Shown here: positions 1-64,000 of the stretch, in pieces
How the letters are laid out: the number at the start of each line of letters is the position of its first letter
How positions within the stretch are numbered: position 1 is the stretch's first letter
Origin: Mayamaea pseudoterrestris
Taxonomy: Eukaryota; Bacillariophyta; Bacillariophyceae; Sellaphorales; Sellaphoraceae
Direction: 5' to 3'
Length of the DNA: 64,000 bases
NCBI GenBank assembly: GCA_027923505.1
Contig: BROI01000003.1
Location: 1,302,001-1,366,000, forward strand
Notes under the pieces: model-generated
What the model saw: only the letters and a program-made list of their open reading frames with translations
What the model was told of the DNA's origin: nothing
Database searches by the model: none
Position numbers and translations under genes: made by a program

Positions 1-84
1 CAAAGGTTAAACAAGAAAGCTAAAAAGCTGTTTAATTGACTTGTTGTGTGTGAGCGGCGCAAAATTTGCCACAGTAGAGCATCG

Positions 85-1391
85 TCATCGATTCCGATCC
101 TTGGTGCTCCACTTGAAACCCAGGAGCTCCAACCGTTGCACTCGTTCCCACGTCATGCCCTTGGCCTTGGTGGGGCCATGATCCTGCAGCAGCTTTTTAC
201 GGGCTCGCTGATTCTGCATCCATTTGTTCAACGCCTTGTCGTTGCAACAATTAGGAATGCAGCCATGATCGGTGCGATACTGCATAAGCTTGTCATAGTT
301 GGCTTGCCACTGGTCATGTTTCACGTGCGGACGCTTGCCGACACCAACGATCCATTCAAAGCCAATGCTGTTGAGTGCATTGACTTGGTCGTCGCTCAAA
401 CCCTTTTCGCCATGCGTTCTATCGCGAAGTTGCTTATTGGTACGTTGCTTGCGAACCCAGGCGTGCAGCGGGCCGTCGTCGGCCTTGCTCGGACTAGCGT
501 GCCCGTGCTGCAGCTTGTAACGAATCAATTGCTGGAATCGAGCCTAATGCAGAGATACGTCAAAGTGTTACCAATCGAGTGTTACTTCATGCAATTCACA
601 AGCCTTGTTAAACGTATACCTCTTACCTTCCATCGTTCCTGCAAATTCTTGACATCGTTTGGATTGACGGGTTTCTCCGACGACGACGCAAATGCCAAGA
701 CGGCATCACCCACCAAGGTTGCCGTACTATTCGTCACCGCGAAGGGCTGTTGCCCCGCATGTGTCGCCGTCGTCTTGACGAGTTGCTGCCGGAGCGACTG
801 AATCTCTCGTTCACGCTGCGCGAGTTGTTTCTTCAGCAAATGATTCTCCTCCGCCGGTGTCATTGGTGTTGAAACAGCCTTTTTTCGTGGTTGCTTTGGT
901 GTGTTGCTCCGCTTCGTCTTGGTTGCAGCAGCGTTAAAGTTGTTGGAGTTTGGTTCCAGCGAGCTGGCGGCCACCAATGTGGCAAGCGGATTATTGACTA
1001 CACCGAAATTCTCATTTACAAACTCTTGACTAGTTCTCACCGCGGCGGCGAGTGGGTCGGGTGGAGGCAAGGAAGGGGAAGGAGATGTATTTTGCTGCTG
1101 CTGCTGCTGCTGCTGCGGCGTTATGAACGAAGCAGTCAATGAATCTGCATCTAGATTTGGCCGATCTTCCGCCTCTAAATTTTGTTTTTCATGATAAATT
1201 TGTTGAACAGCAAGAGGCGTCGCAAATGTATGTTCAAAATCCTGCAACTGAAGTGCGGCTGCTTCGATGGAAAAGTGATGTTGCTGCTGCTGTTCGCCGC
1301 CTCTTCCTGGGAACGGCGGCGGCATGAAGAAGAGCGAGTCATCTTTACTGGAATCTTGGTGGTGTTGCTGATCATTTGCGTATTCACTCAT
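85..1391 (-). CDS. Helicase-associated (HA) repeat protein, copy 1
   Basis: Two exons, 1391-627 and 543-85, joined across an 83-bp intron (544-626) with a GTAAGA donor and a TTAG acceptor. The splice restores the sequence RWK/ARFQQL, which matches RWRARFSQL of the paralogue at 7440-8741. The product is about 407 residues. The N-terminal half is low complexity with Gln runs coded by CAG/CTG repeats near 1090-1120. A coiled-coil-like segment (EENHLLKKQLAQREREI) follows. The C-terminal 160 residues hold two helicase-associated (PF03457-type) repeats, each with HGH or HGC, a W-x-x-x-QR core and an IGF/LGF-x-W end. HA repeats are thought to bind nucleic acid; no helicase motor is present. The start at 1391 was chosen because it gives a length close to the paralogue; an in-frame start at 1553 is possible. 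The exact role is unknown. Confidence 0.85.
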
Positions 1392-1662
1392 TGACGACGA
1401 AAGAATTAGTGGCGAAAGGTAGCAGCAGCAAGTATGTGGAACAGTGTCATGGTGAAGCTCTTTCGCAAGGAATTTGCAGACAGTGATGCATGATGTCACA
1501 CCACTTCTGAGTACGTCATCATCGGATGTTTGAAACGCAACGTTGTTAACCAACGCGCCAGCCGGTACTGCCCTCTATGTATTCAAATCTCACGCCAGCC
1601 AGCTTCGACATGCCGATGAACGAAGCAAACATGCACAAATCAAAATCAAAACGACAGCAGCC

Positions 1663-4600
1663 ATGACGATTATGAGACGGTTTTGTCTCATCGTCGCGCT
1701 GCTATCAGCAGCCGCATCTGCAGAGAAGAACTCGTTTTGGATTGGAGACAAGGTGAAGGACCATGAGGTGAGCAAGCAGAATGAGTGCAAGTGCAAAGCC
1801 GTTGTAGAAGAAGGACTAAATGTTTGAGTGAATTGTCATGATTTCGATTTGATTTTCCATCTTTGACGGGAGATGTAACTCATATCATTCAAGGTGAAGG
1901 ACTACCTTCGGCTCCTTTTGTTTTCTCATACATACTTTTTCTGTCGCATGCAGAACAATGTCGCTCATCGCCTCCTCGAGCGCCTCCAAGCTGATCCTCG
2001 CGTTGACAGTTCGGGCCACTACAAGCATTTGCATGCTCATCGAAACATGGCGGCAGTGCAGGAAATGGAGGCGCAGCAACCGGAGGATACCTCAGTGGCT
2101 ACGGGCGCGCCGCCGGAATCAATCTTTGACGAGTCAATGATTCCGGAAGACATTTCGACAACAACTACTGATAGTACTCCTGAAACTACGGCAGTTTCAG
2201 ACACTCCACCGGCTGATCCAGTGGCTGAAGAGTCGCCTGTACCAGATATTCTAGTGGCGCCTCCTCCAGTAGCTGCACCTGAAACTCCAGTGGCGGCCCC
2301 TGACACTACTGAGGCTGCACCTGAGACTCCAGTCGCAGCACCCAAACCTCCAATCGCGACACCAGTACCAGCGACGGATCCAGTCGTCGACGAGCCAGTC
2401 GAGGAGGAGAAGGATACGACGGAGCAAGTGACGTCCTTACCAAAAGCTACCAAAGCACCAGACACAGCCGACGAGGAGCAGGATGCATCGTCGACGACGA
2501 CCAACACTGAAAGCGAAAGCAGCAGTGAGGGTCACTCAATCTTCAAGGGCGACACAAGCAGCAGCACGACAACCACTACCAGTGGACCCATTACTACCAG
2601 TGCGGAATCAAGCGGCAGTGCTTCCGTTGCGGAAGGCGGAAAGTTTGTTCCAGAAACGACGCCATCGGCAGTCAAGAAGGTAGCCATTGCCAAAAAGGGT
2701 GGCTCCAAGAAGGTAATCTCGGTGACTGGAAGCAAAACAATCAAAGCTGCAAAAGCGATCAAGGGTAGCAAGGCACCAAAATCGACTATTGTTACTACTC
2801 CCACCACCACCACAACAACAACTACTTCTTCAGCGTCGCAAAAGACCATCAAGAAGGTTCGAGGAATTGATGAGCAGGCCACCAAGGTTACTTCTGACAA
2901 GCTCGTTGAGACAGCTGTGGAAGATTGCGACTGCGAGGACGACGTGAACAAGCCACCGCCGTCTTTCGTCGGGCAAGGATCCGTCACTCCAGTCGCTGCA
3001 CCTGCGGAAGACTGTGAAGAAACGACGGCTCCGTTTGGTGCACTAGGAACGTCAGCACCAACACCGTTGCCAGCAGCCACGACAACCGGAGCACCGACTG
3101 TCGTTGCTTCCGCTGTCCCTTCTTCGACACCATCCGTCACGCCAAGTGGAGCACCAAGTGCGGCACCGACGATTCTATTGTCGACGGGACGACCAACGAA
3201 AGCGCCTAAAACGTCACGTCCAACTCCATTGTCAACGGTGGCACCAACTGCTTCCCCTACAAACAGTCCAACGGCGGTTGAGACAGAAAGTCCAACAGCA
3301 GCACTCAAGACTGTCCGGCCCACCTCGTCCCCTACAGCGGCGCCTACTTCTTCCCCTACCAGCAGTCCAACTGCCGTGGAGACGGAAAGTCCTTCAACAA
3401 CCCCCGAAACGTCTCGACCAACACCTGCTCCTACTCCCAGGCCGACATCTCCGCGCACTGAAGGCCCAATTACTCTTTCCACTGGTTCACCTACTGGCAA
3501 ACCAGGCACATCATCTCCCACTGGCACGCCATCAACGTTTATTGGTACTGGAAGTCCGACTTCTGCCCCGACTATGCTTGACGAATCAGTGCCGACTGTC
3601 TCTCCCATTGGTACGATGATGAGGTCTGGTCGCCCAACCTATCTGCCGACGCAGGGCATTTACATCACCACAAAGCCTTCCACTGCACCAGTTGCCGCCC
3701 CAGTTGCCGCCCCAGTGTCACCTCCACCAGTGGAACAAGAAGTGACTGCGACACCCATACAACAGACGGTCACGCCAGCGCCCGTACCAGCGACGACTCA
3801 GCAGCCTGTATCACCTCCTGTCCAAGTTCCAGCACAGCCCGTTTCGGCGCCAGTCACTCAGCAGCCTGTATCATCTCCTGTCCAAGTCCCACCACAGCCC
3901 GTTTCAGCACCAGTCACTCAGCCTCCTGTGTCACCTCCTGTCCAAGTTCCAGCACAGCCCGTTTCAGCACCAGTCACTCAGCCATCGCCTGTCGCTTCTC
4001 CTGTTACGCCTCCATTTGGAGAGTCTGGCGGAGGCGACTGCTGCGACTGTGATCAGACGAAAACGCCAACTGCTCCGTCGACTCCTTGGCCGACACCATC
4101 CTACTTTAAGGAAATTAATTCGCCGTCGCCCGTGAAACAAAGCGTAACTCCATTGCCGACCAAACCACCGACACCCGCTCCAACATCCTTGCCAACCATT
4201 CCGTTTGTCCCACTCGGATCTCCTGAGCCGACAAAGGAGCCAACGAGCCCACCAACATTGGCACCTGTTCCATTGCCGACGCTTCGCCCTACGCCTTTGC
4301 CGTCACCGCGTCCTACGCCTGCTCCAACTGCGGCTATAGTAACTTCCCAGCCGGTACCACTTCCTACGCCTTTGCCAACTGCGGCTAAAGTTACTCCCCA
4401 GCCAGCACCGCTTCCTACGCCTTCGCCAATCGCGACTGTGGTTCCTCCCCAGCCGGCACCGCGTCCAACTCCTGCGCCAACTGCAGCTCTAGTTACTCCC
4501 CAGCCAGCACCGGTTCCTACGCCTTCCCCCATTGCGGCTGTGGTTACTCCCCCGCCAGCACCGCGTGTCACAGCTACGCCGACCGCGGCTATAATTGCTC

Positions 4601-5085
4601 CACCAACGGGCCTTCCACCCACGCCAAACTTTATTGAAACTGGCACGACGCCTCCCACAGACACGCCTGTTCCATGCGAGGACGACTTTACCGAAATGGG
4701 GTCCCAAATTCCAGTTCCCAAGGGATCAGGATCAACCATCAAGGTGACTGAAAGTGGAGGCAGCGACAAGGAAGCTGTGGTCAAGACGAGCAGTGGCGGT
4801 GGCGGCGCGTTCAAGGAATCTGGAGGCGGTGATTCCAAAGAGTCTGTCTTTAAAACAGTTTCCAGTGGCTCTGTCGCTACCGTTGTCAAGGAGTCATCGT
4901 CGGGAGGCGGCGGCGGCGGTGATTTCAAGGCAACTTCCAGTGGATCAGTGGCAAGCGTCGCTAAGGAAGCATCAAGCGGTGGTGGCGACGACGTTAAGGA
5001 GTCATCAGGCGGTGGAGACTTCAAGGAAGCATCCAGTGGATCCGTGGCAAGCGTCATGAAGGACGCAGACCGCAAGTGGCTCTAA
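1663..5085 (+). CDS. Secreted Pro/Thr/Ser-rich repetitive protein, silaffin-like candidate
   Basis: Exon 1 starts at 1663 and codes for a clear signal peptide (MRRFCLIVALLSAAASA). Exon 2 runs 1954-5085 after a CATGCAG acceptor. The donor is uncertain: 1768 (GAG/GTGAGC, strong, 186-bp intron) or 1822 (GTTTGA, weaker, but keeps an ECKCK motif like the later CDC and CCDCD motifs); both keep frame. The mature protein of about 1,050 residues has an RLL/RLQ stretch, an acidic Pro/Ala part, a Lys-rich block with regularly spaced lysines (2734-2781), long S-P-T and P-T-x-x-P repeats, three 20-residue QPVSPPVQVPAQ-type repeats, 18-20-residue PTAAxVTPQPAP repeats, and a C-terminal Gly/Ser/Lys tail with KESSGGG units. 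Such composition is known from diatom wall and mucilage proteins. A silica role is inference from the lysine spacing. No catalytic domain is seen. Confidence 0.75.
2734..2781 (+). other. Lysine ladder (six Lys at every third residue)
   Basis: The coded peptide reads KTIKAAKAIKGSKAPK: six lysines separated by exactly two residues each. Just upstream (about 2680-2715) are paired lysines, KK-VAIA-KK-GGS-KK. This spacing is that of the pentalysine clusters described as silica-targeting signals in diatom silaffins and cingulins. The match is to a spacing rule only; nothing here proves silica association. Confidence 0.7.
3799..3978 (+). repeat. Coding minisatellite, three 60-bp units
   Basis: Three tandem copies with an exact 60-base period code for 20-residue units of the type QQPVSPPVQVPAQPVSAPVT. 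They differ by a few substitutions only. A fourth partial unit follows before the CDC-rich linker near 4030. A second, looser repeat of 18-20 codons lies at about 4320-4610 in the same gene. Copy number is likely to vary between alleles. Confidence 0.85.
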
Positions 5086-5375
5086 CTGTCCTGGCGTTAC
5101 GTTAAGTCCAAGCGCATTATTTCCAACGCAGCAACAAAACTGTTCGTTCCGTGTCACGAAGACACTATTATTCTAGAACGTATCTATCGTAGCAAACCAG
5201 TTAATTAATTGTTACTCTGGCATCATTTTGCGACTGCTCATGAAACCCGCGTTATGATAGCTGAGTGAAATGTGAGAATTGGTGCGACATCGCTCGCATC
5301 TTCCGATCGGCGTCGGCAACTGCTGCAATCACGTCAAAGAATCTTCTTATAAAACGCAAAAGAGCAAAGGCACAT

Positions 5376-6170
5376 ATGAATTCACTAGTCGCTTGTCAGC
5401 TGTACATGCTGATCATGCTATTGCTTTGCCATACAACAGATTCTCTAGCAACTTCATCCGCGCCGTCGCCGTCACCTTCCTCAACTTCCTTCCGACAGCT
5501 TCGAATCGCCTTTTGCACCGGCAACAAGATGAAGGCACACGAAGTGGAGACCATACTGTCGGAACATGGCGCCACGAAAGGTCCTTCATCGGAGCAGTCG
5601 CTGGTGGAGCTCAACATTTTGCAGTGCGATTTACCAGAGATTCAAGAGGTTGACACGGCCGCCATTGCCAAGAGCAAGGCCTTGCTGGCAGCACAGTTAG
5701 CAGGAGGACCCTGCATGGTGGAAGATACCAGTCTACAGTTCACTGCCTTGGGTGGCATGCCTGGTCCATACATCAAGTGGTTCCAGGACCGACTCGGATC
5801 GAAGGGACTCTACAACATTTTGGCGGCATACTCGGACAAGTCGGCCACGGCCGTTTGCACCTTGGCCTTTTGCCCAGCACCTCACGCGGACCCGGTACTG
5901 TTCACTGGAAGCTGCAAAGGAACCATTGTTGCTCCCGAAGCAGGGCGTGGGTTTGGCTGGGACTCTATATTTTTGCCGGACGGAAGCGACGTTCCGTTTA
6001 GTCTAATGTCGCTGGAGCAAAAATGTGAATTGTCACACAGGGGCAAGGCCGTGCGACAGTTCGCCGCGTGGTTGGGCGCCAACCAGGAGGCACTCTTTGA
6101 TCGACAGGAGGGAGCAGTCGCCATTGGCCACAAGGGTTTGAGTTTCAAGCCTGTCTTTCCCGAGCAATAG
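5376..6170 (+). CDS. HAM1/ITPA-family nucleoside triphosphate pyrophosphatase
   Basis: A single-exon product of 264 residues from the ATG at 5376. Family motifs are in order: FCTGNKMKAHEVE (nucleotide-binding start, about residues 47-59), the LPEIQEVD stretch, VEDTSLQF with the catalytic acidic residues, GGMPGPYIKWF, GFGWDSIF, and SHRGKAVRQF near the end. The family hydrolyses ITP, dITP and XTP to monophosphates plus pyrophosphate and cleans the nucleotide pool. The N-terminus before the domain (about 45 residues, MLIMLLLCHTTDSLA) looks like a signal peptide followed by a Ser/Pro-rich linker, so import into the secretory route or plastid is possible. An in-frame upstream start at 5265 exists but would bury this hydrophobic leader. 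A TATAAAA stretch lies at about 5348. Confidence 0.9.
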   Translation: MNSLVACQLYMLIMLLLCHTTDSLATSSAPSPSPSSTSFRQLRIAFCTGNKMKAHEVETILSEHGATKGPSSEQSLVELNILQCDLPEIQEVDTAAIAKSKALLAAQLAGGPCMVEDTSLQFTALGGMPGPYIKWFQDRLGSKGLYNILAAYSDKSATAVCTLAFCPAPHADPVLFTGSCKGTIVAPEAGRGFGWDSIFLPDGSDVPFSLMSLEQKCELSHRGKAVRQFAAWLGANQEALFDRQEGAVAIGHKGLSFKPVFPEQ

Positions 6171-6296
6171 CAGAAATAGTGTCAGTGTTGTTCAATTCCC
6201 GTTCCAGTTGGCCATCAAGACCAACAGAAACATGCTACGCTAGTCGGACTTTAAACAGACACATTGAAATGATATAAAGAATAGATGATTATGTTA

Positions 6297-7163
6297 TTAC
6301 AGCACCGACATGACTTGTTGATGGGAAACACCAATGAGGTAGCCTGCCGAAGCCGATCCCAAGTGCCACAGTCCATGCCAAAACATGTACGGCCTGCCAT
6401 ACTCCCACTTCCAGCTCAGTAGCAAGCAGCCAACTCCCGCCAGCGACACGACCATGGCTTGCCCCTCCAACGGGCTCAACATATGTGATGCAACAATGGT
6501 ACTAATCAAGTAATACAGTGCCGACAGAATGGACACACCCGCCGCCGAGTAGTCGAGCAGCAAGGCGAGTCGCACTTCCTCCTTGGCGGAGACGCGGTCT
6601 TGCTCACTCGAGGAGCAAGCTTGCAGCTGCGTGTAGTGATAATTGTAGGAGCAAACGGCCGCCACGTCGGTCCACAGCGCGAGCCAGAAATCGTTGTAGA
6701 CAAGCGTCAATGTCACACCAGCCATGAGATAGGCAGCGTTGGTCAACAGAAAGGATTGTCCGAGCAGCGTCTTTGGTGACTCGGGCGTCAAATCAGCGAA
6801 ACTCAGCGCCCATCCGTCCGTGACGCGATCGAGAAAGTCTTGCATGTCCATGGTGAGTGTTTCCATGCGCTTGGCTGCTTGCGGTGGTAGTAGCTCAGAG
6901 GCAACGTTTTTAAATATGCGAGATGGACTAAAGGAACTGTCATCCTTACTGCTGCTGTTCAAGTTTGTTGGTTTTGATGATATAAGTGGCCGATACTGCT
7001 GTTGCTGCTGCACTGGCAATGAATATTGATGTAATTTTGGCGAAGGAGATACGAACGCAGTCGCACAATTTATGAGCGCCAATGACGCTAGCGCCACGAG
7101 ACTCCCACTCCTCATTCTTTTAGTGTTAGTCTGCAAAATACTACTACTGCCGCCTATCGCCAT
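6297..7163 (-). CDS. Plastid-type multi-span membrane protein, CREST-like
   Basis: An intronless 288-residue ORF. The N-terminus has a signal peptide ending in CATAF/VSPSP, the A-F pattern used for plastid import in diatoms. A start at 7115 would give this leader directly; 7163 has a good ATG context. After a Gln/Ser-rich linker there are about five or six hydrophobic segments. Conserved-looking polar residues occur inside them: S-x-x-x-H (CSYNYHYTQ), D-Y (LLLDYSAAG) and H-x-x-x-H (FWHGLWHLG). This order, Ser/His then Asp then HxxxH, is that of the CREST superfamily of metal-dependent membrane hydrolases (alkaline ceramidase, PAQR, Per1, TMEM8). The family call is inference from residue pattern. 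Substrate unknown. Confidence 0.6.
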   Translation of the reverse strand: MAIGGSSSILQTNTKRMRSGSLVALASLALINCATAFVSPSPKLHQYSLPVQQQQQYRPLISSKPTNLNSSSKDDSSFSPSRIFKNVASELLPPQAAKRMETLTMDMQDFLDRVTDGWALSFADLTPESPKTLLGQSFLLTNAAYLMAGVTLTLVYNDFWLALWTDVAAVCSYNYHYTQLQACSSSEQDRVSAKEEVRLALLLDYSAAGVSILSALYYLISTIVASHMLSPLEGQAMVVSLAGVGCLLLSWKWEYGRPYMFWHGLWHLGSASAGYLIGVSHQQVMSVL

Positions 7164-7291
7164 GGTTCATATCATTGCATTCTTTCGTCGTCTCGCCGTT
7201 CGAAAGGAGGTCGATGCAGTTTTGTTCGATCGAAAGTGATGGAACGATGAAACGTCAACGTTTCCATTCTTTTATGTCGCACAACGACTCG

Positions 7292-7299
7292 TGACGTCA
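7292..7299. promoter_or_regulatory. TGACGTCA (CRE-like) palindrome
   Basis: A perfect eight-base CRE palindrome. Its last base is the A of the most upstream in-frame ATG of the following gene, which suggests that this ATG is promoter sequence and that translation starts at 7440. In diatoms TGACGT/ACGTCA elements are known as CO2/cAMP-responsive sites bound by bZIP factors; function here is inferred. Confidence 0.5.
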
Positions 7300-7439
7300 T
7301 GATATTAAACAGCTGGCGCGAGCGCCACGTAGACACTGGTACAAGTTTCTACGTGAGCAATCCGTCGCTCGATGCTCATCGTCGCCACACTCTCTCGAGC
7401 GATCGCCATGGCACGCACGAGACGCTACTGCATGGAACC

Positions 7440-8741
7440 ATGGACATGAACCAGAGTACTGCAACGACGCAGCAGCATCACATTGCTCCGCCCCATGGCG
7501 GCAATGATCCCGAGGAGGCGCTCTTGCCCGAGCTTGGATTGTCTCCAACTCGCTACGTTCCCGTCGAGATTGCCGCGGCCCAGCAGCATCAGCATCAGCA
7601 TCACCAATATCAGCATCACAATGGATACGAGAGTGTGCCGACGGAGGCAGTGCAGCAGTTGCAAGACCAGAATCATTCACACGTTTTAAACGACGCAAAC
7701 AATGTTCCGCCATTGGAGCAGCAGCAGGAAACGATGCATTATTTGCATCACCAGCCGCAGGACCCGTTGAACGCCTTGACGACGTTGGCCGTGGCCGCCG
7801 CTCCTCCTCGTCCGCAGCAAGAACAAGAGCAGCAAGCCTTTTCGTTGCTCGACATTATGAGTGGCCCGCATCCGACTGCTCTGCCGCCGCCAAATGGATA
7901 CTTGTTTGCGCCACCAGACGGTGGGTCTTTGCAGCAGCAGCAGCAGCAGCAGCCGCCAAAAATGTTTCAGCAGCTAGCGCCTCTTATCAACTTGGACGAT
8001 CCATTGTCACTCGCCAAGGCGCTGGAAGCCAAGGACAAGGAAATCAAGGCGCTCAAGCGCGCGCTCCACAAGGCGCAGCGCAAGCCGCAACACGTTCGCG
8101 AGTCGACGGCGAGCATGATTGGCCAAGCCGTCTTGAGCATTACCAACAAGGCCGAGCCGGAGGCGGATCAAGTGGATCCAAACACGATTAAAAACTTGCA
8201 GGAGCGCTGGCGAGCGCGGTTTTCGCAATTGGTGCGATACAAACTGAAACATGGTCATGCGAATGTTCCTGTAAGTGATGGTGTTGAAGGAAAGTGTTGT
8301 AACTTGTTGCATGTAACTCGACACCTCACACAAATCCATCGCGCACTTTATTTACAGAAATCATACCACGACGCACCCTTGCACGCCTGGGTGCGCAAGC
8401 AACGCATCAACAAGCAACTCCGCGACCGCACCAATGGCGTCAAGGGCTTGAGCGACGACCAAGTCAACGCGCTCAACAGCATTGGATTCGCGTGGGTGAT
8501 TGGACATCAACCGCGCGACGACTTGTGGCAGTCCAACTATGAGCGTCTCGTGCAAATGTACGCAGCGCATGGATACATTCCGACGCACTGCAACGACAAG
8601 AGCTTGACCAAGTGGATGCAGAATCAGCGGGCGCGCCGCAAGCTGCTGGACACTTTGGGGGAGGGCAAGGCAAGGGGTATGAGCTACGAGCGAGTGCAAA
8701 AGTTGGATGCGATTGGTTTCACGTGGGATGCGCGAAAGTAA
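7440..8741 (+). CDS. Helicase-associated (HA) repeat protein, copy 2
   Basis: Exons 7440-8270 and 8358-8741 give 404 residues. The 87-bp intron 8271-8357 has GTAAGT and TTTACAG ends and no in-frame stop, so the frame stays open through it. Removing it restores HGHANVP/KSYHDAPLHAW, matching HGHASPSKADDGPLHAW in copy 1 (85-1391). The N-terminal 200 residues are rich in Gln, His and Pro with runs of CAG. A charged coiled-coil-like part follows (ALEAKDKEIKALKRALHKAQ). Two HA repeats follow, ending in IGFAW and IGFTW. The start at 7440 gives nearly the same length as copy 1; 7299 is the alternative. The intron position differs from that of copy 1. A nucleic-acid binding role is family knowledge. 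Confidence 0.87.
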   Translation: MDMNQSTATTQQHHIAPPHGGNDPEEALLPELGLSPTRYVPVEIAAAQQHQHQHHQYQHHNGYESVPTEAVQQLQDQNHSHVLNDANNVPPLEQQQETMHYLHHQPQDPLNALTTLAVAAAPPRPQQEQEQQAFSLLDIMSGPHPTALPPPNGYLFAPPDGGSLQQQQQQQPPKMFQQLAPLINLDDPLSLAKALEAKDKEIKALKRALHKAQRKPQHVRESTASMIGQAVLSITNKAEPEADQVDPNTIKNLQERWRARFSQLVRYKLKHGHANVPVSDGVEGKCCNLLHVTRHLTQIHRALYLQKSYHDAPLHAWVRKQRINKQLRDRTNGVKGLSDDQVNALNSIGFAWVIGHQPRDDLWQSNYERLVQMYAAHGYIPTHCNDKSLTKWMQNQRARRKLLDTLGEGKARGMSYERVQKLDAIGFTWDARK

Positions 8742-8925
8742 TGAATGAATGACGTAGGGGAAAAGAAGGAAGGTTTGTGCGAAGCAAGTAGACGATTGAA
8801 AATATGTCTGGGACGGCCGGCAGACATGAGAACATCATACGCAGCAAGTTGTCGAGATTAATTAACGAATAATGCTCTATTAACTGTATGCATGATCTGT
8901 CAGAAATGGCATTATCGTCTTGCGA

Positions 8926-11630
8926 CTATGCCAATCCAGGTTGTAAGGGACCTTGAACATCCGTAGGCTCGTCGAGGTCAGTTTCGTTGTCATTCTTTAC
9001 GTCCTTTCGCAGCTTTTCCTTTCTCTGAATAAATTCAGCGTAAGCTGGATCAGCCTTGAAGGGCCTTGGTCCAATGAGCTGCAAAACGTCGTCATGCGTA
9101 ATAGTTTCGTTTGCTAGTAGCAGGTTTGCAACCTTGGCCACGTCCTCCTTCTTCTCCAACAGCAACGTCTTGATACGCTCAAAGGCTTCGTCAACAATCG
9201 CCCGAGCTTCTTCGTCCATTGCCTTTGCCGTCTTTTCCGAATATGGCCGGTCATCCCACATGGCATTAGGGTCCTTGGGAAATGACAACTGACCGAGCCG
9301 CGTGTTCATTCCGTACACTTGAATGGTGCTATACACCAGCCTAGTCACCTTCTTCAGATCATCCGAAGCTCCGGTAGTAACACGGCCAAAGAAAATCTCT
9401 TCCGCGGCTCGACCTGCCAACGTCATGCATACAATATCCATGATTTGTTCCTGTGTGCGCAGAAACACTTCCTTGGGAAGGTACTGGGCAAAGCCGAGCG
9501 CGCCGCTGGAGCGAGGAATAATGGTCACCTTGAGTAACGGGTCCGCGTGTTCCAAAAACCATCCTGCAACGGCATGTCCAGCTTCATGGTGCGCCACAAT
9601 ACTACGCTCCTCCTTGGACATTATCTTGTTACTTTCCAGTCCACCAATGATGCGGTCAGTCGCTTTTTCAAAATCGTCCAGCGTGACGGTCTCGCCCTTG
9701 CGACGCGCTGCTACAATCGCCGCTTCGTTGCAAATATTCGCAATGTCTGCACCGGCAAAACCAGGGGTCAATCCTGCAAGGCGTCCGGCAATATCTTCAA
9801 CGTCATCCGCAAGTTTAATGCCCGACAAATGGACTTTGAATATTTCTTTGCGCCCTTGCAGATCCGGCAGACCAACCATAATTTGACGATCAAATCGACC
9901 AGGTCGTGTCAAGGCTTGGTCAAGGATATCAACGCGGTTAGTACCAGCCAAAACGACAACTCCTGTACTTGGCGAAAATCCGTCCATTTCCACTAAAAGC
10001 TGATTCAGCGTATTCTCTCGCTCGTCATTTCCACCGACTCCTCCCCGCCCTCGTTGGCGGCCTACAGCATCAATTTCGTCTAAATGTAATAAAAAACCAT
10101 ATTAAAAAAGATGAGGATGTAACACGCAAGCATATAAAGATGAATTGCGAGCTGCACTTACCAATGAAAATGATACAAGGCGCGTGAGCTCGTGCCTCAC
10201 TGTCGTGTAACAGAAAGTGAGATTACTCGTTAAAGAAAACGACACACTTTCGCAATATGTAATACGTACCGGAACAAGTCCCTCACTCGTGACGGTCCGA
10301 CTCCAACAAACATTTCAATAAAATCAGAACCGCTAATGCTGTAAAACGGCACACCGGCTTCCCCAGCCACAGCCTTGGCCAGCAACGTCTTTCCGGTTCC
10401 TGGTGGTCCACATAACAATGCTCCCTTTGGAATCTTGGCTCCAAGCTTTGTGAATCGCTCCGAATCCTTCAAAAAATCGACAAACTCCATCACTTCCTTC
10501 TTCGCTTCCTCACAGCCAGCAACATTTCCAAAGTTGATGCTAACATCTTCACTAGCAATCTTTTTATGCGTCGACTTTCCAATCTGAAAGATACCACCCA
10601 TTCCACCCTTGCCGGCGCCGCCGGCACCACCCAATCCCCCGCTGGCGTAGCGCATCATGCCGAACAAGACCGCCGCCATTAACAGGCCCGGCACAATGCC
10701 TACCAACTCCCGCGCCAAACTGCTATCGGACATGTACTGGACGGGAACATCCTGCGATGGATCGCGGCCGAGTGCGCGCTGCGCTTCGTCCAGCTTGTGC
10801 TCGAAGGATTCAATCGATCCAATCGGCATGCGATAGTAGTTTGCGTTATTGTTGTTTCTATTGATCACGTCCATGGCAACCATGGAGGGTATTCCCGTGT
10901 TCATCTTGCTGCTGCTGCTACTTTCTGTGCCGTTTCCAAAGTCCATGGTGGTTGGTTCATTCTCGTGATGAGTCGTCTCAATGTTTCGACTCGACTGGTG
11001 TGATCGTCGCAGCTGTTCGTAGGATGATGCATTCGAAGAAGCGGCAGTCGTCGCTGCCGGCATGGGAGCCGGAACTGCGCCCGACACGAGACTACCATGA
11101 TCCGATGACGATAGTCCCTTGGCGTTTGAGCGCAAATAGACGCGCGCCGACTGTCGTTCATCCCCGTCACTTCCCTTGACCAAAATCTTGACGACATTTT
11201 GCTGCTGCAGGAGGCGCAAAAATTCGTGCCAGGAAATTTCACGCGGTATCATGCCAATGGATTGTGGATCGTCACTAGTGCTTTCGCGATAGTCCTTGGC
11301 CATGCCGAGTATAAACACGGCAAAGGCAACGCCGACGAGCCAATGGAGCATGCGATCAAAATCGTTGCCGCCTCCGCCTCCGCTGCCTCCATTATTGCCT
11401 TGGTTCTTGGATGACGATTTTCCGTCCTTGTTCAACGTCTTTTTCAGAAAATTGTCAAAGCCAGTACCAGGCTTTGGAGGTTTGATCCAGAGAGAGGAAA
11501 GGTCCGAAAGTGATGGCGTCAAGTAGGCTGCGGCAAGGGACGATGGTGCGGAAGGCTTGACGCGCGTGGCAAAGGATCGTCCCTGAAAGTGACGCCGCAG
11601 TCCTTTCATGATTATATTTGAAGATGACAT
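8926..11630 (-). CDS. Mitochondrial m-AAA protease (AFG3/FtsH family)
   Basis: Three exons: 11630-10270, 10199-10162 (38 bp) and 10079-8926; introns of 70 and 82 bp with GTACGT/ACAG and GTAAGT/TTAG ends. The 850-residue product opens with a basic, hydroxylated presequence ([17 protein letters not shown]) typical of mitochondria; in-frame starts at 11717 and 11738 exist. Next come a Gly-rich stretch, TM1 ([17 protein letters not shown]), an FtsH-extracellular-type domain, TM2 ([16 protein letters not shown]), Walker A GPPGTGKT (about 408-415), Walker B IIFIDEID spread over exons 2 and 3, the RPGRFDRQI region and the zinc site HEAGH (about 631-635) in a [20 protein letters not shown] context characteristic of AFG3/YTA12. 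The enzyme extracts and degrades inner-membrane proteins as a hexamer. Location is inferred from sequence. Confidence 0.93.
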
Positions 11631-11899
11631 GATGATTGTTAAGTTGGACTTGTTCGCGCTGTCGAACGACCAAGATGGCGCTTGCGGAGACGTGTGTGCT
11701 GATGTTGATCGTTCCATGGTGATCGAGTCACGATGCAAGAAAGGCTTGTCGTAGCGTGACTGTTTCTGTCTTTTCAGTGACGGTTCTACACAATGCGTGC
11801 GTCAGTTTCGCGGCGGCGGTTTTAGGGTTGAAGGCAAGCCACCATGATCGTTTCTCGACTGCCTGCCGCACAACTCTTCTTCGTCAATTCTTCGCCATC

Positions 11900-12694
11900 A
11901 TGATGCGTCTACTACTTGCTGCAATCGTGGCTTCCACAGTATCGGCCTTTGTGTCACAAGCAACGTCAAAAGCCTCGAGTCTGGCGGCGGTGGCACCCGA
12001 GAAGGAGATTGGTGTCCAGGCTCCCATTGGATTCTTCGAGTAAGTCGAACAGTCGACAGTATGTGGTACGCAATACATTAAAAAAAGACGCAATGAAACA
12101 AAACGCTGACCCTCCAACACTCTCTTGTTTTCAGCCCACTTGGATTCCTGAACAATGGACCATACGGTGATCGCGTGGAAAACTTTAGACATTACCGATC
12201 AGTTGAAGTCAAGGTATGCATGCATTCCAACGAATGAGAGAGCACAAGCGTTTATCAAACATTGCATTCTGATTCATTCTCTCTCAAACACTATTCTTCA
12301 GCACGGAAGAATTGCCATGGCCGCTACATTGGGCATGCTGGTGCAGGAGAACTACCGGTTCGCCGGCGACCTGAGTCCATCCGAGGGACTCAAGTTTGAG
12401 GATGTTCCCAATGGACTCGCCGCTTTGGACGTTGTTCCGCTTGCCGGATGGGTCCAAATGGCTGTTGTAATTGGATTGCACGAAGTCTTTATCAAGGAGC
12501 GTCCCAACAAGGCGCCCGGTAACTTTGGTACGGGATACTTTGGCGTGGCGCTGGACGACCAATCGGCCAAGCAGCTTCGCGCACTCAACGTGGAGGTGGC
12601 CAATGGACGCTTGGCCATGCTGGGAATATTGGGAATGTTCGCTTCCGAAAGTATTCACGGAGAAGCATTGTGGGAGACACAAATTCTTGGTTAA
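11900..12694 (+). CDS. Fucoxanthin-chlorophyll a/c binding (LHC) protein
   Basis: Exons 11900-12039, 12135-12213 and 12302-12694, introns of 95 and 88 bp, product 203 residues. The leader MMRLLLAAIVASTVSAF/V is a signal peptide with an A-F plastid motif. The first chlorophyll-binding helix carries E-V-K-H-G-R-I-A-M and the last carries E-V-A-N-G-R-L-A-M, the paired E-x-x-(H/N)-x-R signature of LHC proteins. A middle helix follows LAGWVQMAVVIGLHEV. The length and the PIGFFDPLGF entry are usual for the FCP group of red-lineage algae. The protein would sit in the thylakoid and bind chlorophyll a/c and fucoxanthin. It diverges from the AFG3 gene, with starts 269 bp apart. The subfamily (Lhcf, Lhcr or Lhcx) was not settled. 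Confidence 0.93.
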
Positions 12695-12893
12695 AGTCAT
12701 GTTAATAGTAAAAAGTGTTTTGTTCATTTGCCGGCTACACTGTCAGGCTGAGCGTGTTGCTGCCCTGGCATTGAGCGATAGCCATTCATGTACGCCTTGG
12801 CTCAGGCGATATACCTTTTCTACAACTACGGTACTACCGATAATGTTGGAGGAACTAAATCAAGAATGGCAGACGAACAGTTACTAATAAAAA

Positions 12894-13988
12894 CTAACAG
12901 CTGAGCGCCGACATGCGAAAGACCATGTCCTTCAGCAGCTCTTCGTCGTCAAAATCCGTCAAGCTTTCGCCCGCCGAGGCTTCCGAATCATCGCTGTCAT
13001 CGTCGTCTTCATCATTGTCCGTCGTGGTCATGTTGGCCGTCTCATCCTCGTCATCATCTTCCGAGTCGCTGTCAAAATCGGACGCGTCCAGTTGACCGGA
13101 TGCAATCACCGCGGCAAGCTCCAAGTTGTTTGCCACGCGCGGCTCCAACACGGGCACACTGTTGGGCGGCAACAAGCAAAGCGGTGGAACACCCTGCGTT
13201 TCCTCCAGCTTGGGCCAGAACACGTCAACGTTTGCCACAAAGTAGTTGCTCCACGCATTCTTGTTTATTGGGTCCTTGACGTAGTCCAGCGGCACGTTGC
13301 CGCGCTTATCCTTGACGTAGAACAGTCGCGCATCCTGCTGCAGCAGCATGGTCGCCAGTGCAAATACATCAGCATCAGCCTTCGGACACCAACAAAGATC
13401 GTGCAGCGGCGTGCGCCCATAGTCGTCCACCGTTTGCACCGACGCCCCGTTGCGCAGCAACGCGCGCGCCTGATCGACATGTCCCTTGCGGCAGACCATG
13501 TGCAGGAGCGACTCGGAGAAAATGTTGCAGGGATTGTTGGAGACGAGGTTGCTGTCAATGATTTCGCAAAAGGCTTGAATGTGGTTCTCGCGGACGAGCG
13601 ATTTCAAGTGCACCGTGTAGCTGGTCAATTGGAGCGGCGTTGGTGTGCGGCAGTAGGCCGTGTCTAAACCGGAGTGCGGCGTCGTGTCGTAGTTGCGCGG
13701 AAAGAGCAACGAGTCTAGCACGTCTTGGGGTTCTTGAAGCTCGGCACTTGCGTTGGCATGCTGGCTGCCATGCAAGTGTGAAATCAGTTGCTGTCGTGGA
13801 GAGGCCTTGCTTGTATCGGATGACGGCTCATTCACCGACTTGCCGCCACTGCGCTTGCGAATGAACCGTCGGGTGAATACCTTGAAAGCGGACTGGTCCG
13901 GTGGCGGCTTGTGGACTTCCTCGCCTCTGTTTGACGTGAGAAAGACTGCTTGAAGCGATGCGGGGATGCGAGATGAAAAGGTTGCCAT
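12894..13988 (-). CDS. Ankyrin-repeat protein with acidic tail
   Basis: Product of 364 residues from the start at 13988 (408 if 14120 is used). A basic N-terminal region (FTRRFIRKRSGGK) is followed by two or three ankyrin repeats: ESLLHMVCRKGHVDQARALL, DDYGRTPLHDLCW and KDKRGNVPLDYV. The repeat with DDYGRTPLHDLCW is typical of a large ankyrin family in diatoms. The C-terminus is a highly acidic Asp/Glu/Ser tract of about 60 residues. Ankyrin repeats mediate protein contacts; partner and pathway are unknown. No intron is needed. The tail ends 200 bp from the convergent FCP gene. Confidence 0.75.
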   Translation of the reverse strand: MATFSSRIPASLQAVFLTSNRGEEVHKPPPDQSAFKVFTRRFIRKRSGGKSVNEPSSDTSKASPRQQLISHLHGSQHANASAELQEPQDVLDSLLFPRNYDTTPHSGLDTAYCRTPTPLQLTSYTVHLKSLVRENHIQAFCEIIDSNLVSNNPCNIFSESLLHMVCRKGHVDQARALLRNGASVQTVDDYGRTPLHDLCWCPKADADVFALATMLLQQDARLFYVKDKRGNVPLDYVKDPINKNAWSNYFVANVDVFWPKLEETQGVPPLCLLPPNSVPVLEPRVANNLELAAVIASGQLDASDFDSDSEDDDEDETANMTTTDNDEDDDDSDDSEASAGESLTDFDDEELLKDMVFRMSALSC

Positions 13989-15005
13989 GTTTGCAACAGG
14001 ATGTATTGATCTGTGCGTTTGATGGAGTTGTGAGAGAAGGACGGAAAATTGATAGGGCGCCCTTCCTGATCGTACTTCCTTTGGCGGAGGTCCTGACTCT
14101 TTCCTCTGAATCAGCTGCAACGAAATGTAGCTCGAAATGTGCTTCTTTCACGGAATACTCACAATTTCTTATTGCCCGCGATTTCGGAACATTGTTCTTT
14201 TATTGCCTGACGTTTCTTTTTGATGCCGTCAGCAGTACGCACCACATGTCAAAACCGCCAGCGCAGTATGGCTGACGCGACGTACTGCAAGGGCCGACGA
14301 CGGAAGTGCAGCCTCGTTGATCTTGTTTCTTTCGGCGCAGCATGGCTGTTGGTTGAAACTTCAAACGTTGAAGGAGACGAATGACCGGTGAATAGCCTTT
14401 CACGAATACTCCGCGACGGAGTTGAAGAAAGATTAGCCTTGAAACGTCGACTAATCGTCATCAAGTAGTATCATAGTGCCTAGGCTTTGCAGTAAAGTAC
14501 TCCTAGGTTTTGGTAGGATAACCACACTACGGTAGTGCCTTCTGAAGTTCAATTTGAAGCAGCCCATTCAATTGGCCCCAATTTCAAGGTGTGCAGGGTA
14601 AAGCTAATTCCTCAGGTTGAGCTGACTTACAAACTATAGTGTTACTTTTTATTACGTTTTCTTGACAAGTAGCTGCTTTTGCTCCTACTCTACTGTACAT
14701 AGATACCAACAATGTTTTGATCATGCAAACTAAAGAAGAACGATGCTTAATTTGTCAACAGGTCGCGCAGAAGGCATCTTCTCCGCCTGCATGCCTTGCG
14801 TGCGACCAAGGCACGAACCAAAATTTTCTTCACCACCGCCAGAGGCTATTTACCACTTTGGTGACGGTATTATGAATCGGTGGTTTGATAGCCGAAGATG
14901 CCTACTAATTTCTCTTTCTAATGCAGTAACTCTAGATAAACTAACAATCTGTACCAGTATGTAACGTACACGTCGCTACTCGGCATTGTTTAGCAAGCGA
15001 GTCAT
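13989..15005. other. Intergenic, no gene seen
   Basis: About 1 kb between the starts of the ankyrin gene and the end of the second FCP gene. Only short open frames without low-complexity leader, domain or paralogue support occur. The first 130 bases may be 5' leader of the ankyrin gene. No tRNA-like or repeat structure was recognised. Confidence 0.5.
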
Positions 15006-15787
15006 TTAAAAGCCCTCATTGAAGTGGGTTGGGTATCCAAGGAAGTTGTTGAGAATGTATGGATCGTGGTTGTAAATGTTTTCGTGCACAATCAAACCAA
15101 TAATGCCCATTTGAGCGGCACGCCCGTTGTTCAATTCAATGGCGCGCTTTTCGTTGAGCTCCTCCTGCGATCCGCTCCACTTGAAGGTTCCCTTGCGCAT
15201 GTCTCCTGGAAAGTCGCCAGTGTCATCCTTCATGACGACTACCTCCAAGAGAGCAAAGGTGGCGGCGATTTGGATCCAGGTTTCGACTGGGATTTGCGGA
15301 AGTGCGGCCAAACCTGCGGGGATCTTTTCGAAACCGGGCAATCGAAGTCCAGCAGTCGTGGCGATGTGTCCAACGACGGCCATCTGCAAGAGAACACAAG
15401 ACGAGTGAATGATTGTATGAGTTACTTGGCTCGTTCATACGGTGTTTCGTCGACAATGACAATGATAATTTTCACGCACCATTGCTAATCGACCGTGCTT
15501 GATCTCAGCCGATCGCAGCTTCTTGAATTCAGCATCATCAGCTCCATCAAGAAAGTTTAAGGGATCCCAAAAGTTCAAAGGACGCTGAGTTAAACCAGAA
15601 AGACGAGTGTGTGAAGAAACTTTCTTCGACTCCAATGCGTTCAGGAGCAGGGGACAGCCATCCTTACCTGAACTCCAATTTCCTTTTCGTAGGCATTCGC
15701 AACAGCCGTTGACTTTGTCGCCTGTTGTTGCGGGGCAAAGGCTGCTGCGGAGGCAACGAGGGAAGCAAATACGGCAGTCTTCATCAT
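15006..15787 (-). CDS. Fucoxanthin-chlorophyll a/c binding (LHC) protein
   Basis: Exons 15787-15668, 15584-15480 and 15383-15006, with introns of 83 and 96 bp (GTAAGG/TCAG and GTGCGT/GCAG). The product has 200 residues. The leader is a signal peptide with the plastid motif SAAAF/APQQQ. Helix 1 carries E-I-K-H-G-R-L-A-M, the second helix is IQIAATFALLEVVVMKDD, and helix 3 carries E-L-N-N-G-R-A-A-Q-M. The stretch RPLNFWDPLNF and the KIPAGLAALPQIP segment are family-typical for FCPs. It differs clearly from the FCP at 11900-12694, so the two are not a recent duplicate. Expected in thylakoid antenna. It faces the fibrillin gene head to head. Confidence 0.93.
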
Positions 15788-16025
15788 GGTCAAGAATATG
15801 GAGCAGCAGTTGGCATTTGGCGCGTGACACTTGCGATGGAAGATTTGCTTCAAGTTCTCTTTTTAGGCGCATGTGCTCTGATTGGCTACCGTGTGATTAC
15901 GTCAGCATGGTTCGATGAGTCGAATGATGCGACCATGGACGAAGCGCCGTTTCTTCGTTTTCATTACGACAGAAAGTCAGACCAACTTACCAATCTGATC
16001 CCGTTATAAAGACTGAGACTTGAGA
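15788..16025. promoter_or_regulatory. Short divergent promoter of FCP and fibrillin genes
   Basis: Only 238 bp separate the two start codons. The interval contains an inverted CCAAT box (ATTGG, about 15881) and an ACGTCA half-site (15899-15904), the core of diatom CO2/cAMP-responsive elements. Both products are plastid proteins linked to light harvesting or thylakoid lipid bodies, so shared control is plausible but inferred. Confidence 0.4.
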
Positions 16026-16754
16026 ATGAAGTTCATTCCCCTTTTAGCTTTGTCATTGACGACTAGTTCGATCTCCAATGCCTTTGCATTCCAACTGGAA
16101 CAGCACACTTTTTCGTCTCGTCCATCATCAATTGTTCTTTCAGCTGCGACAGGAACCATGGACCTTACGTCGTCAATTCAATCCAACTTGGATACGCTTT
16201 ACAGAGCAGCAGAGACAAAGAAGGAGGATTCCAATGCCGTCTATCAAGCATTGTCGGATCTCGAAAAGAACATGCGACAACTGGCCAAGCAGGACGAAGC
16301 GGTCGCAAAGAACATGCTTGCTCAGCTGGATGGCGACTGGCGACTCGTCTTTACCACTGGAACAGCCAAAACGCAAGAACAAATGGGAAAGATCAATTAC
16401 TTTCCACTCAAGGCTGTGCAATCCTTTCGACCAGCTGAGAACTATATTGAGAACGGAATTTACATTGGCGATTTCTGTCTCGTCCGGTTTAGTGGAAACA
16501 TGGAGTTTGACGAACGCAAGCGCCGCATAGAATTCGACTTTGACACAATCTACTTTTTGAACTCGCTGGTGACAATACCGCTCAAGAAGGGGCAAGCCGC
16601 AGATTTGGGAAGTAAAAGTGGGCTTGGTTCCGATAGTAACGTTAAGAATGCCGAGCGAAACAAGAAACCCTTCTTCAATTGGATTTCGGCCGATGAAAAG
16701 ATTGCAACGGCAAGGGGTGGAGGTGGTGGACTTGCATTGTGGAAGAGAGTGTAG
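16026..16754 (+). CDS. Plastid lipid-associated protein (PAP/fibrillin)
   Basis: Single exon, 242 residues. The leader MKFIPLLALSLTTSSISNAF/AFQ is a signal peptide with the A-F plastid motif. The PAP/fibrillin domain shows its usual opening LDGDWRLVFTTG, the ENYIENGIYIGDF and FDERKRRIEFDFDTI strands, and the closing IATARGGGGGLALWKR, which matches the lipocalin-like family end (RG-x-GG...). Fibrillins associate with plastoglobules and thylakoids and take part in quinone and lipid handling and photoprotection. The gene is divergent from an FCP gene and convergent with the M6 protease gene. Confidence 0.88.
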   Translation: MKFIPLLALSLTTSSISNAFAFQLEQHTFSSRPSSIVLSAATGTMDLTSSIQSNLDTLYRAAETKKEDSNAVYQALSDLEKNMRQLAKQDEAVAKNMLAQLDGDWRLVFTTGTAKTQEQMGKINYFPLKAVQSFRPAENYIENGIYIGDFCLVRFSGNMEFDERKRRIEFDFDTIYFLNSLVTIPLKKGQAADLGSKSGLGSDSNVKNAERNKKPFFNWISADEKIATARGGGGGLALWKRV

Positions 16755-16924
16755 AGCATAACCATGAAGAGCTCTTGGTGTCACTTTTGGCTGGTGTTGC
16801 GGATGATAAACGAGAACCCGCGAAGGAGCTGTCTGTGCAGGTGCAGAACACGATCCTTTACTTGCAAAATATGCAGTTTATAAACATTACGCTGGAGTAG
16901 CTACAACGAACTTTCTTAAACTTT

Positions 16925-18735
16925 TTATGCTAGAAGGAAAGCCATAACTCCACCTAGTGCTGCGCCGGCAAACCCACCAGACCGACGGAAGGATGCTGAT
17001 GTCACTCCTGCCGGAGAGTTTCCTGTCGGGGCACCGGCTGTCGAATCTGCACCGTTGGCAGTGTCTGTAGGTGAAGATCCAGTCGATGGAGTAGGAACCG
17101 GCGCTGGCGCTGAAATCGAAGCCGACGGTGCAGCAATAGGACTTCGCGTCGCAGCTGCACCACCATCGGATCCCAATCCACTAATGGTGAAGGTCAAGCC
17201 TGAGTCGTCCATGCTGTCGATGGTAATTGTGATACCAGACGGCACAATGTTGCCACCTTGGTAGCTATCCGTGTTTGGATATGTATTGCCGTCAGTGTTT
17301 GGTCCAAGCGAGTCACCAGGCACGAATATATCGCCAATGTCACCAATATTAATTCCTTGCTCCAACTCGTACAGTCCATCCTTTTGCGCAATGGCCACCC
17401 GATAATGGTTTCCATTCTGAGGCCATCCCGACTGGCCGGGATAACCGCGGTTGTTCTGGCCATCAGCTTGGTAGTCAATATGCCATATCACCAAGCCGCT
17501 GCCGTAGAAGTTTGAATCAAAACTCACTGGAACACGATACTCGAGAACGAGAAACTCATCCGCTGGCCCCAACACTAATTTGTAGTAGTCAGGTGCAGTC
17601 GTCGATGGGCTGGCGGTGTAGGTGCCGTCAGATGAAATGGTGATCGGATCGATCCATGTTGTCATGAGCTTGCTCCACGGTCCCATGGATCCAGGATACT
17701 CGTCTGGTTTTCCAAGCGGACCAAAAGGATTGGACATCTGTGTGGCAAACGAGATTGATCTTTTGAGTATACGCGAACTGTGTGTTTTGTTGCTTGTGAT
17801 GGTAAACTGTATAGGAACTCACAATGTCATACCCGCCCACCCCGCCAACGTTGTTCGTCGTCTTGTCGTACAAGTCGACAGGTTTAGTGGTGTTCCGAAA
17901 GGCGTTGTATGTGTGGATGTGTTCATGCGTTGCCTATAAAAAGTGTGAGAGCGCATTGCTTGAGTTTGCGTTCAATGACATTGCCACAATTGCAAGAATA
18001 CTAACGAGTTCAACGTACAATTCCCATTCCGCATGGATTGCCATTGCATGTCCCAGTTAGCCCTGATGTAATGGAAAAGCCACTTAAACCAAAGTTGCCA
18101 TCGGCACTCTCCCAGCCGCCGCTAACTCGTTCACCGTTGTAGCCCCCACTAAAGATTCGATTCACAAATGTGGCTCCCGTTTCGCAGTCATCTCCCGGAA
18201 ACTCTGCCGGATAGCCCGAGTGAAATATGAAGAGCGAGTCAATCGTACCATCCCTATCCGAGTCGAACTGGCCCCAAAAGTCGAGCGAGTCAGTCCCCGT
18301 GCCAGCGAGCGCATCCAAGGCGTCGAGCTTGGGACGAAACATTTCGTGAATCGCTGGTTCTGTGATTTGGCCGCTCTTTCCTTGCGCGTAGTACGCTTCG
18401 GTGTTCGCCGTCGTGAACCAGTCTTCGACTTGACAAGTGGACTGGTAGAGTCCATACGATTGTTGCTTGAGGTATGGAGCAATCTTGTTGTTGCAAAGGT
18501 CGTCGTAGTAAGTGACATTTGGCAACACGCGATTCGCATGATCTGTGAAGCGAATGAGCAAGACGAGGGCTCGAATGGACGTTCCAAGGGCAGGACTGAG
18601 GTCTCTTTGATTTTGCTCGAGAGCGGTATCATGACTGTGAGCGTGTCGAAGTGGTTGATTGATGCTTGGGTTGGCAGCTGCAAGAGAAATGGTGTAAGTC
18701 GCCAAACTCATCAGTGCTGTTGCGAAGAACTTCAT
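16925..18735 (-). CDS. Secreted M6-like metalloprotease, C-terminally anchored
   Basis: Exons 18735-18019, 17933-17823 and 17737-16925 (two 85-bp introns) give 546 residues. A signal peptide (MSLATYTISLAAA) is followed by a domain with RALVLLIRFTDH, YG-LYQSTCQVEDWF and the calcium-like DSDRDGTIDSLFIFHSG. The zinc motif HEHIH (residues 242-246) lies at the start of exon 2, after GMGIAT. DLYD (259-262), GGYDIMSNPFGPLGKPDEY and a late beta-sandwich region follow, as in immune-inhibitor-A/M6 proteases. In M6 members the DLYD motif normally follows HExxH after five residues; here twelve intervene. The C-terminus is Pro/Ser/Thr-rich and ends in a hydrophobic stretch (FAGAALGGVMAFLLA) that suits a GPI or membrane anchor. 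Substrate unknown. Confidence 0.8.
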
Positions 18736-19129
18736 GATGGCTCGCGCAAACTCTTTGGCTGATCTGTAACTACTTGTTAAGTGATATGTTGAGCTTGTTT
18801 AATCTGTTGTACACTCTCAAACTCGTAACAAGACACAGTCAATGGAGTTGTTGGAAGGATTTCCTCCGTCGAGCGAGTTGATGGGTTGATGGGCTCGATT
18901 TCGCGGTCGTCGGGTCATTGTGAGCGAGACAGTGACCAGGGCAATGTTAAAAATATTAATCGTGCGAAAAAAGACAGTGACGTCGTTCCGGTAATGCAAG
19001 TCACGATGCGACATAAACAATGTGAAACGCAACCACGAGATTTCGAGCATGGGAACAATTCTTCTTTGCGGACGGGTCAAGGTACCTGTCGCGTTGTACA
19101 TTATATACGTAACTAAGCCAAACAAAAGC
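18736..19129. promoter_or_regulatory. Divergent intergenic region with CRE-like site
   Basis: A 394-bp head-to-head spacer between the M6 protease and the DnaJ gene. It holds TGACGTCG at 18978-18985 (a near-CRE) and a TATATA run at about 19102. No other feature is seen. Confidence 0.35.
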
Positions 19130-21521
19130 ATGCCGCCTTCGTTAAGTACCTTTCTATGGAAGCATGTCTTTACAGCGTTCCTTCCGCCGCTTGAGCCGGA
19201 CGACATTGACTACTACGCAGTCCTTTCGCTACCGACTTCGCCAGCACCTTCCACGGACGACGTTCGCAAGGCTTACCGCAAATTGAGTCTGGAACTGCAT
19301 CCCGATAAAATTGCGCAACGAGGAGGCGGAACGAACGAGCAAGAGGAGGCTCGCGTCAAGTACGAAGCCGTGCAGCGCGCATATGGTGCGTTTTTAGAAC
19401 TGTGTTGGAAGATTCGCGCACTTTTGAAATTCATTTCTATTGCATCGACAAAATTTCTTTGATGGCGTCTTATCAATTCCCTTATTTCTTGTGACAGGCG
19501 TTCTAGTAGACCCAAAGACGCGAGCGCAGTACAATGAATGGCGTCCATCGTCGACACGCTACCAATTCGTTTCGGATTCGCAGTGGCTCCATCCGGCTCC
19601 TCTCTTTGAGAATCTGACGCAGGCTAGCTTGTTTGACAAGACTAGATTGATTCTTTTGGTCGCCATCTTTTTGCTGGCTCTTTTGGTCCAGCCCATTCTG
19701 ATTTGCGTCAAGGTGAACCAAATTGTCAATGACGACGCTCGAAACAATGGTCGCCTGGAAGATGCACCGTGGTTGCTTCTTTTACTTCCGCTCTGGTGCT
19801 TTGGTGCTATCGTCTTGCTATTTTGGACGGCACTTGCTGTCATGACAAAGTCAAGTGTAGTTGTATTGACGGGACTAGAAAATGCAGCGTGGCTGGCTGG
19901 ATGCGTCGTCTTGGCCTGCATCTGGGACGGCGTCGTTGAATCTGTCAATTGGTATGTCGCCGCCATTCCTTTTTACATTGGCTTATTACTGCGAACCATA
20001 AAATCTTTGTTATCAATTCGAACTGCTCACCATGAGCAAGAAAAGATGGTCAGTCCGGACTATCATCGCAAGCTAATGCATGACTACCGAGAGCTGCTTG
20101 CCAAACGCGACTCGGCCACTGATGAGGAGAGAGGATCAAATGTTCAACTTAGCGAAACGGAACGCAATCTACTCGAAAAGTATCCAACGGAAGAATTGTA
20201 CATTGATCACTTGCAGGAAGCCTACGTTGTCGTTACGCTGAATGAGGAAGCGTACGCTGCTGCCGTAACACTCATGGAGCTGCCGGACGAGACTGGTCAG
20301 GTTCATCTCGTGACTGACGAGGAGAAGGAAATTCTGCAAGTTTCAATGTCACACGAGTACATTGCGATGGAAGAGGCAGTGCAGGAGCAGCGGCGGTCCA
20401 TGTATATTTGGATTGCCGTTGGCATTAGCTTTGTGACCCTTGTTGCGTACAAGCTGCAATCATCGCCTGATGCGAGTTGGTGGTCCATTTTCGCGCCATT
20501 TTGGGTCTACTTTACGTTAACACTTTTCAATGCATGCTTTGTTTGCTGCTGTGTGAATGTCAGCGGAGAGCAAGTAACCTTGCACCCTGGCGGCGGACAT
20601 GGTAGTTCGTCCGAGGATGCGGATGACACCTTGACGGAGGAGAAAGATCTGAAAGCTAATCGTTCGGTGGCTTTTGCTACGCCAGAGGGGCAGATGGATG
20701 ATTTCAATAATGAGTCGATCAGCTTTAGCTTGGTAGTCGATGACGCTAAGTCTGATGGGAAACAAGAAGCTGTTGCGACCGGCTTTTCATCACCGGCGAA
20801 TCTCATGCCTGGTTCAATTGATCCGGTTGACAGCGGTGCATCAAAAGAGTTAAAAGAACCATCATTGACTGATGACACACCTGTGGTTGCGAATGTTTTA
20901 AAGTCGGGCGACAGCAGCAAGCCGGATTTTGGTGGTGAGGGAGAGTCAAGACCCGTTCCAGTTCCCGTCGCCGAAGATAATCCCGACACGCCTGGCGCCT
21001 CGTCTAATGAACCAGATATTGACTTCGAAGCTGCGTATCATGCTTGGCAGGCAGCCCACGCACAAGCTGAACAAAGTGCCATGGATCAACAAGTCAAGAC
21101 TGTTCGGACGTGTTGCAGTTCCATTCTTCAGCTGATTATCGTTTGCTGCATTGTTGGCAAGCTGCAGGATTCATCAGAGGGAGAAAGTGGATATAATGCT
21201 CTATGGATTCTATTTCCTGTCTTTTTAATAACTGGCATTGTGCTGGGTTGCTGCTCCTGTTTCATTTACAGTGCAAACCCTGATAGCTTGAATATAATAA
21301 CCGAGCGAACGAAGAAGGACCATGAGGGAGACTCAAATACAGGAGACAATGCATCGCAGGGCCATAACGATCAATCCACAGCTGTCGTAATTGCGCCTAA
21401 GGCAGAGACTGCGACGACGCATGTCCCGGGCGATGTAGAAGCTGCCGCCGCGAGTAACACCGACCAGCTCGAAACTGCACCCGATGATGTAGATGGAGCT
21501 ACAATGGACGATCTTGATTAA
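19130..21521 (+). CDS. J-domain protein with several membrane spans
   Basis: Exons 19130-19385 and 19498-21521 around a 112-bp intron (GTGCGT/GACAG) give 759 residues. The J-domain covers about residues 26-102 with YYAVLSL, KAYRKLSLELHPDK (HPD at 57-59), AYG and PKTRAQYNEW; the intron splits it after YG. There follow seven or eight hydrophobic spans in three groups (about residues 135-270, 360-430 and 625-680), with a long acidic Ser-rich loop between and an acidic tail. The last group is rich in Cys (CCSSI, GCCSCF). J-proteins stimulate Hsp70; a membrane-embedded form would recruit Hsp70 to a membrane. No known family with this layout was recognised. A start at 19022 is possible but passes through TATA-like sequence. 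Confidence 0.82.
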
Positions 21522-21985
21522 TTTCACAAAATAAGCTAGGTACATGACTTGTTGCTCGTATGTTAATGTTAAAATGAATTTTTTCTATCATCTTTGCTGC
21601 TGCCATGATGTCGCAGGCCGACAGGTCCGCCGATTGTGAAAACGAAAAGCTCACTGTCATTCCGAGATGCTTCACCACTCTCAAAAGGTGGCAGGTATTT
21701 CTCATTGTGGCATCATTTGAGCAAAGTATCACTGTCAACCTTATGCAAAACACAAAACTCACCTTACGTAGTACAAAAAATGCATCGCTCAGCGAATGCT
21801 TAACCCATTTACGTGGAAGCTACCTACGACAAACGCACAAAATTTAATTCGAACTCTATACACAGTCTTAGAAAACAGTTTTAGATCATAAAGGAACTTG
21901 GATCAACGATCGCATCATGTGCGACGTTCATTGTAATGCACTTGAGTGAAAGACTACTAGGCAAAGCCAGCAGCAAGCTACAAGC
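21522..21985. other. Intergenic between convergent genes
   Basis: 464 bp of AT-richer sequence between two gene ends. Short open frames are unsupported. Nothing else was recognised; it probably holds both 3' UTRs. Confidence 0.4.
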
Positions 21986-22798
21986 TTACGCACTCTCCTT
22001 GACCATTTTCTCAAAAATCTCCCTCTGCTGCTCCAGCAAACTCTTGTGCTTGACTTGAAAGGCATGCTGCGCCTCCTGCTTGCCCTCCACCAATTCCTCG
22101 GCCGCCAGCGCCTCCCGCATGGCATGTCCCACCTTTTCGCGCGCCTCGTGAATGGGAATTTCCACGTATGTTTGCAGCGACTTGTCGTACTTGACGAAGC
22201 GGCCATTGGTGGCGGATACGAATGACGTCAAGACGGCTTGCAAAACGGTGCTCTTGTCCACCTTGGTCTTGGCCGTCACGTATTGATTCATGTATTTCTT
22301 GACGACGGCGCGAAACTTGCGATTGCCGGGGCAGTTGTAGCTGCCCTTGCCTCTCCCGCAGACAACGTCGTTTGGTAGTGGCTCTCGCGGATGAGTCGCA
22401 TATTTTCGTTGCAGTGATTTCGCAGTGGTGGTTGCTGACGATGCAGATGACGATGGTGTCGCCGATGGACTTGCCGACATGGCTGACCGGTGGCTGCTGC
22501 TTTTGAGGTGCGACCAGTCGTCGGTCGGCGTCACGTAGCGTCCCAGGAATGGCGGCACAAACAAGGCGTCGCTAGTGGATGTGACTGGAAATTCCGTGTT
22601 GCTTGTTGATTGAGATGCTGCCGCTGCTGCAACATGGGCCGGTTGTCGATTCAAGGCGTTGTTGAGTTGTTGCTGCTGCTGCTGCTGCTGCGACGATTGA
22701 TCAGTCTCGTCCTCCTCATCGTCTGCAACTACAAACACTCGCTGCTTGTTGGGGCTATCACTTCCTGCATTTCTGCTTCGTCGCCTTGTCTGCGGCAT
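21986..22798 (-). CDS. DUF6824-domain protein
   Basis: Single exon, 270 residues. A short basic N-terminus (MPQTRRRSRN), an acidic patch and a Gln run lead into a Ser/Thr-rich linker. The C-terminal half has the DUF6824 signature: NDVVCGRGKGSYNCPGNRKF, then R-A-V-V-K-K-Y and a KVDKSTV segment, ending in a helical Glu/Gln/Lys-rich tail with coiled-coil character. The domain is expanded in diatoms and its biochemical role is not established; a nuclear regulatory role is often assumed. No intron is needed. Confidence 0.85.
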   Translation of the reverse strand: MPQTRRRSRNAGSDSPNKQRVFVVADDEEDETDQSSQQQQQQQQLNNALNRQPAHVAAAAASQSTSNTEFPVTSTSDALFVPPFLGRYVTPTDDWSHLKSSSHRSAMSASPSATPSSSASSATTTAKSLQRKYATHPREPLPNDVVCGRGKGSYNCPGNRKFRAVVKKYMNQYVTAKTKVDKSTVLQAVLTSFVSATNGRFVKYDKSLQTYVEIPIHEAREKVGHAMREALAAEELVEGKQEAQHAFQVKHKSLLEQQREIFEKMVKESA

Positions 22799-23202
22799 TA
22801 TAATAGTCTTTGTATTTATTCATTGAACAATATTCCACCGATTGTCGCCGAGACCTAACTGCCACAGCAAGTTTGGCGTGAATAGAATGTTGGTTGACTG
22901 AGAGCATGCGTCGCTCCGACTTTCTCTGGGAGTCGCCATTGAAGGGGCAATAATAAGTGATTGGGCCTGTATGACTCAAGTAACTCCAGTAAGACCGACT
23001 GGCTTAACAAACATGCTTGCATTAGGATATGCCCCAGACTTTTCAAAATCTGTTTGATGTCGTAACGGTACCACCTGTCACGCCTCCAGATTGTGACGCG
23101 CGGACGACGATGATGAGATTGATGATCAATGCATGGCACAGAACGAGCCTCCTTGCTGCTGCTTGCATTGAAATTCACTGAGCACATTTGATCACACGTA
23201 CA
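22799..23202. other. Divergent intergenic region
   Basis: 404 bp between the starts of the DUF6824 gene and the small targeted protein. No repeat, RNA gene or clear motif was recognised; it must hold both promoters. Confidence 0.35.
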
Positions 23203-23637
23203 ATGAAGTTATTATCCATAGTATTACTTCCATCGCTCGCAACATCCTTTGCCATTCAAACCTTGCAGCAGCAACTTCGTCCGAGCATGACACAACTCTT
23301 TGAATCGTCCGAGGAAATCGACGCAGCAGCAACACCCAATGAACTCATTCTCGACACGGCCGCCGTCGCTCAACAAATGGCCGGCCTCCGATCAAAGTAT
23401 CCAACATCGGAAGCCGACTACTTGGCGGCTGCGAGAGCTAGAGCTGCCGCCAAGGCTGCATCCAAAAACGACGAGGCCACCGACCAGGACTGGGTATCGG
23501 TCAAGCAAAAGGTGCAACCAAAGGAGGATGACGACTGGGAAATATCCGCCAAGGAAGCGGGGAACATTGATAGTCAAATTTTGATTCCGCTCATGAACGA
23601 AGATGGAGATGATGAGCCAAAACTCATGTTGTTTTAA
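23203..23637 (+). CDS. Small targeted protein of unknown function
   Basis: 144 residues from the ATG at 23203. The first 17 residues (MKLLSIVLLPSLATSFA) form a signal peptide with a possible SFA/I plastid cleavage motif. The rest is hydrophilic: an Ala-rich helix (YLAAARARAAAKAA) followed by acidic Trp-containing segments (DQDWVSVKQK, DDDWEISAKE). No known domain was recognised. The leader and uninterrupted frame support it as real. Confidence 0.55.
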   Translation: MKLLSIVLLPSLATSFAIQTLQQQLRPSMTQLFESSEEIDAAATPNELILDTAAVAQQMAGLRSKYPTSEADYLAAARARAAAKAASKNDEATDQDWVSVKQKVQPKEDDDWEISAKEAGNIDSQILIPLMNEDGDDEPKLMLF

Positions 23638-23881
23638 CGAGTGGCAGGGTGCTGGTCTAACATCAACGACGAAGCCATCTCTCGTCTCATAAAAAGCGTC
23701 GGTTGGTGATATTACCTGTACATCAAACTAAATTGTACTGTATAATTTACGAGTGATAAATCGATTTACATGCAGCTTTATGTTTTTATTCGGCGCGTAG
23801 GTAGCTGTATGTAACATTACTGTTGCTGTGTCGGCGAGAATGATAAAACTCTTCATTTCCATCACTTAAAATCGTAACAAG

Positions 23882-24902
23882 TTACGGCCATTTCGTAAAT
23901 TCAATCACCTTGAAGAGAATGGGAAGGCCTGTGGTGACTTGCCAGGCAAAGAGGCCAATGCCAGCCACGTTTGCTCCAATGTGAACGCTGCGAGCAGTGT
24001 CGCTGCCCTTTTGCATGGCAGGGACGCAAGCGGCCGCCAAGGCCCACAGAACGACGAGACCAGCACCCGCATATAGGTGGGGTCCCGGAAAAAGCTTTCC
24101 AGCGCGTGCGTAAGTATTGAGGGGGCCCTGGAAAAGAAGAATCATGAATGTAAACGTTAGATTACACCCGGAATTCTCGTATTCGTATCGCCTAACTCTG
24201 AGAACGGCTGCTCGCTTTCTGCTCGCAGCAATTTTATTGCACACTCACCTCAATCGCAAAGGCAGTTCCGAGAAATGCCAAGAGTGCTCCCTGTGCAAAG
24301 TGCTGGTCGCGAGGGTTCGCCGCGGCAAGTGCTTTGCGTTCCTTTTGGAGTGCCTCGACCTCACGTTCCACATCCACCGCCGCCTGCAAGGTATTGACCC
24401 GAGCAGTATCAACAGGATCGGCGCTCTTGGCAGCTGACAGTGCCTCTGCCACAGTCTTGGCGCCTTGCAAGTCTGGCAGTGTCTTCTTCAGAGCGGAAAT
24501 TTCATCGCCCATGGTGCGCTGTCGCCTCCAGTTAAAGCCCAAAAGTGCCGTCCAAATGCTGTAACCAAGCATGAGAAACATCATGATGGGATGCAAAAGA
24601 CTTCCGGTCCGACCTTCGAAGAGACCCCAATCGGGTGAATCGGCCAAGGCGTTCTGGGCAGATGCCGACCAAAGCAAGGCGGATGTAGAGAGTGCGCTGG
24701 CAATCGATGAAGCCTTGCCCCAGTTGCTACTGCTTGTCGGCATCGACTCGCTCATCTCATCACCTCTTTCGTTAGAGAAGTGCGACATGTTGATTGTGGA
24801 TCCAGCCCTTGTCGCTGTGGTGGAAAGGATTGTTGAATGTTGCACGGTGAACGCCGATGCCGTCGTGACAAGCGCGAGGATATGAAGGGCTTGAAAACGC
24901 AT
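23882..24902 (-). CDS. DUF4079-family plastid membrane protein
   Basis: Exons 24902-24249 and 24127-23882 around a 121-bp intron (GTGAGT/TTCCAG) give 299 residues. The leader is a signal peptide with TTASAF/TVQ, an exact A-F plastid motif. A second hydrophobic/Ala stretch ending in NALADSPDW resembles a thylakoid transfer signal. The domain begins LLHPIMMFLMLGYSIWTALLG, continues with a charged helical loop, then FAQGALLAFLGTAFAIE, GPHLYAGAGLVVLWALAAA and RSVHIGANVAGIGLFAWQVTTG. Histidines in the first and last spans and four spans overall are as in cyanobacterial and plastid DUF4079 proteins, sometimes compared with b561-type cytochromes. Role unknown. Confidence 0.82.
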
Positions 24903-25952
24903 GATGGAGACTTCCACAGATTTTACGAAAAAACGAATATCACTCCTTAAGATTGTGAGTGTAATAGCTCAACAACTGCGGCAAGAGTGTTCGAAAAGGA
25001 CGAATGTGATGGCGCAGATGCGCAGATGATCGCGCTATGAATCGATTCGAAAGATCGGAACATACGTCAGTCGCCAGAAATGAGTCCCTTATCGTACTGG
25101 CACTCACTGCGACATCCGTTTTCGTTGCAGCGGGGAATCGATCATTGGTTGACCCACCTTATAGGAAAAGGTGCTTGTGGCATCTAGAGCACTTACTGCC
25201 ACACGCTTGTTGAGCGACCTCCCCCAAGCGCATGTGGTCTAAGTTAGTTGCGCCTGGAAATGCCGAAATATGAATGGGTGTAGCCTCGCAACCGCATATG
25301 TACTAAGCTGGTTGCGCCTACCTGTCGGAATGCCTAAAGATCCATTGGTATTGCTTTGGTCCGGCTGGTGTATGACCACTCATTTTACACGAGATCTCCA
25401 AGCTACTGTACTGGTACACTGTAGTAGCTGGTCTCTGTAAAATTTGCTCTTATATGTTAAGATTATCAGATCACAAATTCTAGCAAGATGTTGGCATGGT
25501 ATATTTGTGCGGAGATGCAACTACCTAGCCATCGAGCCTCCGAAAGGAAAGTGCAGGTTAAGGGCTGGTAAAGCCTCATTCATGGCTCGCGTTGCATCCG
25601 CAACAATCCTAAAGTAACATGTAGGGCGACTGAAACAACATCATCCGAGACACGGCAATAAGCAGTTCCTTCAATCTTTTGTTTTACTTCATTGTCGACT
25701 TCCAACAACATGTGCCATATCTGAGGAGCTGAAAGACGGAAAATTGATGAGCACATCAGAAGCGATTATTAATGCCTCATTCGTCAACCAGATTGCCGAG
25801 TCAGCTTCAAATCTCTCGCTCATCATAAGAACGACCTATCATTGTGTATATTTTCTTGGGATGCTCATCATTCTTTCGGTAGTGATGTCACGGCAAGCTC
25901 GCAAGCAATAAACACGTACCCCAGGAAATCACTTATACGACCAAGCGTGAGC
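24903..25952. other. Intergenic, about 1 kb, no gene seen
   Basis: No open frame with support. An imperfect direct repeat lies at 25228-25345. The rest showed no RNA gene, transposon end or motif on reading. Confidence 0.45.
25228..25345. repeat. Imperfect direct repeat, about 60-bp unit
   Basis: Two copies about 63 bp apart share GCATRTG-x-x-CTAAG-x-x-x-GTTGCGCCT and a following GGAATGCC/GAAATGCC-like part. Identity is only moderate, so this is an old duplication or chance. Confidence 0.35.
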
Positions 25953-27146
25953 CTATAAAGTATCACTGTGGTTTCCACCCGGCCAACAATGGACGCTCTT
26001 TCGCTTTTCCACTTCTTGCCGCAACGATACAGCCAGTCCTGCAAACTGTCCTCGCCAGTTGCAAGCGGCGCAAATGCTGTCGTCTTCGCATCCTTTGGTG
26101 CACGTTACAAACTCACGTGCCTTCATTGCCAAAATGAGATCGTAGACGGGAAACATGACGGAATCAGCCAAGCTGTCGTAGTCAACGACTTGGTCAAGCT
26201 TTAGAAAACCAGCGTCAAGGAGTGAACGCAGCGCAGTGCTAGCCGACGTGTTTTTCGCCATATTCCTGGCACCGTCCCAAGAGTATTCTTCACGCGTGTT
26301 GAGGCTGGACATGAGAATGACGCTGTGGTTCAGCTTCATCGTCTCTCGCACTTCCATAATCCGCTTGGCGCAGTTCATATAGTCAATTCCTGGTATCTCG
26401 GCTCGCCAGTGAATCACAGAGTATGGTTCGTGACTGACAATACCCATGCCTTTCAGCAAGCTATCAACATGCTGAAAGTGCTGCGGCGCCAGGCGAAGGT
26501 ACTGCTGCTTGACACGAGCAGCTTCTGTATCAGAAACCCATTCCGATTTTTGAAACGCATATCTTCCGTACCGTCGTATTTCCAAAATCGTCGGCGCAAG
26601 CTGCGACGACCATATGGCCTCATCCACTTGAGGAATGCGTTTCATGCCATACATTAGAGGTGCGCCGACGCAGACTGGCTTCGGAGAAAAGTGGTGCATG
26701 CATATCGCCATGGCGTTACCAGCGTAGGGTTCAGTACGCTCAACAAACTCGTCGTAAGTGATAATTGAAGAATGGTACTTCTTCAGCTTGTCCATGTCTA
26801 GAACATGCGAGAGTCTCGTTAGATTGTTTCCCTTGCTTTTGCAGCTGCATAGGCGTCCTTTGCGTATGCACGGCTCGACAAAGGTAGCATTCAGTTCCTT
26901 GGACAAGACGACCATTTCGGAAAGACTGATCATCCAACTCGACATGCCTTCCATCCATCCTGACACGTAGATAAAGAGCTCCGGCGAGTTGGTGTTGTTG
27001 GTGCAATTTCTGCCGACGAGCCTCATGGCGGCGCGGTCGACTGTCATCACTTGACTTTGAAAGAGCAGTAGGACGAAGAGATGGAATCCAAGAGCAATCA
27101 AAATCAGGAGTCGCCGTCGACCAGATACAGCCTCACAAGATACCAT
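25953..27146 (-). CDS. Type II membrane protein, O-fucosyltransferase-like
   Basis: Single exon, 397 residues. The N-terminus has a short basic tail and one membrane anchor (LLILIALGFHLFVLLLF), as in Golgi glycosyltransferases. The lumenal part has seven N-glycosylation-type sites and many Cys. The stretch YSVIHWRAE with a following NCAKRIMEV resembles the H-x-R-x-E loop of GDP-fucose O-fucosyltransferases, and the C-terminal DLILAMKAREFVTCTKGC followed by GQFAGLAVSLRQ resembles their acceptor/nucleotide end. The fold assignment is inference from these motifs. It lies in a run of glycosyltransferase-like genes. Confidence 0.55.
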   Translation of the reverse strand: MVSCEAVSGRRRLLILIALGFHLFVLLLFQSQVMTVDRAAMRLVGRNCTNNTNSPELFIYVSGWMEGMSSWMISLSEMVVLSKELNATFVEPCIRKGRLCSCKSKGNNLTRLSHVLDMDKLKKYHSSIITYDEFVERTEPYAGNAMAICMHHFSPKPVCVGAPLMYGMKRIPQVDEAIWSSQLAPTILEIRRYGRYAFQKSEWVSDTEAARVKQQYLRLAPQHFQHVDSLLKGMGIVSHEPYSVIHWRAEIPGIDYMNCAKRIMEVRETMKLNHSVILMSSLNTREEYSWDGARNMAKNTSASTALRSLLDAGFLKLDQVVDYDSLADSVMFPVYDLILAMKAREFVTCTKGCEDDSICAACNWRGQFAGLAVSLRQEVEKRKSVHCWPGGNHSDTL

Positions 27147-27634
27147 GACGAAACCGAGCTTTTAATGTTTGTTATCAGAGCAAAGCAAGCGAATGACGAA
27201 TGCGCAAGGAGGGTGCAGTAGAAATCAGCAGCAGACGTATATTTTGGAGGACCCAATCGATACAAAGCAGGTCGTATAATTTTGCTCATGTATCATCTTT
27301 GCCCCGCATTTATATGTACAACATGCTTGTACCTATCATACCGTCCTTCTTCCTCATTTACATCCACGCGACCTTCGAGAAAGTCTCGGAATTCCGTCGA
27401 CCTTTTTGTCGCGTGCGAATTTTTGGGTGGTGACGCGAGGTCGATGCGCCTTGCCGGCTCGCAAAACTGTCTGTCCGGTACTCGTTTGAATTTTGAACTG
27501 GCGAGCGAGTGGAGGGAGAGGTGCGTCGCATAACATCATCCTCATCGTCCTGTTGTTTGCCGATATGACCCACCTTTCTTCTAAATACTGAGACATTGAC
27601 CAGACATAGGAGTTTTTAAACAAAAGTTCAACGC
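27147..27634. other. Divergent intergenic region
   Basis: 488 bp between two head-to-head glycosyltransferase-like genes. A TGACGC site is at about 27432. Nothing else recognised. Confidence 0.3.
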
Positions 27635-28996
27635 ATGACGACCGATGCCGTTCAACAACGACAGGCTCGAAAAGGAGCTGTCCATTCGCATTCGCAGCGT
27701 CGGCCACGACCGTCTTCACGGCCCTCACGAAGTACTGCGAATTCATTACACAGTCAAAGCAACTTGAGAGTCATACTCTTTTTCCTATCGATCACATGGA
27801 CGTCGTATACGATATGGATGCAACGATATGTGGACTTGGATTATCGTAGCACGAGGATTGCACTCGCCGACTCCCTCCACCAATTCATGGCCGAAATGTC
27901 GTTTGGTGTTCGAAAAACGGCAGCAGATGCAGTTTTTTATGACATTGTGGTCTCTGAAGCCACGGAAGAACATATCTACGCGAGTCGGATTGTGGCAGAG
28001 CAGCTCGAGCAAATTGCATTGTCGACGGTCCAGGTGGTTTACTACATTACCCAAGGACCAGTGGAACATGAATTGATCGCCAACACATCGATGATACAAA
28101 TCATGTGCGATAGGCTTGACTTGCGATGTTATTACAAGGGTCACGTGACGAGTAAAGCTGCAACGTTGCAACAAATGTATGAATACTGTTCCAGTCTCAA
28201 CGACGAGGACCACGCCGCCCAGATTGTTTCGTACATTCACTCCAGTCCTCGCGTTACAAACTCGGAAATACCTGTCAACCGACGCCTGCGAAATATTTTG
28301 ACCGAGTCGGCACTAAGCCAAGAATGCATGAGCGCGTTGCAGCAGCCGCCATACGAGCAGTGCAACGTATGTGGGCTCCAATTCGCAACGGATCACGCGT
28401 TACGCTTCGAAGGCGACATGTGGACCGCTACATGCGCCTACGTTCGCAAACTGGTTCCTCCAAATAAGTTCCATGAGTCTTTGCAGCGAGTTGTGAAAGA
28501 AGTTTTGGTGCAACGTTCACGAGGGGAAGTCATGACAAATTTGTACCCAGACGATCGATTGAAGTTAGAAATCGAAGCCTCGACCATGGAACAATGGATT
28601 GGCTCACATCCGGATCTGATGCCTTGCGACCTTGGATCATCCGGAGTAGACTTCAGCAATTATCTAAGTGTAACTTACCAGACTGAAGATTTAGTGTGGC
28701 GACAAGCTCCGCGACAATCCGCACATGACATGCTGAGTGGTAGTCCAAATAAAATGGTACTTGAGCGCACTGAATATCGACTGCGAGAGTATCATCTATT
28801 GCCAGGACACCTTTTGAAGTGGCGAGGGCTGTATAGCGCACTACCTGGTCCGGATTCATTTGTATGGGACGTCTTCCCGGATGGGGCATTTTGGTACCTT
28901 ACCGTAGAGAAGTATGGGTTGTCGGCCATTGAAACTGTCGTGTTGGCTAGATCCATTGCGCTTTCAAAAAAAACGCATCAGATCAAGCGTTACTAA
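27635..28996 (+). CDS. Type II membrane protein, glycosyltransferase-like
   Basis: 453 residues, single exon. A basic Ser/Arg-rich cytoplasmic tail is followed by a membrane anchor (LRVILFFLSITWTSYTIW). The lumenal part has a GT-like region VVSEATEEHIYASRIVAEQL, a Cys pair CNVCG, and EGDMWTATCAYVRKLVPP, which resembles the G-N-F-W-W-A-x-x-x-Y-V-x-x-L region of some glycosyltransferases; a late FVWDVFPDGAFW. I recognise no named family with certainty. The neighbourhood and topology support a secretory-pathway glycosyltransferase. Confidence 0.6.
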   Translation: MTTDAVQQRQARKGAVHSHSQRRPRPSSRPSRSTANSLHSQSNLRVILFFLSITWTSYTIWMQRYVDLDYRSTRIALADSLHQFMAEMSFGVRKTAADAVFYDIVVSEATEEHIYASRIVAEQLEQIALSTVQVVYYITQGPVEHELIANTSMIQIMCDRLDLRCYYKGHVTSKAATLQQMYEYCSSLNDEDHAAQIVSYIHSSPRVTNSEIPVNRRLRNILTESALSQECMSALQQPPYEQCNVCGLQFATDHALRFEGDMWTATCAYVRKLVPPNKFHESLQRVVKEVLVQRSRGEVMTNLYPDDRLKLEIEASTMEQWIGSHPDLMPCDLGSSGVDFSNYLSVTYQTEDLVWRQAPRQSAHDMLSGSPNKMVLERTEYRLREYHLLPGHLLKWRGLYSALPGPDSFVWDVFPDGAFWYLTVEKYGLSAIETVVLARSIALSKKTHQIKRY

Positions 28997-29517
28997 ATGC
29001 ACCAATTTTTTATGATGAGTAGCCAACAGTGGCGCGTTCTTACACTCGCCATGATCAGTCGGGTCGCAATAACATGCGTGACTTCTTGGGAGCAGCTCGA
29101 TAGCCTTGGACTTCATGACAAACGTATCCATTGGCCAGAATCAGATTTGCATTGGTAACATGTGATGTAACATTAACGCGCATTTCTACCGGAGCGGTGC
29201 CAATCGTTCATGTGATGAGAAAGTGCTTAGCGAGGCGCCATGCAAAAGCAATGGAATCCTCGAGTTCAGCGACATCTCGCTAACAGGCTCGGCATCTCTG
29301 ATAGTCTTTAAATGCGCGAAAACGTTTTTGTGGCTGACTTCTAGTAGTAGGTGGTGTACAAATCGGACAAGCTCCTGCGCTTGCTTAGAAAAAAGCCTTA
29401 CCGATACAGAATCGCGAGAAATGCTTCGGCGATGTGCGGCAACAAAGCTGTCGGTACCGCCACGAAGGATACATTAGTAACTTCAACTATGCTAGTTTTA
29501 CCTATTACCATCGTTAT
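28997..29517. other. Intergenic between convergent genes
   Basis: 521 bp, no supported open frame, repeat or RNA gene seen. Confidence 0.35.
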
Positions 29518-30009
29518 TTACAAGGTAAGCGTGACATAGTCATGAGCCAGTCGCCAAACTTCATTTTGAAAGTCTTGCTGCTCACGAATGTGCGTAATGC
29601 TATCAACGATGAAACCATCAGCCGTCCAAGTATATGCGTATCCGCTTGAAATCAGCAACACCGTTGCACATAGAAAGGCTACCATGACAAATATCAAGTA
29701 GTCGGCTGTCAAATCCATCCACTGAAACGCCTTTTTCGCATCAATGAATGACCGGGTCGAAAATTTGTTTGATAATAAAGAATTTGTATTCGTCGGCAAA
29801 GCCGTCATTTGGGAAATGACTGTCTTTGGCTCACTCATTGGATGGTCGCTGATCGGCTCCATGACCTTGTTCGGCTCGTCATTGCTTTGCTTCAAACTTC
29901 GAAACGGCCGTGACCCGCGCGCTCTTGCGAGGCGATGCACGAATCCATGCACTGCCGTCTGGCAAAGCAAAGCTAGTAGTCCAAGGAAAGCTATCTGGCA
30001 AGTCTTCAT
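29518..30009 (-). CDS. Small targeted membrane protein, unknown
   Basis: 163 residues. A signal peptide (MKTCQIAFLGLLALLCQTAVHGF) is followed by a basic Arg-rich stretch, which suits either secretion or plastid import. One membrane span (YLIFVMVAFLCATVLLISSGY) lies near residue 115, and the protein ends 28 residues later. No domain recognised. Divergent from the first exostosin gene, 277 bp apart. Confidence 0.5.
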   Translation of the reverse strand: MKTCQIAFLGLLALLCQTAVHGFVHRLARARGSRPFRSLKQSNDEPNKVMEPISDHPMSEPKTVISQMTALPTNTNSLLSNKFSTRSFIDAKKAFQWMDLTADYLIFVMVAFLCATVLLISSGYAYTWTADGFIVDSITHIREQQDFQNEVWRLAHDYVTLTL

Positions 30010-30286
30010 ACTTCAAAATGAGATCGTGATGGCTTTGATGGCTTTGATGACATCGAGTTGAATGTGTGAGTTCAAGAGGGTTGCAAAAGCTCGACGGATT
30101 TTGAACGAGAATGACTGTTGAGTACTGGTGCGACATTTACTGCAACCTCGCACTGCCAGCAACGCACTCACCTTGTGATGATGCGCACTGACTATCGTCT
30201 TCACGACCACTATAGTTATTTCCTCCGTCCTTGCTGCTAGACTTTGATACATTTGCTGGCTTATATTATGCTATGGAAGATGAAAA

Positions 30287-31690
30287 ATGTCAATGGAGAA
30301 AGATTTGAGCTGTAGAATGACTCGCTTTCGACGGTCGCAAGTCTTGGCAGCGTACTGCTTCCTACTACTTTCGCCATTGTTGCTCATTGGAACGCACCGA
30401 AGCGGTTTGACTAGTTTGTCGACCGAGCAAGAGACGAAAGCTAAAGGTTTTCGAGATTTGGCTAGTGGTGGTTACTTGATTCGAAAGGAAAATCGACCGC
30501 CTGCGTTTCCATTCATCAATGATGTGACGATTTTTCCCACTCGGAACGTCAGTCGGCCTTGGCAATTCAACTCGTCAGCGCCGCAGCCTCCCTACAAACT
30601 CATTTTGACAGACTTTGGATGGAACCACTTCAATCAATCGCGTGGTTTAACGTTTGGTCGCTCGCTACGAAGCAGAGAATTGGTGCACGGCATGGTGGAT
30701 CATCCTTACTTTGACGCTACGATTGGTTGGTCGCAAATTGTCGACGGAACCTATATTCTTGACCTAAACACTCGCTACTATATTTTTATGGACGTTGAGA
30801 CTTGTTTCGAAAGCAATTACCCAATCTACATGGATCCTGCGGACGGCTTTGCGGCAAACGCTGACCTTGTCGGTGGACGAACCTTTTCGAAAGCAAACGC
30901 GGAGCCTTGCTACTCCATTCTTGACTGCGACTACCTTTACGAGACACTTGAAACGGTTCACAAGCATCCGAACGTGATGCTCGTTGCTTACTATTGCCGC
31001 GGATGGGGTCCGACTGCAAAGTTTCGAAAGGAATTGGTGACAACGAACCAGCTGTCAATCGTTGCCGCATCAATGAGCACGGACGAGTTCAACCCTCACG
31101 TAGACCAAGGGTTGCCGCCCGGTCGTCTAAACGCTGTGGAGCTTGGTGCAAGTGAAATCGAAGCAATCAATTCTTGTGGCGACCGGCCATATTTAGTAAC
31201 CTTTGTGGGTGAATTCAGAGCTGGTCCTCGCGAAGCCTTGCTTTACAACATGAGCAACGGCCACGATGCAATATTTTTGTCCACACGCGATTTCCATAAT
31301 CAGTTTCCTTCCATAACGTATTCGGAAATGCTCAAGAAGAGTGTCTATGGAGCAGCCCCTCGAGGCGACAATTTGTTTTCCTACCGCTTCACCGAGGTTC
31401 TTTCGGCAGGTGCGATTCCTGTGGTTCATTCGGATGGATGGGTGTTGCCGTTTCATGATGCGTTAATCAAGTGGAGCGAGACTTGCGCCATCATTATTCC
31501 CGAGGCAAAAGTGCACGAGACGGAACATATTTTGCGCGGCATTACCAAGGAAGAACGGTGTCGCCGCCAGCGCAATTGTCTGGATCTTTACCAAAAGTAC
31601 TTCTCGAGCCCGCAAGGGACTGTACGCGGAATCATTGATGCACTTGAGTTTATACAGAAACGCGACGAGCTTTTGGTAAAGCAGCAGTGA
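30287..31690 (+). CDS. Exostosin-family (GT47) glycosyltransferase, copy 1
   Basis: 467 residues, single exon, type II membrane topology with an anchor at about residues 19-35 (VLAAYCFLLLSPLLLIG). The lumenal part has an acceptor/nucleotide half (PYKLILTDFGWNHF, YYIFMDVETCFESNYP) and the exostosin C-terminal signature YSEMLKKSVYGAAPRGDNLF followed by SYRFTEVLSAGAIPVVHSDGWVLPF, then KWSETCAIIIPE. In GT47 enzymes this segment binds the nucleotide sugar. Cys residues near the end (ERCRRQRNC) are shared with copy 2. Likely adds sugars to secreted glycans or glycoproteins; specificity unknown. Copy 2 follows 375 bp downstream in the same orientation. Confidence 0.82.
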   Translation: MSMEKDLSCRMTRFRRSQVLAAYCFLLLSPLLLIGTHRSGLTSLSTEQETKAKGFRDLASGGYLIRKENRPPAFPFINDVTIFPTRNVSRPWQFNSSAPQPPYKLILTDFGWNHFNQSRGLTFGRSLRSRELVHGMVDHPYFDATIGWSQIVDGTYILDLNTRYYIFMDVETCFESNYPIYMDPADGFAANADLVGGRTFSKANAEPCYSILDCDYLYETLETVHKHPNVMLVAYYCRGWGPTAKFRKELVTTNQLSIVAASMSTDEFNPHVDQGLPPGRLNAVELGASEIEAINSCGDRPYLVTFVGEFRAGPREALLYNMSNGHDAIFLSTRDFHNQFPSITYSEMLKKSVYGAAPRGDNLFSYRFTEVLSAGAIPVVHSDGWVLPFHDALIKWSETCAIIIPEAKVHETEHILRGITKEERCRRQRNCLDLYQKYFSSPQGTVRGIIDALEFIQKRDELLVKQQ

Positions 31691-32064
31691 TTCTGCAGCG
31701 AACGTCAGTTCCGTCGAGCGTGATGGTGGCCAAGGCTAACAACACACAACGTGGAGCGAAAGCGTAAAGCAATGAAGATGAGCGCTCAACGACAGGTCAT
31801 TCCTCGAGCTTGATGTGCGTTGCGGATTTGAATTGAAAGAGAGCACTCGTTTACTTTGAGCGGAGTCGACGTTATTGTGGAAGGGTCGCCAGTGCGACAT
31901 ATTCTTCATTCGACGATCGCCAAATCGAGGTTCGCTAGCCTCTTGCAGAAGAAAAAGCTGATCGAATAAAGCTGAGCAAACACACCACTTACCGACAGAT
32001 TCCAAAAATACAAGCACACAAGTTTGCGTCTTTCCTATTTCTCTGAGCGCTGCCTCCGGTAGCC
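31691..32064. other. Spacer between exostosin paralogues
   Basis: 374 bp, no supported open frame; holds the 3' end of copy 1 and the promoter of copy 2. Confidence 0.3.
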
Positions 32065-33444
32065 ATGCTCGATTCGGGGGTTGGTCCGAGCAGGAAAAGT
32101 GTCAAAAGATGGCGCATCGTCGCCGCCGGTTTGTTCGTGGCATGCCTTCTCACGGGATCATATCTAAATACTGTCTCCAGTATATCGTATGCCATAACTG
32201 ATCAACGAAAAGCAAATTTGAATCTTGAGCAGTACAATGGAGAATATCGAACTGGAAGCAAACACATCTCTTCGTTCATCAACGACCCGACCATTCGCCT
32301 CGACCCAAATGTCAGTCGTCCGTGGATGTACGACCCAGCACTCCCGCAGCCCACTTACAAGCTCATTTTAACAGATATTGGTTGGAACCAGGTAAATGTC
32401 ACAAAGGGATTGCTGTCTAGCCGCTCACTACGGAGTAGAGAATTACTTCAGGGAACGGTTGATCACCCCAATTTCGATCCATCCGTTCGCTGGTCGCAAA
32501 TCGTTGACGGAACATTATCACTCGATAAACGAACACAATATTATGTATTTCTTGATGTGGAGACGTGTTTTGAGAGCAACTATCCATTCTACGGTAAAGG
32601 GTTTCTTGCAAACTCTGATGTAGAAGGTGGGCGATTGTTCACGCCCGGGTACTCCCACATTTGCTACGACACTAAAAACTGCCACTACCTATTCACGGCA
32701 CTCAGAACCATTCATAAATATCCGAATGCTATAATGGTGATCTATAATTGCCGAGGTTTGGGACCGGGTCCCGCGTTTCGGAAACAACAAGCGACAAGCA
32801 AGCAACTCTCGCTGGTGGCCGAGTCGGCGCCTGGTGCCCACGTCAATCTGGTGCTCGATCAAGGCCTTGCTCCGGGAGCACTAAATGTGGTACGGTTGCG
32901 ACCGGATGAAATGGATGCTATCAACTCTTGCAATGACACTGATCGGCCATTCCTGGTGACTTTTGTTGGAACGCCAAGGCCTGGTCCACGACAGGCGATG
33001 CTTTTTAATATGAGCAATGACCGCGATGTCATTTACCTGTCAACGCGAGCATTCCAAGACAAATACTTCTTTCTTACCTTCCATGAGATGCTAAAAAAGA
33101 GCACATTTGGTGCTTCTCCCAAGGGTGATAACCTGTATTCGTACCGATTTACCGAGGTGCTTTCAGCTGGCGCCATTCCTGTAGTTAATTCCGACGACTG
33201 GCTGCTGCCCTTTCACAAATGACTCATTGATTGGAACAAATCATGCGCAATTCTCATCCCGGAGGCGCAAGTATACGAGACGGAACAAATTCTCCGGAGC
33301 ATTTCCAAGGCTGAGCGCTGCCGAAGGCAACGCAACTGTCTTGCGCTTTACAACAAGTACTTCAAAACACCACAAGGAACTGTGCGTGGGATCGTTGAAT
33401 CATTGGAACTCATTCATAGACGGACCGATTCAGCGATGCTGTAA
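32065..33444 (+). CDS. Exostosin-family (GT47) glycosyltransferase, copy 2, interrupted by in-frame UGA
   Basis: A tandem paralogue of the gene at 30287-31690. The frame runs 385 codons to TGA at 33220-33222, after LLPFHK. The same frame then continues for 73 codons to TAA at 33442-33444, coding for LIDWNKSCAILIPEAQVYET and a conserved ERCRRQRNC stretch that align with copy 1 (LIKWSETCAIIIPEAKVHET). One codon is thus a stop, where copy 1 has Ala (FHDALI vs FHK-stop-LI). The N-terminal anchor (IVAAGLFVACLLTGSYL) and the signature SYRFTEVLSAGAIPVVNSDD are intact. Options are a young pseudogene, a truncated but working enzyme, read-through, or a sequence error. No SECIS-like element was seen downstream, and the aligned residue is not Cys. 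Confidence 0.75.
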
Positions 33445-33631
33445 TATTACGTTACTTGACTGTTTTTTTAGAAATTGTTCGACGCATTGAACACTTTAGG
33501 ATATGCATTTGTAAGAATTGACACCTATTGTAAAACATAATACAACTGGATACCTTAAGCCATTTTATTGCGAAGAATAGACCACTATTGTATCGCCATC
33601 AAACGTACGGTATTTTAAGACGTTGCCATAT

Positions 33632-34558
33632 TCAGTGACTGGCGCTAGCCCTCTCCACGAATCGCTCACAGGAACACAGTGTATTGTTCAACAACATGGC
33701 AATCGTCATGGGCCCTACACCACCAGGAACGGGTGTAATCTTCGAGCAAACGGTTTTGGCCGCTTCATAATCCACATCGCCAACGAGCTTGTACGTCTTT
33801 CCGCCAGGTTTGTCTGGAACGACATCGACACTGTTAATGCCAACGTCAATGACCACAGCGCCCGGTTTCAACCAGTCACCAGTAACAATACCAGCCTTAC
33901 CGACGGCAGCGACAACCACGTCAGCGTTTCGCACAATCGACGCCGGGTCAACCGTCTTGGAGTGCACCGTCGTGACGGTAGCGTCGCGACCCAGCAGCAA
34001 GCGCGCCATGGGCTGGCCGACCAAGTTGGACCGTCCGAGTACAACGCAATGCTTTCCTTTCAAATCAATCCCCGCTCGATCCAACAAGACGAGGCAGCCG
34101 AGCGGTGTACATGGGATGGAGAATGGTGCCTCCAAAGCTTGGCCAGAGTAGAGGTAAAGGTTGGCGACATTGATTGGATGCAAACCATCCACATCCTTGT
34201 CTGGATCAATCGCTCTCAGTATCGCATTTTCGTCAATATGAGTCGGTAACGGAAGCTGCACCAGAATTCCGTGCACAGCTGCATCGTCGTTGAGTCTTTG
34301 AATCGTCTCGAGCAGCTCTAGCTGCGATACGTTATCCTCAAAGTCGAACCCCATGCTGTTAATGCCGCATGCTGCGCACGCCTTCTTCTTCATGTTGACG
34401 TACGTCTGCGAGTCGCGACGTGTTCCCACCAATACAACGGCCAAGCCAGGTGTTGTTCCTGACGTTTCCAGTAGAGATGCGACGCGATGCTTGATTTCAT
34501 CCTTTAAGAGAGCCGCGATTTTGGTGCCGTCAATGATTTTGTCGTCATCTAAAGACAT
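33632..34558 (-). CDS. folD: Methylenetetrahydrofolate dehydrogenase/cyclohydrolase (FolD type)
   Basis: 308 residues, single exon. It carries the full FolD signature: the substrate site Y-V-N-M-K-K-K with the catalytic Lys, VQLPLPTHID, DKDVDGLHP, PCTPLGC, the NADP-binding GRSNLVGQPMARLL, and PGGVGPMTIAMLL. The enzyme interconverts 5,10-methylene-THF, methenyl-THF and 10-formyl-THF. From the start at 34558 there is no obvious transit peptide, which suggests the cytosolic form; a start at 34603 adds 15 residues without targeting character. Confidence 0.95.
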   Translation of the reverse strand: MSLDDDKIIDGTKIAALLKDEIKHRVASLLETSGTTPGLAVVLVGTRRDSQTYVNMKKKACAACGINSMGFDFEDNVSQLELLETIQRLNDDAAVHGILVQLPLPTHIDENAILRAIDPDKDVDGLHPINVANLYLYSGQALEAPFSIPCTPLGCLVLLDRAGIDLKGKHCVVLGRSNLVGQPMARLLLGRDATVTTVHSKTVDPASIVRNADVVVAAVGKAGIVTGDWLKPGAVVIDVGINSVDVVPDKPGGKTYKLVGDVDYEAAKTVCSKITPVPGGVGPMTIAMLLNNTLCSCERFVERASASH

Positions 34559-35254
34559 GGTGAGGGATGAAACGCTATTAGTAGTTTGCGGATTTATATA
34601 CAACTTGGTTGACGTTGCAATGTTTCTGTTGAACGTAGTCTTGCTTGTCGAGACCTTGCTCCCAGCCAGCGTATTTGAAAATCGGACGCGAGGGACGTGC
34701 GACGAGCCAGACCGAAGCGAGGTCGCGAGCCGGACAAGAATCGTCGCCGCAACGACGGTGGAGCAAATGGAGTAGGAGGGAACGAACCGAATCGTGTCGT
34801 GCTGGATTTACTGCGGCGTGGAAATAGCAAGTAGAGGGAGTCGCCGCCTAATAGATGGAAGGAGTGGCACACCTTGCGTCGTCTCGGAAAAAGTGAACTC
34901 TCGCTGCAAAAAATGAACTCTCGCGGCCGCAGGCCGCGGTGCATCGCGCGCAATCGGAGCGAAACTTCGCTAGTCGTGCAAGCAAAAATACTGGATTTTT
35001 AACTGTTCCAAGCCATCCATGCCCAAAATTTTTGCTGCGCAGCGCCTCGAGCGGAAGGGGAGTAAAGAAGGCATGCTGCTGTTGCTGCGTTGCGCCCGAG
35101 GATGATAAAAAGTTAAAGTTGCAATGAAATACTCATAAAAACAATCACTTCAATATGCCATATGCCTCATTGGCTGTTTAAATTAGAGCAGTGTGTCCCA
35201 AGAATTGCACTATCGACCGTCAACCGTCGACGAGTCAACGAACAACAACTTAGC

Positions 35255-35872
35255 CATCCAAGGTCTGCTCCGCCGCTCCATTCCATGCGCCGTTGCGCCC
35301 CACCTAACTTGTAGTCCATTACATTGCGGTTACAATGATAGGTTGTGGTAGCATGTAAAATGAGTAGTAATGGCCATTCTTTTGTTGTGACTCAGTCGTG
35401 ACTCCCAATCCAAGGTCTGCCGCGCCGCTCCATTCCATGACCTCATAATTACCACCTGCGCCGTCGCGCCCCACTTAAGTTGTATTCCATTACATTGCGG
35501 TTACAATGAGCTATGGTAGGTTGTTGTAGCATGTAAAATGAGCATGTAATGGCCATTCTTTAGTTGCGACTCCCAATCCAAAAGTCTGCCGCGCCGCCCC
35601 ATTCCATGACCTCATAATTACCACCGGCGCCGTCGCGCCCCATCCAACTTGTAGTCCATTTAATTGCGGTTTAAATGAAACAAGGTAGGTTGATGTAGCT
35701 CATATAATGAGCATGTAATGGCCATTCTTGTGAAGTGACTCCCAATCCAAGGTCCGTCGCGCCGTTCTATTCCACGTCGCGACCCAACCAGCCTGTATTC
35801 AATTGAATTCCAATGAGCCAGGCAGGTTGTTGTAGCATGTATAATGAACATAACATGGCCATTCTTTTGAAG
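35255..35872. repeat. Four tandem copies of a 145-180-bp unit
   Basis: Each unit runs CCAATCCAAGGTCTGCCGCG (or close), a CCATTCCATG stretch, GCGCCGTCGCGCCCC, CATTACATTGCGGTTACAAT, GTAGCATGTAAAATGAG and ends with TAATGGCCATTCTT. The GGCCATTC landmark occurs at about 35372, 35551, 35720 and 35864, so the spacing shrinks from 179 to 144. Copies are diverged by several percent with small indels. No coding frame runs through. Confidence 0.85.
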
Positions 35873-36070
35873 CGCAACAAGAATTGAACAATTATTGTAT
35901 ACCATAATTGACGAGGCGACGCAAAAGCAAAAAGTGACATATGGAGGCTCACTCGGCGCGCTTCCCGAGTATGTCCGTTTTTCTCGTCTCGCGGTACATC
36001 TAGTAAAGCACATGCAACAAGTTCGGCTCGCGTTTGACCGATGACGTTGCAGTGTCCCAGTCCCGCAGGT

Positions 36071-36109
36071 AACTCTCGCACGAGTGTGACGTCACTCATG
36101 GCGAGAGTT
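36071..36109. promoter_or_regulatory. TGACGTCA centred in a 9-bp inverted repeat
   Basis: Arms AACTCTCGC (36071-36079) and GCGAGAGTT (36101-36109) are perfect reverse complements. The CRE TGACGTCA (36087-36094) sits at their centre, within half a base. It lies about 200 bp upstream of the start at 36307. This nested palindrome would suit a dimeric bZIP factor plus a flanking dimer; function is inferred. Confidence 0.55.
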
Positions 36110-36306
36110 TGCTGACTTCCCCCGGAATCTTCGTCATCCGTGAGGAACGCGCGGAGGGAGGTGACGTGAGTAGCGTGTCGCATCGAGACTCAAAGGTATC
36201 TTTAAGGTGTCAAGAACCCGGACACTCGCCGGCCGGTCCTTGCAAACGGCTTCGCGTGACTTTCCACGACACCATCACACTCTCACAACATCGAACAGCA
36301 ATCACC

Positions 36307-36660
36307 ATGAGCAGCAACAACAACACTAGCCTTTCCGTCTCGGATTACATGAAGCGACTCGACCAACTCGCTTCCAAGAGCCTTAGTGCCCCGGAAATAT
36401 TGGCGCAGAGCGCCGCAAAGCGACAGCCCTTGCGCAAGGTCGAAATTAACCAGCAGCAGACTACGCGCACCTCGACTGCTGCAGCCAAAGCTAACAAGGT
36501 GCGTACGGAACGGTCCTACCAACGACTGTTTGGCGAGTCTCCGCCGGCCCAACCCAGACTCCGTCGTGTGATGCGAGTATCGTGTAACGTCCGACTTTCA
36601 AATACGATTGATGATGGCGCTCCCAAAATTCTTATGGCCTCGAGTTGCAACGTTCGATGA
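36307..36660 (+). CDS. Small basic protein, unknown
   Basis: 117 residues from the ATG at 36307. Ser/Thr/Gln/Arg-rich, with an N-terminal helix (VSDYMKRLDQLASKSLSAPE) and a basic C-terminal half. The stretch SCNVR occurs twice (about residues 93-97 and at the very C-terminus). No known domain. A strong composite promoter element upstream supports it as expressed. The frame is open upstream to 36109, but that part overlaps the CRE-containing promoter. Confidence 0.45.
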   Translation: MSSNNNTSLSVSDYMKRLDQLASKSLSAPEILAQSAAKRQPLRKVEINQQQTTRTSTAAAKANKVRTERSYQRLFGESPPAQPRLRRVMRVSCNVRLSNTIDDGAPKILMASSCNVR

Positions 36661-36815
36661 GCGTGACACAAACGATCGGTCGATCCGACAACTGCCATAA
36701 AAACTCAGCAACGCTTGGATATACAATTTGCATCGATCAAGATCCATATTAAACTTTGTATTCAGCTCACTGACTTTGCATCTTGCTTTATCCTTTACTC
36801 CTTGATTCAATCATC

Positions 36816-37271
36816 ATGACGTTTGCTCTCTCCCGAATGCCGCTTTCCGCGCACAATCGTCAAAAATACTTCGACGACTACTGCAATCACTACTACCAAC
36901 AGCAGGAGCTCGGTATCACAAAGACGTCAATGCCGCAGCAGACGCTGGCATCATCCTTATCTTCCATGCTGACCATTCGCGCAAACGCCGAAACCAAGCC
37001 TGACGACGTTCGCTCGGAGGAAGACTCGCCACGACGTGACGACGACGACGACGCACCAGCCTTTCGGCATCGCACCGTCTGGGCCGATCCGGAATTAAAC
37101 GACCTTTGGACGCTCAAGCGCGCCACGCCAATCATGGACGAGCATGATCAAGACGATTTTGCAATCATGGAGAGTCCAACGAAAAAGAGTCGCGTGCAAA
37201 CGCTCGTGTGGTCAAATAGTGTCGACACGGACGCGAGCCACTGCTTGGAGGAGCTTTGCCGCGGTCTATAG
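36816..37271 (+). CDS. Small acidic protein, unknown
   Basis: 151 residues from the ATG at 36816. The middle is acidic (EEDSPRRDDDDDAP), with RHRTVWADPELNDLWTLKR and a later SPTKKSRVQTLVW, so two W-containing basic or mixed motifs flank the acidic run. No domain recognised. It lies 155 bp downstream of the previous small gene in the same direction, and the two share a low-complexity style but no clear homology. Confidence 0.45.
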   Translation: MTFALSRMPLSAHNRQKYFDDYCNHYYQQQELGITKTSMPQQTLASSLSSMLTIRANAETKPDDVRSEEDSPRRDDDDDAPAFRHRTVWADPELNDLWTLKRATPIMDEHDQDDFAIMESPTKKSRVQTLVWSNSVDTDASHCLEELCRGL

Positions 37272-37726
37272 ATGCAATGTATCTACCACCGCCGCACCAT
37301 GGTCGAGTCTCGCGCTGATATTTTCGTCTTGATGCGTACTGTTGCGTTTGCCGCTGCCATGAATGCGCGAGCAAAATGCAGAATGATAAATACTTCAATA
37401 ACCTTTACTTACATAAACAATTATCTCTGTAACTTCATGTTGCTTATAACCTTTTAGTGTATGGTTTAAAACGTTAACTGAGGTTTGGGTTGGCGAATGA
37501 GACAGCAATATATTATGATTGCTGCGAGGACTGTCGTACTTGTGCCGTAGTCAATCATCAATCGAGTCACGGATCAGTCGGTAAAACCTAATAAAGCCAG
37601 CAAGCTGAATGACAGTTACACTCTAGTTTGACCGGCGGCAGGAGCTACACAAGTCGAAAGATTGTTTGAGCCAACATCTATGGCTCGCGACCCCATGATT
37701 TTGAATCTGCAGGGACGCTTCGAATA
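37272..37726. other. Intergenic left of the LINE
   Basis: 455 bp with no supported open frame. It ends at the TAA/TTA microsatellite that probably marks the LINE 3' end. Confidence 0.3.
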
Positions 37727-37978
37727 ATAATAATAACTCAATGATTTACTTTGTGGTAGTTAACTATCTACAAAGCAGCCTGTGCGGCTTTATTGTCGCT
37801 CCCGCCATCAGTGCAGTCGAAACTGCCCGACGAAAGGGTTGTATCCCAAATTGAGAGACGACACGAGCGGTACATTCATGTTGGACATCAGACAGAAGGT
37901 TCTTGGCTGGACATGAGATAACAATGGAACATAGAACATAAAATGGTGCTTGGTTTTGAACATGCTGTGGTAGCTCTC

Positions 37979-40900
37979 CTAGCCATGTTCAAGAATTGTT
38001 TGCAAAGATGGGCGGAACAGACGTTGCATTAGTGATTGCTGACGCCGGACGACCCTCTCGACGGGTGTTTGTTGTGATCGAAGCTGACGCTCAGTGCGGA
38101 CCTGATAGAGCCAGGCTTCGATTTGTGTTGGTAGACGCTGTTGGATACGGGGTTTTCCAGGCTTCATGAGGTCGCGGAGACGAGCAATGTTGGAGGTGCC
38201 CAGTGCGAATTCTTCATCAACCTGCCGGCGCAGGTCGAGGACTCGGATGCCAGTTTCCCGTTGGTGGAGAGCGTCGTTGCGCTGTGACCACATATCCCAA
38301 GATATTTCAAATAGTTTGATGATAATTTGAGATAGCCAGCGCCTCCCATTGTGATACGGTTTAGCATTGGAGCGACGGTAGTAGTGTTCCTGAGCTGCTG
38401 CCCATCCAATGGCAAAGCGCCCCTCAAAGGCTGCGTGCCACCCTAGGTGATTCTGTGCTGTGATCAAAGCTTGGATTGGTGCAGTTGTAGGAACTGGTGG
38501 AGCAGAGCTAGAACGCCATGCTTTGAGGCCCTCCACAATTGCAATGCGAATAGGGCCAAGTGTGCCAAGGTGCATGAGCTTGCTGTCCAATTCGTCCATG
38601 CGCTCAGTCCAGAGGGTGTCAGCTCCTGGACAGATATACAAATGGTCCACCGTTTCTATGACCTGGACTGGTGAAGGGAGTTGCAGGCAGGATGGGCAAG
38701 TGTCTTCCTGGGAATGGTTCCGTAATTTGGTGCGGTGGCGGACTGCCACAAACTTGGAGATCATTTTGGTCTGGTGTTGTTGGCGCCCCAGTGGCAGACT
38801 TTTCATAGCTTTGAAAGAAGCTTGCCAATCCACAGCTGCATCCGTGGAGTCACCAAATTTGCCCTTGCTGCGCCAGTAATTCAGGAGGGGTGGCCCATTC
38901 ACTTGCTCACGTATTGCAGACTGCACTTCCTTGCACAGTTTGATGCCATTGATGCAAATAGGAATTATTTCCTTATAGAGGAACTGAGGCATTGGATCCG
39001 TGGAGTGATCCGCAAACTGAACGCGGTGAAACTTGGCGGCCTCATCCATGGAGTCATTCAGAGTGGCCCAGCGATCCAGGGGACCCACAAGTTGAGCGCC
39101 TTCCCAACCGCCTCGTTCGCGCTGGTGACCAAGTACATGCCGTGTTTTCCATTGAATGGGGGTGTCACGCATCAGGCGCTTACAGGCAGAAATGATATCA
39201 AAATGTGACTGGCTTAATGGTGTCTGTGATTGAACCTTGCTAGCTTGTTTGAGGGCTGAGAGGCCATCGCATGCAAGCTCAAGGGACCCTTCTGTCACAT
39301 TATAATGTCGGCATAGCAGGTGCACAAGGACAATAGTTTGGTACAAGCCAATCAGTTCACTCCGGTAGGCACTTTGGTCCGCAGGCTGGCCAGGAGCTAG
39401 GCAGCTGGCAAAGATAGCATTTGTGGCGTTGGCACCTTGGATGGTAGTGGCTGCAGCTCCAGTTTGCAACGTTGGCTCGTAGGATCCATCACTTACGGCA
39501 ACAGCCGATCCATTTTGGAGTGCCGTGACGATTGCAGCACCTTCATCTGGTGGCAGAGAAACATGGTCAAGAATCCAGCGAGATGGCTCAGGCAGGGAAA
39601 CACGCATGGATGCCAGAACAGACAGTGATGGAGTAGAAGGAGCAGCCATGGAAGCACCCCAACTGTTGAACCGGACCTCCACAGGAGTAACCATTTGTAC
39701 TGATGCTCTGGCTAAGTCTGGTGGCCGCGGCACTGCCCACAATAGCTTTTGGAATACCCTGACGCGTCGACGACAACCCGTGCCACTGTAACCATATTGA
39801 AACCAGCCAGTGGGAGCTTTCTCCATGAGAATATCCAGCCTTGGGCTAAAGTAAAACCTTGTAGTAGGCTCCATGTCATCCCATGCCCCCAGACTATGAC
39901 GTAACTGCCGGTTGCGAGTACACCAGTGATGCTGCAGTGCTGTCCTCCAGAGTGCCCAGCAGCGATCTGACAAAGGACCTTGTGTTGGCCAGGAGTAGGG
40001 AGTATCGCGTGACTTGTCAATTTGTCCATTCCATGCTGCCTCCGTGATATAGGCGCCATCTGCGTGCACCATGTCGGAAAGGTAAAGCAATTGAAGAAAG
40101 ATGCGACAGCGGTTCAGGATACCCAAGGTAGAGGGTGACCAGTCAGCATTGTTGCGAAACACTTCCATAATGAGCGAGTCTCCATTTCTCCGTGGCTTGA
40201 AGACGGGCAAATCATCCAGGAGTTGGATAGAATGGTCATGGCAGCACTCGCCTGTAAATTGAATCCAACTTTTAGTTGTTGTATGGACTCGAGACATATC
40301 CGCGTCAAACAAAGGACCGTTAACACCAAGTTCCAGCTTCAACTGCTCAGAGCTAACACGGAGTAGTTGCGATGTGTTGCGTGATGGATGCTCAGAAGCA
40401 AATGCCAGTGCCTCAATATGGGTGTACAATTGGGTGGTATACATATCCGGAAAGCCCAGGCCTTGAAACTTGAGAGGACCAGTCCGGACTGCATTGGGTG
40501 TGTCGCTACCAATACCAGACAGTTGCAAAGCTGCTGTCATTGCTGGTCCTTGGATACGCTGGCACTGCTTGCTTGTGAGGCACGTGGCAACCAGGGGATA
40601 TGAGAAAGACTTGTCAATTGTGGTGCGATATGCAATGGTGGCCAGGTGACGGGGCAAATGACTCGCTCTCAACTTGTTTGCCCATGCCACAGACTTCTCA
40701 TAAAGAACTTGCGCCTGCCTGGACTCACTTCCATCCGGAGCCAGATAGATACCCAGTGTTCGCTCCGCATGGTTTGTTGGATAGCGCTGTATTGGCTGAG
40801 TAACGCCATGCATGTCCCTGACTTGGAGCTGTGCTGGGCATTCACCTTCTGGCTTGAGAGACCAAGAGCCATCCGCATGCCAGTTATATGCCATGAGATA

Positions 40901-43102
40901 CCAGAAAGTTTTCTCAGGAGCTATAGCGCCACCAGTAGCCCGGAGTCCTCCTTCCCAATGGTCGAGAGACCGCTGCATTTCTGCTGCAACATGTGCCGGG
41001 TCTTGCAGGTGTGCCGCGCAAATTCCTAGATCGGTATCGTCAACAAAGGAGTAGCCAACAAAGCTGACAGTTGTGCCAGTTAAAGCCCCTTGGTATGCCA
41101 TTGCGAGTCCCTCTGCACGGAGCATATTTAGTACAGGAGTAGAGACCAACGCCCAGATTTGAGGACCTGCACCATTGCCTTGACCAATAGTTGAGACCGG
41201 AACTCCATATAAGTGCTGATCCTGGCTCCCACCAAAATATGCTTTGGAGTCACCGTAAATGGTCCGAATATTGTGCTCCAGTCCCTGGATAGTGGAGAAC
41301 ATGCATATCACTGCTGGTTTTGGAACTCCAACACGCTGTAAACTCAATGCCGCCACGGCGTGAACAATGCGGTCATAGCAGGCTCGAGCATCATTGGAAC
41401 AAAGAGCCATTGGCCGGCGGAGTTGGCGAGACATATCAAATGAGAGGCGTTTCTCAAGGCCAATGAAATTAGCACGATGACCTCGGCGTGATCCACCTTG
41501 CTCTTTAGCCAGCAAGCCATCAGCTTCTGCAGTGAGCATCATTGTCTTGCCTAGGTACTTGAAGCAGTGATTGGCTACTGCATCAAACAGACAGATAGCA
41601 CGGAGCTTGTCCACTTGGAAGTTGCCAGCCTTTTTCTCAATCATGACATCAATAGCCTTACACCAGGATGGAGGCGGGCGGCCAGTAAGCATTGGCAGGT
41701 ACTCTAGCTGGCGATGAAATTCAGCAATGTCTGGATCCTGCACATTTGCCATCATGTGGCCAAAGTGTCGCCCCGGATATGCACCCGTTTGCTCCTTCTG
41801 AATTCTCCAGCCATATTGGAAAGTTGACAAATCCGGAACTGGATTGCAGAACCGATCACGGAGTGGTGCTGGGCGTTCTAGTTGGCGTGCCAGTTTGATT
41901 GCATACTCAGAGACGCCCTCAAAATCTGAATCATCCAACTGGCCTGCTAACATGCGGTCACAGAATGGAGACACACCAAGGGGGCCCACTTTTTGATACA
42001 ATGGTGCAGTCAGGAAGTCTGTATTCGATGCTTGACGGAACCTAGCGTTGCACTCCTTCATGATGGCAGCCTCCATATCTTCCTTGCCAGTCCAAGTAAC
42101 TAGAACCCCTTCCGAGTTTGTTGATTGTACCATTGACACCGCCCCACTGTGGCTTTGCTTCAAGGCAGACCAAATAATACGAGCGTTATCACGCATTTCC
42201 TCTCTCACCATGATTTGGCGGATGATAGCAGTTGCCTCCATACCCTTTGCAGCCGCCAGACTTTCAACCAGCTTCTCATTATGCGTACGGCGGGACTGCT
42301 GTGCTAATTGCTGCTTGAAATCTTTAATCTCCTGGTTCACCCGGAGCAGTGTGCGTTTAAGTTTTGCACGAGGCCATTTGATAACTTCAGTCTTCCTGGA
42401 GCGCATGGCTTGGCGCCAGATGGTTGCCAATCTGATCTTGTGGCCCCGTCGCCGGCGTAGCACCAGGTACAGAAGCTGTTGGTAGCGTTGCAACTCCAAG
42501 AATGCTGGTGACCAAGGGACTGCCCCAAGGAAGAGCTTGCGACATGTACGCTCGGCCTCCAGCATTGCCATGGTGCATTGAGTATCCAACCAAACGTACT
42601 TGGAATGCTCCCACTCCTGAAAGCAGCTGCCAGTTTGACGCGGATGGTATCGTTGCTTTGCCTTGGACCATAACTCTGCCATAGCAGGTATGCTAGATGC
42701 TGCCAACAAAGACGCCTTGTAGGAAGCCAAGTAAGCAGCCACTACCCGTGGATCTTGCAGCTTGAGACGGCGCATGGCTGGGCGCAGGATTGGTGGAACG
42801 GAGTGACCCAGAGCTACATGCATTGGAACATCCATAAATAGCCCCGTGTGATCTGCAATCCAGCCAGTGTACCCACATTTGAGGCCTTGGAGTGACGGCG
42901 ACACAAACAAGCCATCAATTTTTGTGCTACCGCGAGACATGGTCGGAGGTCCTGGTCCGTGTTGTTGGAGGATAGTTTCCAGGAGCCCCAATTCCTCCAT
43001 CTTGCCCCGGAAGACACTGTTGTCCTTAGCCAAATCTTCATTAGCATCAATGCCAATTGTTGCTCTGGAGCTGGCGGATGACTGCCTGCAGGTCACTGTC
43101 AA
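37979..43102 (-). CDS. LINE ORF: endonuclease C-terminus, reverse transcriptase, RNase H
   Basis: An uninterrupted 1,707-codon frame. At its start the endonuclease motifs IGIDANED, KIDGLFVSP and IADHTGLF appear (D-N, D and D-H catalytic residues). The RT core has SNDARACYDRIVHAVAAL, GQGNGAGPQIW and YSFVDDTDLG, the last being the catalytic F-x-DD box near 41040. The RNase H starts at about 39500 with AVSDGSYEP and continues AYRSELIGLYQ and ELACDGLSAL (D, E, D). A zinc finger CPSC with H-x-x-x-x-C lies near 38640. These are the enzymes for target-primed reverse transcription. Confidence 0.88.
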   Translation of the reverse strand: MTVTCRQSSASSRATIGIDANEDLAKDNSVFRGKMEELGLLETILQQHGPGPPTMSRGSTKIDGLFVSPSLQGLKCGYTGWIADHTGLFMDVPMHVALGHSVPPILRPAMRRLKLQDPRVVAAYLASYKASLLAASSIPAMAELWSKAKQRYHPRQTGSCFQEWEHSKYVWLDTQCTMAMLEAERTCRKLFLGAVPWSPAFLELQRYQQLLYLVLRRRRGHKIRLATIWRQAMRSRKTEVIKWPRAKLKRTLLRVNQEIKDFKQQLAQQSRRTHNEKLVESLAAAKGMEATAIIRQIMVREEMRDNARIIWSALKQSHSGAVSMVQSTNSEGVLVTWTGKEDMEAAIMKECNARFRQASNTDFLTAPLYQKVGPLGVSPFCDRMLAGQLDDSDFEGVSEYAIKLARQLERPAPLRDRFCNPVPDLSTFQYGWRIQKEQTGAYPGRHFGHMMANVQDPDIAEFHRQLEYLPMLTGRPPPSWCKAIDVMIEKKAGNFQVDKLRAICLFDAVANHCFKYLGKTMMLTAEADGLLAKEQGGSRRGHRANFIGLEKRLSFDMSRQLRRPMALCSNDARACYDRIVHAVAALSLQRVGVPKPAVICMFSTIQGLEHNIRTIYGDSKAYFGGSQDQHLYGVPVSTIGQGNGAGPQIWALVSTPVLNMLRAEGLAMAYQGALTGTTVSFVGYSFVDDTDLGICAAHLQDPAHVAAEMQRSLDHWEGGLRATGGAIAPEKTFWYLMAYNWHADGSWSLKPEGECPAQLQVRDMHGVTQPIQRYPTNHAERTLGIYLAPDGSESRQAQVLYEKSVAWANKLRASHLPRHLATIAYRTTIDKSFSYPLVATCLTSKQCQRIQGPAMTAALQLSGIGSDTPNAVRTGPLKFQGLGFPDMYTTQLYTHIEALAFASEHPSRNTSQLLRVSSEQLKLELGVNGPLFDADMSRVHTTTKSWIQFTGECCHDHSIQLLDDLPVFKPRRNGDSLIMEVFRNNADWSPSTLGILNRCRIFLQLLYLSDMVHADGAYITEAAWNGQIDKSRDTPYSWPTQGPLSDRCWALWRTALQHHWCTRNRQLRHSLGAWDDMEPTTRFYFSPRLDILMEKAPTGWFQYGYSGTGCRRRVRVFQKLLWAVPRPPDLARASVQMVTPVEVRFNSWGASMAAPSTPSLSVLASMRVSLPEPSRWILDHVSLPPDEGAAIVTALQNGSAVAVSDGSYEPTLQTGAAATTIQGANATNAIFASCLAPGQPADQSAYRSELIGLYQTIVLVHLLCRHYNVTEGSLELACDGLSALKQASKVQSQTPLSQSHFDIISACKRLMRDTPIQWKTRHVLGHQRERGGWEGAQLVGPLDRWATLNDSMDEAAKFHRVQFADHSTDPMPQFLYKEIIPICINGIKLCKEVQSAIREQVNGPPLLNYWRSKGKFGDSTDAAVDWQASFKAMKSLPLGRQQHQTKMISKFVAVRHRTKLRNHSQEDTCPSCLQLPSPVQVIETVDHLYICPGADTLWTERMDELDSKLMHLGTLGPIRIAIVEGLKAWRSSSAPPVPTTAPIQALITAQNHLGWHAAFEGRFAIGWAAAQEHYYRRSNAKPYHNGRRWLSQIIIKLFEISWDMWSQRNDALHQRETGIRVLDLRRQVDEEFALGTSNIARLRDLMKPGKPRIQQRLPTQIEAWLYQVRTERQLRSQQTPVERVVRRQQSLMQRLFRPSLQTILEHG

Positions 43103-43763
43103 ACCGTGCTATAGGATCCACCTCTTGGCCTTTGCTTGCAAAATGGGCGTATTGCTGACTCCAAACTGACTCGGCACCGCTCTTGTTAACCACTGGGCGA
43201 TAAGCCACTAATGCCACCAGAACCGCTCCATGCCTTCCTCGAAACCCATGGCCGCTCCATCTGCCCAAAGAGTCGCGGATTGTCAGCTGAAAGTCCACTC
43301 GGGTTGCCATCTTGTTGACGCTCCATATAGATGTTCCGCCGTACAACACTGCAGACTTGTGACCTGGATATCCGTCAAAGCAGGCAGACGAGATTCGACA
43401 TGCTTCAAACCAGCCCTTTGACCTGTGCTCCAACCGCTGATGCGATGCCACATGCCGCCAATTCACATTCACCTCGGACAGACCCAACACATCCACACGC
43501 AGTTCATTAACTTTGGATCTTATTAAGCAGTCTTTACAACTACCGCAAGGTCGCCAAACCTGACATACTGGAACCGCCGACAACCCACCAATATTAACAA
43601 ACAATAACCGAACGTGGTCACTTGCTGGAGCCACTAGTGCATGTCCAAATACTCCTCTTTTCTCATTGGCCGTCAAAGAGGAGGGACTTACAGGAGCATT
43701 CCGGGAAGGTCGTCCAGCTCTTCCCGTGCTTCGGCGCTTAGTTATGCCAACGCTGTCCACCAT
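43047..43763 (-). CDS. LINE 5' frame: N-terminal part of AP endonuclease
   Basis: 238 codons starting at 43763. After a basic N-terminus it shows the APE opening VRLLFVNIGGLSAV, the catalytic Glu in DVLGLSEVNVNW and VLVALVAYRPV. The C-terminal endonuclease motifs are in the other frame, so the domain is split at a frame change within the overlap 43047-43102. This could be a one-base indel or a site of programmed shifting. The overlap and the motif order make a separate protein unlikely. Confidence 0.75.
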   Translation of the reverse strand: MVDSVGITKRRSTGRAGRPSRNAPVSPSSLTANEKRGVFGHALVAPASDHVRLLFVNIGGLSAVPVCQVWRPCGSCKDCLIRSKVNELRVDVLGLSEVNVNWRHVASHQRLEHRSKGWFEACRISSACFDGYPGHKSAVLYGGTSIWSVNKMATRVDFQLTIRDSLGRWSGHGFRGRHGAVLVALVAYRPVVNKSGAESVWSQQYAHFASKGQEVDPIARFDSDLQAVIRQLQSNNWH

Positions 43764-43799
43764 CGTAGATTGCTGGCTAATTAGTTTATTTGGCTGAGT

Positions 43800-44560
43800 C
43801 TTGACTTCCGTGCATGTGTACTTGCTTGCTTGTTAAGTCGCTCACTCGCCTGCTTGCTAATTAAATGGCTTGCTGGAGCAGTCAGTCGGTCGTCCACTCG
43901 CTTGCGTGCTTAGTCAATCACTCGCTTGCCTGCTTGCTAATTAAATGGCTTGCTGGAGCAGTCGGCCGGTCGTCCACTCGCCTGCTTGCTTAGTAAATCA
44001 CTCGCTTGCCTGCTTGCTAATTAAATGGCTTGCTGGAGCAGTCGGTCGGTCGTCCACTCGCCTGCTTGCTTAGTCAATCACTCGCGTGCTTGTTAAATCG
44101 CTCGCTTGCCTGCTTGCTAATTAAATGGCTTGCTGGAGCAGTCAGTCGGTCGTCCAGTCGGTCGGTTGTCCACTCGCCCGCTTGCTTTTTAAAACACTCG
44201 CTTGCCTGCTTGCTAATTAAATGGCGTGCTGGAGCCATCAGTCGGTCGTCCACTCGCCTGCTTGCTTATTAAATCGCCTGCTTGCTTGTTAATTTGCTCG
44301 CTTGCCTGCTTGCTAATTAAATGGCTTGCTGGAGCAGTCGGTCGGTCGTCCAGTCGGTCGGTTGTCCACTCGCCCGCTTGCTTTTTAAAACACTCGCTTG
44401 CCTGCTTGCTAATTAAATGGCGTGCTGGAGCCGTCGGTCGGTCGTCCACTCGCCTGCTTGCTTATTAAATCGCCTGCTTGCTTGTTAATTTGCTCGCTTG
44501 CCTGCTTGCTAATTAAATGGCTTGCTGGAGCAGTCGGTCGGTCGTCCACGCGCCTGCTTG
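43800..44560. repeat. Minisatellite with 196-bp higher-order unit
   Basis: Units of about 80-100 bp built on GCTAATTAAATGGCTTGCTG, GAGCAGTCGGTCGGTCGTCC and ACTCGCCTGCTTGCTTA occur about eight times. From 44121 a longer unit of exactly 196 bp, made of two different sub-units, is present twice (44121-44316, 44317-44512) with very few differences. Both strands read open over parts of it because of the composition; no gene is claimed. It lies directly upstream of the LINE 5' end. Confidence 0.9.
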
Positions 44561-44655
44561 CTTGTTAATTCGCTTGATTGCCTCGGTTGCTCTGTTCCTC
44601 TGGCTTGCCTCCTTGCTTGCTCGGTTACTCGCGCGCTTTGCTAGCTTGCCTCCTT

Positions 44656-44718
44656 GCTTGCTTGTTTGTTTGTTTGTTTGTTTGTTTGTTTATTGTTGTT
44701 GTTGCTGTTGTTGTTGTT
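44656..44718. repeat. (GTTT)n and (GTT)n microsatellite
   Basis: About eight GTTT units are followed by a run of GTT with one GCT, the two joined by TTTATT. A simple low-complexity tract at the end of the minisatellite. Confidence 0.9.
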
Positions 44719-45025
44719 CGAACGTGGTTGCTTGCGCTAGTTGTATGTGTTGCTGCAACGGCGGGCAAGAGGTGCGGACGAGCTGACTGGATTCTGGTAC
44801 AAAATCTGTGTAGAGGGCTACAGGTGGTCTGGGCGTCGTACGTTTCCGTCGTGCAAAACTTTGAGCTGCTGGTTCTCTGCGGGAACTGAATGGTTTACTG
44901 TCTTTCTTCAATCAAAATGCTTGTTAAGTAGTAGGTAGTTGGTATATAATCATGGGAATGGGAGAAATTACGGTGTTACGGGGTTACGGTGTTGACGAGA
45001 CAAATAACAGAGAAGATGAGCAACT
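44719..45025. other. Non-coding between microsatellite and Copia pol
   Basis: 307 bp, no supported open frame. It would be the 3' flank or 3' non-coding end of the minus-strand Copia element; no matching LTR was recognised in it. Confidence 0.3.
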
Positions 45026-46936
45026 TTACCATCCCATAAGGAGACGGCGGAGGTGCTCGAATGTGACTTGGGGCAGCGCCTTTGTAAAGATATCCGCTCG
45101 TTGCTCCTTGGTGTCAATCTTAACGACTTTGATCGTGCCCTGCTTTACGTGGTGCTTAAAGTGGTGATACTTAGTAGCGTAATGGCGAGAGCGAGGCGTA
45201 AGATGAGGGGCATTGGCAAGCGCAAGGCAGCCTGCGTTATCTTCGTAAACGGTGCAGTAGGAGCGCGCGTTAACTTGGATGCGTTGCTTCATTTTGTTTC
45301 CCATTTCCTTGACGATTGCTTGGATAGGAATGACTTGGCGAAGGCTTGAAGAGAGGGCAACGTACTCGGATTCCATTGTAGATAGAGCGATTTCGGTTTG
45401 TAGCTTGCTTTGCCAAAAGACGGGGCAGCCACCGAGCATGATGAGGTATCCGGTACGGGACTGAGCGCACACTGGATCTTGACCGTCTTCCTTTCCATAT
45501 AAACCAGCAAAGTCGGCATCAACGTAACAGTCAACCGTGAGGTTACCTTCGGGCGTCATGATGAGTCCTTGTTCGCGAGTCTTGATGAGATAGCGGACGA
45601 TGCGTTTAACGGCGTCAAAGTGTGGCTTTTTAGGACAGTGATTGAATCGAGCGCATTGATTGACTGCAAAGGCAATGTCAGGGCGTGAGTTACCAGCGAG
45701 ATAGAGAAGCTTGCCGATTAGCGAGTTGTAGCTCCAGCTCTCTTGATGATCAGGTAAATCGGCGTTCTTGCCGAGCGTGTCGTTGGCGGGCGTGAAGACT
45801 CCGTTAGCAGCCTCCATTCCAGTAGCTTGAATGATACTGTCGATCAAACCCGTTTGAGTGAGCGTGAAAGACTTGCCAGAGCGCTTTATATCAATGCCAA
45901 GATATTGACTGAGATCGCCTTCTTCGGTGAGCGTGAACTTTGAGCGAAGGTCGTCGATGATGGTCTGCAGCTCCTTGTCGGTACGGGCGACGCAGATGCA
46001 ATCGTCAACGTAACAGGCGATGATTTGTCCATTGCGGTAGAAGAGACAGGGATCGAAGAAGCTTTGAGTGAAACCGAGCTCGACGAGTCGGTCGCGTAAG
46101 TGTTCGTAGAAGAGCTTTGGGGCGATCTTCGTTCCGTAGCACGACTTGAGCAACTTTAAACAGTAATCGCTTGATTGATGACCGTCTTTGTGTTGAAAGC
46201 CGCGTGGGAATTGAATGTAGATTGGATCCTTTAGTTCTGCTTGAACGAAAGCGTTGGTGAAATCGATGCACTGGGTTTTGTAGCCGAACGTCAAGGCGAA
46301 TACCATGAGGACACGAACGGTGCTCCATTGAACGACTGGTGCAAACGTTTCAAATACGTCCTTCTGTAGGTCTCCTCGAACGCAGAAGCGAGCTTTGTGT
46401 TTCTTAAGCTCACCGCTGGGCGTTCGCTTGCGGCGAAAGGTCCATGTGCCGGGGATGATTTGCTTTCCTTGAGGAACCTCGGTCCTTGGGATGACGACCC
46501 ACGTGCCATGATCTTCGAGCGACTTGATCTCTATTCCTGCGGCTTTCCTGAACTCTTCAGAGTCATCAGCGCGCATCGCTTCATCGTAGCGGAGTGTGTC
46601 GGGATCGTTCGTCGAGGCGAGTAGCACTTGCGTTAAACCGATTGAGTAAGGGTATTCCGCGTGCGCATGCTCTGCTAACAGCATATTGGTTTCAATCATT
46701 TCGTCGCGAGCATGTCGAAGACGCTGAGCTCGAGTAATGACTGGCTCTGTAGGACGATCGCGTAAATGTGCAGAGCGCCGTAAAGGAGGATCACTTGCTT
46801 GTTGTTGTTGTTGTGCGAGCGTGGGAGCTGTCGTCGGGATCGTGGACTCGTTTGATGCGTTTGGTGGACTGGGATTGACTGTGACATCGGCTGCATACAC
46901 GCGGTGGTGCGGACGAGCGCAAAGGATTGCCATCAA
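45026..46936 (-). mobile_element. Copia reverse transcriptase and RNase H region
   Basis: Contains the RVT_2-type start (WVVIPRTEVPQGKQIIPGTW), the core QCIDFTNAFVQAEL, the catalytic IIACYVDDCICV and the RNase H part with DCYVDADFAGLYG, TESEYVALS-like MESEYVALSSSLR, and the conserved C-terminal HHFKHHVKQGTIKVV and QRADIFTKAL. Part of the fossil at 45026-51684. Confidence 0.9.
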
Positions 46937-48767
46937 TGTGATCTAAATGCTCCCTCTGCTCCCTCTGAAGCGTTGGTTCTGTGGCTTCTGTAGGCGAATG
47001 AATTTCAGGAGTCCTTGTCTCCCTCTGATTCGGAGGCGGAGCGCTTGTGGCGGGCGGAGAATCAGTGGAAGGAACTGGAGCAACCGCTGGCGGAGCGGCA
47101 GGAGCAGGTAAAACTGGAGCGGTAGAAGGAGTCTGTGCTGCATGTATAGCATCTTGGCGAGCAGCTGAGGCATCAAAGTTGTCCTCCCACTCAGGATTGA
47201 GAGCAGGAAGGGGATCATCGTCATCGAACGGATACATGTACTTGCTTGTCGCAAAGAGACTCGTCCATCTGTCGTCCGTAAAATTTGGAGGCGAATCAGG
47301 AAGAGCGTCAACTGTAGTAAACCAATCGTCATGCGTAACGTGATACTGAGGACTGATGGTTAATGTATTCAAGTTGAGGACAAGAGGAACTGTAGCCGAG
47401 TGCTTGCTGGAGAAGCCGACAAAGATCCCGCGGCGTGAGCGCACTTTCCAACGAGGAATGGACTTGCCGTCTTGCATGCGAGGATCAAGAACGTAGGCGG
47501 GCGATCCAAAAACGTGGAGATGATGGAACTTGTGGCTTGCCCAGATGGTACCAGTGTAGATATCAATGGGAGCTTGGCCAGTGGCGACGTTTGGCATTCG
47601 ATTGAAGATGTAAACTGCGTAGTCGACAGCCATCGGCCAGAGCGACATATCATCAACGTCAGTCCAATGCATATTAGCGTGGATAAGCATCGTCCTTGCC
47701 ATGTTCATAATGGTTTGAATGTTTCGTTCTGCAATGCCGTTTTGATGATGAGCGCCGACGCCTGCAAAGACAGTCGTCTGCTTGAATTTGGAAAGATGCT
47801 CAGTGTACTCGTGACTGGTGAAACACGCAGCGTTGTCAGACAAGTAGCTTTCAATTGAAACGCCGCAGTCTCTTGCAAACTTTTCAAAGTTCCATTTGGA
47901 GCGAAGGGTTTCATGAGTGTTCATAACAACTTGATGGTCGACGAAGACGTATCCACTTGCGTGGTCGACAAAGAGCGCGCCACCGCTGAACATTGAGTCG
48001 GTCGACGTTTTGCCGCGAGACGTATAGAGGCGTCCCTTTTGACTGCAGATGTAATGATCAACGGAGACTTGTTGTCCTGGTCGAAGCTTTCCTTGCTTGA
48101 GCGATCCATCGGCTCGAGGCGTTGGTTGACGACTCGTTCCGGGCGCGGGTCGGCGTTTCGCCTTGCCAAACTCGCAAGCAGCGCACCGCGGGATCTCACA
48201 GGAGGCTGCTGCTTTATGGAGCTTGCGCATCTCATCGCTTGTAGCGAGGCGACCAGAGCGTAGAAGGTTTTGAATGCTGCGGAAGCTGGCGTGGCCGCAC
48301 TTGAAATGCCATTGAAGAAGAAGCTTTTGCGCGGGCGACAAGTTGGCGTTTCGAGCGTCTGTTACACATGCATTAAACTCAGCATGAAGGGTTTCAGGAC
48401 TATCTTGAGTTGCAATGGCTGTAGAAGTCGGTAGGTTGGTGACTGGATCGAGCGAGCCGTGAAGAAGGGACGGGCGTCCTTGTTTGTGTAGATCAAAGTA
48501 CCAGAATCCTTCTCCATTAATAGCAAACGTTAAATTCGCCTCGCGATCGTGTAGCTTGTGATATCGAGTGTACTGTTGGGGACACAGTAACTTGCGCGGA
48601 CTGTCGGGTATGTAGAGAGCTTGACAACGGACTCGTAGAGGCTTGCCATCGTTGCCATCAAGGGTCCAGTCAATTATGCCATGGCCGACTACTTGCAATC
48701 CAGATGCGAGGCCTTTAGCAATGATCTTCTTTGTGCTCTTGCGGTAAGTACCAGAGGCGAAAGTCAT
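46791..48767 (-). mobile_element. Copia integrase region
   Basis: Shows a GAG-pre-integrase zinc finger (LLLQWHFKCGHASF with CAACEFGKAKRR-like C-x-x-C), then the integrase core with DHYICS, FVDHASGYVFVDHQ and GVGAHHQNGIAERNIQ, and the usual downstream VFGSPAYVLDPRMQ. These are the established Copia integrase landmarks. Part of the fossil at 45026-51684. Confidence 0.85.
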
Positions 48768-49699
48768 CCAAGTGATGGGCGACGTTTGCAGAAGCGCAGG
48801 CGCTGTCGTGAATGATTTCGACGTGGAGGATCGGCAGCATTGCTTGGAGAGAAGGCAAAGTCATTGACTGTAGAGTCTGCTTGGAAAGTAACGTTGTTGA
48901 ACTCGAGTGGAGCGAGCGCGCCAAAGGTAATCCACGAGGCTGGGGTACTGGACGAGGGAATTAAATTGGGAGATGGGATTGTCGATCCATCGGCATGCCT
49001 TGGACTCGGCAGGGTCGTAAACAAGCCATTGTACCCTTTAATGACTTCAATGGGAACAGTCTTGGCATCTGGAAGGGTCTCGAAACGAGGGCAATGGACT
49101 CTTTGACGATAGACGCCGTCGCTGCGCAATCTTGTTGGATAGGAACGGTGATAGCTATAGATGAGTGGGACACGGAGCGTTCTTTTCAATCGTTTCTGTT
49201 GGCGAATGCGGCGTTTTGATTGGACGGAAAGTTGACGTTCGTCAGTAGAGTTCTTGCGTTTGTCGTAGTGTTTTTGTTTTTGACGGAGCTTGTCTCTAGT
49301 TGGTTGCGGGCTACTCGGAGAAAGGTGATAGGAAAGAGCTAATGCTTCGAGGATAACTGTCATCCACAGCAACATCATCTCCCTCTCGGCGTAGTCGTGA
49401 GTAACTCAAACCAAAACCAGCGAAGAAACGTTGGAAGACGAGCGGAGCGCGCGAAAAGCGGAGCGCCCGCGTGCAGGCAAACGTAGAGGCGTTGGCGAGA
49501 GTCGTAGACCAGAACCATTGATTGAGCGCAAGTCCACTCGTTGCGCAGGCGCAAAATGATTCAAGAACGGCTGGTAGGACGGTGGAAGCATACTCAATGC
49601 AGCCAAGAGGAGCATGGCGGCGAACTTGAGGATGAACCGGCGAAGGCAAGCTCTTGAAACAAAACGCTTGAACAAAGAGAAGAAGAGGCGCGTCCTTCC

Positions 49700-51448
49700 G
49701 CATTCAAGTCATTCCTGACTGTCAGCGAAGGGAGCGTAGTCGGTGAATTCTTCAAACACGTTGGGAGTCGGCAAGGATGAAGTTGTTTGCCTCGGGCGAC
49801 TTGGATTTGTGAGTTGCAGACGTATGATTCCACACCCACTTGGAGCACTTGTCGCACCACTGGAACTTGTACTTGCCAACCTCCTTGACTTCATCTTTAT
49901 TGTTGCAGCCGGCGGCTTTGTGCGCCATGCTGGTAAAGGGCGTTCAGCTCGCTTTCGGCGGTCGTGGTGGAATCGCCAGAAGGAGTCGTGTTTGGAGCCT
50001 TGGTGTCGCCAGTTGGCGACTGCTTGGCGAATCGCTTGCAAGCCTCCAACTGCTTCTTGTCCTTTGTGCGGAGCTCTTTGACCTTGGATTGAACGAGGTT
50101 GTTGATATCCACTTGGCCGCTTGAGATGAGAGCAGCTTGCTCGGCGTGACTGAGTTTCGTCAACGAGTTGATATCGGGCGCTTTCTTGTCGACGATATTG
50201 ACAAGCGGAGGCCATCCTCCATCAACTGCTTTGATTTGAGCGTAAAGATCATCAGCGCGTTCAACCAACTGGGAGATATGAACGGTTAAACTGAACATGC
50301 GGGTGCTCGGCTCGTCGTAGGAGAGGGGATTGATTTCACGGAAGGGCAGTGTCGTACCGTTCTCCAATGCCAATGAACGTAACGCGCATCACCTCCGAAG
50401 ACACTAGAAAGCTCTCTAATGAAGATTAATCCAAGGGAATGGTCCCAGCGCTTGCCATTGTGAAGCTGGCGCTCAGTGTTGAGGAACTTGGCACCAAAAT
50501 GGTGAACGTCTTGGAAGGAAACGTCGGTCAATTTGTAAGACGGAGCTCTGCCTTCATCTTGTCGGCAGCTTCGTATGAAAGGTCACGTTAGCTTGAGCGA
50601 TGCGCATAAAGAAGATGGCGAAGGTATCATCTTCCTTTCGCGAGGCTCGACAATCTGTTGGATCGCCGTGCTCAAGTGATTCAACACGAACTCGATCGCC
50701 ATCGAGCTGTTCGTCGTCGTCCGCCAGGTCAATTGGCGACATCCTTCTTGCTTTGAGCGATAACGTGAGCGGCGTGAGTACATCAAAGTTGGTACAAACA
50801 CTAACGCGCGTCTTGTTGTCTCTCGACAGCGTGTAAGTAAGTGACAGAATCGCCGCCAGTCGTTTCAAGCGCACGCGAAGAGTGCTCGCACGCGAACATC
50901 GGCATGGCCTTCTCTAACTTGCCAATTGAAGGCTTGAAAGCAATGCGAATGGCGTAGTCTTGAGCAGCACGCTTCATGGTGAGATCGCGGTGGCAAGCTG
51001 GTGTCTTGGGGATGTGCTTGGCGAGCGGGTCATCCTCGAGCACTTGGGGGAGCGTGTAGTCAAGATTCGGTTTGCCTCCACAGAAGGCAATCTTGCGCTC
51101 GGCATCGAGGTAACCACCAATGAGGGAAACATATTCGTTGGCCGTTGGAATAGAGGTTTCATCCTTGGGAGGAGAGGCGTCTCCAGGCGACGACGCGTCG
51201 GTCGGTTGGACGGCTTGGAGGAGGATCTTAAGCTGGTCGGATGGAATCGACTTGAGGGCTGAAATGAGCGTAGCAAGGTCAGCTGCAGCAGACGTGGGAG
51301 AGCTAGCTCGGGTTTTAGGAGGAGGAGTGTCGAAATACTGCTCCGTATCGGTGTCGTTGTTGTCGGTAGACATGATGCTTTTCTCGGGGTCTAGAACGAG
51401 ATTTTGTAGCGGCAGTAGGGCGCGTGATTGGGACGAATAACCTATCAA
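49700..51448 (-). mobile_element. Copia gag-like region
   Basis: The right part of the minus-strand Copia element, starting near 51,370. The first segment is a Ser/Thr/Pro-rich leader followed by a UBN2/gag-type helical region; later parts are in pieces. Treated as a fossil. Confidence 0.6.
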
Positions 51449-51454
51449 TGCAAC

Positions 51455-51684
51455 TTGTGTCGAGTTACCTTGAGTACTTGGTCAAGTAGAAGATGATCAG
51501 TCTGCTAACTTGGTAAGAAGAGGGGAACGAGACGATTGCGTGTACTTTGCAATAGAATGATTTGATTTAGTTGTTACCGCTACTTTAAGGGGACCGTTGC
51601 CGACGTGTTGGTAACGTCGGCTTGCTTCTGTAGCTTAAGTAACTTGAGTATTCACAGATACTGGATATTAACAGATATCCAGCC
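51455..51684 (-). repeat. Probable 5' LTR of the minus-strand Copia element
   Basis: On the minus strand this begins TGGATATCTGTTAATATCCA, a palindromic start very like Copia LTR ends. It has no open frame and lies immediately before the gag start (about 51,370). The boundaries are estimates because no second copy was found for comparison. Confidence 0.45.
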
Positions 51685-51849
51685 ATGAGGATCAACCGAA
51701 ACAAACGGACACTGGCAGGGCCTGAACCTTAATTGTTTCGACTGATCGGTTTACAACTTCGTCGCAACGGTACTTATATTTGATCGTGCATCCAGATCGA
51801 CGACGAGGAGGTACTGTACCTTCTTGCTTTCTCTTGTCATAGAATAAGC

Positions 51850-53388
51850 ATGTCGCCATCTTCGATACTGTTTGCAGGCTCATCATTAACAATGTTAGCA
51901 TTTCTGCGCAACGAGCGACGGGAGCTATCGAAAGTTGTCAGTCGAAAGCGTCCGCTCTCGACGACATCGTCGTCGTTACCGCTTGAAGAACCCACCAAAG
52001 AACAAGTGCTTGCCCTTCGCAAGGCGCACTTTGCAAACGCTCTCAGCATTTCCTACGCCAACACGGATCCTCTCATGATTGTCAGAGGAGAAGGAGCCTG
52101 GCTCTATGACGAAAATGACGTCGCCTATCTGGACACTCGCAACAATGTCGCCCATTGCGGACATTCGCATCCAACCATTGTAAAAGCCATTCAGGATCAA
52201 GTTGGACTCATCAATACTAACACTAGATATCTTCATCCAAACATGTCACTGCTTGCTGAAAAACTAGCATCAAAGCTACCAGAGCCACTCAACATCGTTT
52301 ACTTTTGCAACTCTGGAACTGAAGCCAACGATCTTGCACTTCGATTGGCGCGTGTTTACTCTGGCAGTCGAAATACCATTGTTCTCGACGGCGCCTACCA
52401 TGGACACTCCTTGGCAGTCTTGCAGGTATCGCCCTACAAGTATGAGCACTGCAACAGTCACGGAGAAACCGAGTTTCCACTTGTGCAACCGGATGGAGAC
52501 TGCAATTTCGAGTCGCCAGGGACGTTTATTTACAAGGTGCCATGCCCAGACGTTTATAGGGGCAAGCATCGTAATATTGACACTGCGGGTACATTATACG
52601 CCGAATATGTGGAAGAGGCATGTCAATTCTACACGAATCGCGGCGAATCAGTGAGCATGATTGTCGAGGGAGGCATGTCGGTGGCTGGAGTCAAGCTCTT
52701 TCCACCAAAGTACTTGGACACTTGCGCTCGCGCGGTGCGACGAGCTGGTGGCTTGCTGATTGTGGATGAGGTTCAAACTGGGTTTGGCCGACTTGGGTCA
52801 TCGTACTGGGCGTTTCAGCATGGCGACGCGACGGTCGTGCCGGATATAGTCACAGTCGGCAAGCCGTTCGGCAATGGCATGCCATTGGCTGCCGTCATTA
52901 CAAGTCGGGCAGTGGCAGATCGCTTTGATGCATTGGGAATCGAGCTGTTTAATACGTTTGGAGGGAATCCAGTCTGTACAGCTGCTGGATTAGCAATGCT
53001 CAAGGTCATGGACGACGAGCAACTTCAAGAGCAAGCATTGGAAGTAGGTGACTATCTGCGAAAAAGGTTAAACAAGCTATCATGCAGCGTTGATCTCATT
53101 GGTGACGTTGGAGGGTCTGGTTTATTTCTGGGCATTGAGCTGGTTCGGAATCGAGATGCGCTTGAACCAGCCGCACAGGAAACCTCTTTTATATGCTCGA
53201 CGCTCAAGTCAAAGTTCAAGATACTATGCAGTATCGATGGCCCATATGAAAATGTTATTGTTGTCAAGCCTCCAATGGTTTTCAGTCGGGAAAATGCCGA
53301 CTACTTTGTGGATTCGTTTGCAAGAGCAGCCCTGCTTTGCGCTGATGCGCAACTCGATTTGTCTGCGCTGGTGAAGACGCCGACATAG
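51850..53388 (+). CDS. Class III aminotransferase, ethanolamine-phosphate phospho-lyase type
   Basis: 512 residues, single exon. The N-terminal 45 residues are hydrophobic then basic and Ser-rich ([20 protein letters not shown]), fitting a mitochondrial presequence. The PLP fold motifs are clear: [75 protein letters not shown] and the PLP lysine in [11 protein letters not shown] (Lys 338), then [16 protein letters not shown]. The NNVAHxGH, SPYKY and PDVYRG stretches match the ETNPPL/PHYKPL group (AGXT2-like 1 and 2), which split phosphoethanolamine or phosphohydroxylysine to an aldehyde, ammonia and phosphate. Which substrate applies here is not settled. It begins 166 bp from the Copia LTR. 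Confidence 0.88.
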
Positions 53389-53684
53389 GTGCAAGCGCGA
53401 CGTATGTTCGTCAATTGATATAATTCTTTGTTACTTTGATAGAAGGGCTTACCAGTACTTGTACTTGTAGGTTGCCTGCCCCGAACGAACCACAGGTCCA
53501 ATCCGAGCCGCTTGCAAGCAAGCTGCGTGGCGGGAATCTTTATCAGATGTCGCAACGTGACTGAAAGATGAGCGCGCGTACGTCATTCGCCGCAAAGATT
53601 TGCGCTCGTTTCCAAGCGCACCATGGCCCTCCCTGCTTTGTCGCAGTTGTCTCGCCACCAAGCGTCTCCGGCACCGTTCGCAAG

Positions 53685-54530
53685 ATGCGTCTATCCGCAG
53701 CAGTGGCCATACTACTAGCGACCTCCGCTGAAGCTTTCCAACCAGCCTTTCTTTCCAAACAGACATCAAGCAGCAGCGCCCTCGCCATGTCGACCAAAAT
53801 GTCGCAGGATGAGCTTAAGAAGCTTGTAGGATACAAGGCTGTCGACGACTACGTCAAGTCCGGCATGGTGGTAGGCCTTGGGACTGGTTCCACTGCATAC
53901 TTTGCCGTGGAACGAGTTGGAGAAAAGCTCAAGTCCGGGGAGCTTACCGATATTTTAGCCATTCCAACGTCCGTCCGAACCAAGGAGCAGGCCGAATCCC
54001 TTGGCATTCCGCTAGTTACACTTGACACGCACAGCAAGCTTGATGTTGCCATTGATGGAGCGGATGACGTTGACGACGAGCTCAATCTTACCAAGGGTGG
54101 CGGAGGAGCGCTTTTCCGCGAAAAGATTGTCGAAAACTGCGCCACCAAATTCATTGTCATTGTGGATGAGTCCAAAATTGGCAAGGGCCTTGGACCAGCC
54201 TTTCCCATTCCTGTCGAGATTGTTCCCTTTTGCCATGAACACACCATGCGAGTCATTGCCGATCTTCCAAGCTGCAAGGGAAAGTGCAAGCCGATCCTTC
54301 GCCTCGGCTCGGCTGCCAACAACCAGGTTGACGGCGAGGACCCAGCGGTGACGGACAATTCAAACTACATTGTTGATCTTCATTTCGAAGATCCCATCAA
54401 GGATCCTGCGCAACTAGGACGGGAGCTTAAGAATGTTGTTGGAGTTGTTGAGCATGGTCTATTTTGCGGTATGGCTTCGGCCGTAATTATCGCATCAAGC
54501 GATGGTATCTCTGTCAAGGAAGCCAAGTAG
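53685..54530 (+). CDS. rpiA: Ribose-5-phosphate isomerase A, plastid-targeted
   Basis: 281 residues. The leader MRLSAAVAILLATSAEAF/QPAF is a signal peptide with an A-F plastid motif. The RpiA motifs are VGLGTGSTAYFAVE (phosphate loop), PTSVRTKEQAESLGIPL, VAIDGADDVDDELNLTKGGG with the catalytic acidic residues, ALFREKIVE and DESKIGKGLG; a late NSNYIVDLHF and GVVEHGLF are also typical. The enzyme interconverts ribose 5-phosphate and ribulose 5-phosphate in the Calvin cycle and pentose phosphate pathway. An in-frame upstream ATG at 53568 would mask the leader, so 53685 was chosen. Confidence 0.94.
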   Translation: MRLSAAVAILLATSAEAFQPAFLSKQTSSSSALAMSTKMSQDELKKLVGYKAVDDYVKSGMVVGLGTGSTAYFAVERVGEKLKSGELTDILAIPTSVRTKEQAESLGIPLVTLDTHSKLDVAIDGADDVDDELNLTKGGGGALFREKIVENCATKFIVIVDESKIGKGLGPAFPIPVEIVPFCHEHTMRVIADLPSCKGKCKPILRLGSAANNQVDGEDPAVTDNSNYIVDLHFEDPIKDPAQLGRELKNVVGVVEHGLFCGMASAVIIASSDGISVKEAK

Positions 54531-54667
54531 GCGATAAAATAAAGGAAGCTTACTGTATACACGTCTTTGCGAGATATAATTCGAAGCCATCTTATACCAT
54601 GGCAAGCTACAAGTAGCTCCCGAGCGCCAGTACGACCTTCGCACACATTCCGATCGATATCCATCGA

Positions 54668-55318
54668 ATGGATTGTGGATCGACCATCAATTCATCGAAA
54701 ACGATGATGAGCCTGTTGCATATAGTTCTGCTCGCAATAAGCTTGAAAAATTCGTCTTTAGCAGTAGCAAAAAGTCCCATAGTCATGTCTGCAAGCGAAT
54801 GGAAAAGTAAAGCTCCTTATCGCGCGGAATTTGGCTCGACCAATGACGCCAATGACACGTACAAGGCGACCTGCTTCTGTGGTCGGGTTGCCTACGAAGT
54901 ATGGGGATATCCAGTGGACTCAAAGTTGTGTCATTGCCAAGACTGTCAAGTGTTACATGGTGCTCCCTTTGAGTGGGTGTCATTGTTTGAGAAGGATCAT
55001 GTTCGCTTTCACCCGTCGTCACTCGACTATCTCCACTTTTACAACACCAAACTCGACAAAAGTTGGACAAGTGAAGAGGCACAGGATCGGCAACTTCCTG
55101 TCAAAGTTCGATGTCGCCACTGCGGAACTCCGGTGGCGGATGAAGGTCGAAGCATGTGGCTTGGCTACACCACATTGTTTCGCTTTCGCGAGCATGAAAT
55201 TCCTAGCGCTTTTCGGCATTCATGTCATATGTTTTACGCTCAACGGTGCATTAACATGAACGATGGTAAGACGAAGTGGACAGGTGACAAGGACAACTCA
55301 CCGGAATGGCTTGACTGA
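54668..55318 (+). CDS. GFA/CENP-V family zinc protein, copy 1
   Basis: 216 residues from 54668; starts at 54704 and 54785 are in frame, and the first two keep a hydrophobic leader (MMSLLHIVLLAISL). The GFA fold has two zinc sites: structural pairs CFCGR and CRHCGTP, and the inner site CHCQDCQVLHGAP with three Cys. All are intact. The ending PSAFRHSCHMFYAQRC is conserved in copy 2. The family includes glutathione-dependent formaldehyde-activating enzyme and CENP-V; many members are carbon-sulphur lyase-like with unknown substrate. Copy 2 follows 325 bp downstream in the same direction. Confidence 0.8.
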   Translation: MDCGSTINSSKTMMSLLHIVLLAISLKNSSLAVAKSPIVMSASEWKSKAPYRAEFGSTNDANDTYKATCFCGRVAYEVWGYPVDSKLCHCQDCQVLHGAPFEWVSLFEKDHVRFHPSSLDYLHFYNTKLDKSWTSEEAQDRQLPVKVRCRHCGTPVADEGRSMWLGYTTLFRFREHEIPSAFRHSCHMFYAQRCINMNDGKTKWTGDKDNSPEWLD

Positions 55319-55642
55319 ATACGGTACTTAGGTATGGCCAACATAGCCGAATCTTTTTACCGTAAGGAATTTCCGCGGATGCGTTTTTGAAGCGATTGTG
55401 TATAGTCTTGTTACGCTTCAATGTATGCATCCACGTTCATGTACATGTTGTAAGGAAAACAGGGACAACAGGTCAATGTATTGTATTTGCATGCGAAGTA
55501 ATAGCTAATGGCCTTCACTATCGAATTCCATTGATAGTGGTGGTTCGCTCGCGGTAAAGTCCGATGTTCAGACGTGCAACTCGCAGGCTACAAGTCTATT
55601 CACTGCTTCTTCCTAGAATCTGAACCGTAAAAACACTGTAAT
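55319..55642. other. Spacer between the two GFA paralogues
   Basis: 324 bp with no open frame or repeat recognised. Confidence 0.3.
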
Positions 55643-56194
55643 ATGTCAAATAACAGTTGGAGAAGCAAAGCGCCTTATCATCCCGACTTCGGGATCCGCT
55701 TCAGCGACGATCCCATCTACAAAGCAACCTGTCATTGCGGTCGAGTCTCGTATGAAGTCCAAGGCGAACCCATGGACTCGAAACTCGTGGATTGTGAAGA
55801 TTGTCATGATTTACCGCAGAAGGAATGGGTTTCGGTATTCGAAATGGAAAATGTTCGATTCAAGCCCGAGTCTCTCGACAACCTTTACTTTTTCAGTTTC
55901 AAATTGGACAAGGGCTGGACAAGCGCCGAAGCGGAGCAGCGAGAACTTTTAGTTAGAGTTACCTGCGCTCACTGCCGCACGCCCGTAGCTGATGAAGGGC
56001 GTAGAATGTTTCTAGCGTTTGCAAGCTTGTTCAAGTTTCAAGAGGATGAATCCCACGCACCTTTCGTCAGTCCGGGCACTTGTTCGATGGGACGCGCGTG
56101 GCAGAAAAAGAAAAGTTGGAAGGACGCTTGCACCAACAGAAGAAATGGGCTGAGAGCTAGGCTGGTTCAGAGTAGGAATTTATCATTTTGTTGA
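55643..56194 (+). pseudogene. GFA/CENP-V family zinc protein, copy 2, probably decaying
   Basis: 183 codons. It is a tandem paralogue of copy 1, with WRSKAPYHPDFG, CHCGRVSYEV and CAHCRTPVADEGRRMF matching. Two defects are visible. The inner zinc site CHCQDC of copy 1 reads VDCEDC here, losing its first Cys, and the following HGAP is gone. After HAP (near 56059-56063) the frame changes: the +1-shifted frame continues with FRQSGHLFDGTRVAEKEK to a stop at 56158-56160, matching FRHSCHMFYAQRC of copy 1, while the open frame runs on with unrelated residues. One missing base, or a sequencing error, would explain this. A new function without the inner zinc cannot be excluded. Confidence 0.65.
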
Positions 56195-57357
56195 TTGACG
56201 CGGTATAGTTCACCTGTCCATCTTTTATTCCTCATGCATTTTACGTCGGTATTTCGTAAGGCTAAATTGGGATTTTGTTTGTATTTTCCAATGGTAGCTG
56301 CTGAAGTCTACCCTTTTTCGAGTAACCCGTTAAAGCTGCACCTTGATAAGCTCTGGATACTCGAACACTACGACTATGCGCCGAAGTTGATGAGAGGTAG
56401 CTGATCACACACTGCGACCTTCTCCCTTGCCAAAGGACCGCGTGAACGATCCTTTTTGGACTACATTGTTTGGGCTCCCTTCCCGGTGGACTGCGCCAGG
56501 CCGAAAGGATCGTATCTGTTGTTTGGAAAGACGGGTTAATGTTAGACCAGCCTTGGATATCGAAATAACTTGTCACCATGAGTTGCGCAATGATTGCGCC
56601 GCACACTTTGACTCGTCGTCCCTTCCATACATATAGGAAATGCGGTTTCGCAATCGTTCTGCCACGGAACAAATTGATTTATCCGTTGCAAATCGTCAAC
56701 AGACAGGTCGAGATATTTAGTCAAGTGAATTGTGTACCATGTCCGTTGGTGGCGCGCGCCGACGGACGAGTCCAGACGGGTTGGAGGGAGCTTGTCGTCG
56801 CGTCTGCTGCTTCCTTGGTCGTGCCGACAATCAGTCGATGGTCCCGCGACTGTATTCAACACCACAAAGGGCTTGATTCATCAATGAAAGCAATGTTTCG
56901 TCGAAATGGTGAAGTGTGGTTTCGCAGTGCCAAGGGAAAGCGCAGAGGAGACTCGACAAGGAATTGTCACGGCGCGCACACAACGACTCTGACTCAACCA
57001 AGTGGCAGTCGCTTACTTGCGAATCACCTATTGACAATGATTAAGAAGTGACGAAACGATGACATAGGATATCGATTCATGTCAAATAATGACGACATGC
57101 AAATCGCGCGAGTGGATTGCTGGCAGCATGGTGAGTGAGTCAGCAAGCCAGCTGTCAGCTGTCACATGGTTTTCTGTGCGTCGTCGTCCTTGATGCCCGA
57201 CAAGTGGCAGTGGCTTGGCCGATCCATCAATTTTTGTCCATTGGGTTTTATTCATCAAGCAACAAGCATGATTGTTGTCATGGCTGTTTATGGAGCAAAT
57301 GGAACGGCGTGACGAATCGTCTTGCCTTGTCTCACAAGGTAGAATACTGTGACAGTA
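56195..57357. other. Intergenic left of the young Copia element
   Basis: About 1.16 kb. Open frames such as 56578-57051 (+) lack leader, domain or paralogue support and are not claimed. No RNA gene seen. Confidence 0.4.
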
Positions 57358-57362
57358 ATAAT

Positions 57363-57674
57363 TTGCAGGATGCGAACGAAAACAGCGAAAATCGGGCAAG
57401 TCACACCGAATGTCCGATAGGGTGACACAGCGGCACTCGCGGCTCACCACAGCCTCACGATCGCGTGATGCGTGGCAGCGACGGCTTCGAAGCGATTCAA
57501 CGAGCATATTGCTGAAACTAGTGCGATATAGAGTAGAAACAAGCAGACTTACTAAGCTTGAAGAGTTAAGAAAGCGATTTATTCGTCTCTCGTATTGTAG
57601 CAACTGCAAGCTTGGATTGGCCATCCAAGGACAGCTACAAGCGAAAGGTGCAACGATTTGATTTACAAGTTACA
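57363..57674 (+). repeat. Left LTR (312 bp)
   Basis: Begins TTGCAGGATGCGAACGAAAA and ends TTTACAAGTTACA. A second copy lies at 63110-63421. The two copies differ in an AACGAGCATA vs AACAAGTATA segment, the only differences seen on reading. Confidence 0.93.
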
Positions 57675-57824
57675 AGATTAACACTGTCTTGAGACTCATT
57701 GCCTCGGCATAGAGACTTTATTGACGAAGAGTACTATTGATTTACGAAGTAACGTGGACGCACGTTGGTTCTTGGCCCGGAAAGTTCCGCAGGTGATAGC
57801 AAGAACATTGTCACGACGACAACG

Positions 57825-60020
57825 ATGGCGGAAACTCGCGCGCAGAAAGACGCGGCGTTTGCGCATGTTTACGAAGAGAACGTAGGCGTTTTCCAAGATC
57901 CTCAGTTCAAGGAGTTATTCGACGAACTCGGAGTAGAATCGCTTACGCAATTGATCGAGATGGAGTACGACGATTTCGCGACGAAGTGGAACGTCACGAC
58001 GACGACTGACGATGGCGACAATGTCACGCAGGAAACGAGCGAACACTCGCTAACGAAGATGAAACAACGCACGATCACGAACGCGATCGAATGGTATTTG
58101 GCGCAAGAGTCGCCGGACATCAAGACATGGTCGCAACTGACCACCGAAACGCTGGCGACGTTCGTCACAGCACGAGCGAAGGAACGAGTCCAAGCGCGCA
58201 ACATTGCGAGCGTGGGCAGCGGAAGCGGAGCGAAACCTCCAGCGAAGGAAAGCGAAACGGAATCCAAGAAGGACGAATCCAAGGACTCCACGCTAACGAA
58301 CGAAGGCGACGAGTCGAAACCCGACTCGGCCGACAAGGTGCCACCGACGAGCGTGGACGTGGACACGAAGCAGTCACCGACATCCGTATTGGACCTCGGC
58401 GACGACGAAGACGACGAGAAGTATTCAGACCAATTTACGAAGTCTATCAAGTTCTCGGCGAAGGATTGTAAAGAAATGAAGCTGGATTCCTCGTGGAAAC
58501 AGTGGATTTCCGAGTTGAAAGTCATCGCTACATTGCACGACTTCCACGAAGTCTTTGACGACGATTATGACCCAAAGGAAAAGGGAACGAAGGAACAGAA
58601 GGCGTATGCAAAGAAGAATGTGTTTGTATACAGAATCTTTCTCACGCACTGTCGAACTCCGTCTGCATCACTCGCAGTACAGCAGTTCAAGAAGACGATG
58701 GACGGACGCGAAGTCTACCAACGATTGCGAACGCGATACGAAGAAGGCGCTACTGCTCACATCGAGAAGGAACGCGCGCGAACGGAACTGCAGGGAATGC
58801 GGCTGACCGAGAAGTGGTCAAGGCCGACGATCGAATTTCTCGCACTGTTCTACAAGAAAGTCATCTGGCTGCTCGAAATGGACGCAGAAGCTCTGACAGG
58901 TTTACAACGATACGACATGCTACGCGACGCTTTCTCTGAGCACACTGGATTCAGCGCCTCGCTAGCAGGTTTTGACGGAATGATTGCCATCAAGAAACAC
59001 ATGGGGCAACACGACTCGGAAGACAATTTCGCGCAGTTGTACGCGCACTTAGAAGAGTGCTGCATCAAGTATGACAAGAAGCACCCATCGACGACGAAGA
59101 CTAAGCGCACAATCAATCAAGCGCAGTCTAGTGGAACGAAAGGAGGCGGCGGCGGCAATGGCGGCGCGACTCCAAGCGGCTTATCGGCGGAACGATTTGC
59201 AGCGATCATGAAGAACCCTCACGCGAGCGTGAAGGATGAAGTCTGGTTGGAGATGAAGTTCGATCAGCGAAAGCAGTTGAAGGACAAGCGTGCGACGGCG
59301 CCCAAGACACCCGAAAACGGATGGCGACCGCGCAACCAACGAGGCACGGCTACGACGCAGACGCAAGCCAACGCGGCGCATCAAGAGCGTCACGCGACGG
59401 AATCTGTAGCGAACGATCACGCAAGCGTTCCTGGCACGATTAATATTCAGCCAGGCAATAGTGGAATGTCAGTCCAAACGGCTGCACGATCGGTTCTGCA
59501 AGCGAATAATGCGAGTACTACAACTCAGCAAGTGACAGGATCGTTGACGACTGATAACACCGGACGAGGTACATTCAGCTTCAACATGCATCGTCGTATG
59601 CGCGTCAATCGCGCACACTACGAGCGGATCAACGAAGGCGCGCTCATCGACAGCGGCGCAAACGGAGGCTTATGCGGAGGAGACATGCTCGTCGTTTCGG
59701 AAACGAACGCCGAGGTGGATGTGACTGGTATTGACGATCATATTGTCCCAGCTCTCAAGATTGGCACTGCAGCTGGACTGGCAAAGACCCTTAGTGGCGA
59801 AACCATTCTGCTTTTGTGTCACCAGTATGCTTTAAAGCGAGACGGACCGACGATTTCATTGCCCGAATCAATTGCGCGCAATGGGACATCGCGTCGACGA
59901 TATTCCGACCATGTTTGGCGGAACGCAACGAATTACAACGAACATTGGAGGCTACGTTTTGCCATTGGCGATTCGCGACGGCCTGGTGTACTTGGACGTG
60001 ACGAAACCCACGTTCGATGA
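57825..60020 (+). mobile_element. Copia gag and protease region
   Basis: Starts MAETRAQKDAAFAHVYEENV; gag-type helical UBN2-like sequence follows, then a Gln/Ala-rich linker. Near 59650 is LIDSGANGGLCGGD, the D-S-G-A retropepsin motif. The downstream part VTGIDDHIVPALKIGTAAGL resembles the pre-integrase stretch of related elements. Fossil part. Confidence 0.8.
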
Positions 60021-60309
60021 TTTGGATAAGTATCCGACCGTCATAATGACGTCGGATGTGCCGTGGGACCCGACTGTTTACGATGTCGAGCACGCGCACG
60101 ACGATTTCGATGAACGCGATCACGATTATGGATCTTTCGACGAACGATTCGACGATGACGGTATCACGCACCGCAATCGTCACACGCCGACACGCACTGG
60201 CGACGAACTTGACGTACTGATCAATCGGTGCGTGCGACACGCTCAGTTTTCACGCGGGGAGCGGCCAGGGACCCACAGCGCACGAAGAATCCGAAATCAC
60301 GTGCCGCAA

Positions 60310-60400
60310 AAGTGCGGAGCGCAACTGGAATCGAACCAAGGATAACCGGCTATATCACCTCTAAACACGCTGCTACTTTTCCGTCTGCTAGTGTACTATA
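60310..60400 (-). other. tRNA-like segment with B-box
   Basis: On the minus strand the perfect B-box GGTTCGATTCC (60328-60338) is followed by AGTTGCGCTCCGC. An A-box-like TAGCAGCGTGT lies about 45 bases upstream. The stems do not pair as a complete tRNA, so no tRNA gene is called; a SINE-type or tRNA-derived piece inside the Copia element is possible. Confidence 0.3.
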
Positions 60401-60806
60401 TGCTGCATACAAGGCACCATGCACTATGACAAGTAAAGGTATCGCTCTGGTTGCTGTTTTTCGTGTGCAACCTGCTACTCCCCTAGCTTTGCGCGTCATA
60501 GTGCTAACTCGTCTTCCGTTTCAGCTGGCATTTTCGTCTCGCGGGGGAATGTCACTTTTCAGTTTTTCCTGCGGCGTTTCGGGCTCGGCGCATCTTTGTG
60601 CACTCCCCAGGGTCCGCGACTCCCCATCGTTCGTTCGTGACAAACCCGTGCAACCAGTGAATTTTTTGCTTTTTCTTCGCTTGATTCGATCGCAACTCGA
60701 ACCAGCAGCCTCAGTCCAGATCTCTCGATAGGGACGCTACCATAGCAGGTATGCAACAGAAAGTAGTCACGACAACTACGAAGGAAACGACGACGAAACA
60801 ATTCCG

Positions 60807-63092
60807 ATGGCGAACCACGCCAACGTACCAGCGAAGTTCTTCAGAAGGGCTGAGCAAGAATCAGGGAATAAATGCCCTCTGTTCTCTCCAAGCGAACTCA
60901 TCGGACGCACGTTCGTAAGGGAACACGAAAACGGTCAGAAAATGCGAGCGACTGTATGCGAATATATCGAAGTACGCGATAACGAGCTACTCGAAACGAC
61001 GAAAGGTTTCCTAATCCAAATGGGAGAGGAGCCAGCGAAAGACTTAATAAGTTACAACGAACTGTCGGATTTAATCGAACGACAGATGGACGAAGATATA
61101 CGAAACGATCCGGCGACTCAGTGGGTATTCACGAAGGTAATCGGACACGAGCTTAATTTGAAACCGAACGATCCGACATACAAAGGAAGTTCAAGTAACG
61201 TTCTCGTCGAATGGACTGACGGAACGACGACGTGGGAGCCTCTCGCGATCATGAAGAAGGACGATCCGATAACGATCGCAGAGTATGGACTCAAGCACGG
61301 CTTACTCGACAAGCCAGGATGGAAGCAGCTGGAGCATTACACTCGGAAGCGAAAGAAGTTTCGACAGATGGTAACAGCGGCGAAACGAAAATCGAAAGCA
61401 AACGGCGTACGCTACAAATTCGGCGTAAGGTTGCCGCGCAATTATAAAGATGCGAAAGCTCTCGACGAGATCAACGGCAACACGCTGTGGACGGATGCGA
61501 TTCGAACGGAATTAAATCAGATAAATGATTACGACACGTTCGCAGATCAAGGAGTCGGTAAGGTTATGCCGGCGCCGTGGAAACGAATAAACGTGCACAT
61601 GATATTCGATGTCAAGCACGATTTGCGACGGAAAGCACGACTCGTCGCAGGAGGACATATGACAGAGCCGCCGAAGGATTCAGTTTACTCGGGCGTTGTG
61701 TCATTGCGAAGTCTACGAATGGTAGCGATGTTAGCGGAACTCAACGGTCTGGAACTGTGGGCAGCTGACGTCGGCAACGCATACTTGGAAGCGAAAACGA
61801 AAGAGAAGGTTTATATCGTGGCAGGTCCGGAGTTCGGGGAGCTCGAGGGTCACACGCTCACGATCGTGAAGGCATTATACGGTCTTCGCACGTCAGGCGC
61901 ACGCTGGCACGAGCACTTTGCAGACACGCTCCGCGACATTGGCTTCACGCCGTGTATCGCAGAACCGGACGTGTGGATGCGCGATAAAGGCACGCACTAC
62001 GAATACGTTTGTGTGTATGTCGACGATTTAGCGATAGCGATGAAGAATCCGAAGGAACTAACGGATCTTTTAATTGAGAACTACAACTACAAGTTGAAGG
62101 GCGTCGGTCCATTGGCATATCATTTGGGCGCAGACGTTTGGCGAGACGACGACGGCGTACTCTGCTTCGGAGCGAAGAAGTACGTCACAAGACTACTAGC
62201 GAACTACAAAGAAATGTTCGGCGAGGAACCGCGACCGCAGACAAGTCCACTACGCGACGGCGATCATCCGGAACTCGACGAAACGAAAGAACTTGACGAC
62301 GACGGAATTGCGAAGTATCAATCGATAATTGGTGCGTTGCAATGGGCAGTAAGTTTATGTCGATTCGACATTCACTGTGCTGTCATGACTATGGGGAGAT
62401 TCCGAGCTGCGCCACGAGCGGGGCACTTGGAACGGTTGAAGCATATTTGCGGATACTTACGAAGATACCCGGATGGAGCGATTCGATTCAACGTTTCGAT
62501 TCCAACGGACGAGCGATACGCGACAGTTGACAAGATGGATTGGGATTACAGTGTGTACGGCAAGATCTGCGAAGAGCTTCCGTGGAACATGCCCACGCCG
62601 CGCGGCAAGGCGGTGCGAATGTCAACGTTCGAAGATGCGAACCTGTACCACGATTACACGACGGGACGGGCAGCGATGGGCATGCTACACATGTTGAATG
62701 GAACAGTCGTTGATTGGTTTTCGAAACGCCAAGCGACGGTCGAGACGGCGACGTACGGCTCGGAGTTTGTAGCAGCGAGAGTGAGCACGGAGCAGATCAT
62801 GGATCTTCGCTTCACGCTACGCATGTTGGGAGTTCCGCTCGACGGACCTTCATGGATGTTTGGAGACAACAAGTCGGTAACGCAAAGCAGCAACCTACCG
62901 CACTCTAGTCTGACGAAGCGACACAATGCACTGGCATTTCACCGTGTACGCGAAGCGATTGCGGCGGGAATTATTAATTTCAACCACATCATGGGAACGA
63001 CAAACCCGGCGGATGTACTTACCAAGTTTCTTCCACGGGCTACGGCAAGCAAGCACTTAAAGAACCTGCTCTTCAAGGAATCTAACTATTAG
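60807..63092 (+). mobile_element. Copia reverse transcriptase and RNase H region
   Basis: A long open part with RT core ELWAADVGNAYLEAKT, the catalytic YVCVYVDDLAIAM, and an RNase H part with FEDANLYHDYTTGRA, ETATYGSEFVAARVS, DNKSVTQSSNLP and the final NPADVLTKFLPRATAS. These are the standard Copia landmarks. Fossil part. Confidence 0.9.
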
Positions 63093-63109
63093 GTATGACT
63101 TGAGGGGAG

Positions 63110-63421
63110 TTGCAGGATGCGAACGAAAACAGCGAAAATCGGGCAAGTCACACCGAATGTCCGATAGGGTGACACAGCGGCACTCGCGGCTCACCACAGC
63201 CTCACGATCGCGTGATGCGTGGCAGCGACGGCTTCGAAGCGATTCAACAAGTATATTGCTGAAACTAGTGCGATATAGAGTAGAAACAAGCAGACTTACT
63301 AAGCTTGAAGAGTTAAGAAAGCGATTTATTCGTCTCTCGTATTGTAGCAACTGCAAGCTTGGATTGGCCATCCAAGGACAGCTACAAGCGAAAGGTGCAA
63401 CGATTTGATTTACAAGTTACA
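63110..63421 (+). repeat. Right LTR (312 bp)
   Basis: The same sequence as the left LTR with about two changes. It follows a purine tract and is followed by the ATAAT duplication, which fixes the element end. Confidence 0.93.
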
Positions 63422-63544
63422 ATAATGATTGTGACTAGATTGGAATTATGAGCACTACCCTATGAATGCGACGAAGAGGAGCCTCTGAGTCAGCACTAGT
63501 TCCACGCGTCCTTCCACGCGGCACGTCACTCGCTTCCCGGATGG

Positions 63545-64000
63545 TGAGATAAGATCGTTAGTCGTTGTAAGGGGTCAGGCGGCGGAAGGTTGCTTTCTGC
63601 GAGACGACTCCTTTGGAGATCTTGGCGATGCCATTCGTATAAAGAGTCTGGATTGTATACGGTCCTTTGCGAGGCGCATGTAGCTTTCGCAAAATACCAC
63701 CAGTTTCAAGTAGAACTTTGTCTCCCACTTTGTAGTCGTGTCGAATTCGTTTTGAGTTCTCGCGTGCATTGTTTGCAACTGCTGCGTCGAGTCGACCTCG
63801 GTACCGCTGTCCAATCGACTTGGAAAGATAAATCAAAAAGCATATCCCGACCAAATACCAATTGTCCAGGAGGCGTCCAACACCAAATGGATTGTAGAGC
63901 GAATAGCCCAAGCGCATTTACAGAGTAGGTCTGTCCATGGGTCTGGGAATTTGGTATTCCTCAAGTTCACAAGTGCGGAGCATGTTTCCAACGCGTCTGG
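63545..64000 (-). mobile_element. Ty3/gypsy pol remnant, continues past the window
   Basis: Minus-strand coding with the C-terminal integrase landmarks NARENSKRIRHDYKVGDKVLL, RKGPYTIQTLYTNG (GPY module) and ATFRRLTPY, typical of Ty3/gypsy elements in diatoms, plus upstream sequence like FGRDMLFDLSFQVDW in another frame. The element looks broken, with at least two breaks in the visible part. No LTR is in view. It lies 119 bp from the end of the young Copia element. Confidence 0.75.

What the first reader, a model, noticed from the sequence alone, without database searches (positions are those of the whole stretch)
2734..2781. Silaffin-like lysine ladder in a secreted Pro/Thr-rich protein
Six lysines are spaced by exactly two residues in a protein that has a signal peptide, RLL/RLQ sites and long P/T/S repeats. 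This is the spacing reported for pentalysine silica-targeting clusters of diatoms. The protein's repeat layout is unlike the silaffins, cingulins and frustulins I know, so it may be an undescribed biosilica or wall-matrix protein.
Basis: partly seen in the sequence, partly recalled or inferred. Interest (0 to 1): 0.75.

Follow-up and report, generated by a model that had tools for sequence, protein, structure and literature searches.

The report
Candidate silaffin-like secreted diatom protein
This diatom gene appears to encode a secreted, repeat-rich protein with a cluster of evenly spaced lysines like those that steer other proteins into diatom glass shells, making it a reasonable new candidate of an already described kind rather than a new kind of thing.

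Summary
Bases 2734-2781 encode KTIKAAKAIKGSKAPK: six lysines exactly three residues apart, in a gene of two inferred exons (1663-1767, 1954-5085; 1078 aa). The protein has a signal-peptide-like start and one R-x-L motif (RLL; RLQ is not R-x-L). The ladder is rare: 0 of 20,000 shuffles of the mature chain, 105 of 50,000 of its lysine-rich block, and the only one among 637 open frames (264 kb sampled from this genome). The genome carries silicon transporters, so it is almost certainly a diatom's.

'Silaffin-like' is partly supported. [quoted passage not shown] The claimed novelty is weaker: Pro/Thr repeats, KXXK, RXL and pentalysine clusters are already described among T. pseudonana silaffin-like proteins, and Pro/Thr stalks are common in this genome. 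Against strict silaffin membership are seven cysteines in the mature chain and Ala/Ile-rich rather than Ser/Gly spacers. The N-terminal half, K block and C-terminus have no convincing relative in this genome. Location and modification are untested.

Verdict: new member of a known kind, moderate interest.

The parts
1663..1767 (+). Exon 1 (35 aa) with signal peptide, residues 1-20 (1663-1722), likely cut ASA|E
   Evidence: hydropathy peak FCLIVALLSAA; cleavage site by the -3,-1 rule (inspection)
1768..1953 (+). Intron, GTGAGC...GCATGCAG, 186 nt, phase 0; in-frame TGA (1825-1827) if retained
   Evidence: inferred, no RNA evidence; an alternative donor at 1753 is also in frame
1954..5085 (+). Exon 2, residues 36-1078 and stop
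1969..1977 (+). RLL (residues 41-43), the only R-x-L motif; candidate propeptide cleavage 23 residues after the signal peptide
   Evidence: 1,957 of 20,000 shuffles also give one
2149..2634 (+). Acidic P/T/E/A-rich stretch, residues 101-262, net charge -26
2635..2901 (+). Basic K-rich block, residues 263-351, net charge +15, 20% K
2734..2781 (+). Lysine ladder KTIKAAKAIKGSKAPK, residues 296-311 (pentalysine-type cluster)
2902..3048 (+). Acidic cysteine node 1 (EDCDCEDD ... AEDCEETTAPF), residues 352-400
3049..3684 (+). P/T/S stalk 1, residues 401-612, with one KAPK (3199-3210)
3685..4014 (+). P/V/Q repeats (60-bp unit, about 3 copies), residues 613-722
   Evidence: pS 0.171 against pN 0.055 between 3 copies
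4015..4068 (+). Cysteine node 2 (GDCCDCDQ), residues 723-740
4069..4668 (+). P/T stalk 2, residues 741-940, with PFVPLGSPEPT (4201-4233), shared with a 1,255-aa frame on contig C16
4669..5082 (+). C-terminal Ser/Gly/Lys repeats (SSGSVAxVxKExSSGGG type), residues 941-1078, 20.3% S and 10.1% K, with cysteine at 943
   Evidence: next best match in the genome E 2.03

Best explanation
A secreted silaffin-like protein of a diatom. The chain enters the ER by its signal peptide (inferred from sequence). A short propeptide may be removed at RLL (inferred). The basic block with the lysine ladder is then the likely address and silica-contact part: lysines in KxxK units may receive methyl or polyamine groups and bind silica or phosphate, so the protein goes to the silica deposition vesicle or wall (inferred from T. 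pseudonana pentalysine work). The S/K-rich C-terminus may act as a second silaffin-like domain once phosphorylated (inferred). The long P/T stalks, probably hydroxylated or glycosylated, and the acidic cysteine nodes would space and cross-link it in the organic matrix (inferred). If the ladder is extended as a polyproline-II-like strand (three residues per turn), all six lysines lie on one face (geometry recalled, not computed).
For: Silicon transporters in the same genome: 10 matches, 6 of them at E 8.5e-137 or better; in the control only 1 of 14 genomes rang, below the cut-off. Signal-peptide-like start and no later segment as hydrophobic: top 19-residue mean 1.56 at residue 1, at most 0.84 after residue 25. 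Five-lysine clusters of 13 residues against the published 12-14. The regular ladder is rare here: 1 of 637 open frames. [quoted passage not shown] rule quoted in PMC3820600). PT repeats are described in silaffin-like proteins. A single R-x-L lies 23 residues after the signal peptide, compared with 30 residues ending in RRL in Silicanin-1. K-A-x-K makes up 3 of the 5 ladder tetrapeptides; PMC3820600 reports a 'K-A/S/Q-K tetrapeptide' rule for 30 of 33 tpSil3 lysines.
Against: The mature chain has 7 cysteines, while silaffins, cingulins and silacidins are stated to have one or none. Only 1 of 8 KxxK units has Ser/Gly in both spacers (KGSK), so the PMC5501833 screen (repeated K[SG][SG]K) is not met. 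The composition rule is not very selective here: 10 of 637 open frames, this one included, meet it before any signal-peptide filter. The RXL could be chance. No expression, proteome or localisation data and no orthologue were available. The N-terminal half, the K block and the C-terminus have no relative in this genome at a convincing E-value.
Confidence: 0.55

Rival explanations
1. It is a mucin-like extracellular matrix or adhesive protein. The P/T stalks are the working part (glycosylated spacers), and the lysine block binds acidic polysaccharide or other wall polymers rather than directing the protein into silica.
For: P/T stalks are widespread in this genome: 90 matches (self included) at E 0.01 or better for stalk 1 plus node 1, including open frames of 2,342, 2,513, 5,440 and 10,579 aa. 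PFVPLGSPEPT is shared with a 1,255-aa frame on C16 and RPTPLPSPRPTP with a neighbouring frame there. Just upstream of each lies a frame with a signal-peptide-like start (that they form one gene through an intron is inferred), and both long frames carry a cysteine domain of about 183 aa. Cysteine nodes fit a cross-linked matrix.
Against: The C16 frames lack a KxxKxxKxxKxxK ladder in the 7.2 kb read, which does not cover the whole second gene, so the ladder looks special to this protein. The S/K-rich C-terminus is silaffin-like in composition.
Confidence: 0.3
2. The gene is secreted but the equal spacing is a by-product of a K/A-rich disordered block; the step of three has no function.
For: Given block 276-336, six lysines at some equal step of 1-7 arise in 1,087 of 50,000 shuffles, and a reader scanning 64 kb had many chances. 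There is no conservation test because no orthologue was found.
Against: The exact step of three is rarer (171 of 50,000 for the same block) and fits a motif with a tested role in another diatom.
Confidence: 0.12
3. It is a plastid, periplastidic or cytosolic/nuclear lysine-rich protein, wrongly read as secreted.
For: K/A-rich blocks resemble histone H1 tails (recalled). Exon 1 and the intron are inferred without RNA. Periplastidic proteins also start with a signal peptide and lack the aromatic residue at +1 (PMC12136025 passages), so that compartment is not excluded by sequence.
Against: Strong h-region and ASA|E site. Glu at +1, where the high-confidence plastid class needs F, Y, W or L. No Pfam domain. 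A long P/T stalk chain would be odd in those compartments (inference).
Confidence: 0.03

Closest known systems
Silaffin-like proteins (SFLPs) and KXXK proteins of Thalassiosira pseudonana, PT-repeat subset including TPSIL1 (PMC5501833, PMC3820600; passages)
   Same: Signal peptide, S/K-rich zones of at least 100 residues, RXL motif, pentalysine-type cluster, PT repeats
   Different: Spacers A/I/T/P-rich instead of S/G; seven cysteines; 1,078 aa, about half of it P/T/V/Q stalk (residues 401-940)
Pentalysine clusters of silaffins Sil1/Sil3 (Poulsen 2013, not held; described in PMC9650480 and PMC5501833, passages)
   Same: Five non-adjacent lysines in 13 residues
   Different: Exactly regular six-lysine step; letters of the published clusters were not available for alignment
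Lysine-enriched regions of cingulins CinW2/CinY2, Tp5357 and Tp12162 (PMC9650480, Table 1 seen in a passage)
   Same: Runs of K(X)2K in secreted proteins
   Different: Those spacers are mostly S/G; no W/Y-rich domains here
P/T-stalk frames of the same genome on contig C16 (11.6-18.7 kb read)
   Same: PT stalks, PFVPLGSPEPT or RPTPLPSPRPTP, KAPK units, short EDC...APF and CxCxC motifs (by eye), signal-peptide-like frame upstream
   Different: They lack the ladder in the part read; both long frames carry a cysteine domain of about 183 aa that this protein lacks

Membership tests
Silaffin-like protein (composition definition) | ER signal peptide | tested here: inconclusive
   Clear by inspection and hydropathy; no SignalP
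[quoted passage not shown]
   100-residue windows starting at 188-225, 229-237 and 940-979; rule from PMC3820600
KXXK screen of PMC5501833 | Repeated KXXK with X = S or G, 1-6 residues apart | tested here: not met
   Only KGSK at 305
Pentalysine cluster | Five non-consecutive lysines in 12-14 residues | tested here: met
   296-308 and 299-311, 13 residues each; 6 of 637 sampled open frames, this one included, meet it
Pentalysine cluster | Directs a fusion protein to silica | not testable with these tools
   Needs transformation
Silaffin (strict) | Silica-embedded, polyamine- or methyl-modified lysines, phosphoserines | not testable with these tools
   Biochemistry
Silaffin (strict) | One or no cysteine (PMC5525289) | tested here: not met
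   7 cysteines in the mature chain
Silaffin (strict) | RXL processing motif after the signal peptide | tested here: met
   RLL 41-43; could be chance; cleavage itself untested
Cingulin | KXXK regions alternating with W/Y-rich regions | tested here: not met
   3 W and 4 Y in 1,078 aa
Silicanin/SiMat7-like | C-terminal transmembrane helix | tested here: not met
   No 19-residue hydropathy mean above 0.84 after residue 25
Pleuralin | PSCD domains (recalled) | tested here: inconclusive
   No PDB sequence match: 0 at E 0.01 for residues 503-951, only glycerol dehydrogenases at E 0.2-0.3 for residues 21-400; it was not checked that a PSCD entry is in the library
Frustulin | Acidic cysteine-rich (ACR) domains (recalled) | not tested
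   No reference sequence was to hand; 7 scattered cysteines make it unlikely (inference)

The most novel reading that the evidence does not exclude
The protein is a silica-to-matrix linker: a regular KxxK ladder, presented as a one-sided charged strand, anchors in silica, while P/T stalks with redox-active or metal-binding acidic cysteine nodes tie the silica into a wider family of P/T-stalk extracellular proteins. This would be a cysteine-bearing, cross-linking subclass of silaffin-like proteins.
Probability: 0.15. Interest if true: 0.6.

Novelty: new member of a known kind. Interest (0 to 1): 0.36.

Why it matters
If it is in the wall, it adds a testable lysine cluster whose spacers hold almost no serine, which would show whether lysine spacing alone, without serine phosphates between the lysines, is enough for silica targeting. 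The shared P/T-stalk and cysteine-node parts would also link silica proteins to the larger stock of P/T-stalk proteins in this genome.

Tried and rejected
Paralogue search with the N-terminal half, C-terminus and K block against the own genome: only self at a convincing E-value; next best 0.379, 2.03 and 0.435. Viral contigs with the N-terminal half: 10 stretches matched a pattern, none encoded a relative. Pfam gave 0 families for the full protein up to E 1. PDB sequence search: glycerol dehydrogenases at E 0.2-0.3 for residues 21-400, none at E 0.01 for residues 503-951. Species not identified: two paper searches by assembly size and contig count found nothing; a guess at one genus gave 2 papers that I did not open. 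Plastid targeting thought unlikely (Glu at +1); periplastidic targeting is not excluded by that. A residue-shuffle comparison with the C16 frames exaggerates similarity of the stalks because it breaks PT periodicity; there residues 21-400 also scored 145 against one 297-aa C16 frame (highest of 60 shuffles 126), while residues 961-1078 stayed within the shuffles for all five frames. Markov controls were used for the stalks: 1, 3 and 56 of 300 simulations at orders 1, 2 and 3 reached the observed 11-residue match, so shared descent of that piece is plausible but not proven. The part of the giant frame held in L021 shares no 8-residue word with this protein.

Papers: PMC5501833, PMC9650480, PMC4557024, PMC3820600, PMC5525289, PMC4220933, PMC5101815, PMC7168173 and PMC12136025 were seen as passages only. 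Poulsen 2013 and a 2022 comparative silica proteome (recalled) are not held and were not seen. PMC11151724 was seen only in a listing. That this protein is undescribed was not shown by any search: without a species name no literature search for the protein itself was made.

Full report
What is there. The window lies in a 30.6-Mb genome of 41 contigs that holds silicon transporters (10 matches, 6 of them at E 8.5e-137 or better; 1 of 14 control genomes rang, below the cut-off), so a diatom is by far the likeliest source. The species was not identified. The finding falls in a gene of two exons, 1663-1767 and 1954-5085 (+), with a 186-nt GT-AG intron whose retention would stop the frame at 1825-1827. 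The protein has 1,078 residues and no Pfam family. The intron and start are inferred; no RNA data were available. Between three copies of the 60-bp repeat, synonymous differences exceed amino-acid changes (pS 0.171, pN 0.055). The same holds for the 99-bp pair (0.648 against 0.172) and, weakly, for the five 51-bp copies (0.278 against 0.184) and the 102-bp pair (0.234 against 0.207). This supports a translated gene.

The ladder. Residues 296-311 are KTIKAAKAIKGSKAPK, exactly as reported. Shuffling the mature chain 20,000 times gave no six-step ladder; shuffling the local K-rich blocks gave 105 and 171 of 50,000. Allowing any equal step of 1-7 raises the second figure to 1,087 of 50,000. In a 264-kb sample, only this one of 637 six-frame open frames of at least 100 aa has KxxKxxKxxKxxK, while 6 of 637, this one included, have a looser pentalysine-type cluster. 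The sample includes the window itself and otherwise covers contigs C1, C3 and C5 only. Loose clusters are therefore a small but real background, and the regular ladder is rarer.

Architecture. Signal peptide 1-20; a short stretch ending in RLL (41-43); an acidic stretch (101-262, net -26); the basic block (263-351, net +15); a cysteine node (C360, C362, C389); P/T/S stalk 1; P/V/Q repeats; a second node (C731, C732, C734); P/T stalk 2; a last cysteine (C943); and a Ser/Gly/Lys-rich C-terminus. The mature pI is 4.85 and no later segment is hydrophobic enough to look like a membrane span. RLL is placed much as the RRL of Silicanin-1, which ends a 30-residue stretch after the signal peptide (PMC5525289 passages), but shuffles give an R-x-L there in about one case in ten.

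Comparison with known silica proteins. [quoted passage not shown] This protein meets the composition part twice, within residues 188-336 and 940-1078; 10 of 637 open frames in the sample, itself included, do so before any signal-peptide filter. PMC5501833 (passages) reports PT repeats in 14 SFLPs and KXXK proteins including TPSIL1, RXL in all ten new KXXK proteins, and pentalysine clusters in eight of those ten. Two features differ: the spacers are A/I/T/P-rich (only KGSK is Ser/Gly) and there are seven cysteines.

Relatives. Nothing in the same genome resembles the N-terminal half, K block or C-terminus at a convincing E-value. The stalks are another matter: stalk 1 with node 1 has 90 matches at E 0.01 or better, itself included. 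The 36-aa module around PFVPLGSPEPT matches a 1,255-aa frame on contig C16 three times (E 7.7e-6, 7.9e-4, 0.043), and RPTPLPSPRPTP recurs in a neighbouring frame. Order-1 to order-3 Markov controls reached the 11-residue match in 1, 3 and 56 of 300 simulations, so the link is plausible, not proven. By eye these frames also share KAPK units and short cysteine motifs with this protein, and each lies downstream of a frame with a signal-peptide-like start (one gene each by inference). Both long C16 frames carry a cysteine domain of about 183 aa; it gave 14 matches at E 0.1 or better, self included, five of them within one 2,664-aa frame on C11, with no Pfam match.

Mechanism. The most likely reading is a secreted silaffin-like protein whose basic block targets or binds silica and whose stalks and cysteine nodes space and cross-link it. 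Shown here: the sequence features. Inferred: secretion, RXL cleavage, lysine and serine modification, silica binding. The main rival is a mucin-like matrix protein whose lysines bind polysaccharide. The two overlap and only localisation can separate them.

Verdict. It is a candidate new member of a known kind, worth a place in a list of constructs to localise.

Noticed in passing
L021 1-10000 (-), own genome C1:100001-110000: Part of a single 10,579-aa open frame made of P/T/S repeats (GGTEAYSGTPAPTS, then SPTASPSGGPT types) with an embedded globular-looking domain of about 170 aa that has no Pfam match: it looks like a giant mucin-like protein.
   Followed up: partly
L041, own genome C16:11600-18800 (-), and C11:300683-307537: Two neighbouring P/T-stalk frames, each downstream of a frame with a signal-peptide-like start, both with a cysteine domain of about 183 aa (CYYSWIYCG...) without Pfam match and without PDB match better than E 0.47; five matches to that domain lie in one 2,664-aa frame on C11.
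   Followed up: partly
Own genome C1:2970661-2974680 (-): Three silicon-transporter matches lie in what is given as one 1,445-aa open frame, apparently a triple fused transporter.
   Followed up: no
window 51850-53385 (+): Class-III aminotransferase. From memory it resembles phospholyases acting on phosphohydroxylysine or phosphoethanolamine, which would be of interest because silaffins carry modified hydroxylysine; not tested.
   Followed up: no
window 85-1553 (-) and 7299-8741 (+): Two genes that look alike by eye flank the locus; the + strand one has helicase-associated (HA) domains, the - strand one was not scanned. The - strand one seems to start about 270 bp upstream of this gene in divergent orientation, so the two may share a promoter region.
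   Followed up: no
window 18013-18735 (-): Secreted-looking M6-type metallopeptidase piece (Peptidase_M6), with a P/T-rich tail in a nearby frame, 16928-17737 (by eye).
   Followed up: no
window 37979-49378 (-) and 57765-63092 (+): Long frames that look like a non-LTR element and copia-type retroelements (by eye).
   Followed up: no
L003 (C3:1158543-1161857) and L004 (C16:269118-272432): Two 3.3-kb stretches on different contigs identical at 2,891 of 3,315 positions without realignment: a recent duplication or mobile element.
   Followed up: no
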